Shown here one piece after another: positions 1 to 64,000 of a stretch of DNA of 64,000 nucleotides. The DNA comes from Neoarius graeffei (taxonomy: Eukaryota > Chordata > Actinopteri > Siluriformes > Ariidae), in the NCBI RefSeq assembly GCF_027579695.1, contig NC_083569.1, forward strand, positions 76,681,149 through 76,745,148, written 5' to 3'. Numbering within the stretch: the first letter of the stretch is position 1; the number at the start of each line of letters is the position of its first letter. The translations under genes were made by a program, and so were the position numbers. Under the pieces are notes generated by a model. That model was given only the letters and a program-made list of their open reading frames with translations, had not been told where the DNA came from and did not search any database.

Positions 1-2417
1 CCTTCCAAATAAACATCTCACACATTTTTTGTTTTGGCATGCTATTTAGTGGCTGAGTGTAGAAAGTCTAGAGTCATGTATGTAGTAGGACAGACTTAGA
101 CGTCTGTCAAGACATCCTAAGATCTTTCTTTCTGTTCCGAGCCATCAGCTTCATGCTTTTAGAGGTTTGCGCAGCTTTATTTAACAGGGATATTAACAGC
201 ATTTTTCTACAGGCTGTCATGGGCACCTTTTGGAACGGCTCGCTCCAAACCGAGCAATATCATTGCAGTCCTACTGATCATATCATCTAATTACTTTTTA
301 ATGAGTGGACTGAGTTATTACCTATTGGTGCACGAATTCCTCAACACCACAAACCCTCCTGCCGGTTAAATGTTTTCACGCAGATCCAGTCTGATTAGTC
401 GTGTCAACCAGACTAGGGTGCTTTTTTGTTTTGTTTTTTTTCTTCCTTCCTCCCCTTGCTGTTGTTGTTTTCTTAATTAAGCAGCTACTTGCCTCGGTTG
501 TATAAACCCCAGTGATCTACCCATATGTTTCATAAGTCATCATCTCATTCATTGTTTTTGTTTCCAGTTCAGGGATTGTGAAAGCATAGTGTGTGTGTGT
601 GTAATATTGCGGATCGTTGCTTTCCTCGCAGGTTTATTATTCGCAGTAGTAGTATTGGTGTTGCACACGTTCTATAATGAGGGGTGACATTAGTTGTCTG
701 AAAGTTTGGTTCTGAGGGATAAGAGCAGGTGGAAAAGGAACAGGTGATCTCAGCCCTGACACTCAACACTCTCTCCCACCCCACGGCTGCTCGGCGCAGT
801 CGCTGCCCATTGGTTTAGCAGAATCCAGATCTGCCCTGTCAGCATAACTTTACCTTAAATCAGAAGTTCGTTTAACACTACAACGGTCGCTGTGCGCAGT
901 CACGTTTTCACTCATATATTTTTTTTTTTTTCTGCCACTCCATTTTATTCCTAAAATAATACTACTACTTGCTCGATCCTTTTAGTAATATTTGAATCAC
1001 TTTCTTATTCTGGGCTCTGGTTTTTTTTTTTTTTTTTTGCTTTCCAGTTTCAAATTGCTTGCCAAAAATTTCCAAAAGTACTTATAGTTGTATTGTTTGC
1101 TGACATCTGTGAAGTCTTAAAGCAAAGAAATTAAATTTGCCCATCGTTCCCTCTATTCGAAAGTTTTTATTCAGGCTTTGCAGTACGAGGAGGACATTAC
1201 TGGGTCAGTCAGATGTGTTGAGTTTGCCACAGCGTAGCTGAAGATTGAAATCAAGTGCACACTTGCTTGGGTCTCCTTCACTTTTGATATCAGAGTTACA
1301 TAATGGCTACCTCTGTGGTTTCAAGATCTGCACGGAGATCTGATTACAGTTGAGTTCCTGATGCTGCTAAGACATTTGCCAAGGGTTTACTTACTGTGTT
1401 GAAAATGATAGCCTCCTGACTAGTTTGTGCTCCATCATATTAAAGTAGATGGCCAGTGCCTCAATGACCCTTCTAATGCAGACCGCAATGATGCTCTGAG
1501 AACAGTCAGGCCAAAAGGGGATTGGCTACGTTCTGACGTGGAAGAATGGCGAACGCAAGTGACACGTTGGACGTCGGAACTTCTCAGGGATGTGTCCTGA
1601 CGTCCAATGGCTTCGTAACATACCGAGTTACACAACGTTTTCGTTTTGTCTTAGAAATTTCAGTGATGTATCTCCAAACTGATTTTGAATGCCAAGTAAG
1701 TTGGTGCCATATGGGGACATCCAACTGACTAGTCACAGTCGGTTCAGATCGAAGTACAGGAAGCTTTTGAGACTTGATGTCTGCACATAACTGCACTACA
1801 TCATATCAGAACATGAAACCAGGGAACGGTTTCCAGGGAAGGTGTCTCTCCAAGCAGGTGGGATACCAGAGGTCTTGATTTACATTCTTTATCTCTCCCA
1901 TTCCTTGCAGCCCCATATTAGGCAGCGCCATCATTCAGCGTACACTGTGGGTTAGAGGTGTGTCTTGATAAAACAGAGTTGTGGCATGATGAATGACGAA
2001 CACGTTTTGAGAAGGGGGTCTTGCTCTCCATGACGGAGTGTGCTTTTTCGTAATGTGCATTTTGCTTTCCCTGCTGTGATGTGTGCCAGACCACCACTTC
2101 CCACAAACTTTTATCACGTACTCTGTGTGTGTTCATCCGTATATGAAACCTGGTCTGACTGTCAAGGGATCCTGAAAGGGCTCTTATGCCCCTCAAGACC
2201 AGAGATGTCAGGAATATATGAATATCGAGAGAGAGAATCTTGTGCATGCTTTCTTCTGCTTCATTGTAAACTGGCTGTGCCAACATCAAGAAACGCTTTA
2301 TGGCAGGTTTTTTTTTTCCCCCCCATTACAAGGAATGCTTGTTTTTTATTGCAGCTTTACCAGAGTATAGTATCTGCTTGGAACTTATCATGCTCTGTTT
2401 CCTCTGTGTCTTTTCAG
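1..2417 (+). other. fxr2 intron 1 (partial)
   Basis: I looked for an exon encoding the family N-terminus (about 51 bp ending before the phase-0 exon 2 acceptor) and found none, so exon 1 lies upstream. The segment holds poly-T runs near 920, 1020 and 2310 and a short TG run near 590, and no recognisable element. Confidence 0.6.
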
Positions 2418-2470
2418 GCATTCATCAAAGATGTCCATGAAGACTCCCTCACGATAGTTTTTGAGAACAA
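2418..2470 (+). CDS. fxr2: fxr2 exon 2 (first Tudor/Agenet segment)
   Basis: Preceded by TTTTCAG and followed by GTAAGT. Encodes [17 protein letters not shown] plus two bases of the next Asn. The 53-bp length and phase are those of the family. It starts the tandem Tudor (Agenet) domain that binds methylated lysine and partner proteins. Confidence 0.95.
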
Positions 2471-5400
2471 GTAAGTTTATAACTTCTAATTGTCTAATAG
2501 GTTTGAGTGTAACACTTGTGGATGACCTCTGACCTCTACACCAATCTACACAGCAGGCTAAATTGACTATTGATGAAACAATGCTCTTTTTGCACCCACC
2601 TGAACTTAAACAACACATCGAGCATAACATTCGTGCGTCTGAAGTTTTGCCGGTCGTTAGTGCTGTCTGTTTCTCTTTAATCTAACTTTGCCTGTGTAAA
2701 TCCCCTGTTTTTTTTTTTCTTTTTCCCCGTCTCTCTTTCTCTCAGCACCTGTGCTAGCCTGTCTCTCTGTGTCGCGCTCAATCTTCCATATCCCAAACCC
2801 CTGCCCCTGTATCTCTCTTTGTGTCTGCTCTTTAATTTATTTTCCCGCTCCTTCACTTCCGTTTGAGCTTTCATGGTGTTGATTTGAACCATTCTCAGTC
2901 AGCAAGTTGACCAGTATACTACCTGGGCCATATTTTATCCATATCGTACAGATCCAGCACAGCGAGGTTCGTTCTGTCTCTGTCTGCCCTGATGAGGGTG
3001 AGACAGAAATAACCCTTTGAGATATGTGAACTCGGGTGGGGGTTGATGACGTCCCTGCCATTCTTGGCCTGGCTACTTTTGCCTGCCGTCAACTACAAAT
3101 GACTGCCATCAGTAACCGTTGACCTGTGCTCGTGCATAAATGCTTCTGTCTCTGCTAATTCTGTATTTTAATTTGTGCTCCATTCTGGCAAGTGGTTAAG
3201 GGTGAAATAAAAGCAGATATCGGCGTACCCCTCGTCTCATGTTTTTGCCGAGTTTAAGAATGACTCACCATACAGATTAAGATTTGTGTGTGAGTGAGAG
3301 ATGGAGAGAACAAGAGAGGGAAGGGTGGTGCCTTGGTGGCAATCTTTCTCATACTGTCCCGTGTTTGCGCCAAACCAGTCTGATACAGACAGCAGGTTTG
3401 CGTGTAAGGAAATGCATGAAGTTTACTAGGATCATATGAAAATGGCTCGAGGATTTTCAATCACTTTTACAAAGCAGTTCACCTACAGTTGATCAGGAAT
3501 TAAGTGCGATCTCGACCAGAGCCAAGAGACTGACATGACCGTTGACTGGAAACTCCATGTGCAATTACCAGAAAGTTATGCGCGTGAACCGAAGCCAATA
3601 TATTCACAGGAAAATGAATGAATGTTTATGGCGTCTCGTACTGACACTTTTTAAAGTGGCAACACTTTAGCACGTTAATGTGACAATCGGAGGAAGAAAA
3701 TCTCAGCTTAAAAAAAAAAAGAGAGAATTTCTGGAAGTTGTTCGCCACTTGTGATGAGATGGAAAATTCTTCATCACATTAATAATCTGGTATTGGATTG
3801 CACTGATAAACATGCTCAAGTATTAAAAACAATTGTATCAAATATCCTGTGATGTGGGATTTATTTAACAATTATTCACTGACGGTGAAGTGAACAGCAG
3901 CATCACGGATATTCACAGAGCCTGAGGCGGATAATTGTTTTAGTCCAAGTACACAGGTGATTTTGATTAAAAAAATTTTAACTCGTATTCAAAACAATCT
4001 TTTTTTTTTTTTAATTAATTTCAAACTTCAAAAGCAGCACGCAAATGTAATAATGGCACAGACTTGTCACTTATCTATGCTGAGTCACGCAAAATACTTT
4101 TTGTTTTGAAATCAATAAAATAAATCACAATTCCACCTTACCTTTGAATAGTTTTAGACCAAACTTCGTAGCATCTTTAGTGCTTTTCGGAACAGCATTT
4201 TCTTTCATGGCCTGTAATTCTTACGCCGTCGCTTAGTGACGAAGTGATTGGTCGCCGTTTTTCCGAGTTGACTATCGAGAAATAGTCAGAATTTCTTGAA
4301 CACACGATTTCCTATAATCACCTCTGTATTTATACTAAAACGTTATATGAAATGTGAATGTGTGCAGCCTGCTAGGATACCTTTTTAAATGCTCCAGTGT
4401 GTCAGTCATGCTTGAACCCAAGGAGATTAATAAAGTGCTTGGCTTAAATTTTGTTCCCAGCTAAGAATTAAAGGCGGAGATGTGTTTCAGTTTAAGATAT
4501 TAATGGATATGTATGCATATGATGGGGGTGTGTGTTTTTTTTTTTTTTTTTTTCTCTTTAATAATAGCTGGCAACCAGAGAGACAGCTGCCATTCAGCGA
4601 CGTGAGGTTGCCGCCCCCACCCGACTACCACAAGGACATCGGTGAGGGAGAGGAAGTAGAGGTAGGGCTGCTGTTACCTTAGACGACAACTCCTCCAGAT
4701 CACAACTTTACACACCTTTGTTAACCATTACAGTGTGTAAGATCACCTTGCCAGCTCCCTTTGTTCTCAACATGACAGCTGTTGGGGGCTATTCGAAAGC
4801 GTGGCTGGCATTTCGAAAATGCGAAACCACATGAACACCTACTGCTCTTGATTTAACCAGAGTGTATCTGCATTTTATATATACGTTTTAGTGATAATTT
4901 TTTTTTTGGATTTAAATGTCCGAGTCTTTTCTCCACAGAGTCACCAGACTCGATCTTCTTCGTCACTGATATGTTTGTTTTTTCACTTTGTGCTTAATAA
5001 AAACACCCACGCACTCCACCCATACATGCTCACCAGTTTTGTCTGTCTGTGTGTCAGGTGTACTCGCGAGCAAATGAACAGGAGCCCTGCGGCTGGTGGC
5101 TGGCGAGGGTGAGGATGATGAAGGGCGAGGTGAGTCTTTGAGACTGGTGGTTCACCGTGTGTGTGTGAGAAGGAATTCTCCTTCGCTGTTCAGCTGCAGT
5201 AGCCAAATGCAGCTCTTGATCTTATCATAAGCAGCATGAAATACAGGAGGGTTCATACACCTCTCCCATTCATCTCCACTTCTATTTTTTCCAAGTACTG
5301 TATAATCCATATCGCATACTATAGCGGAGTGCATCGGTGAGCTCAGAGGAGAAGACTGAGCATGTGATTGCGGCTTATGGAGGCATTTAAATGATTACTT

Positions 5401-8400
5401 GGAAAAGCACAGGACGGAGATGCTCGTTCTTGATAGCGTATAGTGTAAATTTAAATGTGAGTTAATACTTCGCTGACTTTTTTTTTTCCCCCCTTCCCCT
5501 CATGTCTTTTTACATGCAGTTTTCTGTCAGAACTCAGACTGTGCAAGTGTTTCTTCTACTTTAATCATTCTCATCTGTGATTAGTGTTTGTTTTAACTCT
5601 TTACCCCCTAAAGCAGTTGCTATAGTCACCCTTGTATATGTATATACTGTTCACCCTTAGAACATATTTGCAAGAAAAAAAGTCTAAAGACAAGGGTTTA
5701 GACAAAGGTGTCATATGTCGTCATTATGGGATATACATGGGGTCGTCATTAAGGGATAGAGTTAAATATGAAAAATGCAATTCAATATATAACTTGGACA
5801 CTATAACATGGATTTTCATTTGTCATTTCAACCATATACATTTGGTACAGTACACAGTTAAAGCGAAACAACGTTTCTCCAGGACCGTGGTGCTACATTA
5901 AACATCACAGGACTACAATACGAGACAAAGTGCAAGAGTGCAACACTGCAGACAATAAACGACACCACCAACATAAGCAGCGGAGTTGAGTGTGCATATT
6001 GAGGTAGTATGTGAAAAGGGAATAAGTAAATGTAAACCTCGTTGTGTGAGAAACATTGTGAAGCAATAGTGCATTATTGTCCACTGTGCAAAGACTACAG
6101 TGTGAGTGGTGCGCTCAACAGTCTGTGAGAATCCGTCCATTCCCTTAGAGTTGAGGAGTCTGATGGCATGAGGGAAGAAACTGTTCGTCTGGCCATGAGG
6201 GCCTGAATGCTTCGGTACCTTTTTCCAGATGGCAGGAGGGGAAAGAAATTGCGTGTGGGGTCGACTACGATACTGGTGGCTTTCCGGATGCAGCGTGTGG
6301 TGTAAATGTCTGTGATGGAGGGAAGAGAAACTCCGATCTTCTCAGCTGTCCTCACTATCCGTTGTATGGTCTTGCAATCCGAGACGGTGCAGTTCCCAAA
6401 CCAGACCATGATGCCACTGCTCAGAATGCTCTCAATAGTCCCTCTGTAGAATATTGTGAGGATGGGTGATGGAAGATGGGTTTTCCTCAGCCTCTGTAGG
6501 AAGTAGAGGCGCTGCTGGGCTTTCTTGACTATGGAGCTGGTGTTGAGGGACCAGGTGAGGTTCTCCGCCAGATGAACACGAAGGAATTCGGTGCTCTTGA
6601 CGTTCTCCACGAGTGAGCCATCAATGTACAGTGGAAAGTGGTCACTCCGTGTTCTTCTGAAGTCAACAACCATCTCTTTTGTTTTGTCCACATTCAGAGA
6701 CGGGTTGTTGACTCTGCACCAGTCCAACAGCCGTCGCACCTCCTCTGGAGTTTAACTCCTCGTTCCCACCGATGAGACCTACCACAGTCATGTCATCAGC
6801 AAACTTGATGTGATTTGAACTGTGAGTTGCTGCATAATTTTAACAAAGAATGCTGGGGATATATACAAATTAACTCCAAACTTCAATGCGTCTAATGAGG
6901 CAAGAGGAAGCTGACGAGCCTCTGTGTTTCCATCTTTGAAAATGCAATCGTGTTTTTGAGAATACCTGCTATCACTACAAGATTGAAGGCTTGTAAATTT
7001 TACTCTCGGCCAATTAAAAGTGAGATGTTTGAGCTGCACTCTGGACTCTGCTTATACTGGAAGAGTTTAACACGAGGCGAAGAAAATGATTATACTCCGT
7101 GCTGCCCGAATCTTCCTGTCCTCCATTACAGAGAAAGCCGTAATCATAAAAATCCAGCCAAGTTAACATGTTAAGATCCTGGGACTAGACAAATTTAACC
7201 TGCTTGTAAACCTTTAAGCTTCAACTAAGCAACATTAATGTATGTGAAATGAATTGTTTCTGTGGTGCTTCTATCGGTTTTGTTCAAGTTAATCTCGATG
7301 AATGGGTGAGAATGTGAGCCCCCAGAATGTTGGCTAATAAAACGGGTGAATAAAAAGTTGTTAATAATGAGTTATTACGAAGTCTATCCCATTTTATGTT
7401 CAATAAATCTCATCTCATTATCTCTAACCGCTTTATCCTGTTCTACAGGGTCGCAGGCAAGCTGGAGCCTATCCCAGCTGACTTATGGGTGAAAGGCGGG
7501 GTACACCCTGGACAAGTCGCCAGGTCATCACAGGGCTGACACATAGACACAGACAACCATTCACACTCACATTCACACCTACGGTCAATTTAGAGTCACC
7601 AGTTAGCCTAACCTGCATGTCTTTGGACTGTGGGGGAAACCGGAGCACCCGGAGGAAACCCACGCGGACACGGGGAGAACATGCAAACTCCACACAGAAA
7701 GGCCCTCGCCAGCCACGGGGCTCGAACCCGGACCTTCTTGCTGTGAGTCGACAGCGCTAACCACTACACCACCGTGCTGCCTGTTCAATAAATATTACTC
7801 CTTTTTTATCTTGACTAATGTTATAAGCTAGTCTAACTGGAATTAAGCATCCCTGATGCTTTGTAATTGAGTTCTCGTAACGATTGTATTGTTTATTGCA
7901 GTAATTACAGAGGCGGTGATAACATAGTTCAAATATAAAGATTGATTAGTTCGACAAGCTAAACCCTGAGTCATGGCCAGCACACAATCCTGCTTTGTCT
8001 TAAACTTGAACCCTGGCATTCAGGCTCATGTGCATGGTTGAGCTCTGCTTTTGTACCCTCAGACCTGGAATGTGAATATTGATGGAGCCATTTCAAACCC
8101 CTTAGGAGCACATATTGGCCTAATAGCACAGATACATAGTGCTTGACCCAGTTACCCATAAATGTGCCTCCAAGATGTGACTTCATCTATAACAGTTGAA
8201 TTATGTAGACCGGGTCTGTACTGGAGCAATTTTGACCTTGTATCATTCAAAGTATGCAATACTTCGATTGGTTTAAGGCTTTAAGTTGTTACAGTTGACC
8301 CTAATGTTCAACCAGACTTGAGCAGATTGTGTGCTTTATTTGAAGATGATGTCCACTCCATGTTTGGCCGCTTGGTTGAGAATACAACGCTGTTCTAATC

Positions 8401-11400
8401 TATTACATTGAAAGCTCTCTCTGTGTGGCATGGATGCAGTGGTGCATGCGATCATGCTGGCAAAGTGGTTGATTTTGTGTGTGCTGCTGCAGCAGCACCC
8501 TGGTAAAAATACCTGCATAGAGCAAAACACTTGGCTTCCTTCACAACTGCTCTTGCATCCCATTACTAGCACCTTGGTTAGCTCTCTTCCACACACACAC
8601 ACACACACACACACGTAGGCTGTCTGATTCAGTTAAGACAGCACATTGGGTCATGTAGTGCAGCAGTAAACGATCTTCTGGTTTAATATGAAGCCCAAGC
8701 CGCTGTTGCAGTCTCATCCACTCCATCTCCAGCACAGTAGGATATCATCACACTTAAGCCTCGGTGACAACCGGCCGTACGTGCTCCTACGGCCGATCTA
8801 CGTGCAAGAAACGCACGGAGGGCGTGCGTGTGACGTGCTGATTTTCGAGCCGCAGACCGGCTGCAGAGGTTCTGTGTCATGTCAAACTCTACAGGCGCTT
8901 ACGTTTTTTTCAGGTTGCAAGACAAACTTGCGGCCAACCTGCGTCTTTCTCCACGAACAAAAAAAACCACAGCGATTTGGGAAACGCCAAAAATCACACG
9001 GCCAAAAAAATCGTACGTCCGGTTGTGACCTAGGCTTTAGAGATGTGGTGTGTGTTCACGCTTCTGGGCGGCAGGTCCTTCAGTTCCACAGCCCCCAAGC
9101 TCTGGAATTCCCTTCCTTAACCCCTCTGTGACTGCTCTTCTCTTCCTTTCTTCAAATCTTATCTCAAAACCTTTTTATTTCATGAACATTTCTCCACCAG
9201 TGCATAAACTCGCCACTCTTTAGCAACTTTTTTTTGTTTGTTTGTTTTTTTTCTCTGACTTATCTCAAGCGACCTTGAGTTTGAGAAAGGCGCTATATAA
9301 ATGTAACTTATTACCGGTACTTTTTTTTATTCTCCCTCTGTTTAAAAAAATTGTGATTAGGGTAAATGGGTCTGGTCCTCGATCAGAGCATGAAATTTCC
9401 TCTGGGATCAATAAATTCTGTCGAACTTGCTGCACCTATTCCTAAAGATCCTTTAAAGCTGCTTTGTGATCTTTTGTCAAAAGTGCTATTCGATTAAAAT
9501 TGAGTTGAAGTTAATAAATGAATCATTTGGTTAGAGAAATGCTTGGTGGAATGAAACCACTCCCATTGATGGTCTGAATTCACTCACTGCACATGGTGTG
9601 GTTGTACATTTATCAACCTAATCGATGCCTGACCCAAAGACTGGTGACCAATTTTTTTTTTTTTGGTTCTCCCTCTGAGCTTAATACACAGCAATGCCGT
9701 CTTTGAACTTCTTTAACTAGAGGTTAACTGAGAGAAAGGGTGGTGTTAGTGTATGACTTGTCCTTTGTCTGTTTCAGAAGAATTATTTTTCATTAACAGT
9801 TTAAGTTGCAGTTCTTTTTAATGCTTATACTTTTTTTTTTTTTTCTGTCCACTGAAATTTGCTGTACATCAATGTCTGTGTATTTTTACTTTTTACTAGA
9901 ACCATTTTTATCCCAAAGGGGGATTATGTCATGGCAATGTCCATCCTGGGAAGGATACTCACCTTCTGAAATCAACTCCTCTCATAACTTTTTTTTCGAA
10001 GAATTTCACGAAACTTGACAGGATTTTGTTATATGTCGGTAATGTGCATATTGCAATTTCATTCAATTTGGTCGCATTTTACCAGAGTTATGGCCCTTGA
10101 TTACCAGACTTGTACTTTTGACAATTTCATGAGGGTGTATTAAGCACTTACAGCATAGATATAGTTGCCAGCGGGGGATATTGTGCTCTCAGAGCACTCT
10201 TGGGTTTTTGTAAAATTATTTCATGTACCGTAGTTGTATAATCCTGATTCCAAAAAAGGTTAGGAGGATGTGTAAAACAGAATGCAATCACTTTTGCAGG
10301 GTTCTGTTTTTTTTTGTTTTGTTTTTATTTACCTATATTCAGTTGAAAAGTTGGGACAGGGGCATGTTTACCACCATTTTTAATTTGCGTTTTACATTGT
10401 GTCCCAACTTTTTTTTTTTTGGAATTAGGGTCATAATCTGTGAGGTACAGTGGAGGAAATAATTATTTGATCCCTTGCTGATTTTGTAAGTTTGTCCACC
10501 GACAAAGAAATGAGCATTCTATAATTTTAATGGTAGGTTTATTTTAACTGTGAGGGACAAAACATCAAAAAGAAAATCCAGAAAATAACTTCATATAAAA
10601 GATATAAACTGATTTGCATTTCTTTGAGTGAAATAAGTATTTGAACCCTCTAGCAAACAAGACTTAGTATTTGGTGGCAAAACCCTTGTTGGCAAGCACA
10701 GCGGTCAGATGTTTCTTGTAGTTGATGACCAGGTTTGTGCACATGTCAGGAGGAATTTTGGTCCACTCCTCTTTGCAGATCATCTCTAGATCATTAAGGT
10801 TTTGAGGCTGTCACTTCGCAACTCGGAGCTTCAGCTCCCTCCATAGGTTTTCTATGGGATTAAGGTCCGGAGACTGGCTAGGCCACTCCATGACCTTAAT
10901 GTGCTTCTTCTTGAGCCACTCCTTTGTTGCCTTGGCTGTGTGTTTTGGGTCATTGTCGTGCTGGAAGACCCATCCACGACCCATTTTCAGTGTCCTGGCA
11001 GAGGGAAGGAGGTTGTCACTCAGGATTTTACGGTACATGGCCGCGTCCATTCTTCCGTTGATGCGGTGAAGTAGTCCTGTGCCCTTAGCAGAGAAACACC
11101 CCCAAAGCATAATGTTTCCACCTCCATGCTTGATAGTGGGGATGGTGTTCTTCAGGTCATAGTCAGCATTTTTCTTCCTCCAAACACGCCAAGTTGAGTT
11201 AATGCCAAAGAGCTTGATTTTGGTCTCATCTGACCACAGCACCTTCTTCCGATCACTCTCAGGATCATTCAGGTGTTCATTGGCAAACTTCAGACGGGCC
11301 TGCACATGTGCCTTCTTGAGCAGGGGGACCTTGCGGGCACTGCAGGATTTTAATCCATTACGGCGTAATGTGTTCCCAATGGTTTTCTTGGTGACTGTGG

Positions 11401-14400
11401 TCCCAGCTGTCTTAAGATCATTAACAAGCTCCTCCCGTGTAGTTCTAGGCTGATCTCTCACCTTTCTCGTGATCATTGATACCCCACGAGGTGAGATCTT
11501 GCGTGGGGCCCCAGACCAGGGTCGATTGGTCATTTTGTATTTCTTCCATTTTTGAACTACTGCACCAACAGTTGTCTCCTTCTCACCCAGCTTCTTGCTT
11601 ATGGTTTTGTAGCCCAGTCCAGCCTTGTGCAGCTCTACAATCTTGTCCCTGACATCCTTAGACAGCACTTTGGTCTTGCCCATGTTGGAGAAGTTGGAGT
11701 CTGATTGATTGATTGATTGATTGATTGATTCTGTGGACAGGTGTCTTTTATACAGGTGTCAGTTTAAAGACAGCTGCAGGGATGGGAATTTTCCGCGGAA
11801 TTCCGCGGATTTTATCAACCCAGGGGTCATTTTTGTGAATCGTCTAAATCCGAGGAGAAAATATTTAGGGGGGGTTAGATATGTGTTGACCCGGTCAACC
11901 ATCGGGAACAAGGCTCTGTTTACATCGGCAGTTCAGAGCGTACACTGTATTTGATTGGCCGTTGAGAGAGAAATATCGCGATTTGACCAATGGTAAACGA
12001 GCATAGATGGGGAAAGGCCAAAATGTCACATGTAAGCTTCGTTCTGATTGGTTCTTCGCATTTCGCTTTCTTACTCATTCAACATGGTGCTCCACGAGGC
12101 CGGAGATTGAGGATGTAACAGCGAATAAGAGCTTCAAAATGGTGAAAATTATCGCAAAAGAAAACGAATCGCTTATTCAGGTGATAGATAAAGACGTGAA
12201 GAATAAATTCCGTTGGGACTGGTTAGAGAGAACTGTAACTTTGAAGATAAAAATCGGCAAAACCACTGAAGACGTAGTTGAGAAATTGTCCGATTTCATT
12301 GGAAAATGTGATGCTCCTGGCAAAGCCCAATGTATCTACTGCAATGACATTATTAATTATGGCTCTCGCGGGTGCATTGCTTTGATTGAACATGCTTCAA
12401 AAGGGAAGAAAGGGAGCTGAGAGAACTGTTCAACAGGGAAATTGTGTTTCTGTTGAGAAGTTCACTGCAAAAGAGGTAACTGCATTCTTTAATAAAGTAA
12501 CTGAAACATTTACAGGATTATGTCAAATATTCTGTCTTTGTGTTTAATTTATATTCATCATTCCTTTCATTCTAGCATGAAGTTAAAAATTCTTTTTAGC
12601 TGAGCATTATTGAGACTTTGTTTATTAGTGTCCAAAACTCAAGCTTCTTTGGACTGAAAATATTATTCAACTGAGCAATCTGAGACCATTTCTAGTGGTC
12701 TAAAATGTATAAAACTCATTAGCTTCCGGGGGCCCCGACCAGGCTCCGCCCTGGACCTGGCTGGGGGCCAATGGCCCCCAGACCCCTGATTAAATTTTCA
12801 GCTGAAAATACAATTTCTCATTCTCATCCCTGCAGCTGTCTTTAATGCAGGTAACGAGTTGATTAGGAGTGTCTAACTGGTCTGTGGGAGCCAGAACTCT
12901 TAATGGTTGGTAGGGGATCAAAAACTTTTATTTCACTTAACGAAATGCAAATCAATGTATATATTTTATAAAATGTGATTTTTCTGGATTTTCTTTTTGA
13001 TATTCTATCTCTCACTGTTAAAATAAACCTGCCCTTAAAATTATAGACTGTTCATATCTTTGCCAGTGGGCAAACTTACAAAATCAGCAAGGGATCAAAT
13101 AATTATTTCCTCCACTGTATTAATTATATAGACACATTATTGATATGTATCTAAATAAAAATGTAGACTCTTTGTTGGAAATTCTCATTATTTGGATTTT
13201 TTGTTTTCAGTTCTATGTGATTGAGTACGCCGCGTGTGACGCCACATACAATGAAATCGTCACGTCAGAAAGAATCCGGCCTGTCAATCCCAACAGCCCT
13301 TCCACTCGCAGCTCCTTCTACAAAATCACCATTGCTGTGCCCGAGGACCTCAGAGAAATGTGAGTGTGATGCCTTCATATACATGTGGGCGGTCACAACA
13401 AATGTGACTCTTCAAATACTCTTCATAATATTTATGTACAGAGGTGCTTGAAAGATTGTGAACCCTTCAAAATGTTCTGTACTTGGGCATAAATGACCTA
13501 AAACATCAGATTTTTCACACAAGTCCCAAAAGTAGATCGAGCCCAGTTAAATTCATGAGACACACACATTAAATATGGTCATTTATTTATTGAGGAAAAT
13601 GATCCAATGTTGCGTTTCCATGAGCGCCAAAAGTATGTGAACCTTTGCTTTCAGTATCTGGTGTGACCCCCTTGTGCAGCAATAACTGCAACTAAATGTT
13701 TCCGGTAACTGTTGATCAGTCCTGCACACCGGCTTGGAGGAATTTTAGCCCGTTCTTCTGTATGGAACAGCTTCAACTCTGGGATGTTGGTGGGTTTCCT
13801 CACATGAACTGCTCACACATTTCTATTGGATTAAGGTCAGCACTTTGACTTGGCCATTCCAAAAGGTTTACTTTATTCTTCTTTAACCATTCAACATGAC
13901 TTGAATGACTTCTGTACTTGGAGTTGGTTGTCTTGTTGCATTGGCCCACTTTCTCTTGATTCAGTTCAAACAGATGTCTTGACATTTTCCTTTAGAATTT
14001 GCTGGAATAATTCAGAATTCATTGCTCCAAATGATGGCAAGCCATCCTGGCCAAGACGCAACAAAGCGGTTCCAAACCATGATCCTACCACCACCATGTT
14101 TTACAAATGGGATGAGGCGAGAGTAGGGTTTTCCTTTCTCCAAACATAATGCTCCTCATTTAAACCCGAGTGTTAGATTTTGGTCTCATCCTTCCACAAA
14201 ATTTTTTCCAGTAGCCTTCTGACTCGTCCATGCGATCTTTAGCCAACTGTAGATGGATAGCAGTGTTCTTTTTGGAGAGTAGCAGCTTTCTCCTTGCAAC
14301 ACTGCTGTGCACACTGTTGTTCTCCTGATGACTCATGAACATTTAACGTGAGCCAATGTGAGGGAGGCCTTTAGTTGCTGAGAAGTTACCCTGGGTTCCT

Positions 14401-17400
14401 TTGTGACCTCGCGGACTATGACGCGCCTTGCTCTTGGAGAGGGATCTTTGTTGGTTTGCTACTTTTGAGGTGAGTAACAGTGATCTTGAATCTCCTCCAT
14501 CTCTCTGATGCTGGTTTGGTGGAGTCCAAACCCTTTAGAGATGAGGATCAATAGCTCTTTCTGAGGTCCTCAGGAATCTCCTGTGTTCATGAAATGATAC
14601 ACTTCCACAAACGCGTGTTGTGAAGATCAGACTTTGATAGATCCCTGTTCTTTAAATAAAACAGGGTGCCCACTCGCACCTGATTGTCATCCCATTGGTT
14701 GAAAACACCGGACTCTAATTTCACCTTCAAATTAACCACTCATCCTAGAGGTTCACATACTTTTGCCACTCACGGATATGTAATATTGAATCATTGCTCT
14801 CAATAAACAACCATGGGGTTTTTTGTTTGTTCTCCCCCCCCCCCCCATTTGTTTAATTTGGTTCTCTTGATCTGCTTTTCGGACTTGTGCTAAAATGTTT
14901 TTGTAGAAATATAGAACACCTCTGTAAAGGGTTTACAAACTTTCAAGCACCCTGATATTTTTGAGGTAAAAAAAAATATGCATTTGAAATAAGGATTGCA
15001 TGTTACAGTGTCAAGTGCCTCATAAGAATGTTGAAAGCTTTTGACTAAATGATTTTCGCCAAAAAGAGTTTGATAGCTCTAATACACAGGCAGGCTCACA
15101 AGACATGTATGTGGTGTTGGGTAATGATAATGGGGAAGAGAGGAGGAGGAGGGTAGAAGGAGATTGACTTAACTGTAATGTGGGTTTGTTTTTTTTGTTT
15201 TTTTTCTCCCTCTTTTTGAAACTTCTTGACTTAAATCTGGCAGCTGTTTAAGTGACAACATCCACAAAGACTTCAGGAAAGCAATCGGAGCCAACTGCGT
15301 CTTCTACAGCACTTCGACACATGAACTGATTGTACTGGTCAGTGCATTTCTTTTTCTGGTTCTCTCCATTATTCTTTCCTTGTAGTAATTTCTTTACCTG
15401 GGTGCACAGTAATGAAACTTGAAATACTCTTTCCACAGTCCACGAACGATTCCACAGTGAAGCGTGCCTCCCTTCTGAGTGACATGCACTTCCGCAGCAT
15501 TCGCACTAAGCTCATGCTCATGTCCCGCAATGAGGAGGCCACCAAACACCTGGAGGTGCATGTCCACGCATGCGTATTTATTCAAACATCAACGTTTTGT
15601 TCAAATTCTCAAGTTTTCCCCCGCAGGGTTTTTTATTATGATGCCTTTATTTATTCCCATGGAGTCGGTGACTAATTTGATTTCTTATCGATAGAGAGCA
15701 CAATTCAACTCCTGAAGGATGACATTTTTAGTTAAAGATGAGCTGTTGGAGCAGGGAAATAAGGCAGCAAATGTCAGTGCACAGAGAAACTAAATTTAGT
15801 AAATGCACTGCAGGGATCATAGCTTATGCTGTCTGATTAAACAAGAACATAAGCAGAAGCTAATGTCCATTCTTTTCCGCCACTGTGTGTGTGTGCTTCA
15901 GACGAGTAAACAGCTGGCATCAGCCTATCAGGAGGAGGTACGGGTACGTGAGGACCTGATGGGTTTGGCCATCGGCTCCCACGGCGCCAACATCCAGCAG
16001 GCCCGCAAGGTTCCTGGGGTTACCGCCATTGAACTTGAGGAGGAGAGCTGCACTTTCAGGATCTACGGAGAGGTGTGGGTTTTTGTTTTTTTGGGGTTTT
16101 TTTTGAGTAAATGGAACAGGCATTATGTTGGAAGTTTTTTTTTTTTTTTTTTTTTTAAGGGAACGCATGATACAGCACTTTTTAAACCAGTTGTTGCTCA
16201 GACTTTAATGTGGTATAACGTACAGTGCCTAAAGCTGTGCTGTAAACAGGGATTGATCAAACGATGCTGGTCCTCTCGCAATTTTTCAAGCCGGGGATAT
16301 TCAAGTTAAATGTTGTAATAAAATGAACATACCTAATGAAAATGTACGACTTAACTGCTAAACGCAGTTTTAGTGAAAACCAAGCAAGTGCTAATTCACC
16401 TCTTTTTGCTCCTTTTTCTCTGAAAGAATTGTCATGCTTGGAGAATTCTGAATACCCCAGAATAAGTATATTCTCAAGATGCGTTCTATAACTGAACATG
16501 CTGTCTCCCTTTCTCTCCTCGGCTCTCTTGCTGTGTCAGACCCCAGAAGCTGTAAAACAGGCTAGAGTATATCTGGAGTTTAAAGAAGACTCCTTCCAGG
16601 TACCCAGGAATCTTGTCGGTGAGTTTACTTTGTGAAATACAGAGGTCCTTTAGCTGAATTCATCTTGAATTGGAGAAAAGTTGGTCTTAAGAATAGGTTA
16701 GGAGTGATCTTATCAAGTGACTCGGTCACCAGAGACCGGTTCAATCGAGTTATTTTGCTGAGATTTTTAAGCTCATGTTCTCACTGGGTTGAGATGGTTC
16801 TTGACGGGTAGCTGTTGAGTCTTCCGTCTCTGGCTTTTCTCTCGTAGCCATAATTAGGGCATTCCAATGCTGGCTCGATAAAATCGTACCTGTAGTTAGT
16901 AGTGTAAAATATTGATGTATTTTAAATCTCTGTCTTTCCCTCACCATCCAGGCAAAGTTATTGGGAAAAGTGGCAAAATCATCCAAGAAATTGTCGACAA
17001 GTCCGGTGTGGTGCGTGTTCGGATCGAAGGGGACAACGATAAAAAGCTGCCCAGAGAGGAGGCAAGTCTGAAGACGCACCATCAATGCATCTCGCACCCT
17101 GCCTCAGTAATTCTGACAAACTTGCAGCCACAGCTACATTCTGTAGACCAGATGTTATGTTGGGTTTATTTATTATTTTATTTGTGTTTATGTATTGTAA
17201 CTTACTATGCAAGTCTTTTGTGTTCCACTCTTCAGGGTATGGTTCCCTTCATCTTTGTAGGAACCAAAGAAAACATCAGTAATGCCCAGGCTTTGCTGGA
17301 GTACCATGTGGCCTACCTGCAGGTGAGCCAACTGCTGAGGATGGCACGTGTGTGTGTGTGTTTTGACTTAATGCAGCTCAGTCATCACCTCGTTTGGTAC

Positions 17401-20400
17401 AAAGTACATTTGTTTTTTGTTTGTTTTGTTTTTAGTCTGACAAAACTGCTGCTTGAGCTTTTTCGCAGCGAGTTGCGCTCTACAGACTGCGCAAACCTGG
17501 TCATCTTGTCAATGAACGAGTTTGAATCTTGATTGGTTAGCTGCAACTATAATAAATGCTTATAGATTTTGTTCCAAGTGTGATAATGTTTTAATAGTAT
17601 TGTACACCCAGTCAGTAGGTTACAATTTCTTTATGGAATCATAAACGGGTATCTTAATTAAATGGTTGAACAATCCAGAATGAAATCGATGAATTGAACA
17701 GGTGATGCTGTTTTGAAAAACTGAGTAAGGGAAAATGTGAATTTTATTTATTTATTTTTAATGCTGTGGGTGGGTTTTCTCTCTCTCTCTCTATTGAATA
17801 TTTTTGTTTTCAGCATTTTTAAATATCTGCATGAAAATGTAGTCTGTGCTGGCAGCCACACAGTAAGCAAAGAAACTAATCAAATTAACGGCTCTTTTTT
17901 TCATCACCTCTGACTGCAAGCACATAAGCTTGCCGGTAGGCAAGGCACAGTTGAATTTGAATGCACTTTAACTGGAAAATGCTTCAAGTAAGGTTTGTGG
18001 CCGTTTTTTGTTTTTTAAATCCAAGTTCAACAGCCAGCTGAGAGATGACGGGTCAGTGTTCAAATTATGTAGACGTACAGTTTTGATTTTCTGCAGAAAC
18101 GCCAGGCGACCATGTTAAGCTCATGGCAATGCTGGAGATGGCGGCTCATTCTTGACTGGTCACCTGACGTACTCCCTCTTGGAAAGCTGCTGATCACACT
18201 TCTCTTTTAACCACCACCAGCTAAAGATAGCAATTAGGGCCGTGCCAAGGGGTGCACTTTAGGGGATGAGGGTATGCTGGTAGATGGATTACAAGCTCCA
18301 GGGCCCTGTTCGTCCCAGAATAGCCCCTCGCTGTACTACCCTTCAGCTGTTGTTCAACGGCACAGCTGTCACACAGTGCAGTGACATCCTTTCTCACACG
18401 TTTCCCTATACTATAACTGCTGTCTTTGTAGTTTATCTTTTACTTACAGTGGTGCTTGAAAGTTTGTGAACCCTTTAGAATTTTCTATATTTCTGCATAA
18501 ATATGATCTAAAACGTCATAACATTTTCACACAAGTCCTGAAAGTAGATAAAGAGAACCCAGTTAAAAAAATGAGACAAAAATATTATACTTGGTAATTT
18601 ATTGAGGAAAATGATCCAATATTACATATCTGTGAGTGGCAAAAGTATGTGAACCTTTGCTTTCAGTATCTAGTGTGACCCCCTTGTGCAGCAATAACTG
18701 CAACTAAATGTTTCCGGTAACTGTTGATCAGTCCTGCGCACCGGCTTGGAGGAATTTTAGCCCATTCCTCCGTACAGAACAGCTTCAACTCTGGGATGTT
18801 GGTGGGTTTCCTCACATGAACTGCTCGCTTCAGGTCCTTCCACAACATTTCGATTGGATTAAGGTCAGGACTTTGACTTGGCCATTCCAAAACATTAACT
18901 TTATTCTTCTTTAAGCATTCTTTGGTCGAACGACTTGTGTGCTTAGGGTCGTTGTCTTGCTGCATGACCCACCTTCTCTTGAGATTCAGTTCATGGACAG
19001 ATGTCCTGACATTTTCCTTTAGAATTCACTGGTATAATTCAGAATTCATTGTTCCATCAATGATGGCAAGCCGTCCTGGCCCAGGTGCAGCAAAACAGCC
19101 CCAAACCATCATACGACCACCACCATGTTTCACAGATGAGATAAGGTTCTTATGCTGGAATGCAGTGTTTTCCTTTCTCCAAACATAACGCTTCTCATTT
19201 AAACCAAAAAGTTCTATTTTGGTCTCATCCGTCCTCAAAACATTTTTCCAATAGCCTTCTGGCTTGTCCATGTGATCCTTAGCAAACTGAAGACAAGCAG
19301 CAATGTTCTTTTTGGAGAGCAGTGGCTTTCTCCTCACAACCCTGCTATGCACATCATTGTTGTTCAGTGTTCTCCTGATGGTGGACTCATGAACATTGGC
19401 TAATGTGAGAGAGGCCTTCAGTTGCTTAGAAGTTACCCGGGGGTCCTTTGTGACCTCGCCGACTATTACACGCCTTGCTCTTGGAGTGATCTTTGTTGGT
19501 CGACCACTCCTGGGCAGGGCTCTACACTTTCTTTTTTTTTTTCAGGAGCACACGTGCTCCTAAGTTAAAAATTTTAGGAGCACAGGGAAAAAAATGGGGG
19601 CACAAGTAGGTTTTCATTTTAAAGGTTTATTGCAGCGCAAACCTTAGACACACCAACACATAAAACGCAAAGTTCAATTGAGAATGAATGAATGAACAAA
19701 CAAATGAATAATGAATAACTGAATGAATGAACAAACAGTAGCTAAACAGAGAGCAGAGCTCAGCAGAGCTAACATCATCATCAAGGACAGCTCCCACCCT
19801 GGCTCTGAGTTCTTTGACTTGCTGCCCTCAGGCAGGCGTTACAGGTGCATCAAAGCAAGGACCAACAGACTCAGTTTTTTTCCCACAGGCCATAACCACC
19901 TTGAACAATTAGCCTTTTTCACATTACGTCACTTGCAGGGGAACTCGTATCCGTTTTCAGCCTTTTGAATGGAAGAAGAGGTATACGGCGGCAACATATG
20001 TTAACAAAACTGTCATTCACAGATAAGATTGATAATAATATTGCACATTGTTTATCATTACGTATTGTTAGCGACCATTCCAGTCACCTATCTGCCTTGT
20101 TTTGGAAAGGAAGTTTACTGACTTTCTATGGTTGCTACTTGTTCGCCAGCAGATTAGCATGCCGCCTCTTCTTCCATTCAAAAGGCTGAAAACGGATGTG
20201 AGGTTCTACTGCAAGTGACGTAATGTGAAAAAGGCTCGTTACATGCACTGACTGATGCCACTTCTGGCAGGTGCAACAATGCACCAACAAGGACCTAAAA
20301 GGACAATATTCTCACACTTACCTGATACAGTGCAATACTTATTACAGTGCAACCTCACAGAGCAACTTTTTAGTTTTTATAGCTTTTGTATATTTTATAT

Positions 20401-23400
20401 TTCTACACTTTTACATCCATACCCAATACAATGCAATACCAAATACAGTGCAATATCCTGAGTTTTGTAGCTGAACTGAGTTTCTATAACTAATGTGCAA
20501 TTAACATCTGCAACTCAACACGCCCAGCTGTGTATATATATATAATTTGTTTTTCTGCTGTGTTGTGACATGCACCATTTGTATATACTGTATATCATTT
20601 GTTTTTCTGCTGTGTTGTATATTCCCATCTAAATGTTTGCACTGGGGTGTGTGCTTTCCATCTCATTATATAATTTTCCCGCACCTTCTCCCGTCGTTCT
20701 AGCTTTCTTCACTACACTTTCTTCCTCGTCCGTTCTTTTATTCTTGTTTCCACCATCATTGCTTTTAAAAAACGCCGTTATTCTTTGCATAGCGAATATT
20801 TCTCAGCTCGGTCCGAACCAGCTCTGTTATCTCTCAGTTGAATGATCTGATGAATCCCTAAAAAGCACTTTTCCCACCTCATGCCACACCCACAACATAC
20901 AACCGTGGGAAAGAGGGGCAATCGCAGAAAGATGAGTAGAAAACGGGAAATGTTACGGGGATATTTGTGATAGTAGGCTATTGTAGCATCAGCACAAAAG
21001 CACCAGACTCAACTTGAACTTTAAAATGCTGAAATCTCATGTCCCGGTAAAACGCACTAGCATGGCAGAACGGCAAAAAAAAATTTAACTTTTTCACTCC
21101 ATCTCCCCCTGGCTACCGTGGGAACCACCGCAGTGCAAGACGGGGGCAATGCACGCAACTACAGACAGGGAGCAAGGCGCAGGCAGAACACACACAACAC
21201 TGAACACATACACAACAATACAGGCCGTTACTCATTACACTATATTAGGTAGGTTATCCAGCGCTGGATTTACATACTTTGCAGTTTAACGTTTGATACA
21301 TTTTAGAATGTTAAACTCGTCGCGTCTGTGCTCAGTGCTTTCCTAAATTGTCGGCCGCAAGAAGCCCTCGCACGAATGCGCGTTTTTTTTTTTTTTTTTT
21401 CTCTCGTCGTTCGCATGCCGAAAAATTTGCTCGCAAATGCGAGTGAAATGTGCGCACTGTAGAGCCCTGCTCCTGGGAAGGGTAACAATGGTCTTGAATT
21501 TCCTCCATTTGTACACAATCTGTCTGACTGTGGATTGGTGGAGTCCAAACTCTTTAGAGATGGTTTTGTAACCTTTTCCAGCCTGATGAGCATCAACAAC
21601 GCTTTTTCTGAGGGCCTCAGAAATCTCCTTTGTTCGTGCCATGATACACTTCCACAAACACGTGTTGTGAAGATCAGACTTTGATAGATCCCTGTTCTTT
21701 AAATAAAACAGGGTGCCCACTCACACCTGATTGTCATCCCATTGATTGAAAACACCTGACTCTAATTTCACCTTCAAATTAACTCCTAGAGGTTCACATA
21801 CTTTTGCCACTCACAGATATGTAATATTGGATCATTTTCCTCAATAAATAAATGACCAAGTATTATTTTGTCTCATTTGTTTAACTGGGTTCTCTTTATC
21901 TACCTTTAGGACTTGTGTGAAAATCTGATGATGTTTTAGGTCATATTTATGCAGAAATATAGAACATTCTAAAGGGTTCACAAACTTTCAAGCACCACTG
22001 TAAACATGCCATTCTGCATGTCGGTTATGTCTACTCCTACCTGTTTCAGGTTAAAGAGAATATCTCTTTGCTTGTTTAATTAACTAGCAAACACTATACA
22101 TATATAGGTACAGGTAATCTTACCAACTAAGCTTTTTGTGTATTTCAGGGACTTTAATATTACACTTAATCAAGCCCACTCAATTTTCTCATTGGTTAGG
22201 AGGTGGAACAGTTGCGTCTGGAGCGGCTGCAGATTGATGAGCAGCTCCGCCAGATCGGTGTTGGTTACCGTACAGCACCAAGCCGCACCAGTGTACCTGG
22301 AGCCAGTGATCGTGAAAGGGGATACCAGACCGACGAGAGCAGCAACTCTCTGCAGGCCTCCCGCACGTACGGCGGACGAGGCCGCGGGCGCAAATCCAAC
22401 AACGCGTACTCTGGTTATGGTGAGCCAGCTGTACACTACCTTCCACGATTGCTTTGTACAGCTTGAAATGTCAGTTTTTTAAAAAAAAAATCTGAATTTG
22501 CTTGGAAATTCATCACGTTTGTATGCATAATGGATATTTCCAGTGCAAATATCCTAAAATGGTGCATGTTGAACAGCACAATTGCACATTTTTAAAATAA
22601 ATTTTTTCCCCTCTTCCCCTGTATCATATTTTTGAAAATTCACAAAGCCCAATCAGGAGTTGGCTTACTTTGTCTACAAAAACCTGATTGTTCTGGTACC
22701 TGGATTGTATCCAGAAAAGATGTTCACATGCATTTAAAGATGTAACAGATTATTGTATAACTCGCACAACGCAAATCAGCTCAACGCTTAAGATAAGAAA
22801 CTGTGTCATGCAGCTTGTTCTATTCTGTGCCAAAGGTGGCGCAATGATTTTTTTTTTTAATCCATTATATACTGATGTAAATACAACGGGTGCATCATGT
22901 GTCTACAAACTCCTGATTTTGTGCCCTCTGATTTAAATCAGTTGGTGCATTTACCATCTGGCTAAATCATGGCCTTTGTAATTCCCTGAATACTGCATTT
23001 GGCCCAGTGTATGGTCAGCATGAAGCCAATTTCATAAAACCGGGGAAATTTAGTTCCCTCTGAAATTTGGTTATTGTGATGTGTTTATTTCTGTAATATC
23101 TTTAAAAAAAAAAAAAAACAGGCCATTCTGTGGCTGGGAAGTTATTTAATTTGAAGGGATTCCTGAGCAAATAATGTGCATGAAATCACTCGCTTCGCAC
23201 AGTCAAGCAGACAGAGGAAGTCAGTGCGCGCAGGTGCAGGTTTACCTTTCGGTTGCTTCTTTTGGGTTTTACAGCAGCTGGCATCCATAGTGTTTCATTA
23301 CTGCCGTCTACAGGTTTACCTTTAAGCGTGCGCTGACAGTTCCATCATTCTGTCACTAAACGAACAGCTGATCACACCAAGGTGCTCACTGACCACCGAT

Positions 23401-24507
23401 ATTTATTAGTTTGGTCCTGCGTTTCCTTTCCTTCTCAACATAACGTCTTTTCTTCTCGCTTTCCGTTACTGTAGTCGGTCTTTCACGTTTCATTTTCCTT
23501 CCCTGTTTCAAATTTGTATCCCACAATGCCTTGCGCAAATAGGGAAAGCCCACCACGTGATGCATGACTTTAGGGCCATGTGGCCCTTAATTCATTAATT
23601 GTTCTATTTTTTTTTTTTAAATAATAATAAAATTGAGGGCGGCACGGTGGTGTAGTGGTTAGCGCTGTCGCCTCACAGCAAGAAGGTCCTGGGTTCGAGC
23701 CCCGGGGCCGGCGAGGGCCTTTCTGTGCGGAGTTTGCATGTTCTCCCCGTGTCCGCGTGGGTTTCCTCCGGGTGCTCCGGTTTCCCCCACAGTCCAAAGA
23801 CATGCAGGTTAGGTTAACTGGTGACTCTAAATTGACCGTAGGTGTGAATGTGAGTGTGAATGGTTGTCTGTGTCTATGTGTCAGCCCTGTGATGACCTGG
23901 CGACTTGTCCAGGGTGTACCCCGCCTTTCGCCCGTAGTCAGCTGGGATAGGCTCCAGCTTGCCTGCGACCCTGTAGAACAGGATAAAGCGGCTAGAGATA
24001 ATGAGATGAGATGAGATAATAAAATTGGAAGTCTGTTTTGAATTCAGTAGCTTTTGGTCCACTAAACAGAAATATATAACTTTATTTTATTTATTTATTT
24101 ATTCATTTATTTTTAATTGACCTAAATCTGAAAGTCAGTCTACCTTTTAAGGTTTGTTTGGATAAACCAGATGACTTCTGGTGTTTTGCCCTGGACAGGA
24201 ACAAACTCTGAGCTGTCCAACGCGTCTGAGTCGGAGGATCTGGCTGAGCGGGATCCGAGGCCCCGGGGAGTGGGAGGTGACGAGAGGGGCTCCCGGAGAG
24301 GAGGCCGCGGCCGAGGATCCAGCACAGGCAGAGGCCGTGGAGGCCCAGCATCACGCAGCTCCAACACAATCAGCTCAGGTACCCGAACTCGTACAGCTTG
24401 TATAATGGATGAAGTTAGCTGAGAACTGTCGTTGTATCTGTGGTTTTGGGAGCAGTTGTGTTTTGATTTGCTGTTCACAACAGAGTTGAGATTTTATTTA
24501 TATATAT

Positions 24508-24552
<45 letters not shown>

Positions 24553-26655
24553 AACCTGTGTATGTCTAACCTCGCTCGCTCTCCTCATATCAGTGCTCAA
24601 GGATCCTGACAGTAATCCCTACTCTCTGCTGGAGGGTGAGGGTGATCTGGGCGGAGACACAGATGCCAGCGAGAGCATGGGTGGCAATGACCGCCGTAGA
24701 CGTTCTCGCCGTCGCCGTAATGACCAGGAGCCCAGTGTGATTGATGCTGCCAATGAGTCCGATGGCCAGGCAGCTACTAGCGAGAACGGACTGGGTAAGA
24801 TAAAACCTCGGCATACTCTAGAGCGCGCCGTTCGAATACGACGGTTCCCTTAAATCATGCAGCTCTTGCGTTGCTTTTCAGAAGATGAAAGCAAACCCCA
24901 GAGGCGCAACAGAAGCCGCCGTCGCCGTAATCGTGCCACCCGACCCGAGGGGGGCTCTGCCAGCCGTGACAGACAGCCAGGTGAGAGAAATGTTTTACAA
25001 TAATAAATAAAACACCATGTTAAAGAGTCATTTGTAATTCAGACAGTGCTGACATTTTAGACACACTGTTTCAGCTGCAGTGTGACTTTGCAGTCTCAAC
25101 GTAATTGGGCTTAGAAACATAGTCTTTCTGCACATAAGGGGACCTGTCAAATCACCGCCTACCTGAGGGGTGTGTGTGTTTGTTTTTTGTCATTTGCAGT
25201 TACCGTGGCCGACTTCATCTCTCGAGCAGAATCTCAGAGCCGACAGAACCTTCCAGTGAAGAAAGAAGAAATGCAGCTTGCCTCCCACCCTAAGGTGCAT
25301 AATGCCTGAGAGCGTAGTTTTAATGCTGTTGGTTTGGCTCAGAGTAACTGCTGCTCGGAATAAGATTGCTGTCGTTCCATTTCTTTCTTTGTCATAAATT
25401 AACATTTTATTTGGGGATTTTAATTAGGAGGAAGGGGACGGAAAACATTGAATTATGTTCGTCGTTTCTGTAGCTGATGTACAAGAATGCAGATTATTAC
25501 ACACAGAGGACCCTTTTTTTTTTTTTTTTGATGGAATAAAAATGTTCTATTCCCTTCTAGCAGGTTTCATTCCTTTTGGTTTGACAGCATGCGATATTGT
25601 TAGCATATCACTTAAGGCCTCTGCATGCTCTTGCGACAAGGCTTTCACAGATAGCTTTTCGCAGACAGTTGTAATTTATCGTTGAGCGGGGAGTAATAGG
25701 CGTGTGCGATGTTATTCACCGGCACAACGCAAGGGGGCGCGAAGTCGCTAGGAGTAGTTGGTGGGTGTGGTTAGTGGAGTGTTTATCCTTCGGTTACTTA
25801 TAATGACTAGAACTGGAGTCGTATAGATGTACGTACTTCCTCACTTCGTCAATCAACCGCTCTTCGTGCTGCTCCATCTTCGCTCGTGTTTTTAAAAATG
25901 CCGGTCGTGAAAACAAAAACCGGGAAAGTAGGGAAGCGGAAGTGCGTGTACAGCGGGTAGAGTGGACCAATCAGAGCCCTCTTGTCTGCGGCGCTGTCTG
26001 CGAGGCTTCTGCGGTGGTCACAGTTTTTGGGAGGTGCGCGCAGAGCGTCTGCGAAGGTGGGGGGGCTACGCAGACACTGTCTGCGACACCGTCTGCGAGG
26101 ACTGGGTTGTCAGCATAAATTGGCCTTTATCCTACATGTATTATATCACTTTACCCGGTGGAGGATGAGCGTTGAATATGGTTTACGATCTTGCATGGCT
26201 GTCAAGACAACATGATGTCACACGTCAGAGACGTAAAACTCCCGTGCTAATGAGCGACTGTGACAATTTCTAGACAGACATGGCTGCCAGGTTCACTTTG
26301 TTAAATACAGAAGATTTTGAAAGACAAAGACACATTGAACACCTGAAAGGAATGTGCATGTATAACATTGGCTGGCTTTTTTTCATGGTATATCAGATAT
26401 ATTCCGTTCTTTGACTCGTTCAGTATCGTGCTAGCTGAATGGAATATATATCTGATATGCCAGCCAGTATTATTTTTAAATAGAAGTCCTAAATATATTT
26501 AATATGGACATTAGACCAATCAACTTGTTTGGTTTCCTCAACAGGAGAATGGGACTAGTGTGAAGAAGGAAGAGCATACTCCGTCCAATCGTTCCCCTAG
26601 CAATGGCGTGGCATCATCTGGGGAGGCTCTGACCCTGGTGAACGGTGTTTCCTAA
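2418..26655 (+). CDS. fxr2: fxr2-like FMR1/FXR family RNA-binding protein (exons 2-17, exon 1 outside window)
   Basis: Spliced gene for a cytoplasmic, polyribosome-associated RNA-binding protein of the FMR1/FXR1/FXR2 family, which regulates mRNA translation and transport. Joined exons are 2418-2470, 4568-4661, 5058-5129, 13211-13359, 15244-15337, 15439-15555, 15902-16072, 16540-16618, 16952-17061, 17236-17322, 22200-22419, 24199-24378, 24594-24794, 24882-24980, 25200-25294 and 26545-26655. All phases agree, there is no internal stop, and the end is VNGVS-TAA, the family's usual C-terminus. Several early exon lengths (53, 94, 72, 149, 94, 117, 171, 79, 110) match my memory of FMR1. Order: Tudor pair, KH0, KH1 (loop GSHG), KH2 (loop GKSG), export signal [18 protein letters not shown] tracts, arginine-rich clusters. 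FXR2 is preferred over FXR1 because of [30 protein letters not shown] and [19 protein letters not shown], although exons 13-14 look FXR1-like. Exon 1 lies upstream of the window. Confidence 0.93.
2471..4567 (+). other. fxr2 intron 2
   Basis: Single-copy-looking AT-rich intron. There is a T17 tract at 4536-4553 just before the exon 3 acceptor. I see no transposon ends or coding remnants. Confidence 0.6.
4568..4661 (+). CDS. fxr2: fxr2 exon 3 (Tudor 1/linker)
   Basis: Acceptor TTTAATAATAG is fed by a T17 tract just upstream; the donor is GTAGGG, weaker than consensus. Encodes [20 protein letters not shown] followed by [11 protein letters not shown]. The 94-bp length matches the family. The acidic GEGEEVE stretch leads into Tudor 2. 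Confidence 0.95.
4662..5889 (+). other. intron 3 and first part of intron 4
   Basis: Apart from exon 4 (5058-5129), nothing recognisable is seen. Intron 3 is 396 bp. Intron 4 begins at 5130 and remains free of identifiable elements until an antisense LINE fragment near 5890. Confidence 0.5.
5058..5129 (+). CDS. fxr2: fxr2 exon 4 (Tudor 2)
   Basis: Acceptor TGTGTCAG, donor GTGAGT, 72 bp. Encodes [20 protein letters not shown] then MKGE. The aromatic WW pair belongs to the Tudor 2 barrel. The sequence is nearly invariant in FXR2. It is followed by the very long intron 4. Confidence 0.96.
5890..6830 (-). mobile_element. 5'-truncated non-LTR retrotransposon (L2-like), antisense in intron 4
   Basis: Reading leftwards, codons from about 6815 give [18 protein letters not shown], containing the FADD catalytic box of reverse transcriptase. 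A frameshift near 6745 follows, then a 214-residue open frame (6739-6095) including [20 protein letters not shown] and the C-terminal [14 protein letters not shown]. This is the finger-to-thumb end of an L2-type RT, as is common in fish. The endonuclease and most of the RT are missing, so it is a dead fragment. Boundaries are approximate, and the 3' UTR may reach further left. Confidence 0.82.
7409..7781 (-). mobile_element. tRNA-headed SINE (tail type 1), intron 4
   Basis: Complete SINE flanked by a 12-bp target duplication TGTTCAATAAAT (7397-7408 and 7782-7793). Its tRNA-like head is at the right: on the minus strand, a TAGTGGTTAGC A box and a GGTTCGAGCCC B box. The 3' tail, with GGATAGGCTCCAGC and GATAATGAGATGAGATGAG-type repeats, resembles the Mermaid/L2-type tail known in fish. 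The family name is from memory. Confidence 0.88.
7794..8750 (+). other. intron 4 segment with a (CA)n microsatellite
   Basis: No coding or transposon signature was recognised except a pure CA/AC run at 8590-8614. Confidence 0.5.
8753..9039. mobile_element. MITE-like element with imperfect terminal inverted repeats
   Basis: The left end TAAGCCTCGGTGACAACCGG and the reverse complement of the right end (TAAAGCCTAGGTCACAACCGG, trimmed) align with few differences and continue into CGTACG motifs. The interior is CpG-rich compared with the surrounding intron and has no transposase. The superfamily is uncertain, and no clear target duplication was identified. Confidence 0.6.
9040..9310 (+). mobile_element. 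3' end of a LINE (RT C-terminus and tail)
   Basis: Codons read [17 protein letters not shown], then after a stop a continuation similar to the LKTFLF end of fish LINE reverse transcriptases. The 3' terminus AAAGGCGCTATATAAATGTAA is the tail commonly seen in such elements. Only the last ~270 bp is present, with an in-frame stop. Confidence 0.7.
9311..10237 (+). other. intron 4 segment, nothing recognised
   Basis: AT-rich with T runs near 9653 and 9830. I see no ends, motifs or coding remnants. Confidence 0.5.
10238..10433. mobile_element. short Tc1-type MITE (ends of the family D element)
   Basis: The left end reads TCCTGATTCCAAAAAAGGTT and the right end TGTCCCAACTTTTTTT...GGAATTAGGGT. These match the termini of the 1.4-kb Tc1 element at 48422-49843 (CCCGATTCCAAAAAAGTTGGGA). 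About 200 bp, no coding capacity. It ends only 14 bp before the next Tc1 insertion. Confidence 0.72.
10664..11683 (-). pseudogene. Tc1-like transposase, one premature stop
   Basis: The protein starts [20 protein letters not shown] and runs 290 residues to a TGA (10811-10813). Translation past it continues [20 protein letters not shown] and ends at TAA 10664-10666, giving 339 codons, the normal Tc1 size. The helix-turn-helix pair is N-terminal ([20 protein letters not shown]). The DDE catalytic motifs are [23 protein letters not shown] and [15 protein letters not shown] (DD34E). The stop lies where CGA (Arg) would restore the family sequence, consistent with CpG decay. The element is inactive but young-looking. 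Confidence 0.93.
11777..12832 (+). mobile_element. hAT-type element nested in Tc1 family B
   Basis: Ends CAGGGATGGGAATT and TTCTCATCCCTG form a short imperfect inverted repeat. The flanks share CAGCTG on both sides (11771-11776, 12833-12838), and the target GACAGCTGTC is palindromic, so the exact 8-bp duplication cannot be fixed. It contains an open frame encoding a BED-finger-like segment but no catalytic transposase domain. GC-rich patch near 12725-12785. Confidence 0.8.
12007..12420 (+). pseudogene. hAT transposase N-terminal remnant with BED-like zinc finger
   Basis: 137-residue open frame; the likely original start is the internal Met at 12139 ([20 protein letters not shown]). Further on, [19 protein letters not shown] followed by [10 protein letters not shown] has CxxC and a downstream His spaced as in BED-type fingers of hAT transposases. 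Frame ends at TGA with no catalytic DDE domain. It might be the first exon of a deleted transposase. No other host role is suggested. Confidence 0.6.
13211..13359 (+). CDS. fxr2: fxr2 exon 5 (end of Tudor 2, start of KH0)
   Basis: Acceptor TTGTTTTCAG, donor GTGAGT, 149 bp. Begins [18 protein letters not shown], diagnostic of the family, then [11 protein letters not shown] and ends VPEDLRE. It lies only about 90 bp from the end of a 2.7-kb Tc1 insertion upstream and about 80 bp from another Tc1 copy downstream. Confidence 0.96.
13439..14954 (-). mobile_element. Tc1 family A, copy A1 (old, degenerate), intron 5
   Basis: Starts CAGAGGTGCTTGAAAG after TA and ends CTTTCAAGCACCCTG, the family A inverted repeats. 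Minus-strand remnants such as [20 protein letters not shown] and SEGYWKKF are broken by frameshifts and deletions. Much more diverged than copies A2-A5, so inserted earlier. It fills most of the 1.9-kb intron 5, with 80 bp left before it and 290 bp after. Confidence 0.88.
14955..15243 (+). other. rest of intron 5
   Basis: No feature other than poly-T tracts (15188-15208) ahead of the exon 6 acceptor. Confidence 0.5.
15244..15337 (+). CDS. fxr2: fxr2 exon 6 (KH0)
   Basis: Acceptor ATCTGGCAG, donor GTCAGT, 94 bp. Encodes [20 protein letters not shown] and then [11 protein letters not shown]. The upstream split codon gives Ile. This is the KH0 fold described in FMRP. Confidence 0.94.
15439..15555 (+). 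CDS. fxr2: fxr2 exon 7 (KH0 end, KH1 lead-in)
   Basis: Acceptor TTTCCACAG, donor GTGCAT (non-consensus after GT), 117 bp in phase 0. Encodes [20 protein letters not shown] and [19 protein letters not shown], matching FXR1/FXR2 (FMR1 differs as IMRNEEASKQLE). Confidence 0.95.
15902..16072 (+). CDS. fxr2: fxr2 exon 8 (KH1)
   Basis: Acceptor GTGTGCTTCAG, donor GTGTGG, 171 bp. Contains the KH1 core: [20 protein letters not shown]. The GxxG loop is GSHG, where mammalian paralogues as I recall them have GTHG. Ends [10 protein letters not shown]. Confidence 0.96.
16540..16618 (+). CDS. fxr2: fxr2 exon 9 (KH1 end, KH2 start)
   Basis: Acceptor TGCTGTGTCAG, donor GTGAGT, 79 bp. Encodes [20 protein letters not shown] then VPRNLV plus one base of Gly. 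The TPEA start favours FXR2. Confidence 0.95.
16952..17061 (+). CDS. fxr2: fxr2 exon 10 (KH2 core), GC donor
   Basis: Acceptor CACCATCCAG, 110 bp. Encodes [20 protein letters not shown] then [16 protein letters not shown]. The KH2 GxxG loop is GKSG, and the isoleucine corresponding to FMRP Ile304 is kept (IIQEI). The exon is followed by GCAAGT, not GT. Only this position preserves frame and family length, so intron 10 is GC-AG. Confidence 0.93.
17236..17322 (+). CDS. fxr2: fxr2 exon 11 (KH2 end)
   Basis: Acceptor CACTCTTCAG, donor GTGAGC, 87 bp in phase 0. Encodes [20 protein letters not shown] then LEYHVAYLQ, the last strand and helix of KH2. Confidence 0.96.
17323..18446 (+). other. intron 11, left part
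   Basis: Unique-looking AT-rich sequence with a short CT run near 17780. No exon fits between exons 11 and 12: the exon 11/12 junction is direct in the family. Confidence 0.5.
19739..20640 (+). mobile_element. LINE 3' fragment inside the hAT, split by a MITE
   Basis: Plus-strand codons give [20 protein letters not shown] and [16 protein letters not shown], the RT C-terminus of an L2-like LINE. The sequence is cut at 19910 by a 326-bp MITE and resumes at 20237. A 3' UTR with repeated TACAGTGCAATA motifs follows. Outer limits are approximate. Confidence 0.75.
19911..20236. mobile_element. MITE with ~60-bp terminal inverted repeats inside the LINE fragment
   Basis: Left end AGCCTTTTTCACATTACGTC is the exact complement of the right end GACGTAATGTGAAAAAGGCT. 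The match continues inward over GTTTTCAGCCTTTTGAATGG and GAAGAAGAGG with few gaps. 326 bp, no coding capacity. No clear target duplication seen, so superfamily unassigned. Confidence 0.85.
22200..22419 (+). CDS. fxr2: fxr2 exon 12 (nuclear export signal, RG tract)
   Basis: Acceptor ATTGGTTAG, donor GTGAGC, 220 bp. Encodes [20 protein letters not shown], the leucine-rich export signal, then a Ser/Thr-rich [19 protein letters not shown], then GRGRGRK. It starts 199 bp after the nested Tc1 stack in intron 11. Confidence 0.95.
22420..23635 (+). other. intron 12, left part
   Basis: No recognised element. Contains A/T homopolymers near 22480, 23105 and 23610. Confidence 0.5.
23636..24015 (+). mobile_element. 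tRNA-headed SINE (tail type 1), intron 12
   Basis: Begins GGGCGGCACGGTGGTGTAGT with A box TAGTGGTTAGCG and B box GGGTTCGAGCCCC, and ends in a GAGATGAGATGAG tail. Perfect 12-bp duplication ATAATAAAATTG at 23624-23635 and 24016-24027. Close to the family consensus, so recent. Confidence 0.92.
24199..24378 (+). CDS. fxr2: fxr2 exon 13 (acidic start, RG-rich)
   Basis: Acceptor CCTGGACAG, donor GTACCC, 180 bp. Encodes [19 protein letters not shown], then [17 protein letters not shown], an RGG-type RNA-binding tract, and ends [14 protein letters not shown] resembles FXR1. The reverse strand is also open here by composition only. Confidence 0.93.
24512..24550 (+). repeat. (TG)n microsatellite in intron 13
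   Basis: Pure TG/GT run directly upstream of the exon 14 acceptor, within the usual branch-point distance of about 45-80 bp. Length variation could affect splicing; that is inference. Confidence 0.9.
24594..24794 (+). CDS. fxr2: fxr2 exon 14 ([13 protein letters not shown], first arginine cluster)
   Basis: Acceptor CTCATATCAG follows a (TG)n tract; donor GTAAGA; 201 bp. Encodes [20 protein letters not shown], then [10 protein letters not shown], the cluster RRRRSRRRR, and ends ATSENGL. The arginine cluster resembles the nuclear/nucleolar signal of FXR proteins. Confidence 0.94.
24882..24980 (+). CDS. fxr2: fxr2 exon 15 (second arginine cluster)
   Basis: Acceptor TTGCTTTTCAG, donor GTGAGA, 99 bp (a whole number of codons, so it can be skipped without frameshift). 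Encodes [20 protein letters not shown] and [13 protein letters not shown]. In FXR1 the comparable exon is alternatively used in muscle. Confidence 0.94.
25200..25294 (+). CDS. fxr2: fxr2 exon 16
   Basis: Acceptor TCATTTGCAG, donor GTGCAT, 95 bp. Encodes [20 protein letters not shown] and [12 protein letters not shown]. Failure to splice at the weak donor would add VHNA and a stop, so an alternative short C-terminus is possible. Confidence 0.93.
25295..25612 (+). other. intron 16, left part
   Basis: Nothing recognised except a T17 run near 25512. Confidence 0.5.
25613..26135. mobile_element. CpG-rich MITE-like insertion in the last intron
   Basis: Left end TTAAGGCCTCTGCATGCTCT and the right end, whose complement begins TAAAGGCCAATTTATGCT, form an imperfect inverted repeat. 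GCAGACA/TCTGCGA motifs recur near both ends. The flanking TTA/TAT hints at a PIF/Harbinger-type TWA duplication, not proven. Base composition and CpG density differ from the surrounding intron. Confidence 0.55.
26369..26466. repeat. ~100-bp foldback repeat in intron 16
   Basis: GTATATCAGATATATTCC near 26389 is the near-complement of GGAATATATATCTGATAT near 26441, with outer GGCTGGC/GCCAGCC arms. A hairpin-forming MITE 80 bp before the exon 17 acceptor. Confidence 0.75.
26545..26655 (+). CDS. fxr2: fxr2 exon 17 (C-terminus and stop)
   Basis: Acceptor TTTCCTCAACAG. Encodes [20 protein letters not shown], then [16 protein letters not shown] and TAA at 26653-26655. The NGVS ending is the family hallmark. 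Confidence 0.95.
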   Translation, partial: ENGTSVKKEEHTPSNRSPSNGVASSGEALTLVNGVS

Positions 26656-28320
26656 ATGGAAAACGCACGACGTCAGCTCACCACTCAAGACCATTGTCTC
26701 GAGCAAGACACTACAGCAATCTGTCCCTGCTTGCATTTACGTAAACCTTTAAACAGACGAGTGAAAATCGACTAAAAATCTTGAATTCATATGAGATTGA
26801 GGAGAAAAAGATATTTAAAAAAAAAAAAAAGACAAACGCATCTACTTAAACACTTTAACAGTGTATGTTTATCCTATCTATCAGTACTTAGTGCTTATGT
26901 AAGAGAAGCTTGCCAAAAAAGAGCTGGTGGATATGCTTCGAAAATCTGACGTAACCGAACACAGGACGTGACTATATGTTTTTATTTTTGGAGAAACGGT
27001 TTTCTTTTTGTTTGTCACTGTCGTCGTCGTTTTGTTTGTTTTTCTTCACTGGTGTGGGATTGGTCACATTCCCAAACAGATGCATCTCTGAAACAGTGTT
27101 AGAGGCGAGGGGAGGAGCTAGCCAAGAGATTTGGGGGGGGAATGTGGGCGGAGCCTCGTGTGACTGGCAGTTGAGGCTAAGGTACTCTACGGTTGTGTGT
27201 GGGGGGGAGGGGGGAGAAAAGACATTGTGCCTTGAATTTGAAAAAAAAAAAAACTTGAGCATTTTTGTTTTTTGTTCGTGGAACAACAAATACTGTTTCG
27301 TATGCTTTTTTTTTTTTTTTTCTTCCTTCAAGTAAAGGAGAATCCAGTTGAGAAAATAATGGCAGGGTTATGTTAGGAGAGGGAAGACATGATGATAATT
27401 TGATACTAATGCCAAACAAGAAGATCGGAATGTTGATCTGTGGTAGGAGTCATGATCTGGACAACATTTTTGTGTGTGTGCGTGCGTGCGCGTGTAGTTA
27501 GTATGCAACCATAGACGTAAATTGGGAGAAGTGTTGCATGGTCTCGGAGCCGACTCTGTCGAGAGGGATGAAGGGATGCAGCCACGTTAGTTAAAGGATG
27601 GGTGTTCACCTCTGAGCTCTGCATTATTGAGGCAAACAGACATGGCTGCATCAGGAACAGCCTCACATACAGACATACAGTTAGAAACCTGCCAGACCCA
27701 GATTTTACCCAGAACCGCTATCCGGACATGCATCAGTGCCTCTGACCCCCCGGCCAAAAACCACCGCTGTTTCTGAGAGAGGGAGTGTGGGATGTGATTG
27801 CGTGGGGAAAGTGTTAAAGATGTTGCAGCTTTGACCCCACAATAGATGATGTGGTTTATACACACTGTGCCTGCTGAATGCTTTTAAAGGTGACGTCTCC
27901 TCTGTGGTGCCCCCTACTGGATGGTCTTGGGTTTTACAAAACCTAGTGACCAAGAAGGCATGTTGTGTAGGGAATAGCACAGCCTCAGAAAAGTTGAGAG
28001 CCACACGCGCACACTCATGATGGTGTATATGAATATACTATACACTCCAATGTTATCACTACACAGTTTAGACTTCCTGGGTTTCTGGTCAAGGAAGTTT
28101 AAACCAGAGTTTTAATCCACGTGCCTCGGAGGCCAGGCGAGCGTGGTGTTTAAACAGAACAGGATGTCTGTCGCGTTCCTGATTGTCGCAGTCAAAAAGA
28201 TGCAACCAGGGGATCCATGTCCCCCTTTGGCTCATGTTACTGTCATCTTGGTTTTTGCTCTCAAACTTTTTTTGGTTGTAATTTTCACATCATAAAGAAT
28301 AAAATGGAAGTGAAATAAAC
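26656..28320 (+). other. fxr2: fxr2 3' untranslated region with poly(A) signals
   Basis: About 1.65 kb with no coding open frame in family register. It has A- and T-rich tracts, including T-rich stretches near 27010 and 27310. Two AATAAA hexamers, at 28298-28303 and 28314-28319, are the probable polyadenylation signals. The UTR end is inferred, since no transcript is available. It carries no recognised transposon, unlike the introns, and a Tc1 copy begins 180 bp downstream. Confidence 0.75.
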
Positions 28321-28497
28321 TTTCTGGAATAAGTGTTTTGTTTTACTGTTATTTATGTAAAGATCACTTAGATTATTTTTGCTCATTGAGATTTGAAATG
28401 GGACAAAATAGCCACTCAAATACAGCTCTGATTCTTAAAAAAAAAAAATCTCTATAGCTTTTTAACACTGGCTGTCCTGTTTGAATGGTTCCTTATA

Positions 28498-30208
28498 CAG
28501 TGGTGCTTGAAAGTTTGTGAACCCTTTAGAATTTTCTATATTTCTGCATAAATATGACCTAAAACAACGTCAGATTTTCACACAAGTCCTAAAAGTAGAT
28601 AAAGAGAACCCAGTTAAACAAATGAGACAAAAATATTATACTTGGTCATTTATTTATCGATGAAAATGATCCAATATTACATATCTGTGAGTGGCAAAAG
28701 TATGTGAACCTTTGCTTTCAGTATCTGGTGTGACCCCCTTGTGCAGCAATAACTGCAACTAAAGGTTTGCGGTAACTGTTGATCAGTCCTGCACACCGGC
28801 TTGGAGGAATTTTAGCCCATTCCTCCGTACAGAACAGCTTCAACTCTGGGATGTTGTTGGGTTTCCTCACATGAACTGCTCGCTTCAGGTCCTTCCACAA
28901 CATTTCGATTGGATTAAGGTCAGGACTTTGACTTGGTCATTCCAAAATATTAACTTTATTCTTCTTTAACCATTCTTTGGTAGAACGACTTGTGTGCTTA
29001 GGGTCGTCTTGCTGCCTGTCCCACCTTCTCTTGAGATTCAGTTCATGGACAGATGTCCTGACATTTTCCTTTAGAATTTGCTGGTATAATTCAGAATTCA
29101 TTGATCCATCAATGATGGCAAGCCGTCCTGGCCCAGATGCAGCAAAACGGGCCCAAACCATGATACTACCACCACCACGTTTCACAGATGGGATAAGGTT
29201 CTTATGCTGGAATGCAGTGTTTTCCTTTCTCCAAACATAACGCTTCTCATCTCATTATCTCTAGCCGCTTTATCCTGTTCTACAGGGTCGCAGGCAAGCT
29301 GGAGCCTATCCTAGCTGACCACGGGCGAGAGGCGGGGTACACCCTGGACAAGTCGCCAGGTCATCACAGGGCTGACACATAGACACAGACAACCATTCAC
29401 ACTCACATTCACACCTACGGTCAATTTAGAGTCACCAGTTAACCTAACCTGCATGTCTTTGGACTGTGGGGGAAACTGGAGCACCCGGAGGAAACCCACG
29501 CGGACACGGGGAGAACACGCAAACTCCACACAGAAGGCCCTCAGCGGCCACGGGGCTCGAACCCGGACCTTCTTGCTGTGAGGTGACAGTGCTAACCACT
29601 ACACCACTGTGCTGCCCATAACGCTTCTCATTTAAACCAAAAAGTTCTATTTTGGTCTCATCCATCCACAAAACATTTTTCCAATAGCCTTCTGGCTTGT
29701 TCGTGTGATCTTTAGCTAACTGCAGATGAGCAGCAATGTTCCTTTTGGAGAGCAGTGGCTTTCTCCTTGCAACATTGCCATGCACACCATTGTTCAGTGT
29801 TCTCCTGATGGTGGACTCATGAACATTAGCCGAATATGAGAGAGGCCTTCAGTTGCTTAGAAGTTACCCTGGGGTCCTTTGTGACCTTGCCGATTATTAC
29901 ACGCCTTGCTCTTGGAGTGATCTTTGTTGGTCAACCACTCCTGGGGAGGGTAACAGTGGTCTTGAATTTCCTCCATTTGTACACAATCTGTCTGACTGAG
30001 GTTCACATACTTTTGCCACTCACAGATATGTAATACTGGATCATTTTCCTCAATAAATAAATGACCAAGTATAATATTTTTGTCTCATTTGTTTAACTGG
30101 GTTCTCTTTATCTACTTTTCAGACTTGTGTGAAAATCTGATGACGTTTTAGGTCATTTATGCAGAAATATAAAATTCTAAAGGGTTCACAAACTTTCAAG
30201 CACCACTG
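28498..30208 (-). mobile_element. Tc1 family A, copy A3, split by a SINE and internally deleted
   Basis: TA-flanked (28496-28497, 30209-30210) with intact family A ends. Minus-strand transposase pieces include [20 protein letters not shown] and [17 protein letters not shown] and, beyond a SINE (29251-29617), SKRNIAAHLQLAKDH. Near 29997 the N-terminal coding start is missing: CTGTCTGACTG joins directly to AGGTTCACATAC, an internal deletion. Confidence 0.93.
29251..29617 (-). mobile_element. tRNA-headed SINE (tail type 1) inside Tc1 A3
   Basis: Perfect 14-bp duplication ATAACGCTTCTCAT (29237-29250, 29618-29631) of Tc1 coding sequence. The tRNA-like head is at the right end. It interrupts the transposase between EKRY and the upstream catalytic region. 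Confidence 0.94.
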
Positions 30209-31371
30209 TATATTTGCTTCAAAATCTCATTTTATTTCAGGACAGTTGACTGCACCGTAGATCACTCATTAAATTATGCAAAATTTAACAGTCATCCTGC
30301 AAACCACACTTGAAATTTATAAGGGTTTAAGATCAATACTGTAGATAGGCAATGGGTGCCGCTTGGAGCAATTGTGCGATTGGGATTTAGTTTTTGCCTC
30401 ATTATGAAATGAAAAGGCAAGAACAGGGTTATGGGCACTCCTGACAGAATTTGCTTACTTGTATCGACTGGCGATGAGGATGATTGATTGATTTTTTTTT
30501 TAAAGTAATTTCAGTTCTGTAGAGATTGTCTGTCTGTTCTGCTAAACATGTTGAAACATCTACAACATGCCAAGCTAAACTGAAAGAGTAGGAATCCTTG
30601 GATCATTTGAATGCCCCTAGTTTACCTGCTCTTTTGTTTTTGCCTGACTTCTCTGTGAACTCATTTTAGAGAAATTTTCATTTGTCTACTCTCCTCTACT
30701 GGTCGGATAAGGAATCTCCCTTTTTTTAAATTATTTATTTGACTTTCAGGCCTGCTACAGATTTTTGATTCCCCCAACAGAACGCTAGATGTCCACAGTC
30801 AGCATGGAGGTGCCAGCAATTCAAAGTTCCCAGCTGCAGTTTGGTCTTAGGGGAGTAAAAGTTACTGATCACACTGGTGTTCAGTCATGACTCCCCTCTA
30901 ATGGAAACCATCTCAGTGGTTTTTAAAGTGGGCTTGCCAGGAAAATCAGTCTATAACCTAATTTATGGTTTATTTAATAAAAGGCTGAATTTCTGAAATC
31001 AAGCAACTTAAATTTTACTTTTGTGCTTACAAAGGAAATGGTTCATTTGCTTTTTTTTGGCAAAAAATAAATGATGACTTCACCTCTATAAACCCTTCTT
31101 TAAGAGTTGAAAAGTTTGCGTATATGAGGCAAAGGTTATTGGTCTTATCTGAGATGGCGAGGAGTTTGCATACAGGCAGGAAGTTTTATGGTTGGAGCAC
31201 TGTATACTCTATATAAATTCAAGACCTGAATAAAAGTCTGGTTCAGCTCTGCAACCAGTAGTGAGGTGAAGAGAATGCAATGTAGCGGAGAAGCTCATAG
31301 AGAGAGCTAGGAAACAAGCAAAATAAATAAGGAAAGATAATTATTGACTTCTTACACCCAGGCTTTAGTCC
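30209..31371 (+). other. intergenic, nothing recognised
   Basis: AT-rich sequence between Tc1 A3 and the first SINE of the duplication locus. A TATA-like string CTATATAAATTC near 31207 is isolated and not followed by a recognisable exon. Confidence 0.5.
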
Positions 31372-31726
31372 TTCCATTATCTGTAGCCGCTTATCCTGTG
31401 CAGGGTCGCGGTCAAGCTGGAGCCTATCCCAGCTGACTACGGGCGAAAGGCGGGGTACACCCTGGACAAGTCGCCAGGTCATCACAGGGCTGACACATAG
31501 ACACAGACAACCATTCACACTCACATTCACACCTACGGTCAATTTAGAGTCACCAGTTAACCTAACCTGCATGTCTTTGGACTGTGGGGGAAACCGGAGC
31601 ACCCAGAGGAAACCCACATGGACAACATGCAAACTCTACACAGAAAGGCCCTCGCCGGCCACAGGGCTCGAACCCGGACCTTCTTGCTGTGAGGCGACAG
31701 CGCTAACCACTACACCACCATACCGC
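31372..31726 (-). mobile_element. SINE 1 (tail type 1), left partner of the duplication
   Basis: Flanked by near-identical CAGGCTTTAGTCC on the left and CAGCTTTAGTCC on the right. Head on the right with B box complement GGGCTCGAACCC. Diagnostic bases: CCCTGGACAAG, ACAGGGCTGAC, a shortened CCACATGGACAACATGC, and a right end CACCATACCGCCCC. Confidence 0.9.
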
Positions 31727-32252
31727 CCCAGCTTTAGTCCTGTGTGTATTAAACTTTCAGACTTATGGACACACAACTTCTGCATAAACATAATGACTGT
31801 CGCTGACAGCCAGGGTGCGATTTGTCAAAAAAACAGAAGGGGGGATGATTTTTTTTCTTTTTTTAATTCAAATGAATATTAGATTTTTTAACTTGCCTAA
31901 ATTGGGCCACAATATTACTTAGGGTTGTATCTGCAGCAACGTTTTACTTTTAATTTTCACCATATTGACTGCGATGCTATACGAAAAAAAAAATGCAAAA
32001 AGTAGGCAGGCCCTTTTTCAGGTCCGTGTTTTAATCTATCCCAACGTGGCAAAACATTTTCATCTGAACTTCAATCAAACACTCAAAAATTATTTCCTCA
32101 ACAGGCTAGCACAACGTGATGTCAACACTCAGGAACAGGTTTGACAAACTAGACTAAGTAAACAGTCTGCTCTGGTGACGAATTTGTGGTGGCTTTTTCG
32201 GTTTTCCTGTCGAGGCATTGTCTGCAGCATTTTGGCCCTCTTTTACCCACAT

Positions 32253-33771
32253 TTATGCAAATTTGTGCGCAGGAAAGGAGGCAACCCCTGGACCGTTAAC
32301 ACCAATGAACAGTAGGCTATTCAACGTGGAGACGTGCGTTCTGTTTCTTTCGTCCGTAAGGATGTGGTTCATCGCACTAAACCCACGCTCGCACTCAGCA
32401 GTTGACACAGGGAGCGTGGAGACCGTGGTGAGCACTTTTTTCAAAGTCTCCCGAGTTACATTTCAATTCGTGAAATTCTTTGAGGAGTGTGGGCATATTT
32501 GTGCCTGCCATAGCAAGGGTTTTATGAATTGTCAGAAGTTTGTCGTCCCCATATAGCATCCGTTCATCTTCATCGGAGGGCCAGTTTGACGGATTCAGCG
32601 CTGCCACAGCAGAAAAAATTCCCTTGTCATCGAGCCTGCTCTGAATGTTGTCTGCCAAGGAGATGAAAAAACGCTCACGAAAGGTCTCTGCCTTTTGTCG
32701 TTCTCCATCACTTGGCTGAGACACATTAACCCCCTTGAATGTTTGCATACTGCCCAATTCCTCCTTCAGACATCTTATATTCACTCCATCGACCTTCCTC
32801 ATAGACCTCAATGTCCGCACGGCAACGTCCACCTCAGTATTGGCAGTGACAGCTATGGCATCTCTTCTCTGAAGAAAGAGGGACAAGGCCTGAAGAGTTT
32901 CGAGTGCGTCTTTCACTAATGCCATCTCCACCACAAAAAGCCACTGTATCACCTTAGAATGAATTTCCTGACGTTTGGCCCTATCTTTGGAGGATCGTGA
33001 TTTGTCTTCGGCCAGTGCTGCAAAGAGTTTGACCAGGGCTTGGTAGCTTTCCCAAAGGGCCGTCACAGATGTGCACGATGAGGATAGCCAGCGCACGGCA
33101 AATACCTGTCCTATCCTGCGAGCTTGCATCTCCAAATTGGAGGCGGCAAGCTCTAGGTCTCGCATATTCTTTGGACTTTGAGAGAAAAAGGTGTACAGGG
33201 AGTCAGTGAACGTCTGAAAATGACTTGCATCTGTTATTTGTTTTACAGTGTCATGAACAGTTCAAGTTTGTGACTCATGCAGTGAATGACGATCAGGTTA
33301 GGGTTAATCTCCTCACGTAGGAGTGTGGCGACCCCTCTGTATCGGCCCAACATAGCGCCGGCCCCATCTGTCGCAAAACCAATTAGTCTGGAGCGCAACA
33401 TGTCTTTTGAGATGCCCTGCTTCTCAAGGCACTGTAGCAGACTGTTACATATCGCTGATCCAGTGCACGACTGTAATTCAGCAGGTTGAAAGAAAAAATT
33501 GCAACACTCCCTTTCAAAGGGAATTCTGATGTAAGTGATCAGACATGTTTTATTTGAAATGGTTGTGCTCTCATCAATGAGAATGCTGAACTTGGGTGAG
33601 TTTTTAATAAAGTCCACTAGAAGCACTGACATTTTCTCTGCAATAAACACCAGCATATTCCGGCATGCCTTGTCAGAATGCAGCGTGTTGCCAAGGTTAA
33701 CACCGTTGAGTTGTTGTAGTTCGACCAGGTGTGGCTGCATTTTGAACGAGAGGTCAGTGTAGCAGATCATG
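32253..33771 (-). pseudogene. hAT transposase 3' half, unit A copy
   Basis: In minus-strand order: LVELQQLNGVNLGNTLHS, then FSILIDESTTISNKTCLITY (first Asp), FATDGAGAMLGRYRG (second Asp) and CMSHKLELF. A frameshift near 33250 leads to KQITDASHFQTFTDSLYTFF in another frame, then MRDLELAASNLEMQARRIGQ. A one-base gain in an A6 run near 32436 precedes KKVLTTVSTLPVSTAECERG with the catalytic Glu and dimerisation motif. It resembles ZMYM/KIAA1586-like hAT proteins. Confidence 0.9.
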
Positions 33772-33798
33772 CACTGCAAAAAATGGCCTTTCAAAAAT
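33772..33798 (+). mobile_element. Orphan 27-bp left end of the CACTG-ended element (unit A)
   Basis: CACTGCAAAAAATGGCCTTT then CAAAAAT, identical to 36196-36222. The rest of the element is absent because the duplication breakpoint is in the adjoining SINE. Confidence 0.92.
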
Positions 33799-34151
33799 CT
33801 CTAGCCGCTTTATCCTGTTCTACAGGGTCGCAGGCAAGCTGGAGCCTATCCCAGCTGACTACGGGTGAAAGGCGGGGTACACCCTGAACAAGTCGCCAGG
33901 TCATCACATGGCTGACACATAGACACAGACAACCATTCACACTCACATTCACATCTACGGTCAATTTAGAGTCACCAGTTAACCTAACCTGCATGTCTTT
34001 GGACTGTGGGGGAAACCGGAGCACCCGGAGGAAACCCACGCGGACACGGGGAGAACATGCAAACTCCACACAGAAAGGCCCTCGCCGGCCACGGGGCTCG
34101 AACCCGGACCTTCTTGCTGTGAGGCGACAGCGCTAACCACCATACTGCCCC
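33799..34151 (-). mobile_element. Chimeric SINE at the duplication junction
   Basis: The left part has SINE 3 diagnostics (CCCTGAACAAG, CACATGGCTGAC, CACATCTACGG) and the SINE 3 left flank CCTTTCAAAAAT. The right end has the SINE 1 pattern CAGCGCTAACCACCATACTGCCCC and the SINE 1 right flank AGCTTTAGTCC. It therefore lacks matching target duplications of its own, as expected for a recombination product. Confidence 0.92.
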
Positions 34152-34676
34152 AGCTTTAGTCCTGTGTGTATTAAACTTTCAGACTTATGGACATACAACT
34201 TCTACATAAACATAATGACTGTCGCTGACAGCCAGGGTGCGATTTGTCAAAAAAACAGAAGGGGGGATGATTTTTTTTTCTTTTTTTATTTCAAATGAAT
34301 ATTAGATTTTTTAACTTGCCTAAATTGGGCCACAATATTACTTAGGGTTGTATCTGCAGCAACGTTTTACTTTTAATTTTCACCATATTGACTGCGATGC
34401 TATACGGAAAAAAAAAATGCAAAAAGTAGGCAGGCCCTTTTTCAGGTCCGTGTTTTAATCTATCCCAACGTGGCAAAACATTTTCATCTGAACTTCAATC
34501 AAACACTCAAAAATTATTTCCTCAATAGGCTAGCACAACGTGATGTCAACACTCAGGAACAGGTTTGACAAACTAGACTAAGCAAACAGTCTGCTCTGGT
34601 GACGAATTTGTGGTGGCTTTTTCGGTTTTCCTGTCGAGGCATTGTCTGCAGCATTTTGGCCCTCTTTTACCCACAT

Positions 34677-36195
34677 TTATGCAAATTTGTGCGCAGGAAA
34701 GGAGGCAACCCCTGGACCGTTAACACCAATGAACAGTAGGCTATTCAACGTGGAGACGTGCGTTCTGTTTCTTTCGTCCGTAAGGATGTGGTTCATCGCA
34801 CTAAACCCACGCTCGCACTCAGCAGTTGACACAGGGAGCGTGGAGACCGTGGTGAGCACTTTTTTCAAAGTCTCCTGAGTTACATTTCAATTCGTGAAAT
34901 TCTTTGAGGAGTGTGGGCATATTTGTGCCTGCTATAGCAAGGGTTTTATGAATTGTCAGAAGTTTGTCGTCCCCATATAGCATCCGTTCATCTTCATCGG
35001 AGGGCCAGTTTGACGGGTTCAGCGCTGCCGCTGCAGAAAAAATTCCCTCGTCATTGAGCCTGCTCTGAATGTTGTCTGCCAAGGAGATGAAAAAACGCTC
35101 ACGAAAGGTCTCTGCCTTTTGTCGTTCTCCGTCACTTAGCTGAGACACATTAACCCCCTTGAATGTTTGCATACTGCCCAATTCCTCCTTCAGACATCTT
35201 ATATTCACTCCATCGACCTTCCTCATAGACCTCACTGTCCGTACGGCAACATCCACCTCAGTATTGGCAGTGACAGCTATGGCATCTCTTCTCTGAAGAA
35301 AGAGGGACAAGGCCTGAAGAGTTTCGAGTGCGTCTTTCACTAATGCCATCTCCACCACAAAAAGCCACTGTATCACCTTAGAATGAATTTCCTGACGTTT
35401 GGCCCTATCTTTGGAGGATCGTGATTTGTCTTCGGCCAGTGCTGCAAAGAGTTTGACCAGGGCTTGGTAGCTTTCCCAAAGGGCCGTCACAGATGTGCAC
35501 GATGAGGATAGCCAGCGCACGTCAAATACCCGTCCTATCCTGCGAGCTTGCATCTCCAAATTGGAGGCGGCAAGCTCTAGGTCTCGCATATTCTTTGGAC
35601 TTTGAGAGAAAAAGGTGTACAGGGAGTCAGTGAACGTCTGAAAATGACTTGCATCTGTTATTTGTTTTACAGTGTCATGAACAGTTCAAGTTTGTGACTC
35701 ATGCAGTGAATGACGATCAGGTTAGGGTTAATCTCCTCACGTAGGAGTGTGGCGACCCCTCTGTATCGGCCCAACATAGCGCCGGCCCCATCTGTCGCAA
35801 AACCAATTAGTCTGGAGCGCAACATGTCTTTTGAGATGCCCTGCTTCTCAAGGCACTGTAGCAGACTGTTACATATCGCTGATCCAGTGCACGACTGTAA
35901 TTCAGCAGGTTGAAAGAAAAAATTGCAACACTCCCTTTCAAAGGGAATTCTGATGTAAGTGATCAGACATGTTTTATTTGAAATGGTTGTGCTCTCATCA
36001 ATGAGAATGCTGAACTTGGGTGAGTTTTTAATAAAGTCCACTAGAAGCACTGACATTTTCTCTGCAATAAACACCAGCATATTCCGGCATGCCTTGTCAG
36101 AATGCAGCGTGTTGCCAAGGTTAACACCGTTGAGTTGTTGTAGTTCGACCAGGTGTGGCTGCATTTTGAACGAGAGGTCAGTGTAGCAGATCATG
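34677..36195 (-). pseudogene. hAT transposase 3' half, unit B copy
   Basis: Same order and the same two frameshifts as unit A, so both mutations predate the duplication. Differences from A include RVFDVRW for QVFAVRW, TVRSM for TLRSM, SQLSDG for SQPSDG and LNDEGIFSAAAAL for LDDKGIFSAVAAL. Neither copy shows evidence of purifying selection that I can judge by eye. Confidence 0.9.
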
Positions 36196-36222
36196 CACTG
36201 CAAAAAATGGCCTTTCAAAAAT

Positions 36223-36580
36223 CTCTAGCCGCTTTATCCTGTTCTACAGGGTCGCAGGCAAGCTGGAGCCTATCCCAGCTGACTACGGGTGAAAGGCGGG
36301 GTACACCCTGAACAAGTCGCCAGGTCATCACATGGCTGACACATAGACACAGACAACCATTCACACTCACATTCACATCTACGGTCAATTTAGAGTCACC
36401 AGTTAACCTAACCTGCATGTCTTTGGACTGTGGGGGAACCGGAGCACCCGGAGGAAACCCACGCGGACACGGGGAGAACATGCAAACTCCACACAGAAAG
36501 GCCCTCGCTGGCCACGGGGCTCGAACCCGGACCTTCTTGCTGTGAGGCGACAGTGCTAACCACTACACCACTGTGCCGCC
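36223..36580 (-). mobile_element. SINE 3 (tail type 1), right partner of the duplication
   Basis: Perfect 12-bp duplication CCTTTCAAAAAT (36211-36222, 36581-36592). Same orientation as SINE 1, as required for unequal recombination between them. Carries CCCTGAACAAG and CACATGGCTG, shared with the chimeric SINE. Confidence 0.94.
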
Positions 36581-37487
36581 CCTTTCAAAAATAAGAAATA
36601 AAAGATTAAAACAAAGCATATTTGCTTGAATCAGGTGAAAAAAATCTGCCAATGGAACTAGTCAAATTTGACTTGGGAAGATTTCTTAAAGTAAGATGAA
36701 AAATCTAACCTGTTTTTAGATGAAATAATTCCAAAATAAGATTGGGGAACTTATTATGTGAGATCTGATTAACTCAAAATAATCAAAATAGTTATTATAA
36801 CAAGATCGTACCTCTTACATTTAGCCATTCAAGTCATTTTTATTTATTTCATTTTAAGGGTATTTCACTTAAATTCATGACAAAGTCTTAGCAGTAAAAA
36901 CTGAATTTAAGATAAATATACTAATATTAGGATTGTTAAATTCTACAACTAAGCATTGCTAGCTTAAAAGATTCTCCTTTTGTGACCTGTAATTAGTAAA
37001 ATACTCTAGATATGAGACCAGAGACTATCTTGAATCAAGTTGACGACACGTGTAGCATTGCGACAAGTTTATTTTTTTCCCATTTCAACATTCAAACATT
37101 AAAACATCTCTTAAGAATCCACTTCCCCAGGAACTCAGGCACCAAAAAAAAAAGTCTATGCATTTTGACTTACAGTGCTTACACAACGCCAAAGCAACAG
37201 TGCATTTTGGGGGCACTGACTATTCATGTGTACGAGGGGTTTACAAGATCAGGCACAAAAAAAACCCAAACAAAAAAAAAAAACACTGAACTTAACTCAC
37301 AGCATTCCAAAAAGACCTCACTAAAACGCCCTCCACTCACTCATAGCCTTTTTGAAGGCACTTGTCTGGTCTAGAGTATATGTCTTGAAATGTATGAATT
37401 GTAATGAAAGATTCAAAGATTTCAGTAAAGTTCATTAATTCCCAAAACAAGCATACTTTGGTTTTTTTTCTTGAAACAAGATGAACC

Positions 37488-37867
37488 GGGGCGGCACGGT
37501 GGTATAGTGGTTAGCGCTGTCGCCTCACAGCAAGAAGGTCCTGGGTTCGAGCCCCGGGGCCGGCGAGGGCCTTTCTGTGTGGAGTTTGCATGTTCTCCCC
37601 GTGTCCGCGTGGGTTTCCTCCGGGTGCTCCGGTTTCCCCCACAGTCCAAAGACATGCAGGTTAGGTTAACTGGTGACTCTAAATTGACCGTAGGTGTGAA
37701 TGTGAGTGTGGATGGTTGTCTGTGTCTATGTGTCAGCCCTGTGATGACCTGGCGACTTGTCCAGGGTGTACCCCGCCTTTCGCCCGTAGTCAGCTGGGAT
37801 AGGCTCCAGCTTGCCTGCGACCCTGTAGAACAGGATAAAGCGGTTAGAGATAATGAGATGAGATGAG
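37488..37867 (+). mobile_element. tRNA-headed SINE (tail type 1) inside the CACTG-ended element
   Basis: Perfect 10-bp duplication AAGATGAACC (37478-37487, 37868-37877). Near-consensus head and GAGATGAGATGAG tail. Confidence 0.94.
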
Positions 37868-38129
37868 AAGATGAACCGCATTTGACAAATGTCCAAAATG
37901 TACTTACTTGTTTTAAAAAAAAACTTGTTTTATTTTCAAAGGTGCTCCAAATAAGACTTTAAGACATTTTGTCTATACAAGATTTTCAAGATGGACTGTC
38001 TAAAAACTAGCCTTGCTAGCTAAATGAGGTTTTGCTTGTTGGGCAATGATGTCTTATAATAAGGGTGGCTAGATGTTTTGACTTGAAAATAGACAAATAA
38101 ACTTCCTAAGATTTTTATTTTTTGCAGTG

Positions 38130-38737
38130 TATAAGCTGTGCGAAAGCAGTACTCTGTAGTTTTTAAACACTGTTCATGATGCTTTCGCCACAGAGCTGCA
38201 CTGTTCTCAGCTGCCTTCTCAATTGCGGTCTCTTGTCTTTTTTGTAAAATTTCAATGCATTTGATGTGGCTCTGACACTTTCCGTGCTTGCTAATCTTGT
38301 CATTTAATTTCTTTGCGGTTTTGGCTTTTATGCCATTAATGAAGGCAGAGTCGATATGAAGTCTGTCCTGTGTATGCAGCCCTAAATCTTTTACGTTGGA
38401 ACAAGGTTGGCACTTGACTGACCCGTCTGTGCTGACAGCAAGCCACTCACGACCCTCTCTCCATTTAGCAAAGCGCGCCGACTCAAGGCACCCTCCTACC
38501 ACGTGTCTCAGATGAGTCGCTAGCAAGTAGGTCTACCTCGGAGTTTCTTTCTTCATCGTGAGGCTGGGAGTCGACCTGTCCATGAGCGCTAACCTGCATC
38601 GCAACATCATTTCTTGCGCTATCACTCTCAGATGTTAATCTAGTTGTTTTATTTGCGGGCCCTGTAAAATATGACGATATGCTGCTCTGAATGCGTTTCA
38701 TTTTCTCGGCCCTGTTTTCACTACCGCTCTTGGCCAA
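38130..38737 (-). pseudogene. hAT transposase N-terminal part with TTF-type zinc finger
   Basis: Starts MAKSGSENRAEKMKRIQSSI, then a Ser-rich segment; a frame change near 38520 leads to REWLAVSTDGSVKCQPCSNV, a TTF/hAT finger pattern, and KTAKKLNDKISKHGKCQSHI. It runs to FRTAY, where the CACTG-ended element is inserted. Together with the unit B half it accounts for a full-length hAT protein, broken at three or more sites. Confidence 0.85.
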
Positions 38738-39527
38738 GTTCCTATGCTAAAATGTTAGTGTTTATATTGTGTCCGGTGACGTTCAGAAACATTAAGTGTA
38801 GATGCGCCATCTGTCAGTAGCCTACTCTGATGTATGGGCTGCATGTTTGAAGATCGTTAGATTTTAAGTAGCATCAGTTAAGTTGCATTCATCGCTATCA
38901 AGGGGGGATAGTCCGTGTCCCCACCGGAGATAAAAATAATTTAGCAGAGGTAGGGATAGGAAAACCAGAAGGAGAGAAATCCCTCCCATCCCCCCCTACA
39001 AATCGCACCCTGCTGACAGCATTGTTTTGTGCTCAAGATGCAATGTTTATCTGTGGAGCATCATCTGCTTTGCAATGTTCTTTTTCTATCCATGGCGTAA
39101 TAGTTATGTATAGTTAATACTTAAGTATCAAGTTGTCTTCATATGGACTCTTTTATAGAACGCATGAAAAAAATGACAGCCTCTTAAAAAAAACTTTTTG
39201 CAACTCTGGAAAGTTTCTTTTCTAAATCTTTGACTGGTAGACAGAATCCTATATCATAAAAATATGGGCATTTCTATCTATGTTTTTAAGCATATAAAAT
39301 ATGACGTCAAAAATGGGCCTTGAAAACGAGGCTAGAATTGATTTTGATGCACTGGTCATAAAGTTTACAATCATTGTTAACACCACGAAAGGGTTTCAAG
39401 TGGAACTGGTACATCATGTGAAAGATCATATGACTAGCAATGATCTAAAACTGAAATGTAATCTGTATATACTGGGTATTTTCTTCTATAGAATTGAAAT
39501 TTATTTACTCTTTTTGAGAGTAATGAC

Positions 39528-39890
39528 GGGCGGCACGGTGGTGTAGTGGTTAGCGCTGTCGCCTCACAGCAAGAAGGTCCGGGTTCGAGCCCCATGGCCG
39601 GCGAGGGCCTTTCTGTGCGGAGTTTGCATGTTCTCCCCGTGTCCACGTGGGTTTCCTCCGGGTGCTTCGGTTTCCTCCACAGTCCAAAGACATGCAGGTT
39701 AGGTTAACTGGTGACTCTAAATTGAGCGTGGGTGTGAATGGTTGTCTGTGTCTATGTGTCAGCCCTGTGATGACCTGGTGACTTGTCCAGGGTGTACCCC
39801 GCCTTTCGCCCGTAGTCAGCTGGGATAGGCTCCAGCTTGCCTGCGACCCTGTAGAACAGGATAAAGCAGCTAGAGATAATGAGATGAGAT
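39528..39890 (+). mobile_element. tRNA-headed SINE (tail type 1)
   Basis: Perfect 12-bp duplication GAGAGTAATGAC (39516-39527, 39891-39902). Sits exactly between the two copies of the direct repeat. Lacks one TGTGAATG repeat present in other copies. Confidence 0.93.
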
Positions 39891-39973
39891 GAGAGTAATG
39901 ACCTTTCCTAGCATTCAGAAGTTAAGGCTATGTTTTTAAGCATATAAAATATGAGATCAAAATCAGACAAGAA

Positions 39974-40346
39974 AGAAAGCACAACTTTATTCATCACACA
40001 CTTGTGAAATTTCCTCTCTGCATTTAACCCATCTGAAGCAGTGAGCACACGCATGCACGCACACACACATACCCAGAGCAGTGGGCAACCATGCTAACAG
40101 CACCCAGGGTGCAGTTGGGAGTTAGGTGCCTCGCACAAGTGCACCTCAGCCCAAGGCCGTCCCATATTAACCTAACCGCATGTCTTTGGACTGTGGGGCA
40201 AACCGGAGCACCCGGAGGAAACCCACGCAGACACGGGGAGAACATGCAAACTCCGCACAGAAAGGCCTCCACCGGCCACTGGGCTCCAACCCAGAACCTT
40301 CTTGCTGTGAAGCGACCGTGCTAACCACTACACCACCGTGCTGCCC
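39974..40346 (-). mobile_element. tRNA-headed SINE with tail type 2
   Basis: The right side has the shared head (complement of TAGTGGTTAGCACGGT and the AACCCAGAACC B box). The left side instead has CATTTAACCCATCTGAAGCA, CCCAGAGCAGTGGGC and GAAATTTCCTCTCTG. The same tail occurs at 47020-47305 and 62228-62655. So one SINE head is joined to two unrelated tails. Confidence 0.85.
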
Positions 40347-40590
40347 AAATGAGGGTAAAAGATTTTTTATGGCTTTGCTCTTCACAGGGACACCTAGAAT
40401 TGACTTTGATGCACTGGTCATAACGTTTACAACCATTGTTAACACCACAAAAGGGTTTCAGATGGAATTGGTACATCATGTGAAAGACTATGTGACCTAG
40501 CAATGATCTAAAACTGGAATGTAATCCGTATATACTGGGTATTTCTTCTATAGAGTTGTAATTTATTTACGCTTTTTGAAAGTAATGACC

Positions 40591-41202
40591 ATTCCTAACA
40601 TTAAAAAGTTGATTATTGGTAGAACTAGTGCATCACGTAACACATCTAGTTATAGACTATTGAAATATCAGTTCTTATTTATTTTTACACAGATAACACT
40701 GATCTGATTCTGTTTACCCACGCCACCTTTAACTCCTCCATTTTATGTTACATTGGTGCATATGTTGGTTGTAGATTTGTTGCAGCTACAAAGTCTAGTG
40801 CACACGAGTTTTTGACTTGCAACATTTGCATCACTGTGTTGTACAATCAGTCTTGTAATTGCAGAAGGTCATTAAGGCATGCCTTGGGAATTGGATCTAT
40901 TGCCATTAGATATCAGCACCAGGCAGTCGTCTTTGATTATCCATCCCGACTCTTCTGCTTTGGGTAAGACTGGCCTTGCAAAGCAAGCTTGATGCCATGT
41001 CATAGCTCATTATGTGCTCTCATTACATGATGCTTCAAAGCATTGCTGGTAGGTGGAAGTTTGTCTGAGGATGTGGCTTTAGCAATTAAGATAAAGTGAG
41101 CCATATCAGTTGACTCTACTTCTGCATTCTCAGAAAATAAAGTTCATTATTGTGCCTTTATGGGTGCATTGGCTTGTCACTGGGGCAGTACTCTCGAAGG
41201 TA
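40591..41202 (+). other. intergenic, nothing recognised
   Basis: No ends, motifs or coding remnants seen between the SINE cluster and the next hAT. Confidence 0.5.
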
Positions 41203-41642
41203 CTTATTTGCAGAGGTGGACAGTAACAAAGTGCATTTACTTGAGTACTGTACTTAAGTACACTTTTTGAGTATCCGTACTTTACTTGAGTATTTTTTTT
41301 TTGGAAACTTATGACTTTTGAAAGACAAATATCATACTTTTCACTCCACTACATTTCTATCAAGGTCCTTGTTACTCGTTACTATGGAGCAGCTTTGAAA
41401 GTGGATTTTTTTCTTTTCTTTTCTAAAACGTGATCGTTTTTTTTTTTTTTTTGTAGGTGACACTGAGACAGCCGATCAGTAATCACTAGGGTCACGTCAC
41501 ATCCATGGACTGTATACAATCAAGATCAGTGATTTTTATGCAGCATTATTTAACACAATCAGTTGATGGCAAAATGGAATGCACACACCCATGGCTATAG
41601 CTAGAACCCATATTTCAGTTTTCTGAAAGGATAAAAGGTTTG

Positions 41643-41732
41643 TTTCATTTTAAATGTTTGCTTTGTTTGCCTAAAACGGAGCACATCACGGCCTACAAAA
41701 ACTCGCCGTCCAACCTGCGGAAGCATACTGAG
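41643..41732 (+). pseudogene. BED-type zinc finger exon remnant of a hAT transposase
   Basis: Reads FHFKCLLCLPKTEHITAYKN and SPSNLRKHTE: CxxC and a distal His, with the SPSNLRKH motif typical of BED fingers in hAT transposases. A donor GTATGT follows at 41733. The rest of the protein is deleted. Confidence 0.8.
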
Positions 41733-42252
41733 GTATGTAAACATTTTATTCCAAGAGAAAGCTTGTAATGAAGTTGTCTGTGCTTTTAGAGCTAGCGATA
41801 ACGCTGCAATAGCTGTGCAGTCTGGTTAGTCAAATGACTTTCTATGGATTTTCCCACCAAGTTGCCATCACCTTGTCCACGGCTAACGTTAACACAAAGC
41901 TAGTTAACTTGGACACTGTTAGTTAGCATGTAAAAACCGAGTTAAGCTAAGATGAAGAATGTTAACTTATCTGAAGTCCTTTCAGAAATAGGTTTTAGCA
42001 TAATCTTACCAAATAAACAGAATGTAGAAATCTTTCTTTTCTAGCAGCATTAGCTACCCAATATGATTTTGAGTTGAAAAGCGTTTGCTAGCATATCAGG
42101 TGGAGCTTCACTGACTAGCTAGCTTAACGTTAAACCACCATGATGCACAACATGCGTTCATTTCATAAATCCAGTCGGTTGCTTCAGAGGCATTAGGTTT
42201 TATAAGCGTTGTGGCAATAATACAACAATGCATTGACAGAAAATATACTTAA

Positions 42253-42899
42253 AGTGCCATTCCACCATTGGATGTATTCTTTGGCATAAAATACAATATA
42301 TTTTATGACAACATGACTAGACAGAGAAATCTTTTAGCTTCAAAATGATATATCAAACATAATATTTTGACAACGACAAGTATATTAATTTTGCGACCAA
42401 AGTCACCTACCCTTTTAATTTCCGCGCGGTAGTGAAACGTGATGTCATCGGCAGGTTCCCCTTCTTGTGTACCACGTGTCAGTCTATTTTTAGACCAGGA
42501 AACCCCCAAAGTGAGAGAGTCATTTCTCCTCGTATATGGGGGCCAAAAAAATTGCGAAAAATTTTGAGTTAATCTTTCAGTTAGCTAGATTTATTGGTAT
42601 TAGCTAGATTTATTGGTATTATTTTTATCGCGTTCTATCCGCCATTGCTGATAATATGTGCCACGTCACACGTCACGTGGTACACAAGAAGGGGAACCTG
42701 CCGATGACATCATGTGCGGAAATTAAAAGGGTAGGTGACTTTGGTCGCAAAATTAATATACTTGTCGTTGTCAAAAAATTATGTTTGATATATCATTTTG
42801 AAGCTAAAAGATTTCTCTATCTAGTGATACCATTTATATATGTTGTCAAAATATATTGTATTTTATGCCAAAGAATACATCCAATGGTGGAATGGCACT
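42253..42899. mobile_element. Foldback element with ~228-bp inverted arms
   Basis: Left arm 42253-42480 and right arm about 42670-42899 are near-perfect complements, from AGTGCCATTCCACCATTGGA to the ACACAAGAAGGGGAACCTGC region. Flanks TTAA (42249-42252) and TCAA (42900-42903) suggest a TTAA target site. The ~190-bp spacer has no coding capacity. Transcripts would form a long hairpin. Confidence 0.9.
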
Positions 42900-43054
42900 T
42901 CAAGTATTTTTAAAAGCATGTACTTCAGTACTTTAACTTAAGTAAAAATTTGACTGGACAACTTTCACTTGTATCGGCGTAACATTTGACCAGCGGGATC
43001 TGTACTTTGACTTAAGTAATGAAGTTGAGTACTTTGTCCACCTCTGCTTATTTG

Positions 43055-43873
43055 TACCCTTTATGTACTGCTTGGGAGCATACTATATGTACCCTTTTGG
43101 CCCTCAAAAGGTACATGTTGTTCCCTTGAGGTCCAATCATGAGCCCGAGGGGTACATTAGTGTAGGTTGTACCTTGGGGGACAGAAATGCACTCCTACTG
43201 TACCCTTGTTTCTGACAGTGTGTCTTGTTGATCTTACACACATATCTCTCTGCACATTTTAGTTAATCAATTCCCAGCTCTCCCTCGTCCAGAGGAAGGA
43301 GTTCAAAGTGTTCTTGAAATGTTTTCCATGCAGTCTTTTTTTTTTTTTGAATGATCACACAAGTAGGAGGTGTACACAAGCATCACTTCCAGTGACTGCA
43401 TGGAATTGCAACAAATCATGTTCTGAATGTGGAGGAAGATTGATAAACACCTCTTCTAAGGTGTACTTCGGTTTCTTGGGGGCTCCAGCTCAATGCCATA
43501 TGTTTGAGGTAATGTGTTATTTGTGAGCCAAAAGAAGGAGTAGAACATTTGTATCTCATGCCGATATAAGAACATTATCAACCTTCCCATTTAGATGTAT
43601 GGCACATAAAACAAATAGTGTCTGCTTCTTTGTGAGTAGATCGCAGTGCCTCTACATCTATTGTGCTATGAGAACACTGTACTTCATCATCAAACCCACC
43701 AGAAGCAATAGCAGTTTTCTGTGGAAGTGCTTGTGCAATCATTTCCAGAGCAAGAAATCAAGCTAAGTCAACTTTATCGCTGAGTGCAAGGAAGTTTAAC
43801 TAGTTAGCAGACAATGGGATGTCTCTTCCTTCAATCGCTCTTCAAATAGAACGTGTGTGCTTTGATTGTCATG
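43055..43873 (+). other. intergenic, nothing recognised
   Basis: GGTACA/TGTACC-like strings near 43070-43200 recur loosely but no element could be assigned. Confidence 0.45.
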
Positions 43874-44317
43874 CTCTTGTACAAGCTTTGATGGACATCA
43901 TCTTATACCTATCAAATAAAAACAGTGACTCTTTCAAAGACAGACCCTGCCTTGGTGTCAACGGCACTAAAACAAAACTGTCAGAAAAATCACCGAATGT
44001 TTTTTAACTTGAAAACGACTGCCGCTACCTGTTTCTCTTGCCAAGATGAACCATACGTTGAGAACTGGAAATAAGCTAACGTTAGCCAAGGTTGTCACAG
44101 TAAAAGTGGACAGTCCAAGCTCTCTGACTCTCAAAGGATGGTCAGCATTGGTTATAGAGGGTTTTGCATTAGGCAAGCCACAAAAAATAAAAACATTTGG
44201 TGATTTATCTGACAGTTTTGTTAGTGCCGTTGTTTCCAAGGCAAGGTCTGTCTTTTGAAAGAGTCGATGTTTTATTTCATCAGTATGGGAAGATGTCCAT
44301 CAAAGCTTGTACAAGAG
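43874..44317. repeat. Long inverted repeat, arms ~130 bp, spacer ~180 bp
   Basis: Left arm 43874-44005 (starts CTCTTGTACAAGCTTTGATG) and right arm 44188-44317 (ends CATCAAAGCTTGTACAAGAG) are complementary with several mismatches. Both include AGACAGACCCTGCCTTGG or its complement. No target duplication or known termini were identified. Confidence 0.85.
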
Positions 44318-44353
44318 TACGACGTTCAAAGAATCCCCATTATGACTCTAATT

Positions 44354-44655
44354 CAGCGTTTCTCAACCTTTTTTCAGTCACAGCACCCTTCAGAAGTATG
44401 CAAATTCTCAAGGCACCCCCATATAAAATATATGCAGTCACGCTGACCATACGCTGACCCCGGCAGTGACGTTGTGACATGGGAAAGGGGGCCGTGAGAC
44501 AAATTTTGATGATGCATGAGACGGCGATGATCTGCATTAGTGCAACTATCGTTTTTTGGAATTTTAATTCATTTTATTTATTTCAATGTTAGAAGATATA
44601 ATTTTTTAACGGCACCCCTAACGAAGCCAGACGGCACCCCGGTTGAGAAAGGCTG
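44354..44655. mobile_element. 302-bp hAT-type MITE
   Basis: Ends CAGCGTTTCTCAACCTTT and CGGTTGAGAAAGGCTG are inverted repeats. The flanking 8 bp are CTCTAATT and CTCAAATT (one mismatch). The CTCAACC end motif is common among hAT elements of vertebrates. Confidence 0.82.
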
Positions 44656-44663
44656 CTCAAATT

Positions 44664-45384
44664 GACGATTGCTGCTATTATCATCTCTATTCCTGTATAA
44701 TTGCCAACACAACTTGACACTTTTGACTTGGTTATTGTTTGTCTGGTTTTGTCACTGTTTTTTTGTAGCTGTTTAAATAAGAAGGATATAAAATTTCTAC
44801 TTTTCAACATCTGCAGTGCTAACCTGGTTGACTGGGGTCTTGCAAAGCCATAAAGGAACAGATGTGAATGCTAATGATGAGGAACAGTGCACAAGCCCTC
44901 TCTTTGGCCACTCAGAATGGCGATGAGACTCTGGCACACCTACCTTGGGAGCGACGAACATCAGCCAGCAAGGCAGACACACGGGTGTACAGCGACCCAT
45001 GTGGCATGTTAGCATAGGAGTGAGGGGCATCCTGCATGTGCTTCTGATTCGGGGCATTGCATCAAGCAGCCTGGTGCGGCCATTCCGCTATCCCTGAGCC
45101 ACTGACTAAGCAGGCAGATGACTGGTGCTGAAGCATGCTGTTGATATCCATGGATGCACAGCTCAAGGTGACATTACCTTTCACCTATCAGCTTGGGGGG
45201 GTTCATACTGGCAAGTGTGTGTTATATTAATAATGTTGTCTATTCCCTTATCTTTGTTTTGTTTTTTTTAATGTTTGATGTCTATAAGCATAATGAGCAC
45301 TTAACAACCAAGTCAAAGGCCTTGTATACACTAGAACACAGTTTCCCAGCCCGAGTCCTGCCCACTTCAGTAGTTTCTCTGTTT
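44664..45384 (+). other. intergenic, nothing recognised
   Basis: No coding, RNA or transposon signature that I can support. Confidence 0.45.
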
Positions 45385-45516
45385 CCATTCCATCCATCCA
45401 TCAACCATAACTGCTTCTCCTGTGCAGGATCGTGGGCAAGCTGGAGCCTATCCTGGCTGACTATGGGCGAGAGGCAAGGTACACCCTGGACAAGTCACCA
45501 GATCATCACAGGGTTG
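45385..45516 (-). mobile_element. SINE/LINE tail fragment
   Basis: CATCCATCCATCAACCATAA followed by GGAGCCTATCCTGGCTGACT and GGTACACCCTGGACAAGTC, the type 1 tail in minus orientation, without the tRNA-like head. It abuts a degenerate Tc1 fragment. Confidence 0.75.
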
Positions 45517-46520
45517 ACACATAGAGAATGTGCCTGAAAAAGATTTTGTCTGGATGGCAGCATATTGTTCTGAAACGTGGATATATCATTGAGCATTAAT
45601 GATGCCTTCCCAGATGTCCAAGCTACCCATATCATGTGCACTAATGCACCCTCATACCATAACAGATGCTGGTTTTTGAACTGTGCACTGATAACAAGCC
45701 ACATGGTCCCTCTCCTCTTTAGCCTGGAGGACGTGGTGTCCATGATTTCTAAAAATAATTTCTACTTTTGATTTGTCAGACTTCGGGACAATTTTCCACT
45801 TTGCCTCAGTCCATTGTAAAAGAGCTCGGGCCCAGAGAAGGTGGTGGTGTTTCTGGATATTGTTTATATCTGGTTTTAACTTGCATTTGTGGACGCAGTA
45901 ATGAACTGTTTTCACAGACGATGGTTTTCTGAAGTGTTCCTGAACCCATACAGTGATTTCCACTACAGACACGTGTCTGCTTTTAATGCAGTGCCTCCTG
46001 AGGGCCTGAAGATCACAGGCATCTAATGTCAGTTTTCAGCCTTGTCTCTTGCATACAGAGATTTCCCCAGATTCTCTGAATCTTTTAATGATATTATGTA
46101 CCATAGATGATGTGATCCTCAAATTCTTTGCAGTTTTACATTGAGGAACGTTATTCTTATATTGTTGCACTGTTTGCCCACACAGTCTTTCACAGAGCAG
46201 TGAACCCCTCCCCATCTTTACTTATGAGAGACTCTGCCTCTCTGGGATGCTCTTTTTTTTTTCCCCAATCATGTTACTGACCTGTTGACAATTAACCAAA
46301 TAAGGTTTTTTTTTGCATGACAACTTTCTCAGTCTTTTGTTGCCTCTGTCCCAACTTTTTCTGAAACATGTTGCTGACATCAAATTCAAAATGAGCATAT
46401 ATTTTGAAAAAAAAAACCAATAAAATTTATCAGTTTCAACATTTGATATGGTGTCTTTGGACTATGATTTGCAAATTATCGCATTGTTTGTTTTTATTTG
46501 CATTTTGCACAGCATCCCAA
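45517..46520 (-). mobile_element. Degenerate Tc1 family D fragment
   Basis: Minus-strand pieces such as LLWARALLQWTEAKWKIVPK and CYQCTVQKPASVMV are colinear with the transposase at 48591-49664 but are damaged: the first catalytic motif WSDESKFE reads KSDKSKVE, losing key residues. The right end has the CTGTCCCAACTTTTTCTGAA terminus. The C-terminal part is missing on the left, where the SINE tail joins. Confidence 0.82.
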
Positions 46521-46523
<3 letters not shown>

Positions 46524-46600
<77 letters not shown>

Positions 46601-46622
46601 GCAGGCAGGCAGGCAGGCAGGC

Positions 46623-46687
<65 letters not shown>
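46524..46687 (+). repeat. Compound microsatellite (GT)n-(AGAC)n-(AGGC)n-(AGAT)n
   Basis: About 48 bp of GT, then AGAC, GGCA and GATA tetranucleotides, each changing by one base from the previous motif. It runs directly into the SINE at 46688. Probably highly polymorphic. Confidence 0.96.
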
Positions 46688-46689
<2 letters not shown>

Positions 46690-47375
46690 GGGTGGCACAG
46701 TGGTGTAGTGGTTAGCACTGTTGCCTCACAGCAAGAAGGTCCTGGGTTCGAGCCCCGTGGCCGGCGAGGGCCTTTCTGTGTGGAGTTTGCATGTTCTCCC
46801 TGTGTCTGCATGGGTTTCCTCCGGGTGCTCTGGTTTCCCCCACAGTCCAAAGACATGCAGGTTAGGCTAAATGATGGCTCTAAATTGACCGTAGGTGAGT
46901 GTGGATGGTTGTTTGTCTCTCTGTGGCAGCTCTGTAATGATCTGGCGACTTGTCCAGGGTGTACCCCGCCTTTTGCCCGTAGTCAGCTAGGATAGGCTCC
47001 AGCTTGCCTGCAACCCTGTAGTCACATGCACACTTCAAGCACAGTGAAATTCATCCTCTGCATTTAACCCATCTGAAGCAGTAAACACACGCACACCCAG
47101 AGCAGTGGGCAGCCACACCAGAGCGCCCAGGTACCTTGCTCAAGGCCACCCCACATCATGTGGGGGAAACCGGAGCACCTGAAGGACACCCACAGGGAAA
47201 ATATGCAAACTCCACACAGAAAGGGCCTCGCCGGCCGCTGGACTTGAACCCGGAACCTTCTTGCTGTGAGGCAACCGTGCTAACCACTACACCACTGTGC
47301 TGCCTGGAAAATAAAGAAAGATAAAGAGAAAAATAAAGCGGCTAGAGATAATGAGATGAGATGAGAATATATTTT
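46688..47375 (+). mobile_element. SINE (tail type 1) interrupted by a SINE with tail type 2
   Basis: The plus SINE runs from GGGTGGCACAGTGGTGTAGT to CCTGCAACCCTGTA (about 47023) and resumes as AAATAAAGCGGCTAGAGATA (about 47333) with its GAGATGAGATGAG tail. Between them lies a minus-strand type 2 SINE (about 47024-47305) with CATTTAACCCATCTGAAGCA and the head complement at its right. Confidence 0.85.
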
Positions 47376-47396
47376 TTCACTGTGACTATCCAAGAG

Positions 47397-47755
47397 GGCG
47401 GCACGGTGGTGTAGTGGTTAGCGCTGTCGCCTCACAGCAAGAAGGTTCGGGTTTGAACCCCGTGGCCGGCGAGGGCCTTTCTGTGTGGAGTTTGCATGTT
47501 CTCCCCGTGTCCGCGTGGGTTTCCTCCGGGTGCTCCGGTTTCCCCCACAGTCCAAAGACATGCAGGTTAGGTTAACTGGTGACTCTAAATTGACCGTGAG
47601 TGTGAATGGTTGTCTGTGTCTATGTGTCAGCCCTGTGATGACCTGGCGACTTGTCCAGGGTGTACCCCGCCTTTCGCCCGTAGTCAGCTGGGATAGGCTC
47701 CAGCTTGCCTGCGACCCTGTAGAACAGGATAAAGTGGCTACAGATAATGAGATGT
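47397..47755 (+). mobile_element. tRNA-headed SINE (tail type 1)
   Basis: Head GGCGGCACGGTGGTGTAGTG, B box GGGTTTGAACC (mutated from GGTTCGAGCC), tail GATAATGAGATG grading into a (TG)n run at 47754-47776. Confidence 0.9.
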
Positions 47756-47776
47756 GTGTGTGTGTGTGTGTGTGTG

Positions 47777-48421
47777 CATAAGTTATTTATTTCTGAGATA
47801 ATGTGCTTACAAGATAAAAAGAAAACATATCCCCATTCGGGGCTCCATAAATCTTAACATAATAGCTTTTTTTGTTGTTGTTTTGTTTTTTTTTCCCCAA
47901 GAGCAGGGTTTAGAGGAGGTTTTGAGAGAGGATAGAAGTGTGAAATCAAAACAGTTCATTGCTGCAGTGCACATGGAGACGTTTTGCATAACAGCAGAGC
48001 GAAATTTTTGGAAGTGACGCATGAAGATCATCACAGGGGAATAAATTCAAACAGCACAGAGAGGCTGAACTGTGAAACACACACACACACACACACTCAC
48101 TCTCTCTCTCTCTCTCTCTCCTGCTCCTGGAGGATCCGGACTGGTAAGAAAACGAAACTTATGCTGTTTCTTTTCTCTGTCACACGTCGCAACTTTTTAC
48201 CTTTGTCATGGCTGAGTGCACGCATCAGTAAAATCCAATAAAACTAGATACAGATGTTAAACATAAACGAAACCCAGCTGTATTTTTTTTCTTCCTGGAA
48301 CGAGAGCCACAGTTATCCACTTTATAGCTGTCTGAAGTAACTCATTTAGCAAAAATCAGCAAGTTTCAAAGAATCGCTTTCACACAGTTTTTTTTAACTT
48401 TTTGTTTGTTTGTTTGTTTTA
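47777..48421 (+). other. intergenic with CA and CT repeats
   Basis: (CA)n at 48078-48096 and (CT)n at 48100-48120 precede CTGCTCCTGGAGGATCCGG and GTAAGA at 48144. This could be the donor of a non-coding exon, but there is no independent support. Confidence 0.35.
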
Positions 48422-49843
48422 CAACCCCGATTCCAAAAAAGTTGGGACAAAGTACAAATTGTAAATAAAAACGGAATGCAATGATGTGGAAGTTTCAAAA
48501 TTCTATATTTTATTCAGAATAGAACATAGATGACATATCAAATGTTTAAACTGAGAAAATGTATCATTTAAAGAGAAAAATTAGGTGATTTTAAGTTTCA
48601 TGACAACAACACATCTCAAAAAAGTTGGGACAAGGCCATGTTTCCCACTGTGAGACATCCCCTTTTCTCTTTACAACAGTCTGCAAACGTCTGGGGACTG
48701 AGGAGACAAGTTGCTCAAGTTTAGGGATAGGAATGTTAACACATTCTTGTCTAATGTAGGATTCTAGTTGCTCAACTGTCTTGGGTCTTTTTTGTCGTAT
48801 CTTCCGTTTGATGATGCGCCAAATGTTTTCTATGGGTGAAAGATCTGGACTGCAGGCTGGCCAGTTCAGTACCCGGACCCTTCTTCTACGCAGCCATGAT
48901 GCTGTAATTGATGCAGTATGTGGTTTGGCATTGTCATGTTGGAAAATGCAAGGTCTTCCCTGAAAGAGACGTCGTCTGGATGGGAGCACATGTTGCTCTA
49001 GAACCTGGATATACCTTTCAGCATTGATGGTGTCTTTCCAGATGTGTAAGCTGCCCATGCCACACGCACTAATGCGACCCCATACCATCAGAGATGCAGG
49101 CTTCTGAACTGAGCGCTGATAACAACTTGGGTCGTCCTTCTCCTCTTTAGTCCGAATGACACGGCGTCCCTGATTTCCATAAAGAACTTCAAATTTTGAT
49201 TCGTCTGACCACAGAACAGTTTTCCACTTTGCCACAGTCCATTTTAAATGAGGCTTGGCCCAGAGAAGACATCTGCGCTTCTGGATCATGTTTAGATACG
49301 GCTTCTTCTTTGAACTATGGAGTTTTAGCTGGCAACGGCGGATGGCACGGTGAATTGTGTTCACAGATAATGTTCTCTGGAAATATTCCTGAGCCCATTT
49401 TGTGATTTCCAATACAGAAGCATGCCTGTATGTGATGCAGTGCCGTCTAAGGGCCCGAAGATCATGGGCACCCAGTATGGTTTTCCGGCCTTGACCCTTA
49501 CGCACAGAGATTCTTCCAGATTCTCTGAATCTTTTGATGATATTAGGCACTGTAGATTATGATATGTTCAACCTCTTTGCAATTTTACACTGTCGAACTC
49601 CTTTCTGATATTGCTCCACTATTTGCCAGCACAGAATTAGGGGGATTGGTGATCCTCTTCCCATCTTTACTTCTGAGAGCCGCTGCCACTCCAAGATGCT
49701 CTTTTTATACCCAGTCATGTTAATGATCTATTGCCAATTGACCTAATGAGTTGCAATTTGGTCCTCCAGCTGTTCCTTTTTTGTACCTTTAACTTTTCCA
49801 GCCTCTTATTGCCCCTGTCCCAACTTTTTTGGAATCAGGGTTG
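48422..49843 (-). mobile_element. Tc1/mariner element, family D, near-complete
   Basis: Flanked by TA (48420-48421, 49844-49845). Inverted ends CAACCCCGATTCCAAAAAAG and CTTTTTTGGAATCAGGGTTG. 1422 bp with a transposase reading frame interrupted by a single stop. No nested insertion. Confidence 0.94.
48591..49664 (-). pseudogene. Tc1-like transposase, one nonsense codon
   Basis: Begins MGRGSPIPLILCWQIVEQYQ at 49664; TAA at 49557-49559 (codon 36) interrupts the first helix-turn-helix; the remaining 319 codons are open. Catalytic motifs are WSDESKFEVLY, FQHDNAKPHTA and SPDLSPIENIWRIIK, a DD34E arrangement. Total 357 codons. The TAA stands where a serine codon TCA is expected. Probably a recent copy. 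Confidence 0.92.
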
Positions 49844-49952
49844 TAGATGTTAGACAAAGTTAAAGCATGGAAATAATTACTTCATTGCAAATTATGAAAG
49901 AACTCCAGTCTTGAATGATGACAACCTCTTTCCAGTTTAATATCTTTAACTC

Positions 49953-49955
<3 letters not shown>

Positions 49956-50011
<56 letters not shown>

Positions 50012-50044
50012 GTTGGTTGGTTGATTGATTGATTGATTGATTGA
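49956..50044 (+). repeat. (GATT)n/(GGTT)n microsatellite
   Basis: Roughly 22 tetranucleotide units, GATT with an internal block of four GGTT. Confidence 0.95.
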
Positions 50045-50607
50045 AAGGTTCCCCAGAGGAAGCTTAAAGGTTCTGTCTGGACTCCTACAACAGTGTGTTT
50101 TCCTGTCAGAGAAAGGTACCCAGGAGAACTCTTTCTGAAGCCCGAAAGAACCTTGTACTTTTCCATGCACCAGGGTCACCAGGGTGCGACCCTCAGGAGT
50201 AAACCTTTGGTACCTTTACTGTGTGTATTCCATGGTCATGTGAATACAGTGTGTATTTAAAAATGATTTCAGGTACATAATTGGACCAAAAGGACTACTC
50301 CTGTACCTTGAATTAGCATTCTGAGTCATACATTAAAGGTACAGGACACAACATTTTCAAGGAAACACACACGGCTAAAGCTACAAAAGATGTACCCTTG
50401 AGGGTCGCACCCCAGCAACAAGGAAAGCTAAGCATCTACTGTATTGTTTTTAAGAGATTATTAACTGGGTAAATGTGTGGTACAGGGTCTAAATTATTGC
50501 TAATTATTTATATTCTTACATAGAACCAGTCAGGTATTTAAACTGTAACTACTCCTGGTATTCTCTTTGAAAAATGAATTTGTTATGAGTGGGTAATTAA
50601 TGGTTCT
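50045..50607 (+). other. intergenic, nothing recognised
   Basis: Short unique-looking segment before Tc1 A4. Confidence 0.5.
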
Positions 50608-50915
50608 TACAGTGGTGCTTGAAAGTTTGTGAACCCTTTAGAATTTTCTATATTTCTGCATAAATATGACCTGAAACATCATCAGAGTTTCACACAAGTC
50701 CTAAAAGTAGATAAAGAGAACCCAGTTAAACAAATGAGACAAAAATATTATACTTGGTCATTTATTTATTGAGGAAAATGATCCAATATTACATATCTGT
50801 GAGTGTCAAAAGTATGTGAACCTCTAGGATTAGCAGTTAATTTAAAGGTGAAATTAGAGTCAGGTGTTTTCAATCAATGGGATGACAATCAGGTGTGAGT
50901 GGGCACCCTGTTTTA

Positions 50916-51994
50916 CTGTGGGTGGTAAAAGAGAGCAACTGGACTTGCTTGAAGATTCTTGAAGACGTTTCACCTCTCATCCGAAAGGCTTCTTCAGTTC
51001 TGTCTGACTGGTAGGGAGCATCAGGTATTTATCCTCTCATGGATGAAAAGCTCATCTAAGGTGTCATTGAGGTGGCGTTTACATTAGACCATATCCGTCT
51101 CGTTTTCGTCGCGGATGCACTGTCCGTGCACATTAAAACGCCGGGAAACGACTTCACACGCGGAACAACTTGAATCCGCCAGGGCCCACGTATTCAACCC
51201 AGTTCGTATCTGATCCGATGCTGTGTAAACATTGAGGAACAAGGAAACGCTGTGCTGAGCTCTAGCTGACGTCGTCATTGGACAACGTCACTGTGACATC
51301 CACCTTCCTGATTCGCTGGCGTTGGGATCACACACACAGCGGCTCAGTCCCGAATCACTGCTCGTGTGCTTCACTCGCGCGCTCTGTGAGCTGCGCAGGG
51401 CCGGAGTGCGCACCCTCCAGAGGGCACTCGCTGTTCAGGGTGGAGTGATTTGTAGCGCAGGAGGAAGCGCTGAGCCGCACTGAGGTTTATTTACACATTT
51501 CAACTTATTTACCTCCTTCAGGCGCTTAAACTCAGTGAGAACATGAACATCACAGCCAGGTGTGTTTATCTGCTGGAGAAGGTGTTCGCTTGCCATCCTT
51601 CCACTTGCAAGTGGTGAGTGACTTGCGCATGCCCGATATGCACTGGGATCATGTGACGTGCCGTCTAATTAGTCATGTGATTAGCGTATCCATGTATTGG
51701 CATTGCTGTGTGCATGCGAATCGTGTATTGGCGTTGCTGTGTGCACGCGAATCGTTTTAAAAACGTTAATCTGATGATCCGCTGATACGGTCTAATCCAC
51801 CTCAGTCATCCTGTTGGTGTGGGTCACTGGGGGCTGGTTGTGAACGGCCTCGAGAGTCGTTAGGATGATCAATGGATTGCCCGTTAGGGTGATCAATGGA
51901 ATGCTGATTCTCTTCAAGAATCTTCAAGCAAGTCCAGTTGCTCTCTTTTACCACCCACAGTTTATCATGACCTGGATGACTGAGAATCTTCACA
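50916..51994. mobile_element. Composite insertion in Tc1 A4 with 14-bp target duplication
   Basis: Perfect 14-bp duplication GGCACCCTGTTTTA (50902-50915, 51995-52008). The first 49 bp (CTGTGGGTGGTAAAAGAGAG...) recur perfectly inverted at 51911-51959. The 14-bp duplication points to target-primed insertion rather than a cut-and-paste transposon. No RT or endonuclease coding was recognised. It contains its own insertion at about 51070-51806. Confidence 0.85.
51070..51806. mobile_element. Element nested in the composite insertion, short inverted ends
   Basis: Left GAGGTGGCGTTTACATTAGACC and right GGTCTAATCCACCTC share inverted TTAGACC(A/G)TAT and GAGGTGG. Interior is GC-rich with a partly duplicated GCGTTGCTGTGTGCACGCG block near 51700-51750. 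Superfamily unassigned. Confidence 0.6.
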
Positions 51995-52069
51995 GGCACC
52001 CTGTTTTATTTAAAGAACAGGGATCTATCAAAGTCTGATCTTCACAACATATGTTTGTGGAAGTGTATC

Positions 52070-53093
52070 ATGGCACAAACAAAGGAGATTTCTGAGGACC
52101 TCAGAAAAAGCGTTGTTGATGCTCATCAGGCTGGAAAAGGTTACAAAACCATCTCGAAAGAGTTTGGACTCCACCAATCCACAGTCAGACAGATTGTGTA
52201 CAAATGGAGGAAATTCAAGACCATTGTTACCCTCCCTAGGAGTGGTCGACCAACAAAGATCACTCCAAGAGCAAGGCGTGTAATAGCCGGCGAGGTCACA
52301 AAGGACCTCAGGATAACTTCTAAGCAACTGAAGGCCTCTCTCACATTGGCTAATGTTAATGTTCATGAGTCCACCATCAGGAGAACACTGAACAACAATG
52401 GTGTGCATGGCAGGGTTGCAAGGAGAAAGCCAATGCTCTCCAAAAAGAATATTGCTGCTCGTCCGCAGTTTGCTAAAGATCACGTGAACAATTCAGAAGG
52501 CTATTGGAAAAATGTTTTTTGGACAGATGAGACCAAAATAGAACTTTTTTGGTTTAAATGAGAAGCGTTATGTTTGGAGAAAGGAAAACACTACATTCCA
52601 GCATAAGAACCTTATCCCATCTGTGAAACATGGTGGTGGTAGTATCATGGTTTGGGCCTGTTTTGCTGCATCTGGGCCAGGACGGCTTGCCATCATTGAT
52701 GGATCAATGAATTCTGAATTATACCAGCAAATTCTAAAGGAAAATGTCAGGACATCTGTCCATGAACTGAATCTCAAGAGAAGGTGGGTCAGGCAGCAAG
52801 ACAACGACCCGAAGCACACAAGTCGTTCTACCAAAGAATGCTTAAAGAAGAATAAAGTGAATGTTTTGGAATGGCCAAGTCAAAGTCCTGACCTTAATCC
52901 AATCGAAATGTTGTGGAAGGACCTGAAGCGAGCAGTTCATGTGAGGAAACCCACCAACATCCCGGAGTTGAAGCTGTTCTGTACGGAGGAATGGGCTAAA
53001 ATTCCTCCAAGCCGGTGTGCAGGACTGATCAACAGTTACCGCAAATGTTTAGTTGCAGTTATTGCTGTACAAGGGAGTCACACCAGATATTGA
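52070..53093 (+). pseudogene. Tc1 family A transposase, single frameshift
   Basis: From [20 protein letters not shown] (ATG near 52070) through the paired helix-turn-helix, [13 protein letters not shown] linker and [10 protein letters not shown], where an extra T in a run at 52545-52550 shifts frame. It continues in the next frame with [59 protein letters not shown] and ends GSHTRY-TGA. About 340 codons. All three DD34E residues are present. One base separates it from a full frame. Confidence 0.93.
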
Positions 53094-53315
53094 AAGCAAA
53101 GGTTCACATACTTTTGCCACTCACAGATATGTAATATTGGATCATTTTCCTCAATAAATAAATGACCAAGTATAATATTTTTGCCTCATTTGTTTAACTG
53201 GGTTCTCTTTATCTACTTTTAGGACTTGTGTGAAAATCTGATGATGTTTTAGGTCATATTTATGCAGAAATATTGAAAATTCTAAAGGGTTCACAAACTT
53301 TCAAGCACCACTGTA

Positions 53316-55495
53316 GCACCCAGAACAGTTCTGCGAACACTTTCTGATCAAGACTACTAACTAACCTAAAAGTAGGCCAGATTTTATTTTTGCTGTTTCG
53401 TCAGTTTGCCTGTACAAGGCATGGTTCTGTTGTCACCTGTTGAAAGTACCTCGTGGTGTACCTGTGCGCCCACACTTTAGTGCGCTCAGATTTCCGGCCA
53501 CAACCCCTGCACATTTTGTTTTGCTCAGATTAAGTTCTGCAAGTCTGACTGATTTATAAATATCCGTACAATGTTCAGGAAACTGTGGTTAATGTAGCAA
53601 CAGACTATTTTTCTTCTCTTTTTGTCACGTCAGTGGCAGACATTGCGTTATCTTTCTAAATGTTATTTATCTGGCCATAAAAGTATTGTACTTCTTCCCA
53701 CTTCTTTTTCAAACAATGTGCGGTGTATTGTAATGTCTTAGCTCTTTATGTTATTTTATTTATTCTTTTTTTGTCACTTTTTTTCATTTTCTTTCTTTTG
53801 TATGTACAAATAGTTACATACATTTTTATACATGTTCGAAATAAATAAAGCGTCCATCTTAAAGTTAAAACTCCTTATTTCAGTTTGGATTTGAGTTTTG
53901 TGTTTATGCAAGTACAACATTTATGGTTGACCTCATTAAGGACAATTTATACGACATCATTGAAAATGTCTTTCATTTGCCTTTACTGTGATATATTGCT
54001 GCCAAAACAAATAGCAGTTTTTGAGAAGGCTGCATGGGTGTGTCTTTGTCGTTCACTGCACTTGTCCTCAGCCCTGTGAATATTACACATACACACACAG
54101 TACACCTACTTTTTGCCTTCACATCTCACATCCAACTCCAGCAGGTACGCTGTGTATTTTTTTTTTTCTGCTGTATCTATTAGTAGTATACAACTGATTA
54201 CTGAAATGTGATTATTTTGTTGTTTTTTTCCTGGCTTATCTGATTTAATGCTATAATTCTGACAGGAAGTATGTTCTTATGGTTGAATTGTAGTGCTGTA
54301 GTTAAACATGTTCAAAATCATAGTCATGGATTTGTCATGAATATTTCACTGTCCAGTTTATATTCTTGGTTTTTAAGATGGAATGTTTTCATATGTTTTA
54401 ACAAACTGGTATACATTCAGAATTTCAATTTTGGAGTCGATTTGTCGAGTCAAGTCCTGACCTTTGCTTTGTAGATTGGGGTTTTGCACAGACACGCGGT
54501 TTCTATTCTTCTATAAAACTTGAACGAGATTTTAGAAATCTCTGACTGTAATATGATGCTCGGCACAAGCAAAGAACTTGTCCTTCCTGATCAGGATCAT
54601 AATGGATGCCTAAATAAATGGGTGAACAGATGAACATCGTTCAGTAATAACATGCCTGTATAAATGAATGTGCCATGCAACATATCATTTTTATTATTTT
54701 TTTAAAAAATTTTAATTTAACCATCATTTAACCAGGCAGGTCACTAAGAACAAGCTTCTTATTTACAGTGGCAGTCTGGAAAAAGGCAAAGCCTTTTGAG
54801 GAAAAGGGAAATAAGAAAATGGGGCTTGTAAGTAAGCTATAAAAATGCTTTAGAAAACGAAAGGAGCAGACAGAAAGAGGAAAGTGTATGGGTTTGAGTG
54901 AAAGAGGGTTTAATTTGCCTGTGGTTCATGAATACATGTTTGCAAGTGAAATGTTGGGGGCATAATGGAAAGAAATACTCAGGTGCCTTTGTGTCCCAGG
55001 TTCCTCTTAGCAATGACTACAGGGGAAGATGAATTGTTTTTCTTTAGTACTGCTATATTCTGGGGAAGAACTGATCCTACCAGATGGACTTTCACACACT
55101 TTGCAGTTGGTGTGAACAATGAGATCGGGTGTCCAAAAAAATTGATGCCAAGACTCACTCACAAAGTCAGATTTACTGTCTAAAACTGAGGCTACTAAGT
55201 CTATGAAGTCGGTTCTGTTTTTGCTATTTGTTTCAAACACATGAGGCATTCATTTAAAAAGTTGTAGAATGTATGAAATCCAAATCACATCATGTCTCAT
55301 ATAGAAAGACAGGCTTTCTGTTCACTGAACATGTTGAAACAGGAGACGAAAATGTCTGAGGGTGCATATGAAAGTGTGACAAGATGTGGTTCTGGGCTTT
55401 TTTAACCACAACAGCTAGTGAAGGGGAAATTAAACTCTCTCTCATCAATAGTTTTCATGACACTGGTTTGTAAAATGTATAAAAATATGAATATC
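53316..55495 (+). other. intergenic, mostly unassigned
   Basis: T-rich segment 53316-53850 with AATAAATAAAG near 53840. TTTAACCAGGCAGGTCACTA (54716-54735) resembles a repeat tail common in fish. No exon could be supported. Confidence 0.4.
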
Positions 55496-55536
55496 CAGTG
55501 GTGCTTGAAAGTTTGTGAACCTTTTAGAATGTTCTA

Positions 55537-56058
55537 CACTACCATTCAAAAGTTTGGGGTCACCCAGACAATTTTGTGTTTTCCATGAAAAGTCACACTT
55601 TTATTTGCCACCATAAGTTGTAAAATGAATAGAAAATATAGTCAAGACATTTTTCTGGCCATTTTGAGCATTTAATCGACCCCACAAATGTGATGCTCCA
55701 GAAACTCAATCTGCTCAAAGGAAGGTCAGTTTTATAGCTTCTCTAAAGAGCTCAACTGTTTTCAGCTGTGCTAACATGATTGTACAAGGGTTTTCTAATC
55801 ATCCATTAGCCTTCTGAGGCAATGAGCAAACACATTGTACCATTAGAACACTGGAGTGAGAGTTGCTGGAAATGGGCCTCTATACACCTATATTGCACCA
55901 AAAAACAGACATTTGCAGCTAGAATAGTCATTTACCACATTAGCAATGTATAGAGTGTATTTCTGAGTAGTTTAAAGTGATCTTCATTGAAAAGAACAGT
56001 GCTTTTCTTTCAGAAATAAGGAAATTTCAAAGTGACCCCAAACTTTTGAACGGTAGTG
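55537..56058. mobile_element. Tc1-type MITE (522 bp) in the left end of A5
   Basis: Ends CACTACCATTCAAAAGTTTG and CAAACTTTTGAACGGTAGTG are inverted repeats, flanked by TA (55535-55536, 56059-56060). No transposase. This end type is frequent in many fish genomes. Confidence 0.95.
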
Positions 56059-56529
56059 TATATTTCTGCATAAATATGACCTACAACATCATCAGATTTT
56101 CACACAAGTCCTAAAAGTAGATAAAGAGAACCCAGTTAAACAAAGGAGACAAAAATATTATACTTGGTCATTTATTTATTGAGGAAAATGATCCAATATT
56201 ACATATCTGTGAGTGGCAAAAGTATGTGAACCTTTGCTTTCAGTATCTGGTGTGACCCCCTTGTGCAGCAATAACTGCAACTAAATGTTTGCGGTAACTG
56301 TTGATCAGTCCTGCACACCGGCTTGGAGGAATTTTAGCCCATTCCTCCGTACAGAACAGCTTCAACTCTGGGATGTTGGTGGGTTTCCTCACATGAACTC
56401 ACATAAACGAACTTTATTCTTCTTTAACCATTCTTTGGTAGAACGACTTGTGTGCTTCGGGTCGTTGTCTTGCTGCATGACCCACCTTCTCTTGAGATTC
56501 AGTTCATGGACAGATGTCTTGACATTTTC

Positions 56530-57555
56530 CAGTCCCCCCAGGATTCTGCGGGCCTTTTTTGTGATTGTTGCGGGCTAAAATGTCTGATGTTGCGGGGGGG
56601 TTTCCAAAAAATTGTGATGAAAGTTGCGGTGTTTTTTTGTTGCGATTACATTGCGGGAGGAAGTGAAAGTTGCGAGAAATTGTTGCGATTTTCTCTTTTT
56701 GTGATTAAAATTGAGTGATATGTTAAATATTAAGTTATTACTGAAAAACTATTGATTAAAAAAACAAAGACACTGAGAAATGGTCCTATAAACAACTTTA
56801 CCAATATAAAAGATTACCAGGACTACAAAAATGCAGAAAAATAGGCTTTACTTATCCAAATGTACCTGTTGGTTCAAAAGTTAAAGTGCATAGAACCTCA
56901 CAGCACAACATGAAGTTACAACTTTCATGTAAGAAAAAAAACTATTAACACTAGTACTGTGTGCAGGCAGTCTCTCCTGAAGACTAAATTAAACAATAAT
57001 TATAAACTAATATAATAAATGGCTCAGGCTTCATAGAAGAAAAAAAACAATTTGAACAGAATCTCACAGTATGATGCTGAAGCTGCCTAAACAATGGAAA
57101 ATAAAAGACCATTTTGGCAAAAATGTTGGCATCCATTAATTTCTTGTATTAAGTAAAAAAAAATAATGTAAAGTGCACACAGTCCTTCACTGTAAACATA
57201 ACACACTTTCAGTAACAGAATTTAAGCCTACATAAACACTGACTCACACATGCTGCTTCTCTTGAACGGAAACACGGAAGTAAGCAGTGTTGCCAGATAC
57301 TGCTGACATTTTCCAGCCCAAAATATGTTCAACACCTGCCAAAATGCACTTGAAACCGCCCAATCTGGCAACACTGGAAGTTAGGCAGAAGGTAGTTTGT
57401 CGATGTCACCTCAAGACGACGCCAACGATTGGTCAAATTTGCGGGAAAGTTGCGGTGATTGGATATAATTGCAACACCGCCCTGAATTCGCGGGGATTGG
57501 TTGAATTTGCGTTGAAGTTGCAAATTGCAACATCGCGAAATCCTGGAGGGTCTGA
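56530..57555. mobile_element. hAT-type non-autonomous element in A5
   Basis: Ends CAGTCCCCCCAGGATTCTGCG and CGCGAAATCCTGGAGGGTCTG are imperfect inverted repeats. ATTTTCC occurs on both sides (7 of an expected 8 bp agree). TTGCGG/GTTGCGA motifs repeat near both ends, as subterminal repeats do. A 98-bp foldback sits inside. Confidence 0.82.
57279..57376. mobile_element. 98-bp foldback MITE inside that hAT
   Basis: Ends CAGTGTTGCCAGAT and ATCTGGCAACACTG are perfect inverted repeats. Flanking 8 bp are GAAGTAAG and GAAGTTAG, one mismatch. This is the third level of nesting at this site. Confidence 0.85.
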
Positions 57556-58749
57556 TTTTCCTTTAGAATTCGCTGGTATAATTCAGAATTCATTGTTCCA
57601 TCAATGATGGCAAGCCGTCCTGGCCCAGATGCAGCAAAACAGCCCCAAACCATGATACTACCACCACCATGTTTCACAGATGGGATAAGGTTCTTCTGCT
57701 GGAATGCAGTGTTTTCATTTCTCCAAACATAACACTTCTCATTTAAACCAAAAAGTTCTATTTTGGTCTCATCCATCCACAAAACATTTTTCCAATAGCC
57801 TTCTGGCTTGTCCATGTGATCTTCAGCAAACTGCAAACAAGCAGCAATGTTCTTTTTGGAGAGCAGTGGCTTTCTCCTTGCAACCCTGCCATGCACACCA
57901 TTGTTGTTCAGTGTTCTCCTGATGGTGGACTCATGACCATTAACATTAGCCAAATATGAGAGAGGCCTTCTGCTACTTAGAAGTTACTCTGGGGTCTTTT
58001 GTGACCTCGCTGACTATTACATGCCTTGCTCTTGGAGTGATCTTTGGTCAACCACTCCTGGGGAGGGTAACAACGGTCTTGAATTTCCTCCATTTGTACA
58101 CGATCTTTCTGACTGTGGAATGGTGGAGTCCAAACTCTTTCGAGATGGTTTTGTAACCTTTTCCAGCTTGATGAGCATCAACAACACTTTTTCTGAGGTC
58201 CTCAGAAATCTCCTTTGTTCGTGCCATGATACACTTCCACAAACATGTGTTGTGAAGATCAGACTTTGATAGATCCCTGTTCTTGAAATAAAACAGGGTG
58301 CCCACTCACACCTGATTGTCATCCCATTGATTGAAAACACCTGACTCTAATTTCACCTTCAAATTAACTGCTAATCCTAGAGGTTCACATACTTTTGCCA
58401 CTCACAGATATGTAATATTGGATCAATTTCCTCAATAAATAAATGACCAAGTATAATATTTTTGTCTCATTTGTTTAACTGGGTTCTCTTTATCTACTTT
58501 TAGGACTTGTGTGAAACTCTGATGATGTTTTAGGTCAAATTTATGCAGAAATAATAGAACATTCTAAAGGGTTCACAAACTTTCAAGCACCACTGTATCT
58601 CGCCAAAAAAAAGTTATATATTCTTGGCACAGCATGTCTTCATGGAGCTCGCTTTGTGCACAGGGGCATCTGTTCGTAGAAATTTAGGCCTCTTAGGTCT
58701 CTTGAGAGTATACAAAGGCTTTCTATACAATTGTGTGCTTCCAGCTTTC

Positions 58750-59402
58750 TGGCAACAGTTTTAAAGAACACAATGCTACAGCTCACCTGGTCTACAACCT
58801 CCCTCGTTCTTCCCATGTCACCCCTCTGCTTGCTGACCTGCACTGGCTACCTATCGCAGCTCATGTCAAATTTAAGATATTGGTGCTAGCTTACCAAGCT
58901 CTCAAGGGGTTAGCGCTAGTGTACCTCCAGAGTCTGATCCACCCCTACACGCCAACCAGATCTCTACGCTCCCCTACTACTGGTTGCCTGGCCCCTCCTC
59001 CTCTCTGCTCCTACCCAGCCCGCTCAAGACTGCTGTCTATTCTGATTCCCGTTGGTGGAATGACCTTCCCTTTGAGGTCAGAACTGAAGACTCATCTCTT
59101 CAGGCTGCACCTCTCCCCTGCTTCCCTGCCTACCGTGTAACTGCATATCAGTCTAGACCAGCCCAGGCTGTGTACTGTCTAGCCTGGGATTAGCCGTTTG
59201 AGTTCTCTATTTAGTTGTTTGTTTCCTTGGCTGTTTGAGTATTGACACTTCAACAGACTATCACACAAAGTATTATTCTGTCACTTGTTCAGTTGGCACT
59301 CGAACTTTCTTGTCTAGAAGTTCAGCACTTTGTGTACTTGACTTTTTCACTCGTTGTACATCACTCGGGATAAGCGCATCCGCTAAATGCTATGTAATGT
59401 AA
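58750..59402 (+). mobile_element. LINE 3' fragment (RT C-terminus)
   Basis: Reads NATAHLVYNLPRSSHVTPLL, then DLHWLPIAAHVKFKILVLAY, a conserved C-terminal RT block of fish LINEs. A frameshift follows (VGGMTFP where WWNDLP is expected; WWNDLP is in the adjacent frame). It ends GGATAAGCGCATCCGCTAAA. Truncated at 5'. Confidence 0.85.
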
Positions 59403-59802
59403 CATATGAGCGTGATGGTCAGGTGTCCACAAATGTTTGGCCACAGACTGTGTAAAATTTAAAAGACAGAAAATGCTCTCAGAATAGAATTGTCACACCA
59501 GTGATACGTGTAACACCGGTGACCAATCGCAGCACAACTGTTGAAACACATGACCAAAATAGCAACGTCAGCAGTGTTACAGACCTGTAATGTGATCCCA
59601 GTGCTCATGACAGCAGTGACTTCTTTTCAAAATGGCTGACACAAATGAAAATGCTATCTTGATGCAATGTTAATGTCATTTTAAAAGTAAATGTAAGGTA
59701 CTAAAAAAGTGTAACCCAACTGACAGATAGATGTTGGCATGTAAAGTACCAAATAACAGAGACATAACCCATAACCAATGCTTTATTACCACCAGTATCC
59801 AT
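59403..59802 (+). other. intergenic, nothing recognised
   Basis: Unique-looking segment between a LINE fragment and a SINE tail. Confidence 0.45.
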
Positions 59803-59926
59803 CCATCCATCCATCTTCTGTAGCCGCTTATCCTGTCCTACAGGGTCACAGGCAAGCTGGAGCCTATCCCAGCTGACTATGGGCGAGAGGCGGGGTACTG
59901 GACAAGTCGCCAGGTCATCGCAGGGC
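59803..59926 (-). mobile_element. Headless SINE/LINE tail insertion
   Basis: CCATCCATCCATCCATCTTC and the type 1 tail only, flanked by the short duplication TACCACCAGT (left copy about 59787-59796, right copy about 59927). It is a 5'-truncated insertion. Confidence 0.8.
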
Positions 59927-59929
59927 TAC

Positions 59930-60292
59930 CACCAGTTTCCATCTTAGCAGAAAACCTTAATCCAAAAGCGTAGCCCAAATGTAGCTGATCGGCCAAAACA
60001 TTTGATGTTAGATGTTTGCTTCTTTAGTTTGTCACCAGAGCTTTGATCCTAACAAATAAGGGAAGCAAATATTTGCTAATGTTACCTTTGTGTCAATATG
60101 CTGCATACATTTATATCTACAGGTTGCATAGTGCTAAACCTGTTAGCTTTGTTTGCATGCCATTTCAGGGCAAAACTAATGAATGAACATGATGATCAAT
60201 CAATAGCATATTCGCTGAAGGGGAATATTGTATATGCACAGCTCCAAAACTCAAACTTGGAGCTCGGGTTACTGTTGCTCTCATGGCTTTCT
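59930..60292 (+). other. intergenic, nothing recognised
   Basis: No feature supported. Confidence 0.45.
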
Positions 60293-61004
60293 GTGGCTTA
60301 GAGTTTAAGGCTTTGGCCTAGTGATCGGAAGGTTGTCAGTTCCAGAACCAAGCTGCTATGGTTGGATCCTTAAGTAAGATGTGAAATGCTCACCTGCTCA
60401 GTTGTACAGTACTGTGCAAAAGTCTAAGGCACCTGATTTTTTAATATTTGTTAATACAAACTTTATGTATTTCTATTTTATGACTTCTACATTATCGAGT
60501 CAGTACAAAAACATTTTAGAGTCCAAATGTTCGTTTTCCAGCACAAAATTAAATGCTACATGAAAAAAAGTTTGTATCTGAGCAGCATATTACATAAGAG
60601 AGCACTTTTTAGATTCATAAAGAAAACATAATGAACGTTGCTGAATTTTGGTGCAAAATGAAGAAGCGAGTGTGAGAGTCCGAGTGTCCAGAAGAACTGT
60701 GGCTGCTTCTGTAAGATGCTCAGTAAAACCTACAGCTCAGTTCCTTATAAAACTGCACTCATTATACCTGAGACTACTATTTTTTTTTTAACGCAAAGGG
60801 TCGTCTCACACCAAATACTGACTTTGTTTCATTTATTATGGCTTACTGCTGTTTATAGTATTTTTTTAATGTTGAAACATTTCATTTCATTATTTTCAAG
60901 CCATTTTTGGTCTACAGCATTTCTTTACATGTGCCTAAGACTTTTGTACACGACTGTAAGTCTCAATTGTAGGTTGCTTTGAATGAAAGTATCAGCCAAA
61001 TGAG
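60293..61004 (+). mobile_element. Older tRNA-derived SINE split by a Tc1-type MITE
   Basis: Head GTGGCTTAGAGTTTAAGGCT and GAAGGTTGTCAGTTCCAGAA resemble A and B boxes. After the MITE the tail GGTTGCTTTGAATGAAAGTA and CAGCCAAATGA resembles the widespread 'GTCGCTTTGGATAAAAGCG' SINE ending. Distinct from the two main SINE types. Confidence 0.7.
60407..60956. mobile_element. Tc1-type MITE (550 bp) inside the older SINE
   Basis: Ends CAGTACTGTGCAAAAGTCTAAGG (shown in part) and CCTAAGACTTTTGTACACGACTG; TA flanks at 60405-60406 and 60957-60958. No coding capacity. Confidence 0.9.
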
Positions 61005-62160
61005 TTTCACGTGTTCTCCATGTGTTTGTGTGCTTTCCTCTGAGGTCTCTGGGTTCCTACCAGCTTGTGAAAACAAGTAGGTGGTTTGGCTACATTAACC
61101 CTCATCCTACCATGCTATTTTGCACCTTAATTTTACCATGTGGGGTCCGTTTGGACCCCAATACTTTTCTTTAAAATTAAAGCTTATAAAGACAAAATCA
61201 CCAGATAAGTTTTGTTCAGAACATCTTGTATTAATAACAGCAATACACTAAAGGGCCCAAGGCATAAAGAACACACTTAACCTTCATCCTACCAGCCAAT
61301 TTTACATACACAAACTACCAGGCGGGGTCCGTATGGACCCCAGGAGGGAATACCTTGAAATCAATGCAGTAAGAACCAATTCAATGCAGCAAACAGACAT
61401 AACTTTATTGAAGAACAAAATCCACTATGGCTGAATATCAATGATGTATTATAAATGCAATAACATTGCAATAATATTGCAATAACTAGCATACATGTAG
61501 CAAATTATAGCGCCACAAAAAAATTGGCATTATATACATGATTTTTGCAGCTCATGCAGCTGTAAAACATTCTGGATTACAACTTAGGTCTTTTCTTACA
61601 GAATTTAAAACAAAAAAGTAATTGTAAAATAATTTAGGGCTTTTGTTTTGCAGCCTGTGCTTATTGCAGCAGTGGGGTCCACACGGACCCCAAGAAGGAA
61701 TGCCTTGGTAGTTTCATTATGGAACATAAAAGAAATAAAAGAAGTTAACTTTCAGTGTGCTATTCAATTATAAAATGAAAGACAGATAAACTTTACTCTG
61801 GGGTCCGGTTGGACCCCAGTAACAAATTAATTATACCTTCACAATGCAAAAAACTGATCTTCCGGTGCTTTAGTGTTTTAATTAAGACATAAATTCCGAC
61901 AAATTCATAAAACAGTGAGGCAGTATGTCACATATTTTTAAAATGGCAAACAAACATATAGGTGCGGGGTCCAGATGGACCCCACTTGGTAGGATGAAGG
62001 TTAAATTGCCTGTCGGTGTGTAAACATGTACTGGATGCCCTGTGATGAACTGGCAGATACTCTATATTCCCACTTCACATACTCACTGATCCTGGGATAG
62101 ACTCTGGATCCACCACCACCCGGATTAGGTTAACGCAGTTACTGAAGATGATTGAATGAT
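61005..62160 (+). mobile_element. Diverged SINE/LINE tail split by a TTAA-flanked element
   Basis: GTGTTCTCCATGTGTTTGTG and TGCTTTCCTCTGAGGTCTCT on the left, then GATGAACTGGCAGATACTC, CTGGGATAGACTCTGGATCC and GTTACTGAAGATGATTGAAT on the right, are colinear with an old relative of the type 1 SINE body and tail. The two parts are separated by 61095-62004. Confidence 0.65.
61099..62000. mobile_element. piggyBac-like (TTAA) element with a palindrome array
   Basis: Right end TGGTAGGATGAAGG followed by TTAA (62001-62004). Matching inverted left ends occur twice: TTAA plus CCCTCATCCTACCA at 61095 and TTAA plus CCTTCATCCTACCA at 61277. Five 18-bp palindromes GGGGTCC-N4-GGACCCC lie at 61142, 61324, 61674, 61800 and 61966. 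No transposase. The piggyBac assignment rests on TTAA and a C-run start. Confidence 0.8.
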
Positions 62161-62227
62161 ATGAATTGTTAAAAACCATGACAAATTATGAATCAAACCA
62201 GATGTTTCAATCTTTTCATGCTGTGCA

Positions 62228-62503
62228 GGCGGCACAGTGATATAGTAGTTAGCACTGTTGCCTCACAGCAAGAAGGTTCTGGGTTCGAGCCCAGCAGCTG
62301 ATGGGGCCATTCTCTGTGGAGTTTGCATGTTCTCCCCGTGTCTGTGTGGGTTTCCTCTGGGTGCTCCAGTTTCCCCCACAGTCCAAAGACATGCAGTTAG
62401 GTTAACATGGGGCAGCCATGGCCTGAGGTTGGGCTGAAGTGCCCTTAAGCAAGGCACCTAACCCACAACTGCTCCCCGGGTGCTGTAGCATAGCTGCCCA
62501 CTC

Positions 62504-62566
<63 letters not shown>

Positions 62567-62655
62567 CACTGCTTCAGATGGGTAAAATATAGAGGAGGAA
62601 TTTCACTTTGTGTGCTTGAGTGTATGGGGGATGAATAAAGATTTCTTCTTGTGGA
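62228..62655 (+). mobile_element. tRNA-headed SINE with tail type 2
   Basis: Head GGCGGCACAGTGATATAGTA, B box GGGTTCGAGCCC, then CCTAACCCACAACTGCTCCC, a (TG)n run (62506-62565) and CACTGCTTCAGATGGGTAAA, the type 2 tail in sense orientation. Confidence 0.9.
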
Positions 62656-62754
62656 ACTAACTAACTGCCATATTCTTGATTCCTTTGCAAACTGTAACTT
62701 GACTTGCTTGAATGTTACTGACAAATTTCCAAACTGATATAGAAAATTTGGGGT

Positions 62755-63078
62755 GGCGCCTCACAGCAAGAAGATCATGGGTTCGAGCCCAGTGGCCGGC
62801 GAGGGCCTTTCTGTGCGGTGTTTGCATGTTCTCCCCGTGTCTGTGTGGGTTTCCTCTGGGTGCACCGGTTTCCCCCACAGTCCAAAGACATGCAGGTTAG
62901 GCTAATTGGTGGCTCTAAATTGACCGTAGGTGTGAATGTGAGTGTGAATGGTTGTTTGTCTCTGTGTCAGCCCTGCGATAACCTGGCGACTTGTCCAGGG
63001 TGTACCCCGCCTCTCACCCATAGTCAGCTGGGATAGGCTCCAGCTTGCCTGTGACCTTGTAGAACATGGTAAGTGGCT
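62755..63078 (+). mobile_element. tRNA-headed SINE (tail type 1), 5'-shortened, with (GGAT)n tail
   Basis: Begins inside the head at GGTGGCGCCTCACAGCAAG, B box GGGTTCGAGCCC, and ends in a (GGAT)n run (63076-63123). GATATAGAAAATT occurs before it (about 62737) and again at 63122, consistent with target duplication. Confidence 0.9.
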
Positions 63079-63123
63079 ATGGATGGATGGATGGATGGAT
63101 GGATGGATGGATGGATGGATGGA
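63079..63123 (+). repeat. (GGAT)n microsatellite, SINE tail
   Basis: About eleven GGAT units forming the 3' end of the preceding SINE. Confidence 0.95.
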
Positions 63124-63246
63124 TATAGAAAATTGCTTACTTATTTTATTGTAAGACCAGGATTGTGATGATTGTCAAAGCCATTATGCTGGCAGCTATG
63201 TTTATGATCTGTGTGTGTGTGTTTTCTTTAAGGTTGCGTTGCTATA

Positions 63247-63355
63247 ATGGCTAATACTACAATCACCGTGCAGCCAGGGGTCACTATGCCAGCTCATGCC
63301 AAAGTTAACACATGGAGCACTGGCTTGTGTGACTGCTGTGAGGACATGAGCACCT
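63247..63355 (+). CDS. PLAC8/cornifelin-like protein, first coding exon (gene continues beyond window)
   Basis: Acceptor GTTTTCTTTAAG ends at 63232, and the exon runs from 63233 with ATG at 63247. It encodes MANTTITVQPGVTMPAHAKV and NTWSTGLCDCCEDMSTC, where the last Cys codon is split by the donor GTAAGT at 63356. The W-S-T-G-L-C-D-C-C-E-D pattern is the start of the cysteine-rich PLAC8 domain (onzin, cornifelin; about 110 residues in full). The rest of the domain is outside the window. Which paralogue it is cannot be decided from 36 residues. A non-coding 5' exon must exist upstream because the ATG exon begins at an acceptor. Confidence 0.85.
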
Positions 63356-64000
63356 GTAAGTATATGGTGTGATTGAGAGAAAGAGTGGGGTTTTTTTACA
63401 CTTCTATTATTTATATGCTGTATTTATGCGTAACGCAGCATGGTGGCTGGCTTCATGTGTCTCGGTGGAAGCCTCTACCAGCCTTCACCCTCCCACTTGG
63501 AAGCTGTCATGTGATCGAGTTAGCCAGTGAGAGATAATGGAGAAACAAGTTTTTAAAAAAAACTATTCAGCTGGCCAAACAATTTGAATACTCAAGTATT
63601 TGTTAATTATGTGGTTATTTATATAATTATTTCTTCTTTTCATATTCAGAAGCTTTGGCTTTACTCTCTGATGCCATGTATAACTTAGTCAATGAAATAA
63701 TAGTTTCTCCATTCTTTGTAGTCTAATATATGTTCAAATTGTGAGCCATTTGCAATTCAACCAACCACAGATAACATGGAACGAGATCGTCAATGAGGGC
63801 GTAGCTCACTCCGGCCCTGTCTAGTCCAGAAGGAACGATCTAAAGTGGGCCACTTTGCGCAAAAATGTTGCAAGCTATATACACTATATATAAACTATAT
63901 ATAGAAGCTATATACACCGTAGGGATACCGACCTATTTGCCAGAAATAATCCAAAATGGTGAGGAATTGACCAAGAAGAAGGGATTTTTGTTGAACTGCT
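63356..64000 (+). other. first coding intron of the PLAC8-like gene (partial)
   Basis: No second exon is recognised before the window ends. Near 63878-63915 TATATACACTATATATAAAC and related strings form an AT-rich imperfect palindrome. Confidence 0.55.

Follow-up and report, generated by a model that had tools for sequence, protein, structure and literature searches.

A tandem duplication between two SINEs inside a hAT transposon of Neoarius graeffei, with a chimeric SINE at the junction

Rearrangements mediated by transposable elements (TE-mediated rearrangements, TEMR) are described from humans, for which the accessible part of PMC9675761 gives 17 bp as the median homology at junctions of the HR-like class and a size range from 93 to 25,425 bp. 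The human Alu/Alu events, according to the available portions of PMC9675761 and PMC4356517, involve direct-orientation SINEs and leave a single chimeric junction SINE with short homology at the switch, and TEs are reported at duplication junctions. The locus described here lies in a window of 64,000 nucleotides (the whole stretch of DNA analysed) of Neoarius graeffei; it shares these traits and its size is within the reported range, but it involves another SINE family and is a duplication, whereas the available portion of PMC4356517 covers deletions only. Members of the Alu/Alu HR-like class must rebuild a full, in-register element (PMC9675761, in the accessible part), whereas the chimera here is 8 bp short at the switch and out of register. 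Among the papers listed by the searches made on fish SINEs and SINE-mediated duplication, none describes such a case in its title or abstract opening. The event is an ordinary TE-mediated rearrangement like the human Alu/Alu events, with nothing new in kind.

The three SINEs of the locus are presumably V-SINE/Mermaid-like, with a putative central segment, a putative tRNA-like head and candidate box A/B-like motifs. The V-SINE superfamily and the fish SINEs Mermaid and DANA, which by sequence features are presumably of the same kind, are very abundant as far as the available text of PMC3747384 and PMC2996927 goes. The host genome has no fewer than 119,088 exact matches to the SINE head pattern, and 12 recognisable heads lie in the window. 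ARAGORN found no tRNA in the window, and neither did Rfam at E 0.1 in positions 28000-48500, SINE heads included. The duplicated units and their SINEs are located as follows.

31730..34151, no strand: unit 1, with hAT flank, left hAT end, C-terminal transposase part, nested-element stub and chimeric SINE
34152..36580, no strand: unit 2
31373..31729, minus strand: left SINE, head at its right end, with matching flanks AGGCTTTAGTCCT (31360-31372) and AGCTTTAGTCCT (31730-31741)
33799..34151, minus strand: middle, chimeric SINE, right-SINE body plus left-SINE end
36223..36580, minus strand: right SINE, with flanks CCTTTCAAAAAT at 36211-36222 and 36581-36592; the site is empty in copies L022 and L023 of the nested element
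34094..34141, no strand: switch interval, in which 8 bp between ACCAC repeats are deleted, leaving ACCAC at 34136-34140

The locus is confirmed as a TE-mediated (SINE-SINE) tandem duplication. The first-pass annotation had proposed two 2.42-kb units lying head to tail, and the alignment of 31379-34140 with 33797-36563 bears this out (97.9% identity over 2776 columns, with 35 mismatches and 7 gap openings). The 11 other hAT loci fetched from the host genome all have a single unit, in a sample of the family in which 40 of 1079 candidate loci were scored, and the 2.34 Gb of the host genome contain a single occurrence of the junction 23-mer.

That annotation had also placed the outer breakpoints in two same-orientation SINEs, described the middle SINE as a chimera with swapped flanks, and proposed an alignment of the three SINEs and both units as a check; the alignment agrees on each point. 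All three SINEs have one orientation, and both breakpoints lie inside copies of one TE family. The flanks of each outer SINE match each other as a target-site duplication and those of the middle SINE do not: its left flank is that of the right SINE and its right flank that of the left SINE. Local scores of the middle-SINE flanks are 4 for its own pair, and 12 and 11 when each is compared with its partner at an outer SINE, against a null of random region pairs with a 99th percentile of 8 and a maximum of 18. Up to window position 34093, at sites where the left and right SINE differ, the middle SINE has the base of the right one, barring columns 266 and 339, which are private to the right SINE; a third such private change, column 385, falls within the switch interval. 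From about 34141 onward it has the bases of the left SINE, with a private change of its own at 34146. The longest exact match between left and right SINE today is 60 bp, and the switch region holds matches of 37 bp and 17 bp.

The surrounding hAT element and the DNA element nested in it comprise the following features.

31803..31810, plus strand: hAT target-site copy CTGACAGC at the outer left end
31811..31825, plus strand: outer left hAT terminal repeat CAGGGTGCGATTTGT, 15 of 15 positions matching the reverse complement of the right end
34225..34232, plus strand: second hAT target-site copy CTGACAGC
34233..34247, plus strand: inner left hAT terminal repeat
38998..39012, minus strand: right hAT terminal repeat
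39013..39020, plus strand: hAT target-site copy CTGACAGC at the right end
32256..32462, minus strand: Dimer_Tnp_hAT domain of unit 1 (PF05699, E 8.3e-08)
34680..34886, minus strand: Dimer_Tnp_hAT domain of unit 2 (PF05699, E 8.1e-08)
36196..38129, no strand: nested DNA element with CACTGCAAAAA ends, inside the hAT and holding two SINEs
33772..33798, no strand: stub of the nested element's left end (CACTGCAAAAA...), severed by the chimeric SINE; the element is continuous in L023

As in other hAT DNA transposons, perfect 15-bp terminal repeats, an 8-bp target-site duplication and a C-terminal dimerisation domain are present, whereas unlike a typical hAT this copy has two left ends but a single right one, and its transposase is broken. 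CTGACAGC adjoins all three hAT ends (31803, 34225 and 39013), in agreement with the earlier claim that the left end and its target site had been duplicated to give three copies. A fourth CTGACAGC at 38432 is internal to the hAT and unrelated. Another hAT copy, L009, sits at a different 8-bp site, ATTAGGAC. Pfam matched two of eight pieces, with PF05699 in both units, and gave no family at E 0.01 for the remaining six. The transposase is interrupted by the nested insertion and by two frame lesions common to both units; as the first reading had held, both lesions are older than the duplication, and one is also present in another hAT copy, some 36 kb distant. Searches of PDB with two transposase pieces returned nothing for one and only four weak matches (E 0.42-0.47) for the other, and in the viral contigs searched neither a relative of the hAT piece nor a SINE 31-mer turned up. 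No sign of function was found for the duplicated stretch, and both units have a disrupted transposase frame. The nested element, whose target is probably TA, has an empty site in hAT copies L010, L011 and L013; copies of its family show 92-98% identity, and alignment ends support its boundaries.

Within the switch interval, a pair of ACCAC repeats borders the 8 bp that the chimera has lost. The chimera is the only one of the 12 heads in the window with this deletion, which genome-wide is found in 157 of 119,245 exact-pattern heads (0.13%). Because the 8 bp were lost between ACCAC repeats and the deletion is that rare, an out-of-register join on a 5-bp microhomology is likelier than in-register unequal crossing-over. 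The first-pass annotation had called the middle SINE the expected product of unequal recombination and made no mention of the missing 8 bp; the SINE-mediated origin and the chimera stand, while an in-register crossover would not itself remove 8 bp. A modest chance is left to in-register crossing-over of the left and right SINE, after which slippage would independently have deleted the 8 bp from the chimera: chimera and duplication would look alike either way, the deleted bases lie between direct repeats, and the same deletion arose in 157 other heads, most scorable ones with matching flanks. Such slippage would, however, have had to place a deletion seen in so few heads within the 48-bp switch interval of this very chimera, and the other indels of the unit alignment, left/right-SINE differences aside, involve one base each, within or next to homopolymer runs. 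Perfect identity between the left and right SINE does not exceed 60 bp, whereas classical NAHR has more than 100 bp (PMC9675761, in the accessible part).

Matching flanks were found for 24 of 34 scorable deletion copies elsewhere and for 31 of 36 controls (Fisher P 0.15; 40 control SINE copies fetched, 36 scorable) at a cut of score 10 picked after the scores were seen; with each set's own 95% null the counts are 25 of 34 (above 7) and 31 of 36 (above 9). The left SINE, the right SINE and those 31 controls show a SINE-type insertion with target-site duplication. Since matching flanks are so distributed, the deletion elsewhere is mostly a rare change in ordinary SINE insertions, and its use as a general mark of recombinant SINEs is not supported. 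It is a long shot that out-of-register joins favour the ACCAC...ACCAC repeat of the SINE head and that some of the 157 deletion heads are scars of SINE-SINE rearrangements. Such a reading applies especially to the 10 of 34 scorable deletion heads that have no matching flanks.

An assembly error, in which two haplotypes of a single unit were strung together via the SINEs, is unlikely, its chance being slight. A divergence of 0.4-1% could be allelic, and assemblies are known to suffer from false duplications (PMC9516828, in the part available), but the locus lies in a long assembled sequence (C1, 131 Mb, contigs or scaffolds). A misjoin would presumably need an overlap of 17-60 bp, and it would not produce the private change at 34146 or a deletion of 8 bp that is found in neither parent SINE. 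That the middle SINE inserted independently and the duplication arose otherwise is scarcely credible, dense as SINEs are in this window, as its flanks mismatch each other and match those of the outer SINEs crosswise, and it has left-SINE bases at one end and right-SINE bases over the rest.

Between unit 1 and unit 2 there are 19 substitutions in 2070 bp, and they are unevenly spread.

32452..32827, no strand: substitution-cluster tract with 12 of the 19 substitutions in 376 bp; possible gene conversion (of 32471-32827)

The cluster scan gives P 0.00055 with the tract length picked after looking, and no shared derived site lies between 32470 and 32855 (P 0.0019). Polarised by the majority of outgroups, 10 differences are derived in unit 1 and 8 in unit 2, with 1 unclear. 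The earlier figure of a few sites per kb holds outside the cluster (4.1 per kb) but not overall (9.2 per kb). The event is young relative to the hAT family, whose ten copies L010-L019 diverge by 4.2-5.7%, and to that extent the claim of recency stands; the argument from mean divergence is weakened because the differences are clustered. The clustering suggests, from the sequence, gene conversion of one unit. Outside the locus, both units match best a hAT copy that lies about 36 kb past the right end of the hAT (98% to unit 2, 97% to unit 1); unit 2 has four derived bases in common with that copy and unit 1 none. A single replacement does not account for two of these four (32159 and 32452), which would require recurrent mutation or another event; 32452 sits left of changes common to both units. 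Direct recent conversion of unit 2 by L009, the best outside match of the tract (98%), is not supported, as seven differences are left in 32471-32827. The stretch 33108-34085, which has no substitutions (P 0.0003 when all sites are counted), was set aside as proof of recent conversion there, being a weak sign (P 0.028) once the cluster 32452-32827 is left out.

The nesting, the chimeric SINE with its exchanged flanks and the switch interval 34094-34141 are observed; that the two units arose by a microhomology join, in the order given next, we consider fairly probable. The single-copy locus would have consisted of the left SINE in the flank, the hAT with its 8-bp target sites, the nested DNA element and the right SINE, this second same-orientation SINE sitting inside the nested element and thus inside the hAT. 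The body of the right SINE would then have been joined to the end of the left SINE, which would have doubled all that lay between them (about 2.42 kb). The join was probably made on the 5-bp ACCAC, one step out of register and with loss of 8 bp, possibly by microhomology-driven template switching or by end joining between similar repeats. More tentatively, later gene conversion may have brought about 0.36 kb from a related hAT copy into one unit.

The locus provides a well-dissected SINE-SINE rearrangement, with outgroups and an order of events. Checking whether a chimera is in register can help to distinguish a microhomology join from simple unequal crossing-over, and where the differences between duplicates cluster, their mean divergence can be a misleading guide to age. 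If the scar reading were true, the 8-bp-short head would be a cheap genome-wide marker of SINE-SINE rearrangements.

The 97.9% identity of 31379-34140 with 33797-36563, aligned within the window, and the crosswise flanks of the middle SINE bear out the two tandem units and the hybrid SINE between them that were described in the first-pass annotation. The units are bounded by three SINE copies in a common orientation, and the right one lies in a DNA element nested in the hAT:

31373-31729, left SINE; flanking target-site copies match
33799-34151, middle SINE; left flank that of the right SINE, right flank that of the left SINE
36223-36580, right SINE; flanking target-site copies match
36196-38129, nested DNA element; ends CACTGCAAAAA, target probably TA

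The three SINEs are presumably V-SINE/Mermaid-like. Such elements are known from fish (PMC3747384, PMC2996927). The repeats suggest that the host is a fish.

In flank scoring the middle SINE obtained 12 and 11 crosswise but 4 for its own pair, random pairs having a 99th percentile of 8 and a maximum of 18. An ordinary control SINE in the same window (39528-39890) is flanked by a doubled target site, GAGAGTAATGAC, and a diverged copy of its surroundings nearby runs through without the SINE. Aligned base by base, the middle SINE does switch from right-like to left-like. At column 266 the right SINE alone has a 1-base gap in an A run, and at column 339 it alone has a C-to-T at a CpG; at all other left/right differences up to 34093, the body of the middle SINE agrees with the right SINE. 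One further change unique to the right SINE, again at a CpG (column 385), falls within the switch interval 34094-34141, and from about 34141 onward the bases of the middle SINE are those of the left SINE. Apart from gaps of 4 and 8 bp, the divergence between left and right SINEs is 5.7% (19 of 332 ungapped columns). Genome-wide, the junction 23-mer has a single occurrence.

Within the switch interval, 8 bp are gone from the middle SINE between two ACCAC repeats. Of the 12 SINE heads recognisable in the window, 1 has this loss; together with 14 fetched loci (15 sequences, 165,627 bases) there is 1 deleted head against 21 full heads, a second scripted 'deleted' match being a full head. Genome-wide counts are 119,088 for the exact full head pattern in its consensus context and 157 for the exact deleted pattern (0.13% of 119,245), the chimera with its CCATAC lying outside both counts. 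Two sets of 40 SINEs, one with the deletion and one full-length, were drawn from the top of the hit list rather than at random; the core was located and the flanks scored in 34 and 36 of them, respectively (6 and 4 dropped). Matching flanks (score of at least 10, a cut picked after the scores were known) were found in 24/34 deletion-bearing versus 31/36 full-length SINEs (P 0.15), so at other loci the deletion mostly represents a rare change within ordinary insertions. Here, its position inside the 48-bp switch interval of the sole recombinant SINE points to the joining event itself, in which the right SINE, through the first ACCAC, would have been fused to the part of the left SINE that follows the second. 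That an in-register chimera was formed first and then lost the 8 bp by slippage is unlikely. The first-pass interpretation holds in outline, but plain unequal recombination is the less likely route, the 8-bp loss at the switch favouring an out-of-register join.

Human TE-mediated rearrangements are reported to span 93-25,425 bp, their HR-like class has a median junction homology of 17 bp, and classical NAHR requires >100 bp of identity (PMC9675761). For deletions only, recombination drops with divergence up to 10%; at ≤10% divergence 88% of Alu/Alu events have a single crossover region, likely made by in-register microhomology joining, and end joining dominates from 15% (PMC4356517). With SINEs 5.7% apart, the locus lies within the range known from these sources and is ordinary in kind.

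For the first half of unit 1 the host genome yields at least 58 matches (scored: 40 of 1079 candidates). Those fetched from the matches listed are ten hAT copies, L010-L019, spread over eight other contigs, and L009, which lies inverted on the window's own contig some 36 kb past the hAT's right end; each has one unit within the stretch fetched. The hAT of L010, L011 and L013 is continuous across the insertion point of the nested element and so shows that element's empty site; in L012 this point holds a few additional bases. Two copies of the nested element (L022, L023) are likewise continuous at the position of the right SINE. From these empty sites the order of events is hAT, nested element and right SINE, with the left SINE inserted independently, and then the duplication. 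The shared frameshifts of the first-pass annotation, frame lesions at about 32.45 and 33.26 kb, are present in both units and in 0/10 of L010-L019; the first is also found in L009, whose coverage excludes the second. With a target site of its own, ATTAGGAC, L009 represents an independent insertion from the same damaged hAT lineage. This copy (L009:3750-5568) carries an internal deletion and has one frame lesion and several derived bases in common with the hAT of the window; together with the separate target site, this suggests movement of a damaged copy in trans.

Unit 1 and unit 2 are separated by 19 substitutions over the 2070 bp from the left SINE end to the middle SINE start. By the majority of other hAT copies, 10 derived bases are in unit 1, 8 in unit 2 and 1 is unclear; this realigned count omits two flank sites outside the hAT, includes two homopolymer-run sites scored as gaps in the unit alignment, and has some sites at which the minority base recurs in other copies (32707, 4/10). 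Pairwise divergence is 4.2-5.7% among L010-L019, 4.6-6.2% between them and the units, and 0.97% between the two units. A 376-bp tract, 32452-32827, contains 12 of the 19 substitutions (P 0.00055 in a scan whose tract length was set after inspection). Derived changes common to both units number none in 32470-32855 and 46 elsewhere in 31811-33770 (P 0.0019), and simple conservation does not account for the tract, in which each of L010-L019 has 5-12 deviations. On these grounds we read 32471-32827 in one unit as a replacement derived from a related hAT copy. The search for a donor was negative; outside the locus, L009 matches both units best (98% for unit 2, 97% for unit 1). L009 shares four derived bases with unit 2 and none with unit 1; tract replacement does not account for two of these (32159 and 32452). 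Outside the tract the rate is 4.1 per kb (7 substitutions in 1694 bp); for the overall count, the 'few sites per kb' noted earlier is not quite right. The interval 33108-34085 is substitution-free, which is mildly unusual even with the tract excluded (P 0.028).

The nested element is flanked by TA on both sides in L022 and L023, by CA at the only readable end in L021, and by TG on the left side in the window. Its family, present in at least 40 places (40 scored of 1380 candidates, window included) at 92-100%, is young and numerous.

Adjoining the hAT is an older tandem duplication (39278-40610), in which 39332-39527 resembles 40394-40589 at about 91% and 39890-39923 resembles 40577-40610; the control SINE splits the left copy, the right copy being its empty site. 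At 46690-47754 three SINE copies are clustered within about 1 kb, two inverted relative to the third. A dispersed family of repeats, reaching about 1.3 kb and about 70-98% alike, occurs in both orientations:

13431-14960, dispersed repeat copy
18439-19519, dispersed repeat copy
21470-22003, dispersed repeat copy
28484-30215, dispersed repeat copy
50599-50915, dispersed repeat copy
51995-53315, dispersed repeat copy
56059-56530, dispersed repeat copy
57555-58598, dispersed repeat copy

The hAT ends, CAGGGTGCGATTTGT, match at 15/15 positions. CTGACAGC flanks the element on both sides and a third copy adjoins the inner left end, in agreement with the copied left end and three target-site copies reported initially. 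PF05699 is present in both units with open-frame lengths unchanged; over three pieces compared, the codon differences are 6 synonymous and 9 nonsynonymous with no new stop, too few for a selection test. The present data give no sign of mobilisation at alternative lengths; with two left ends and one right end, two alternative element lengths would be possible if transposase acted in trans.
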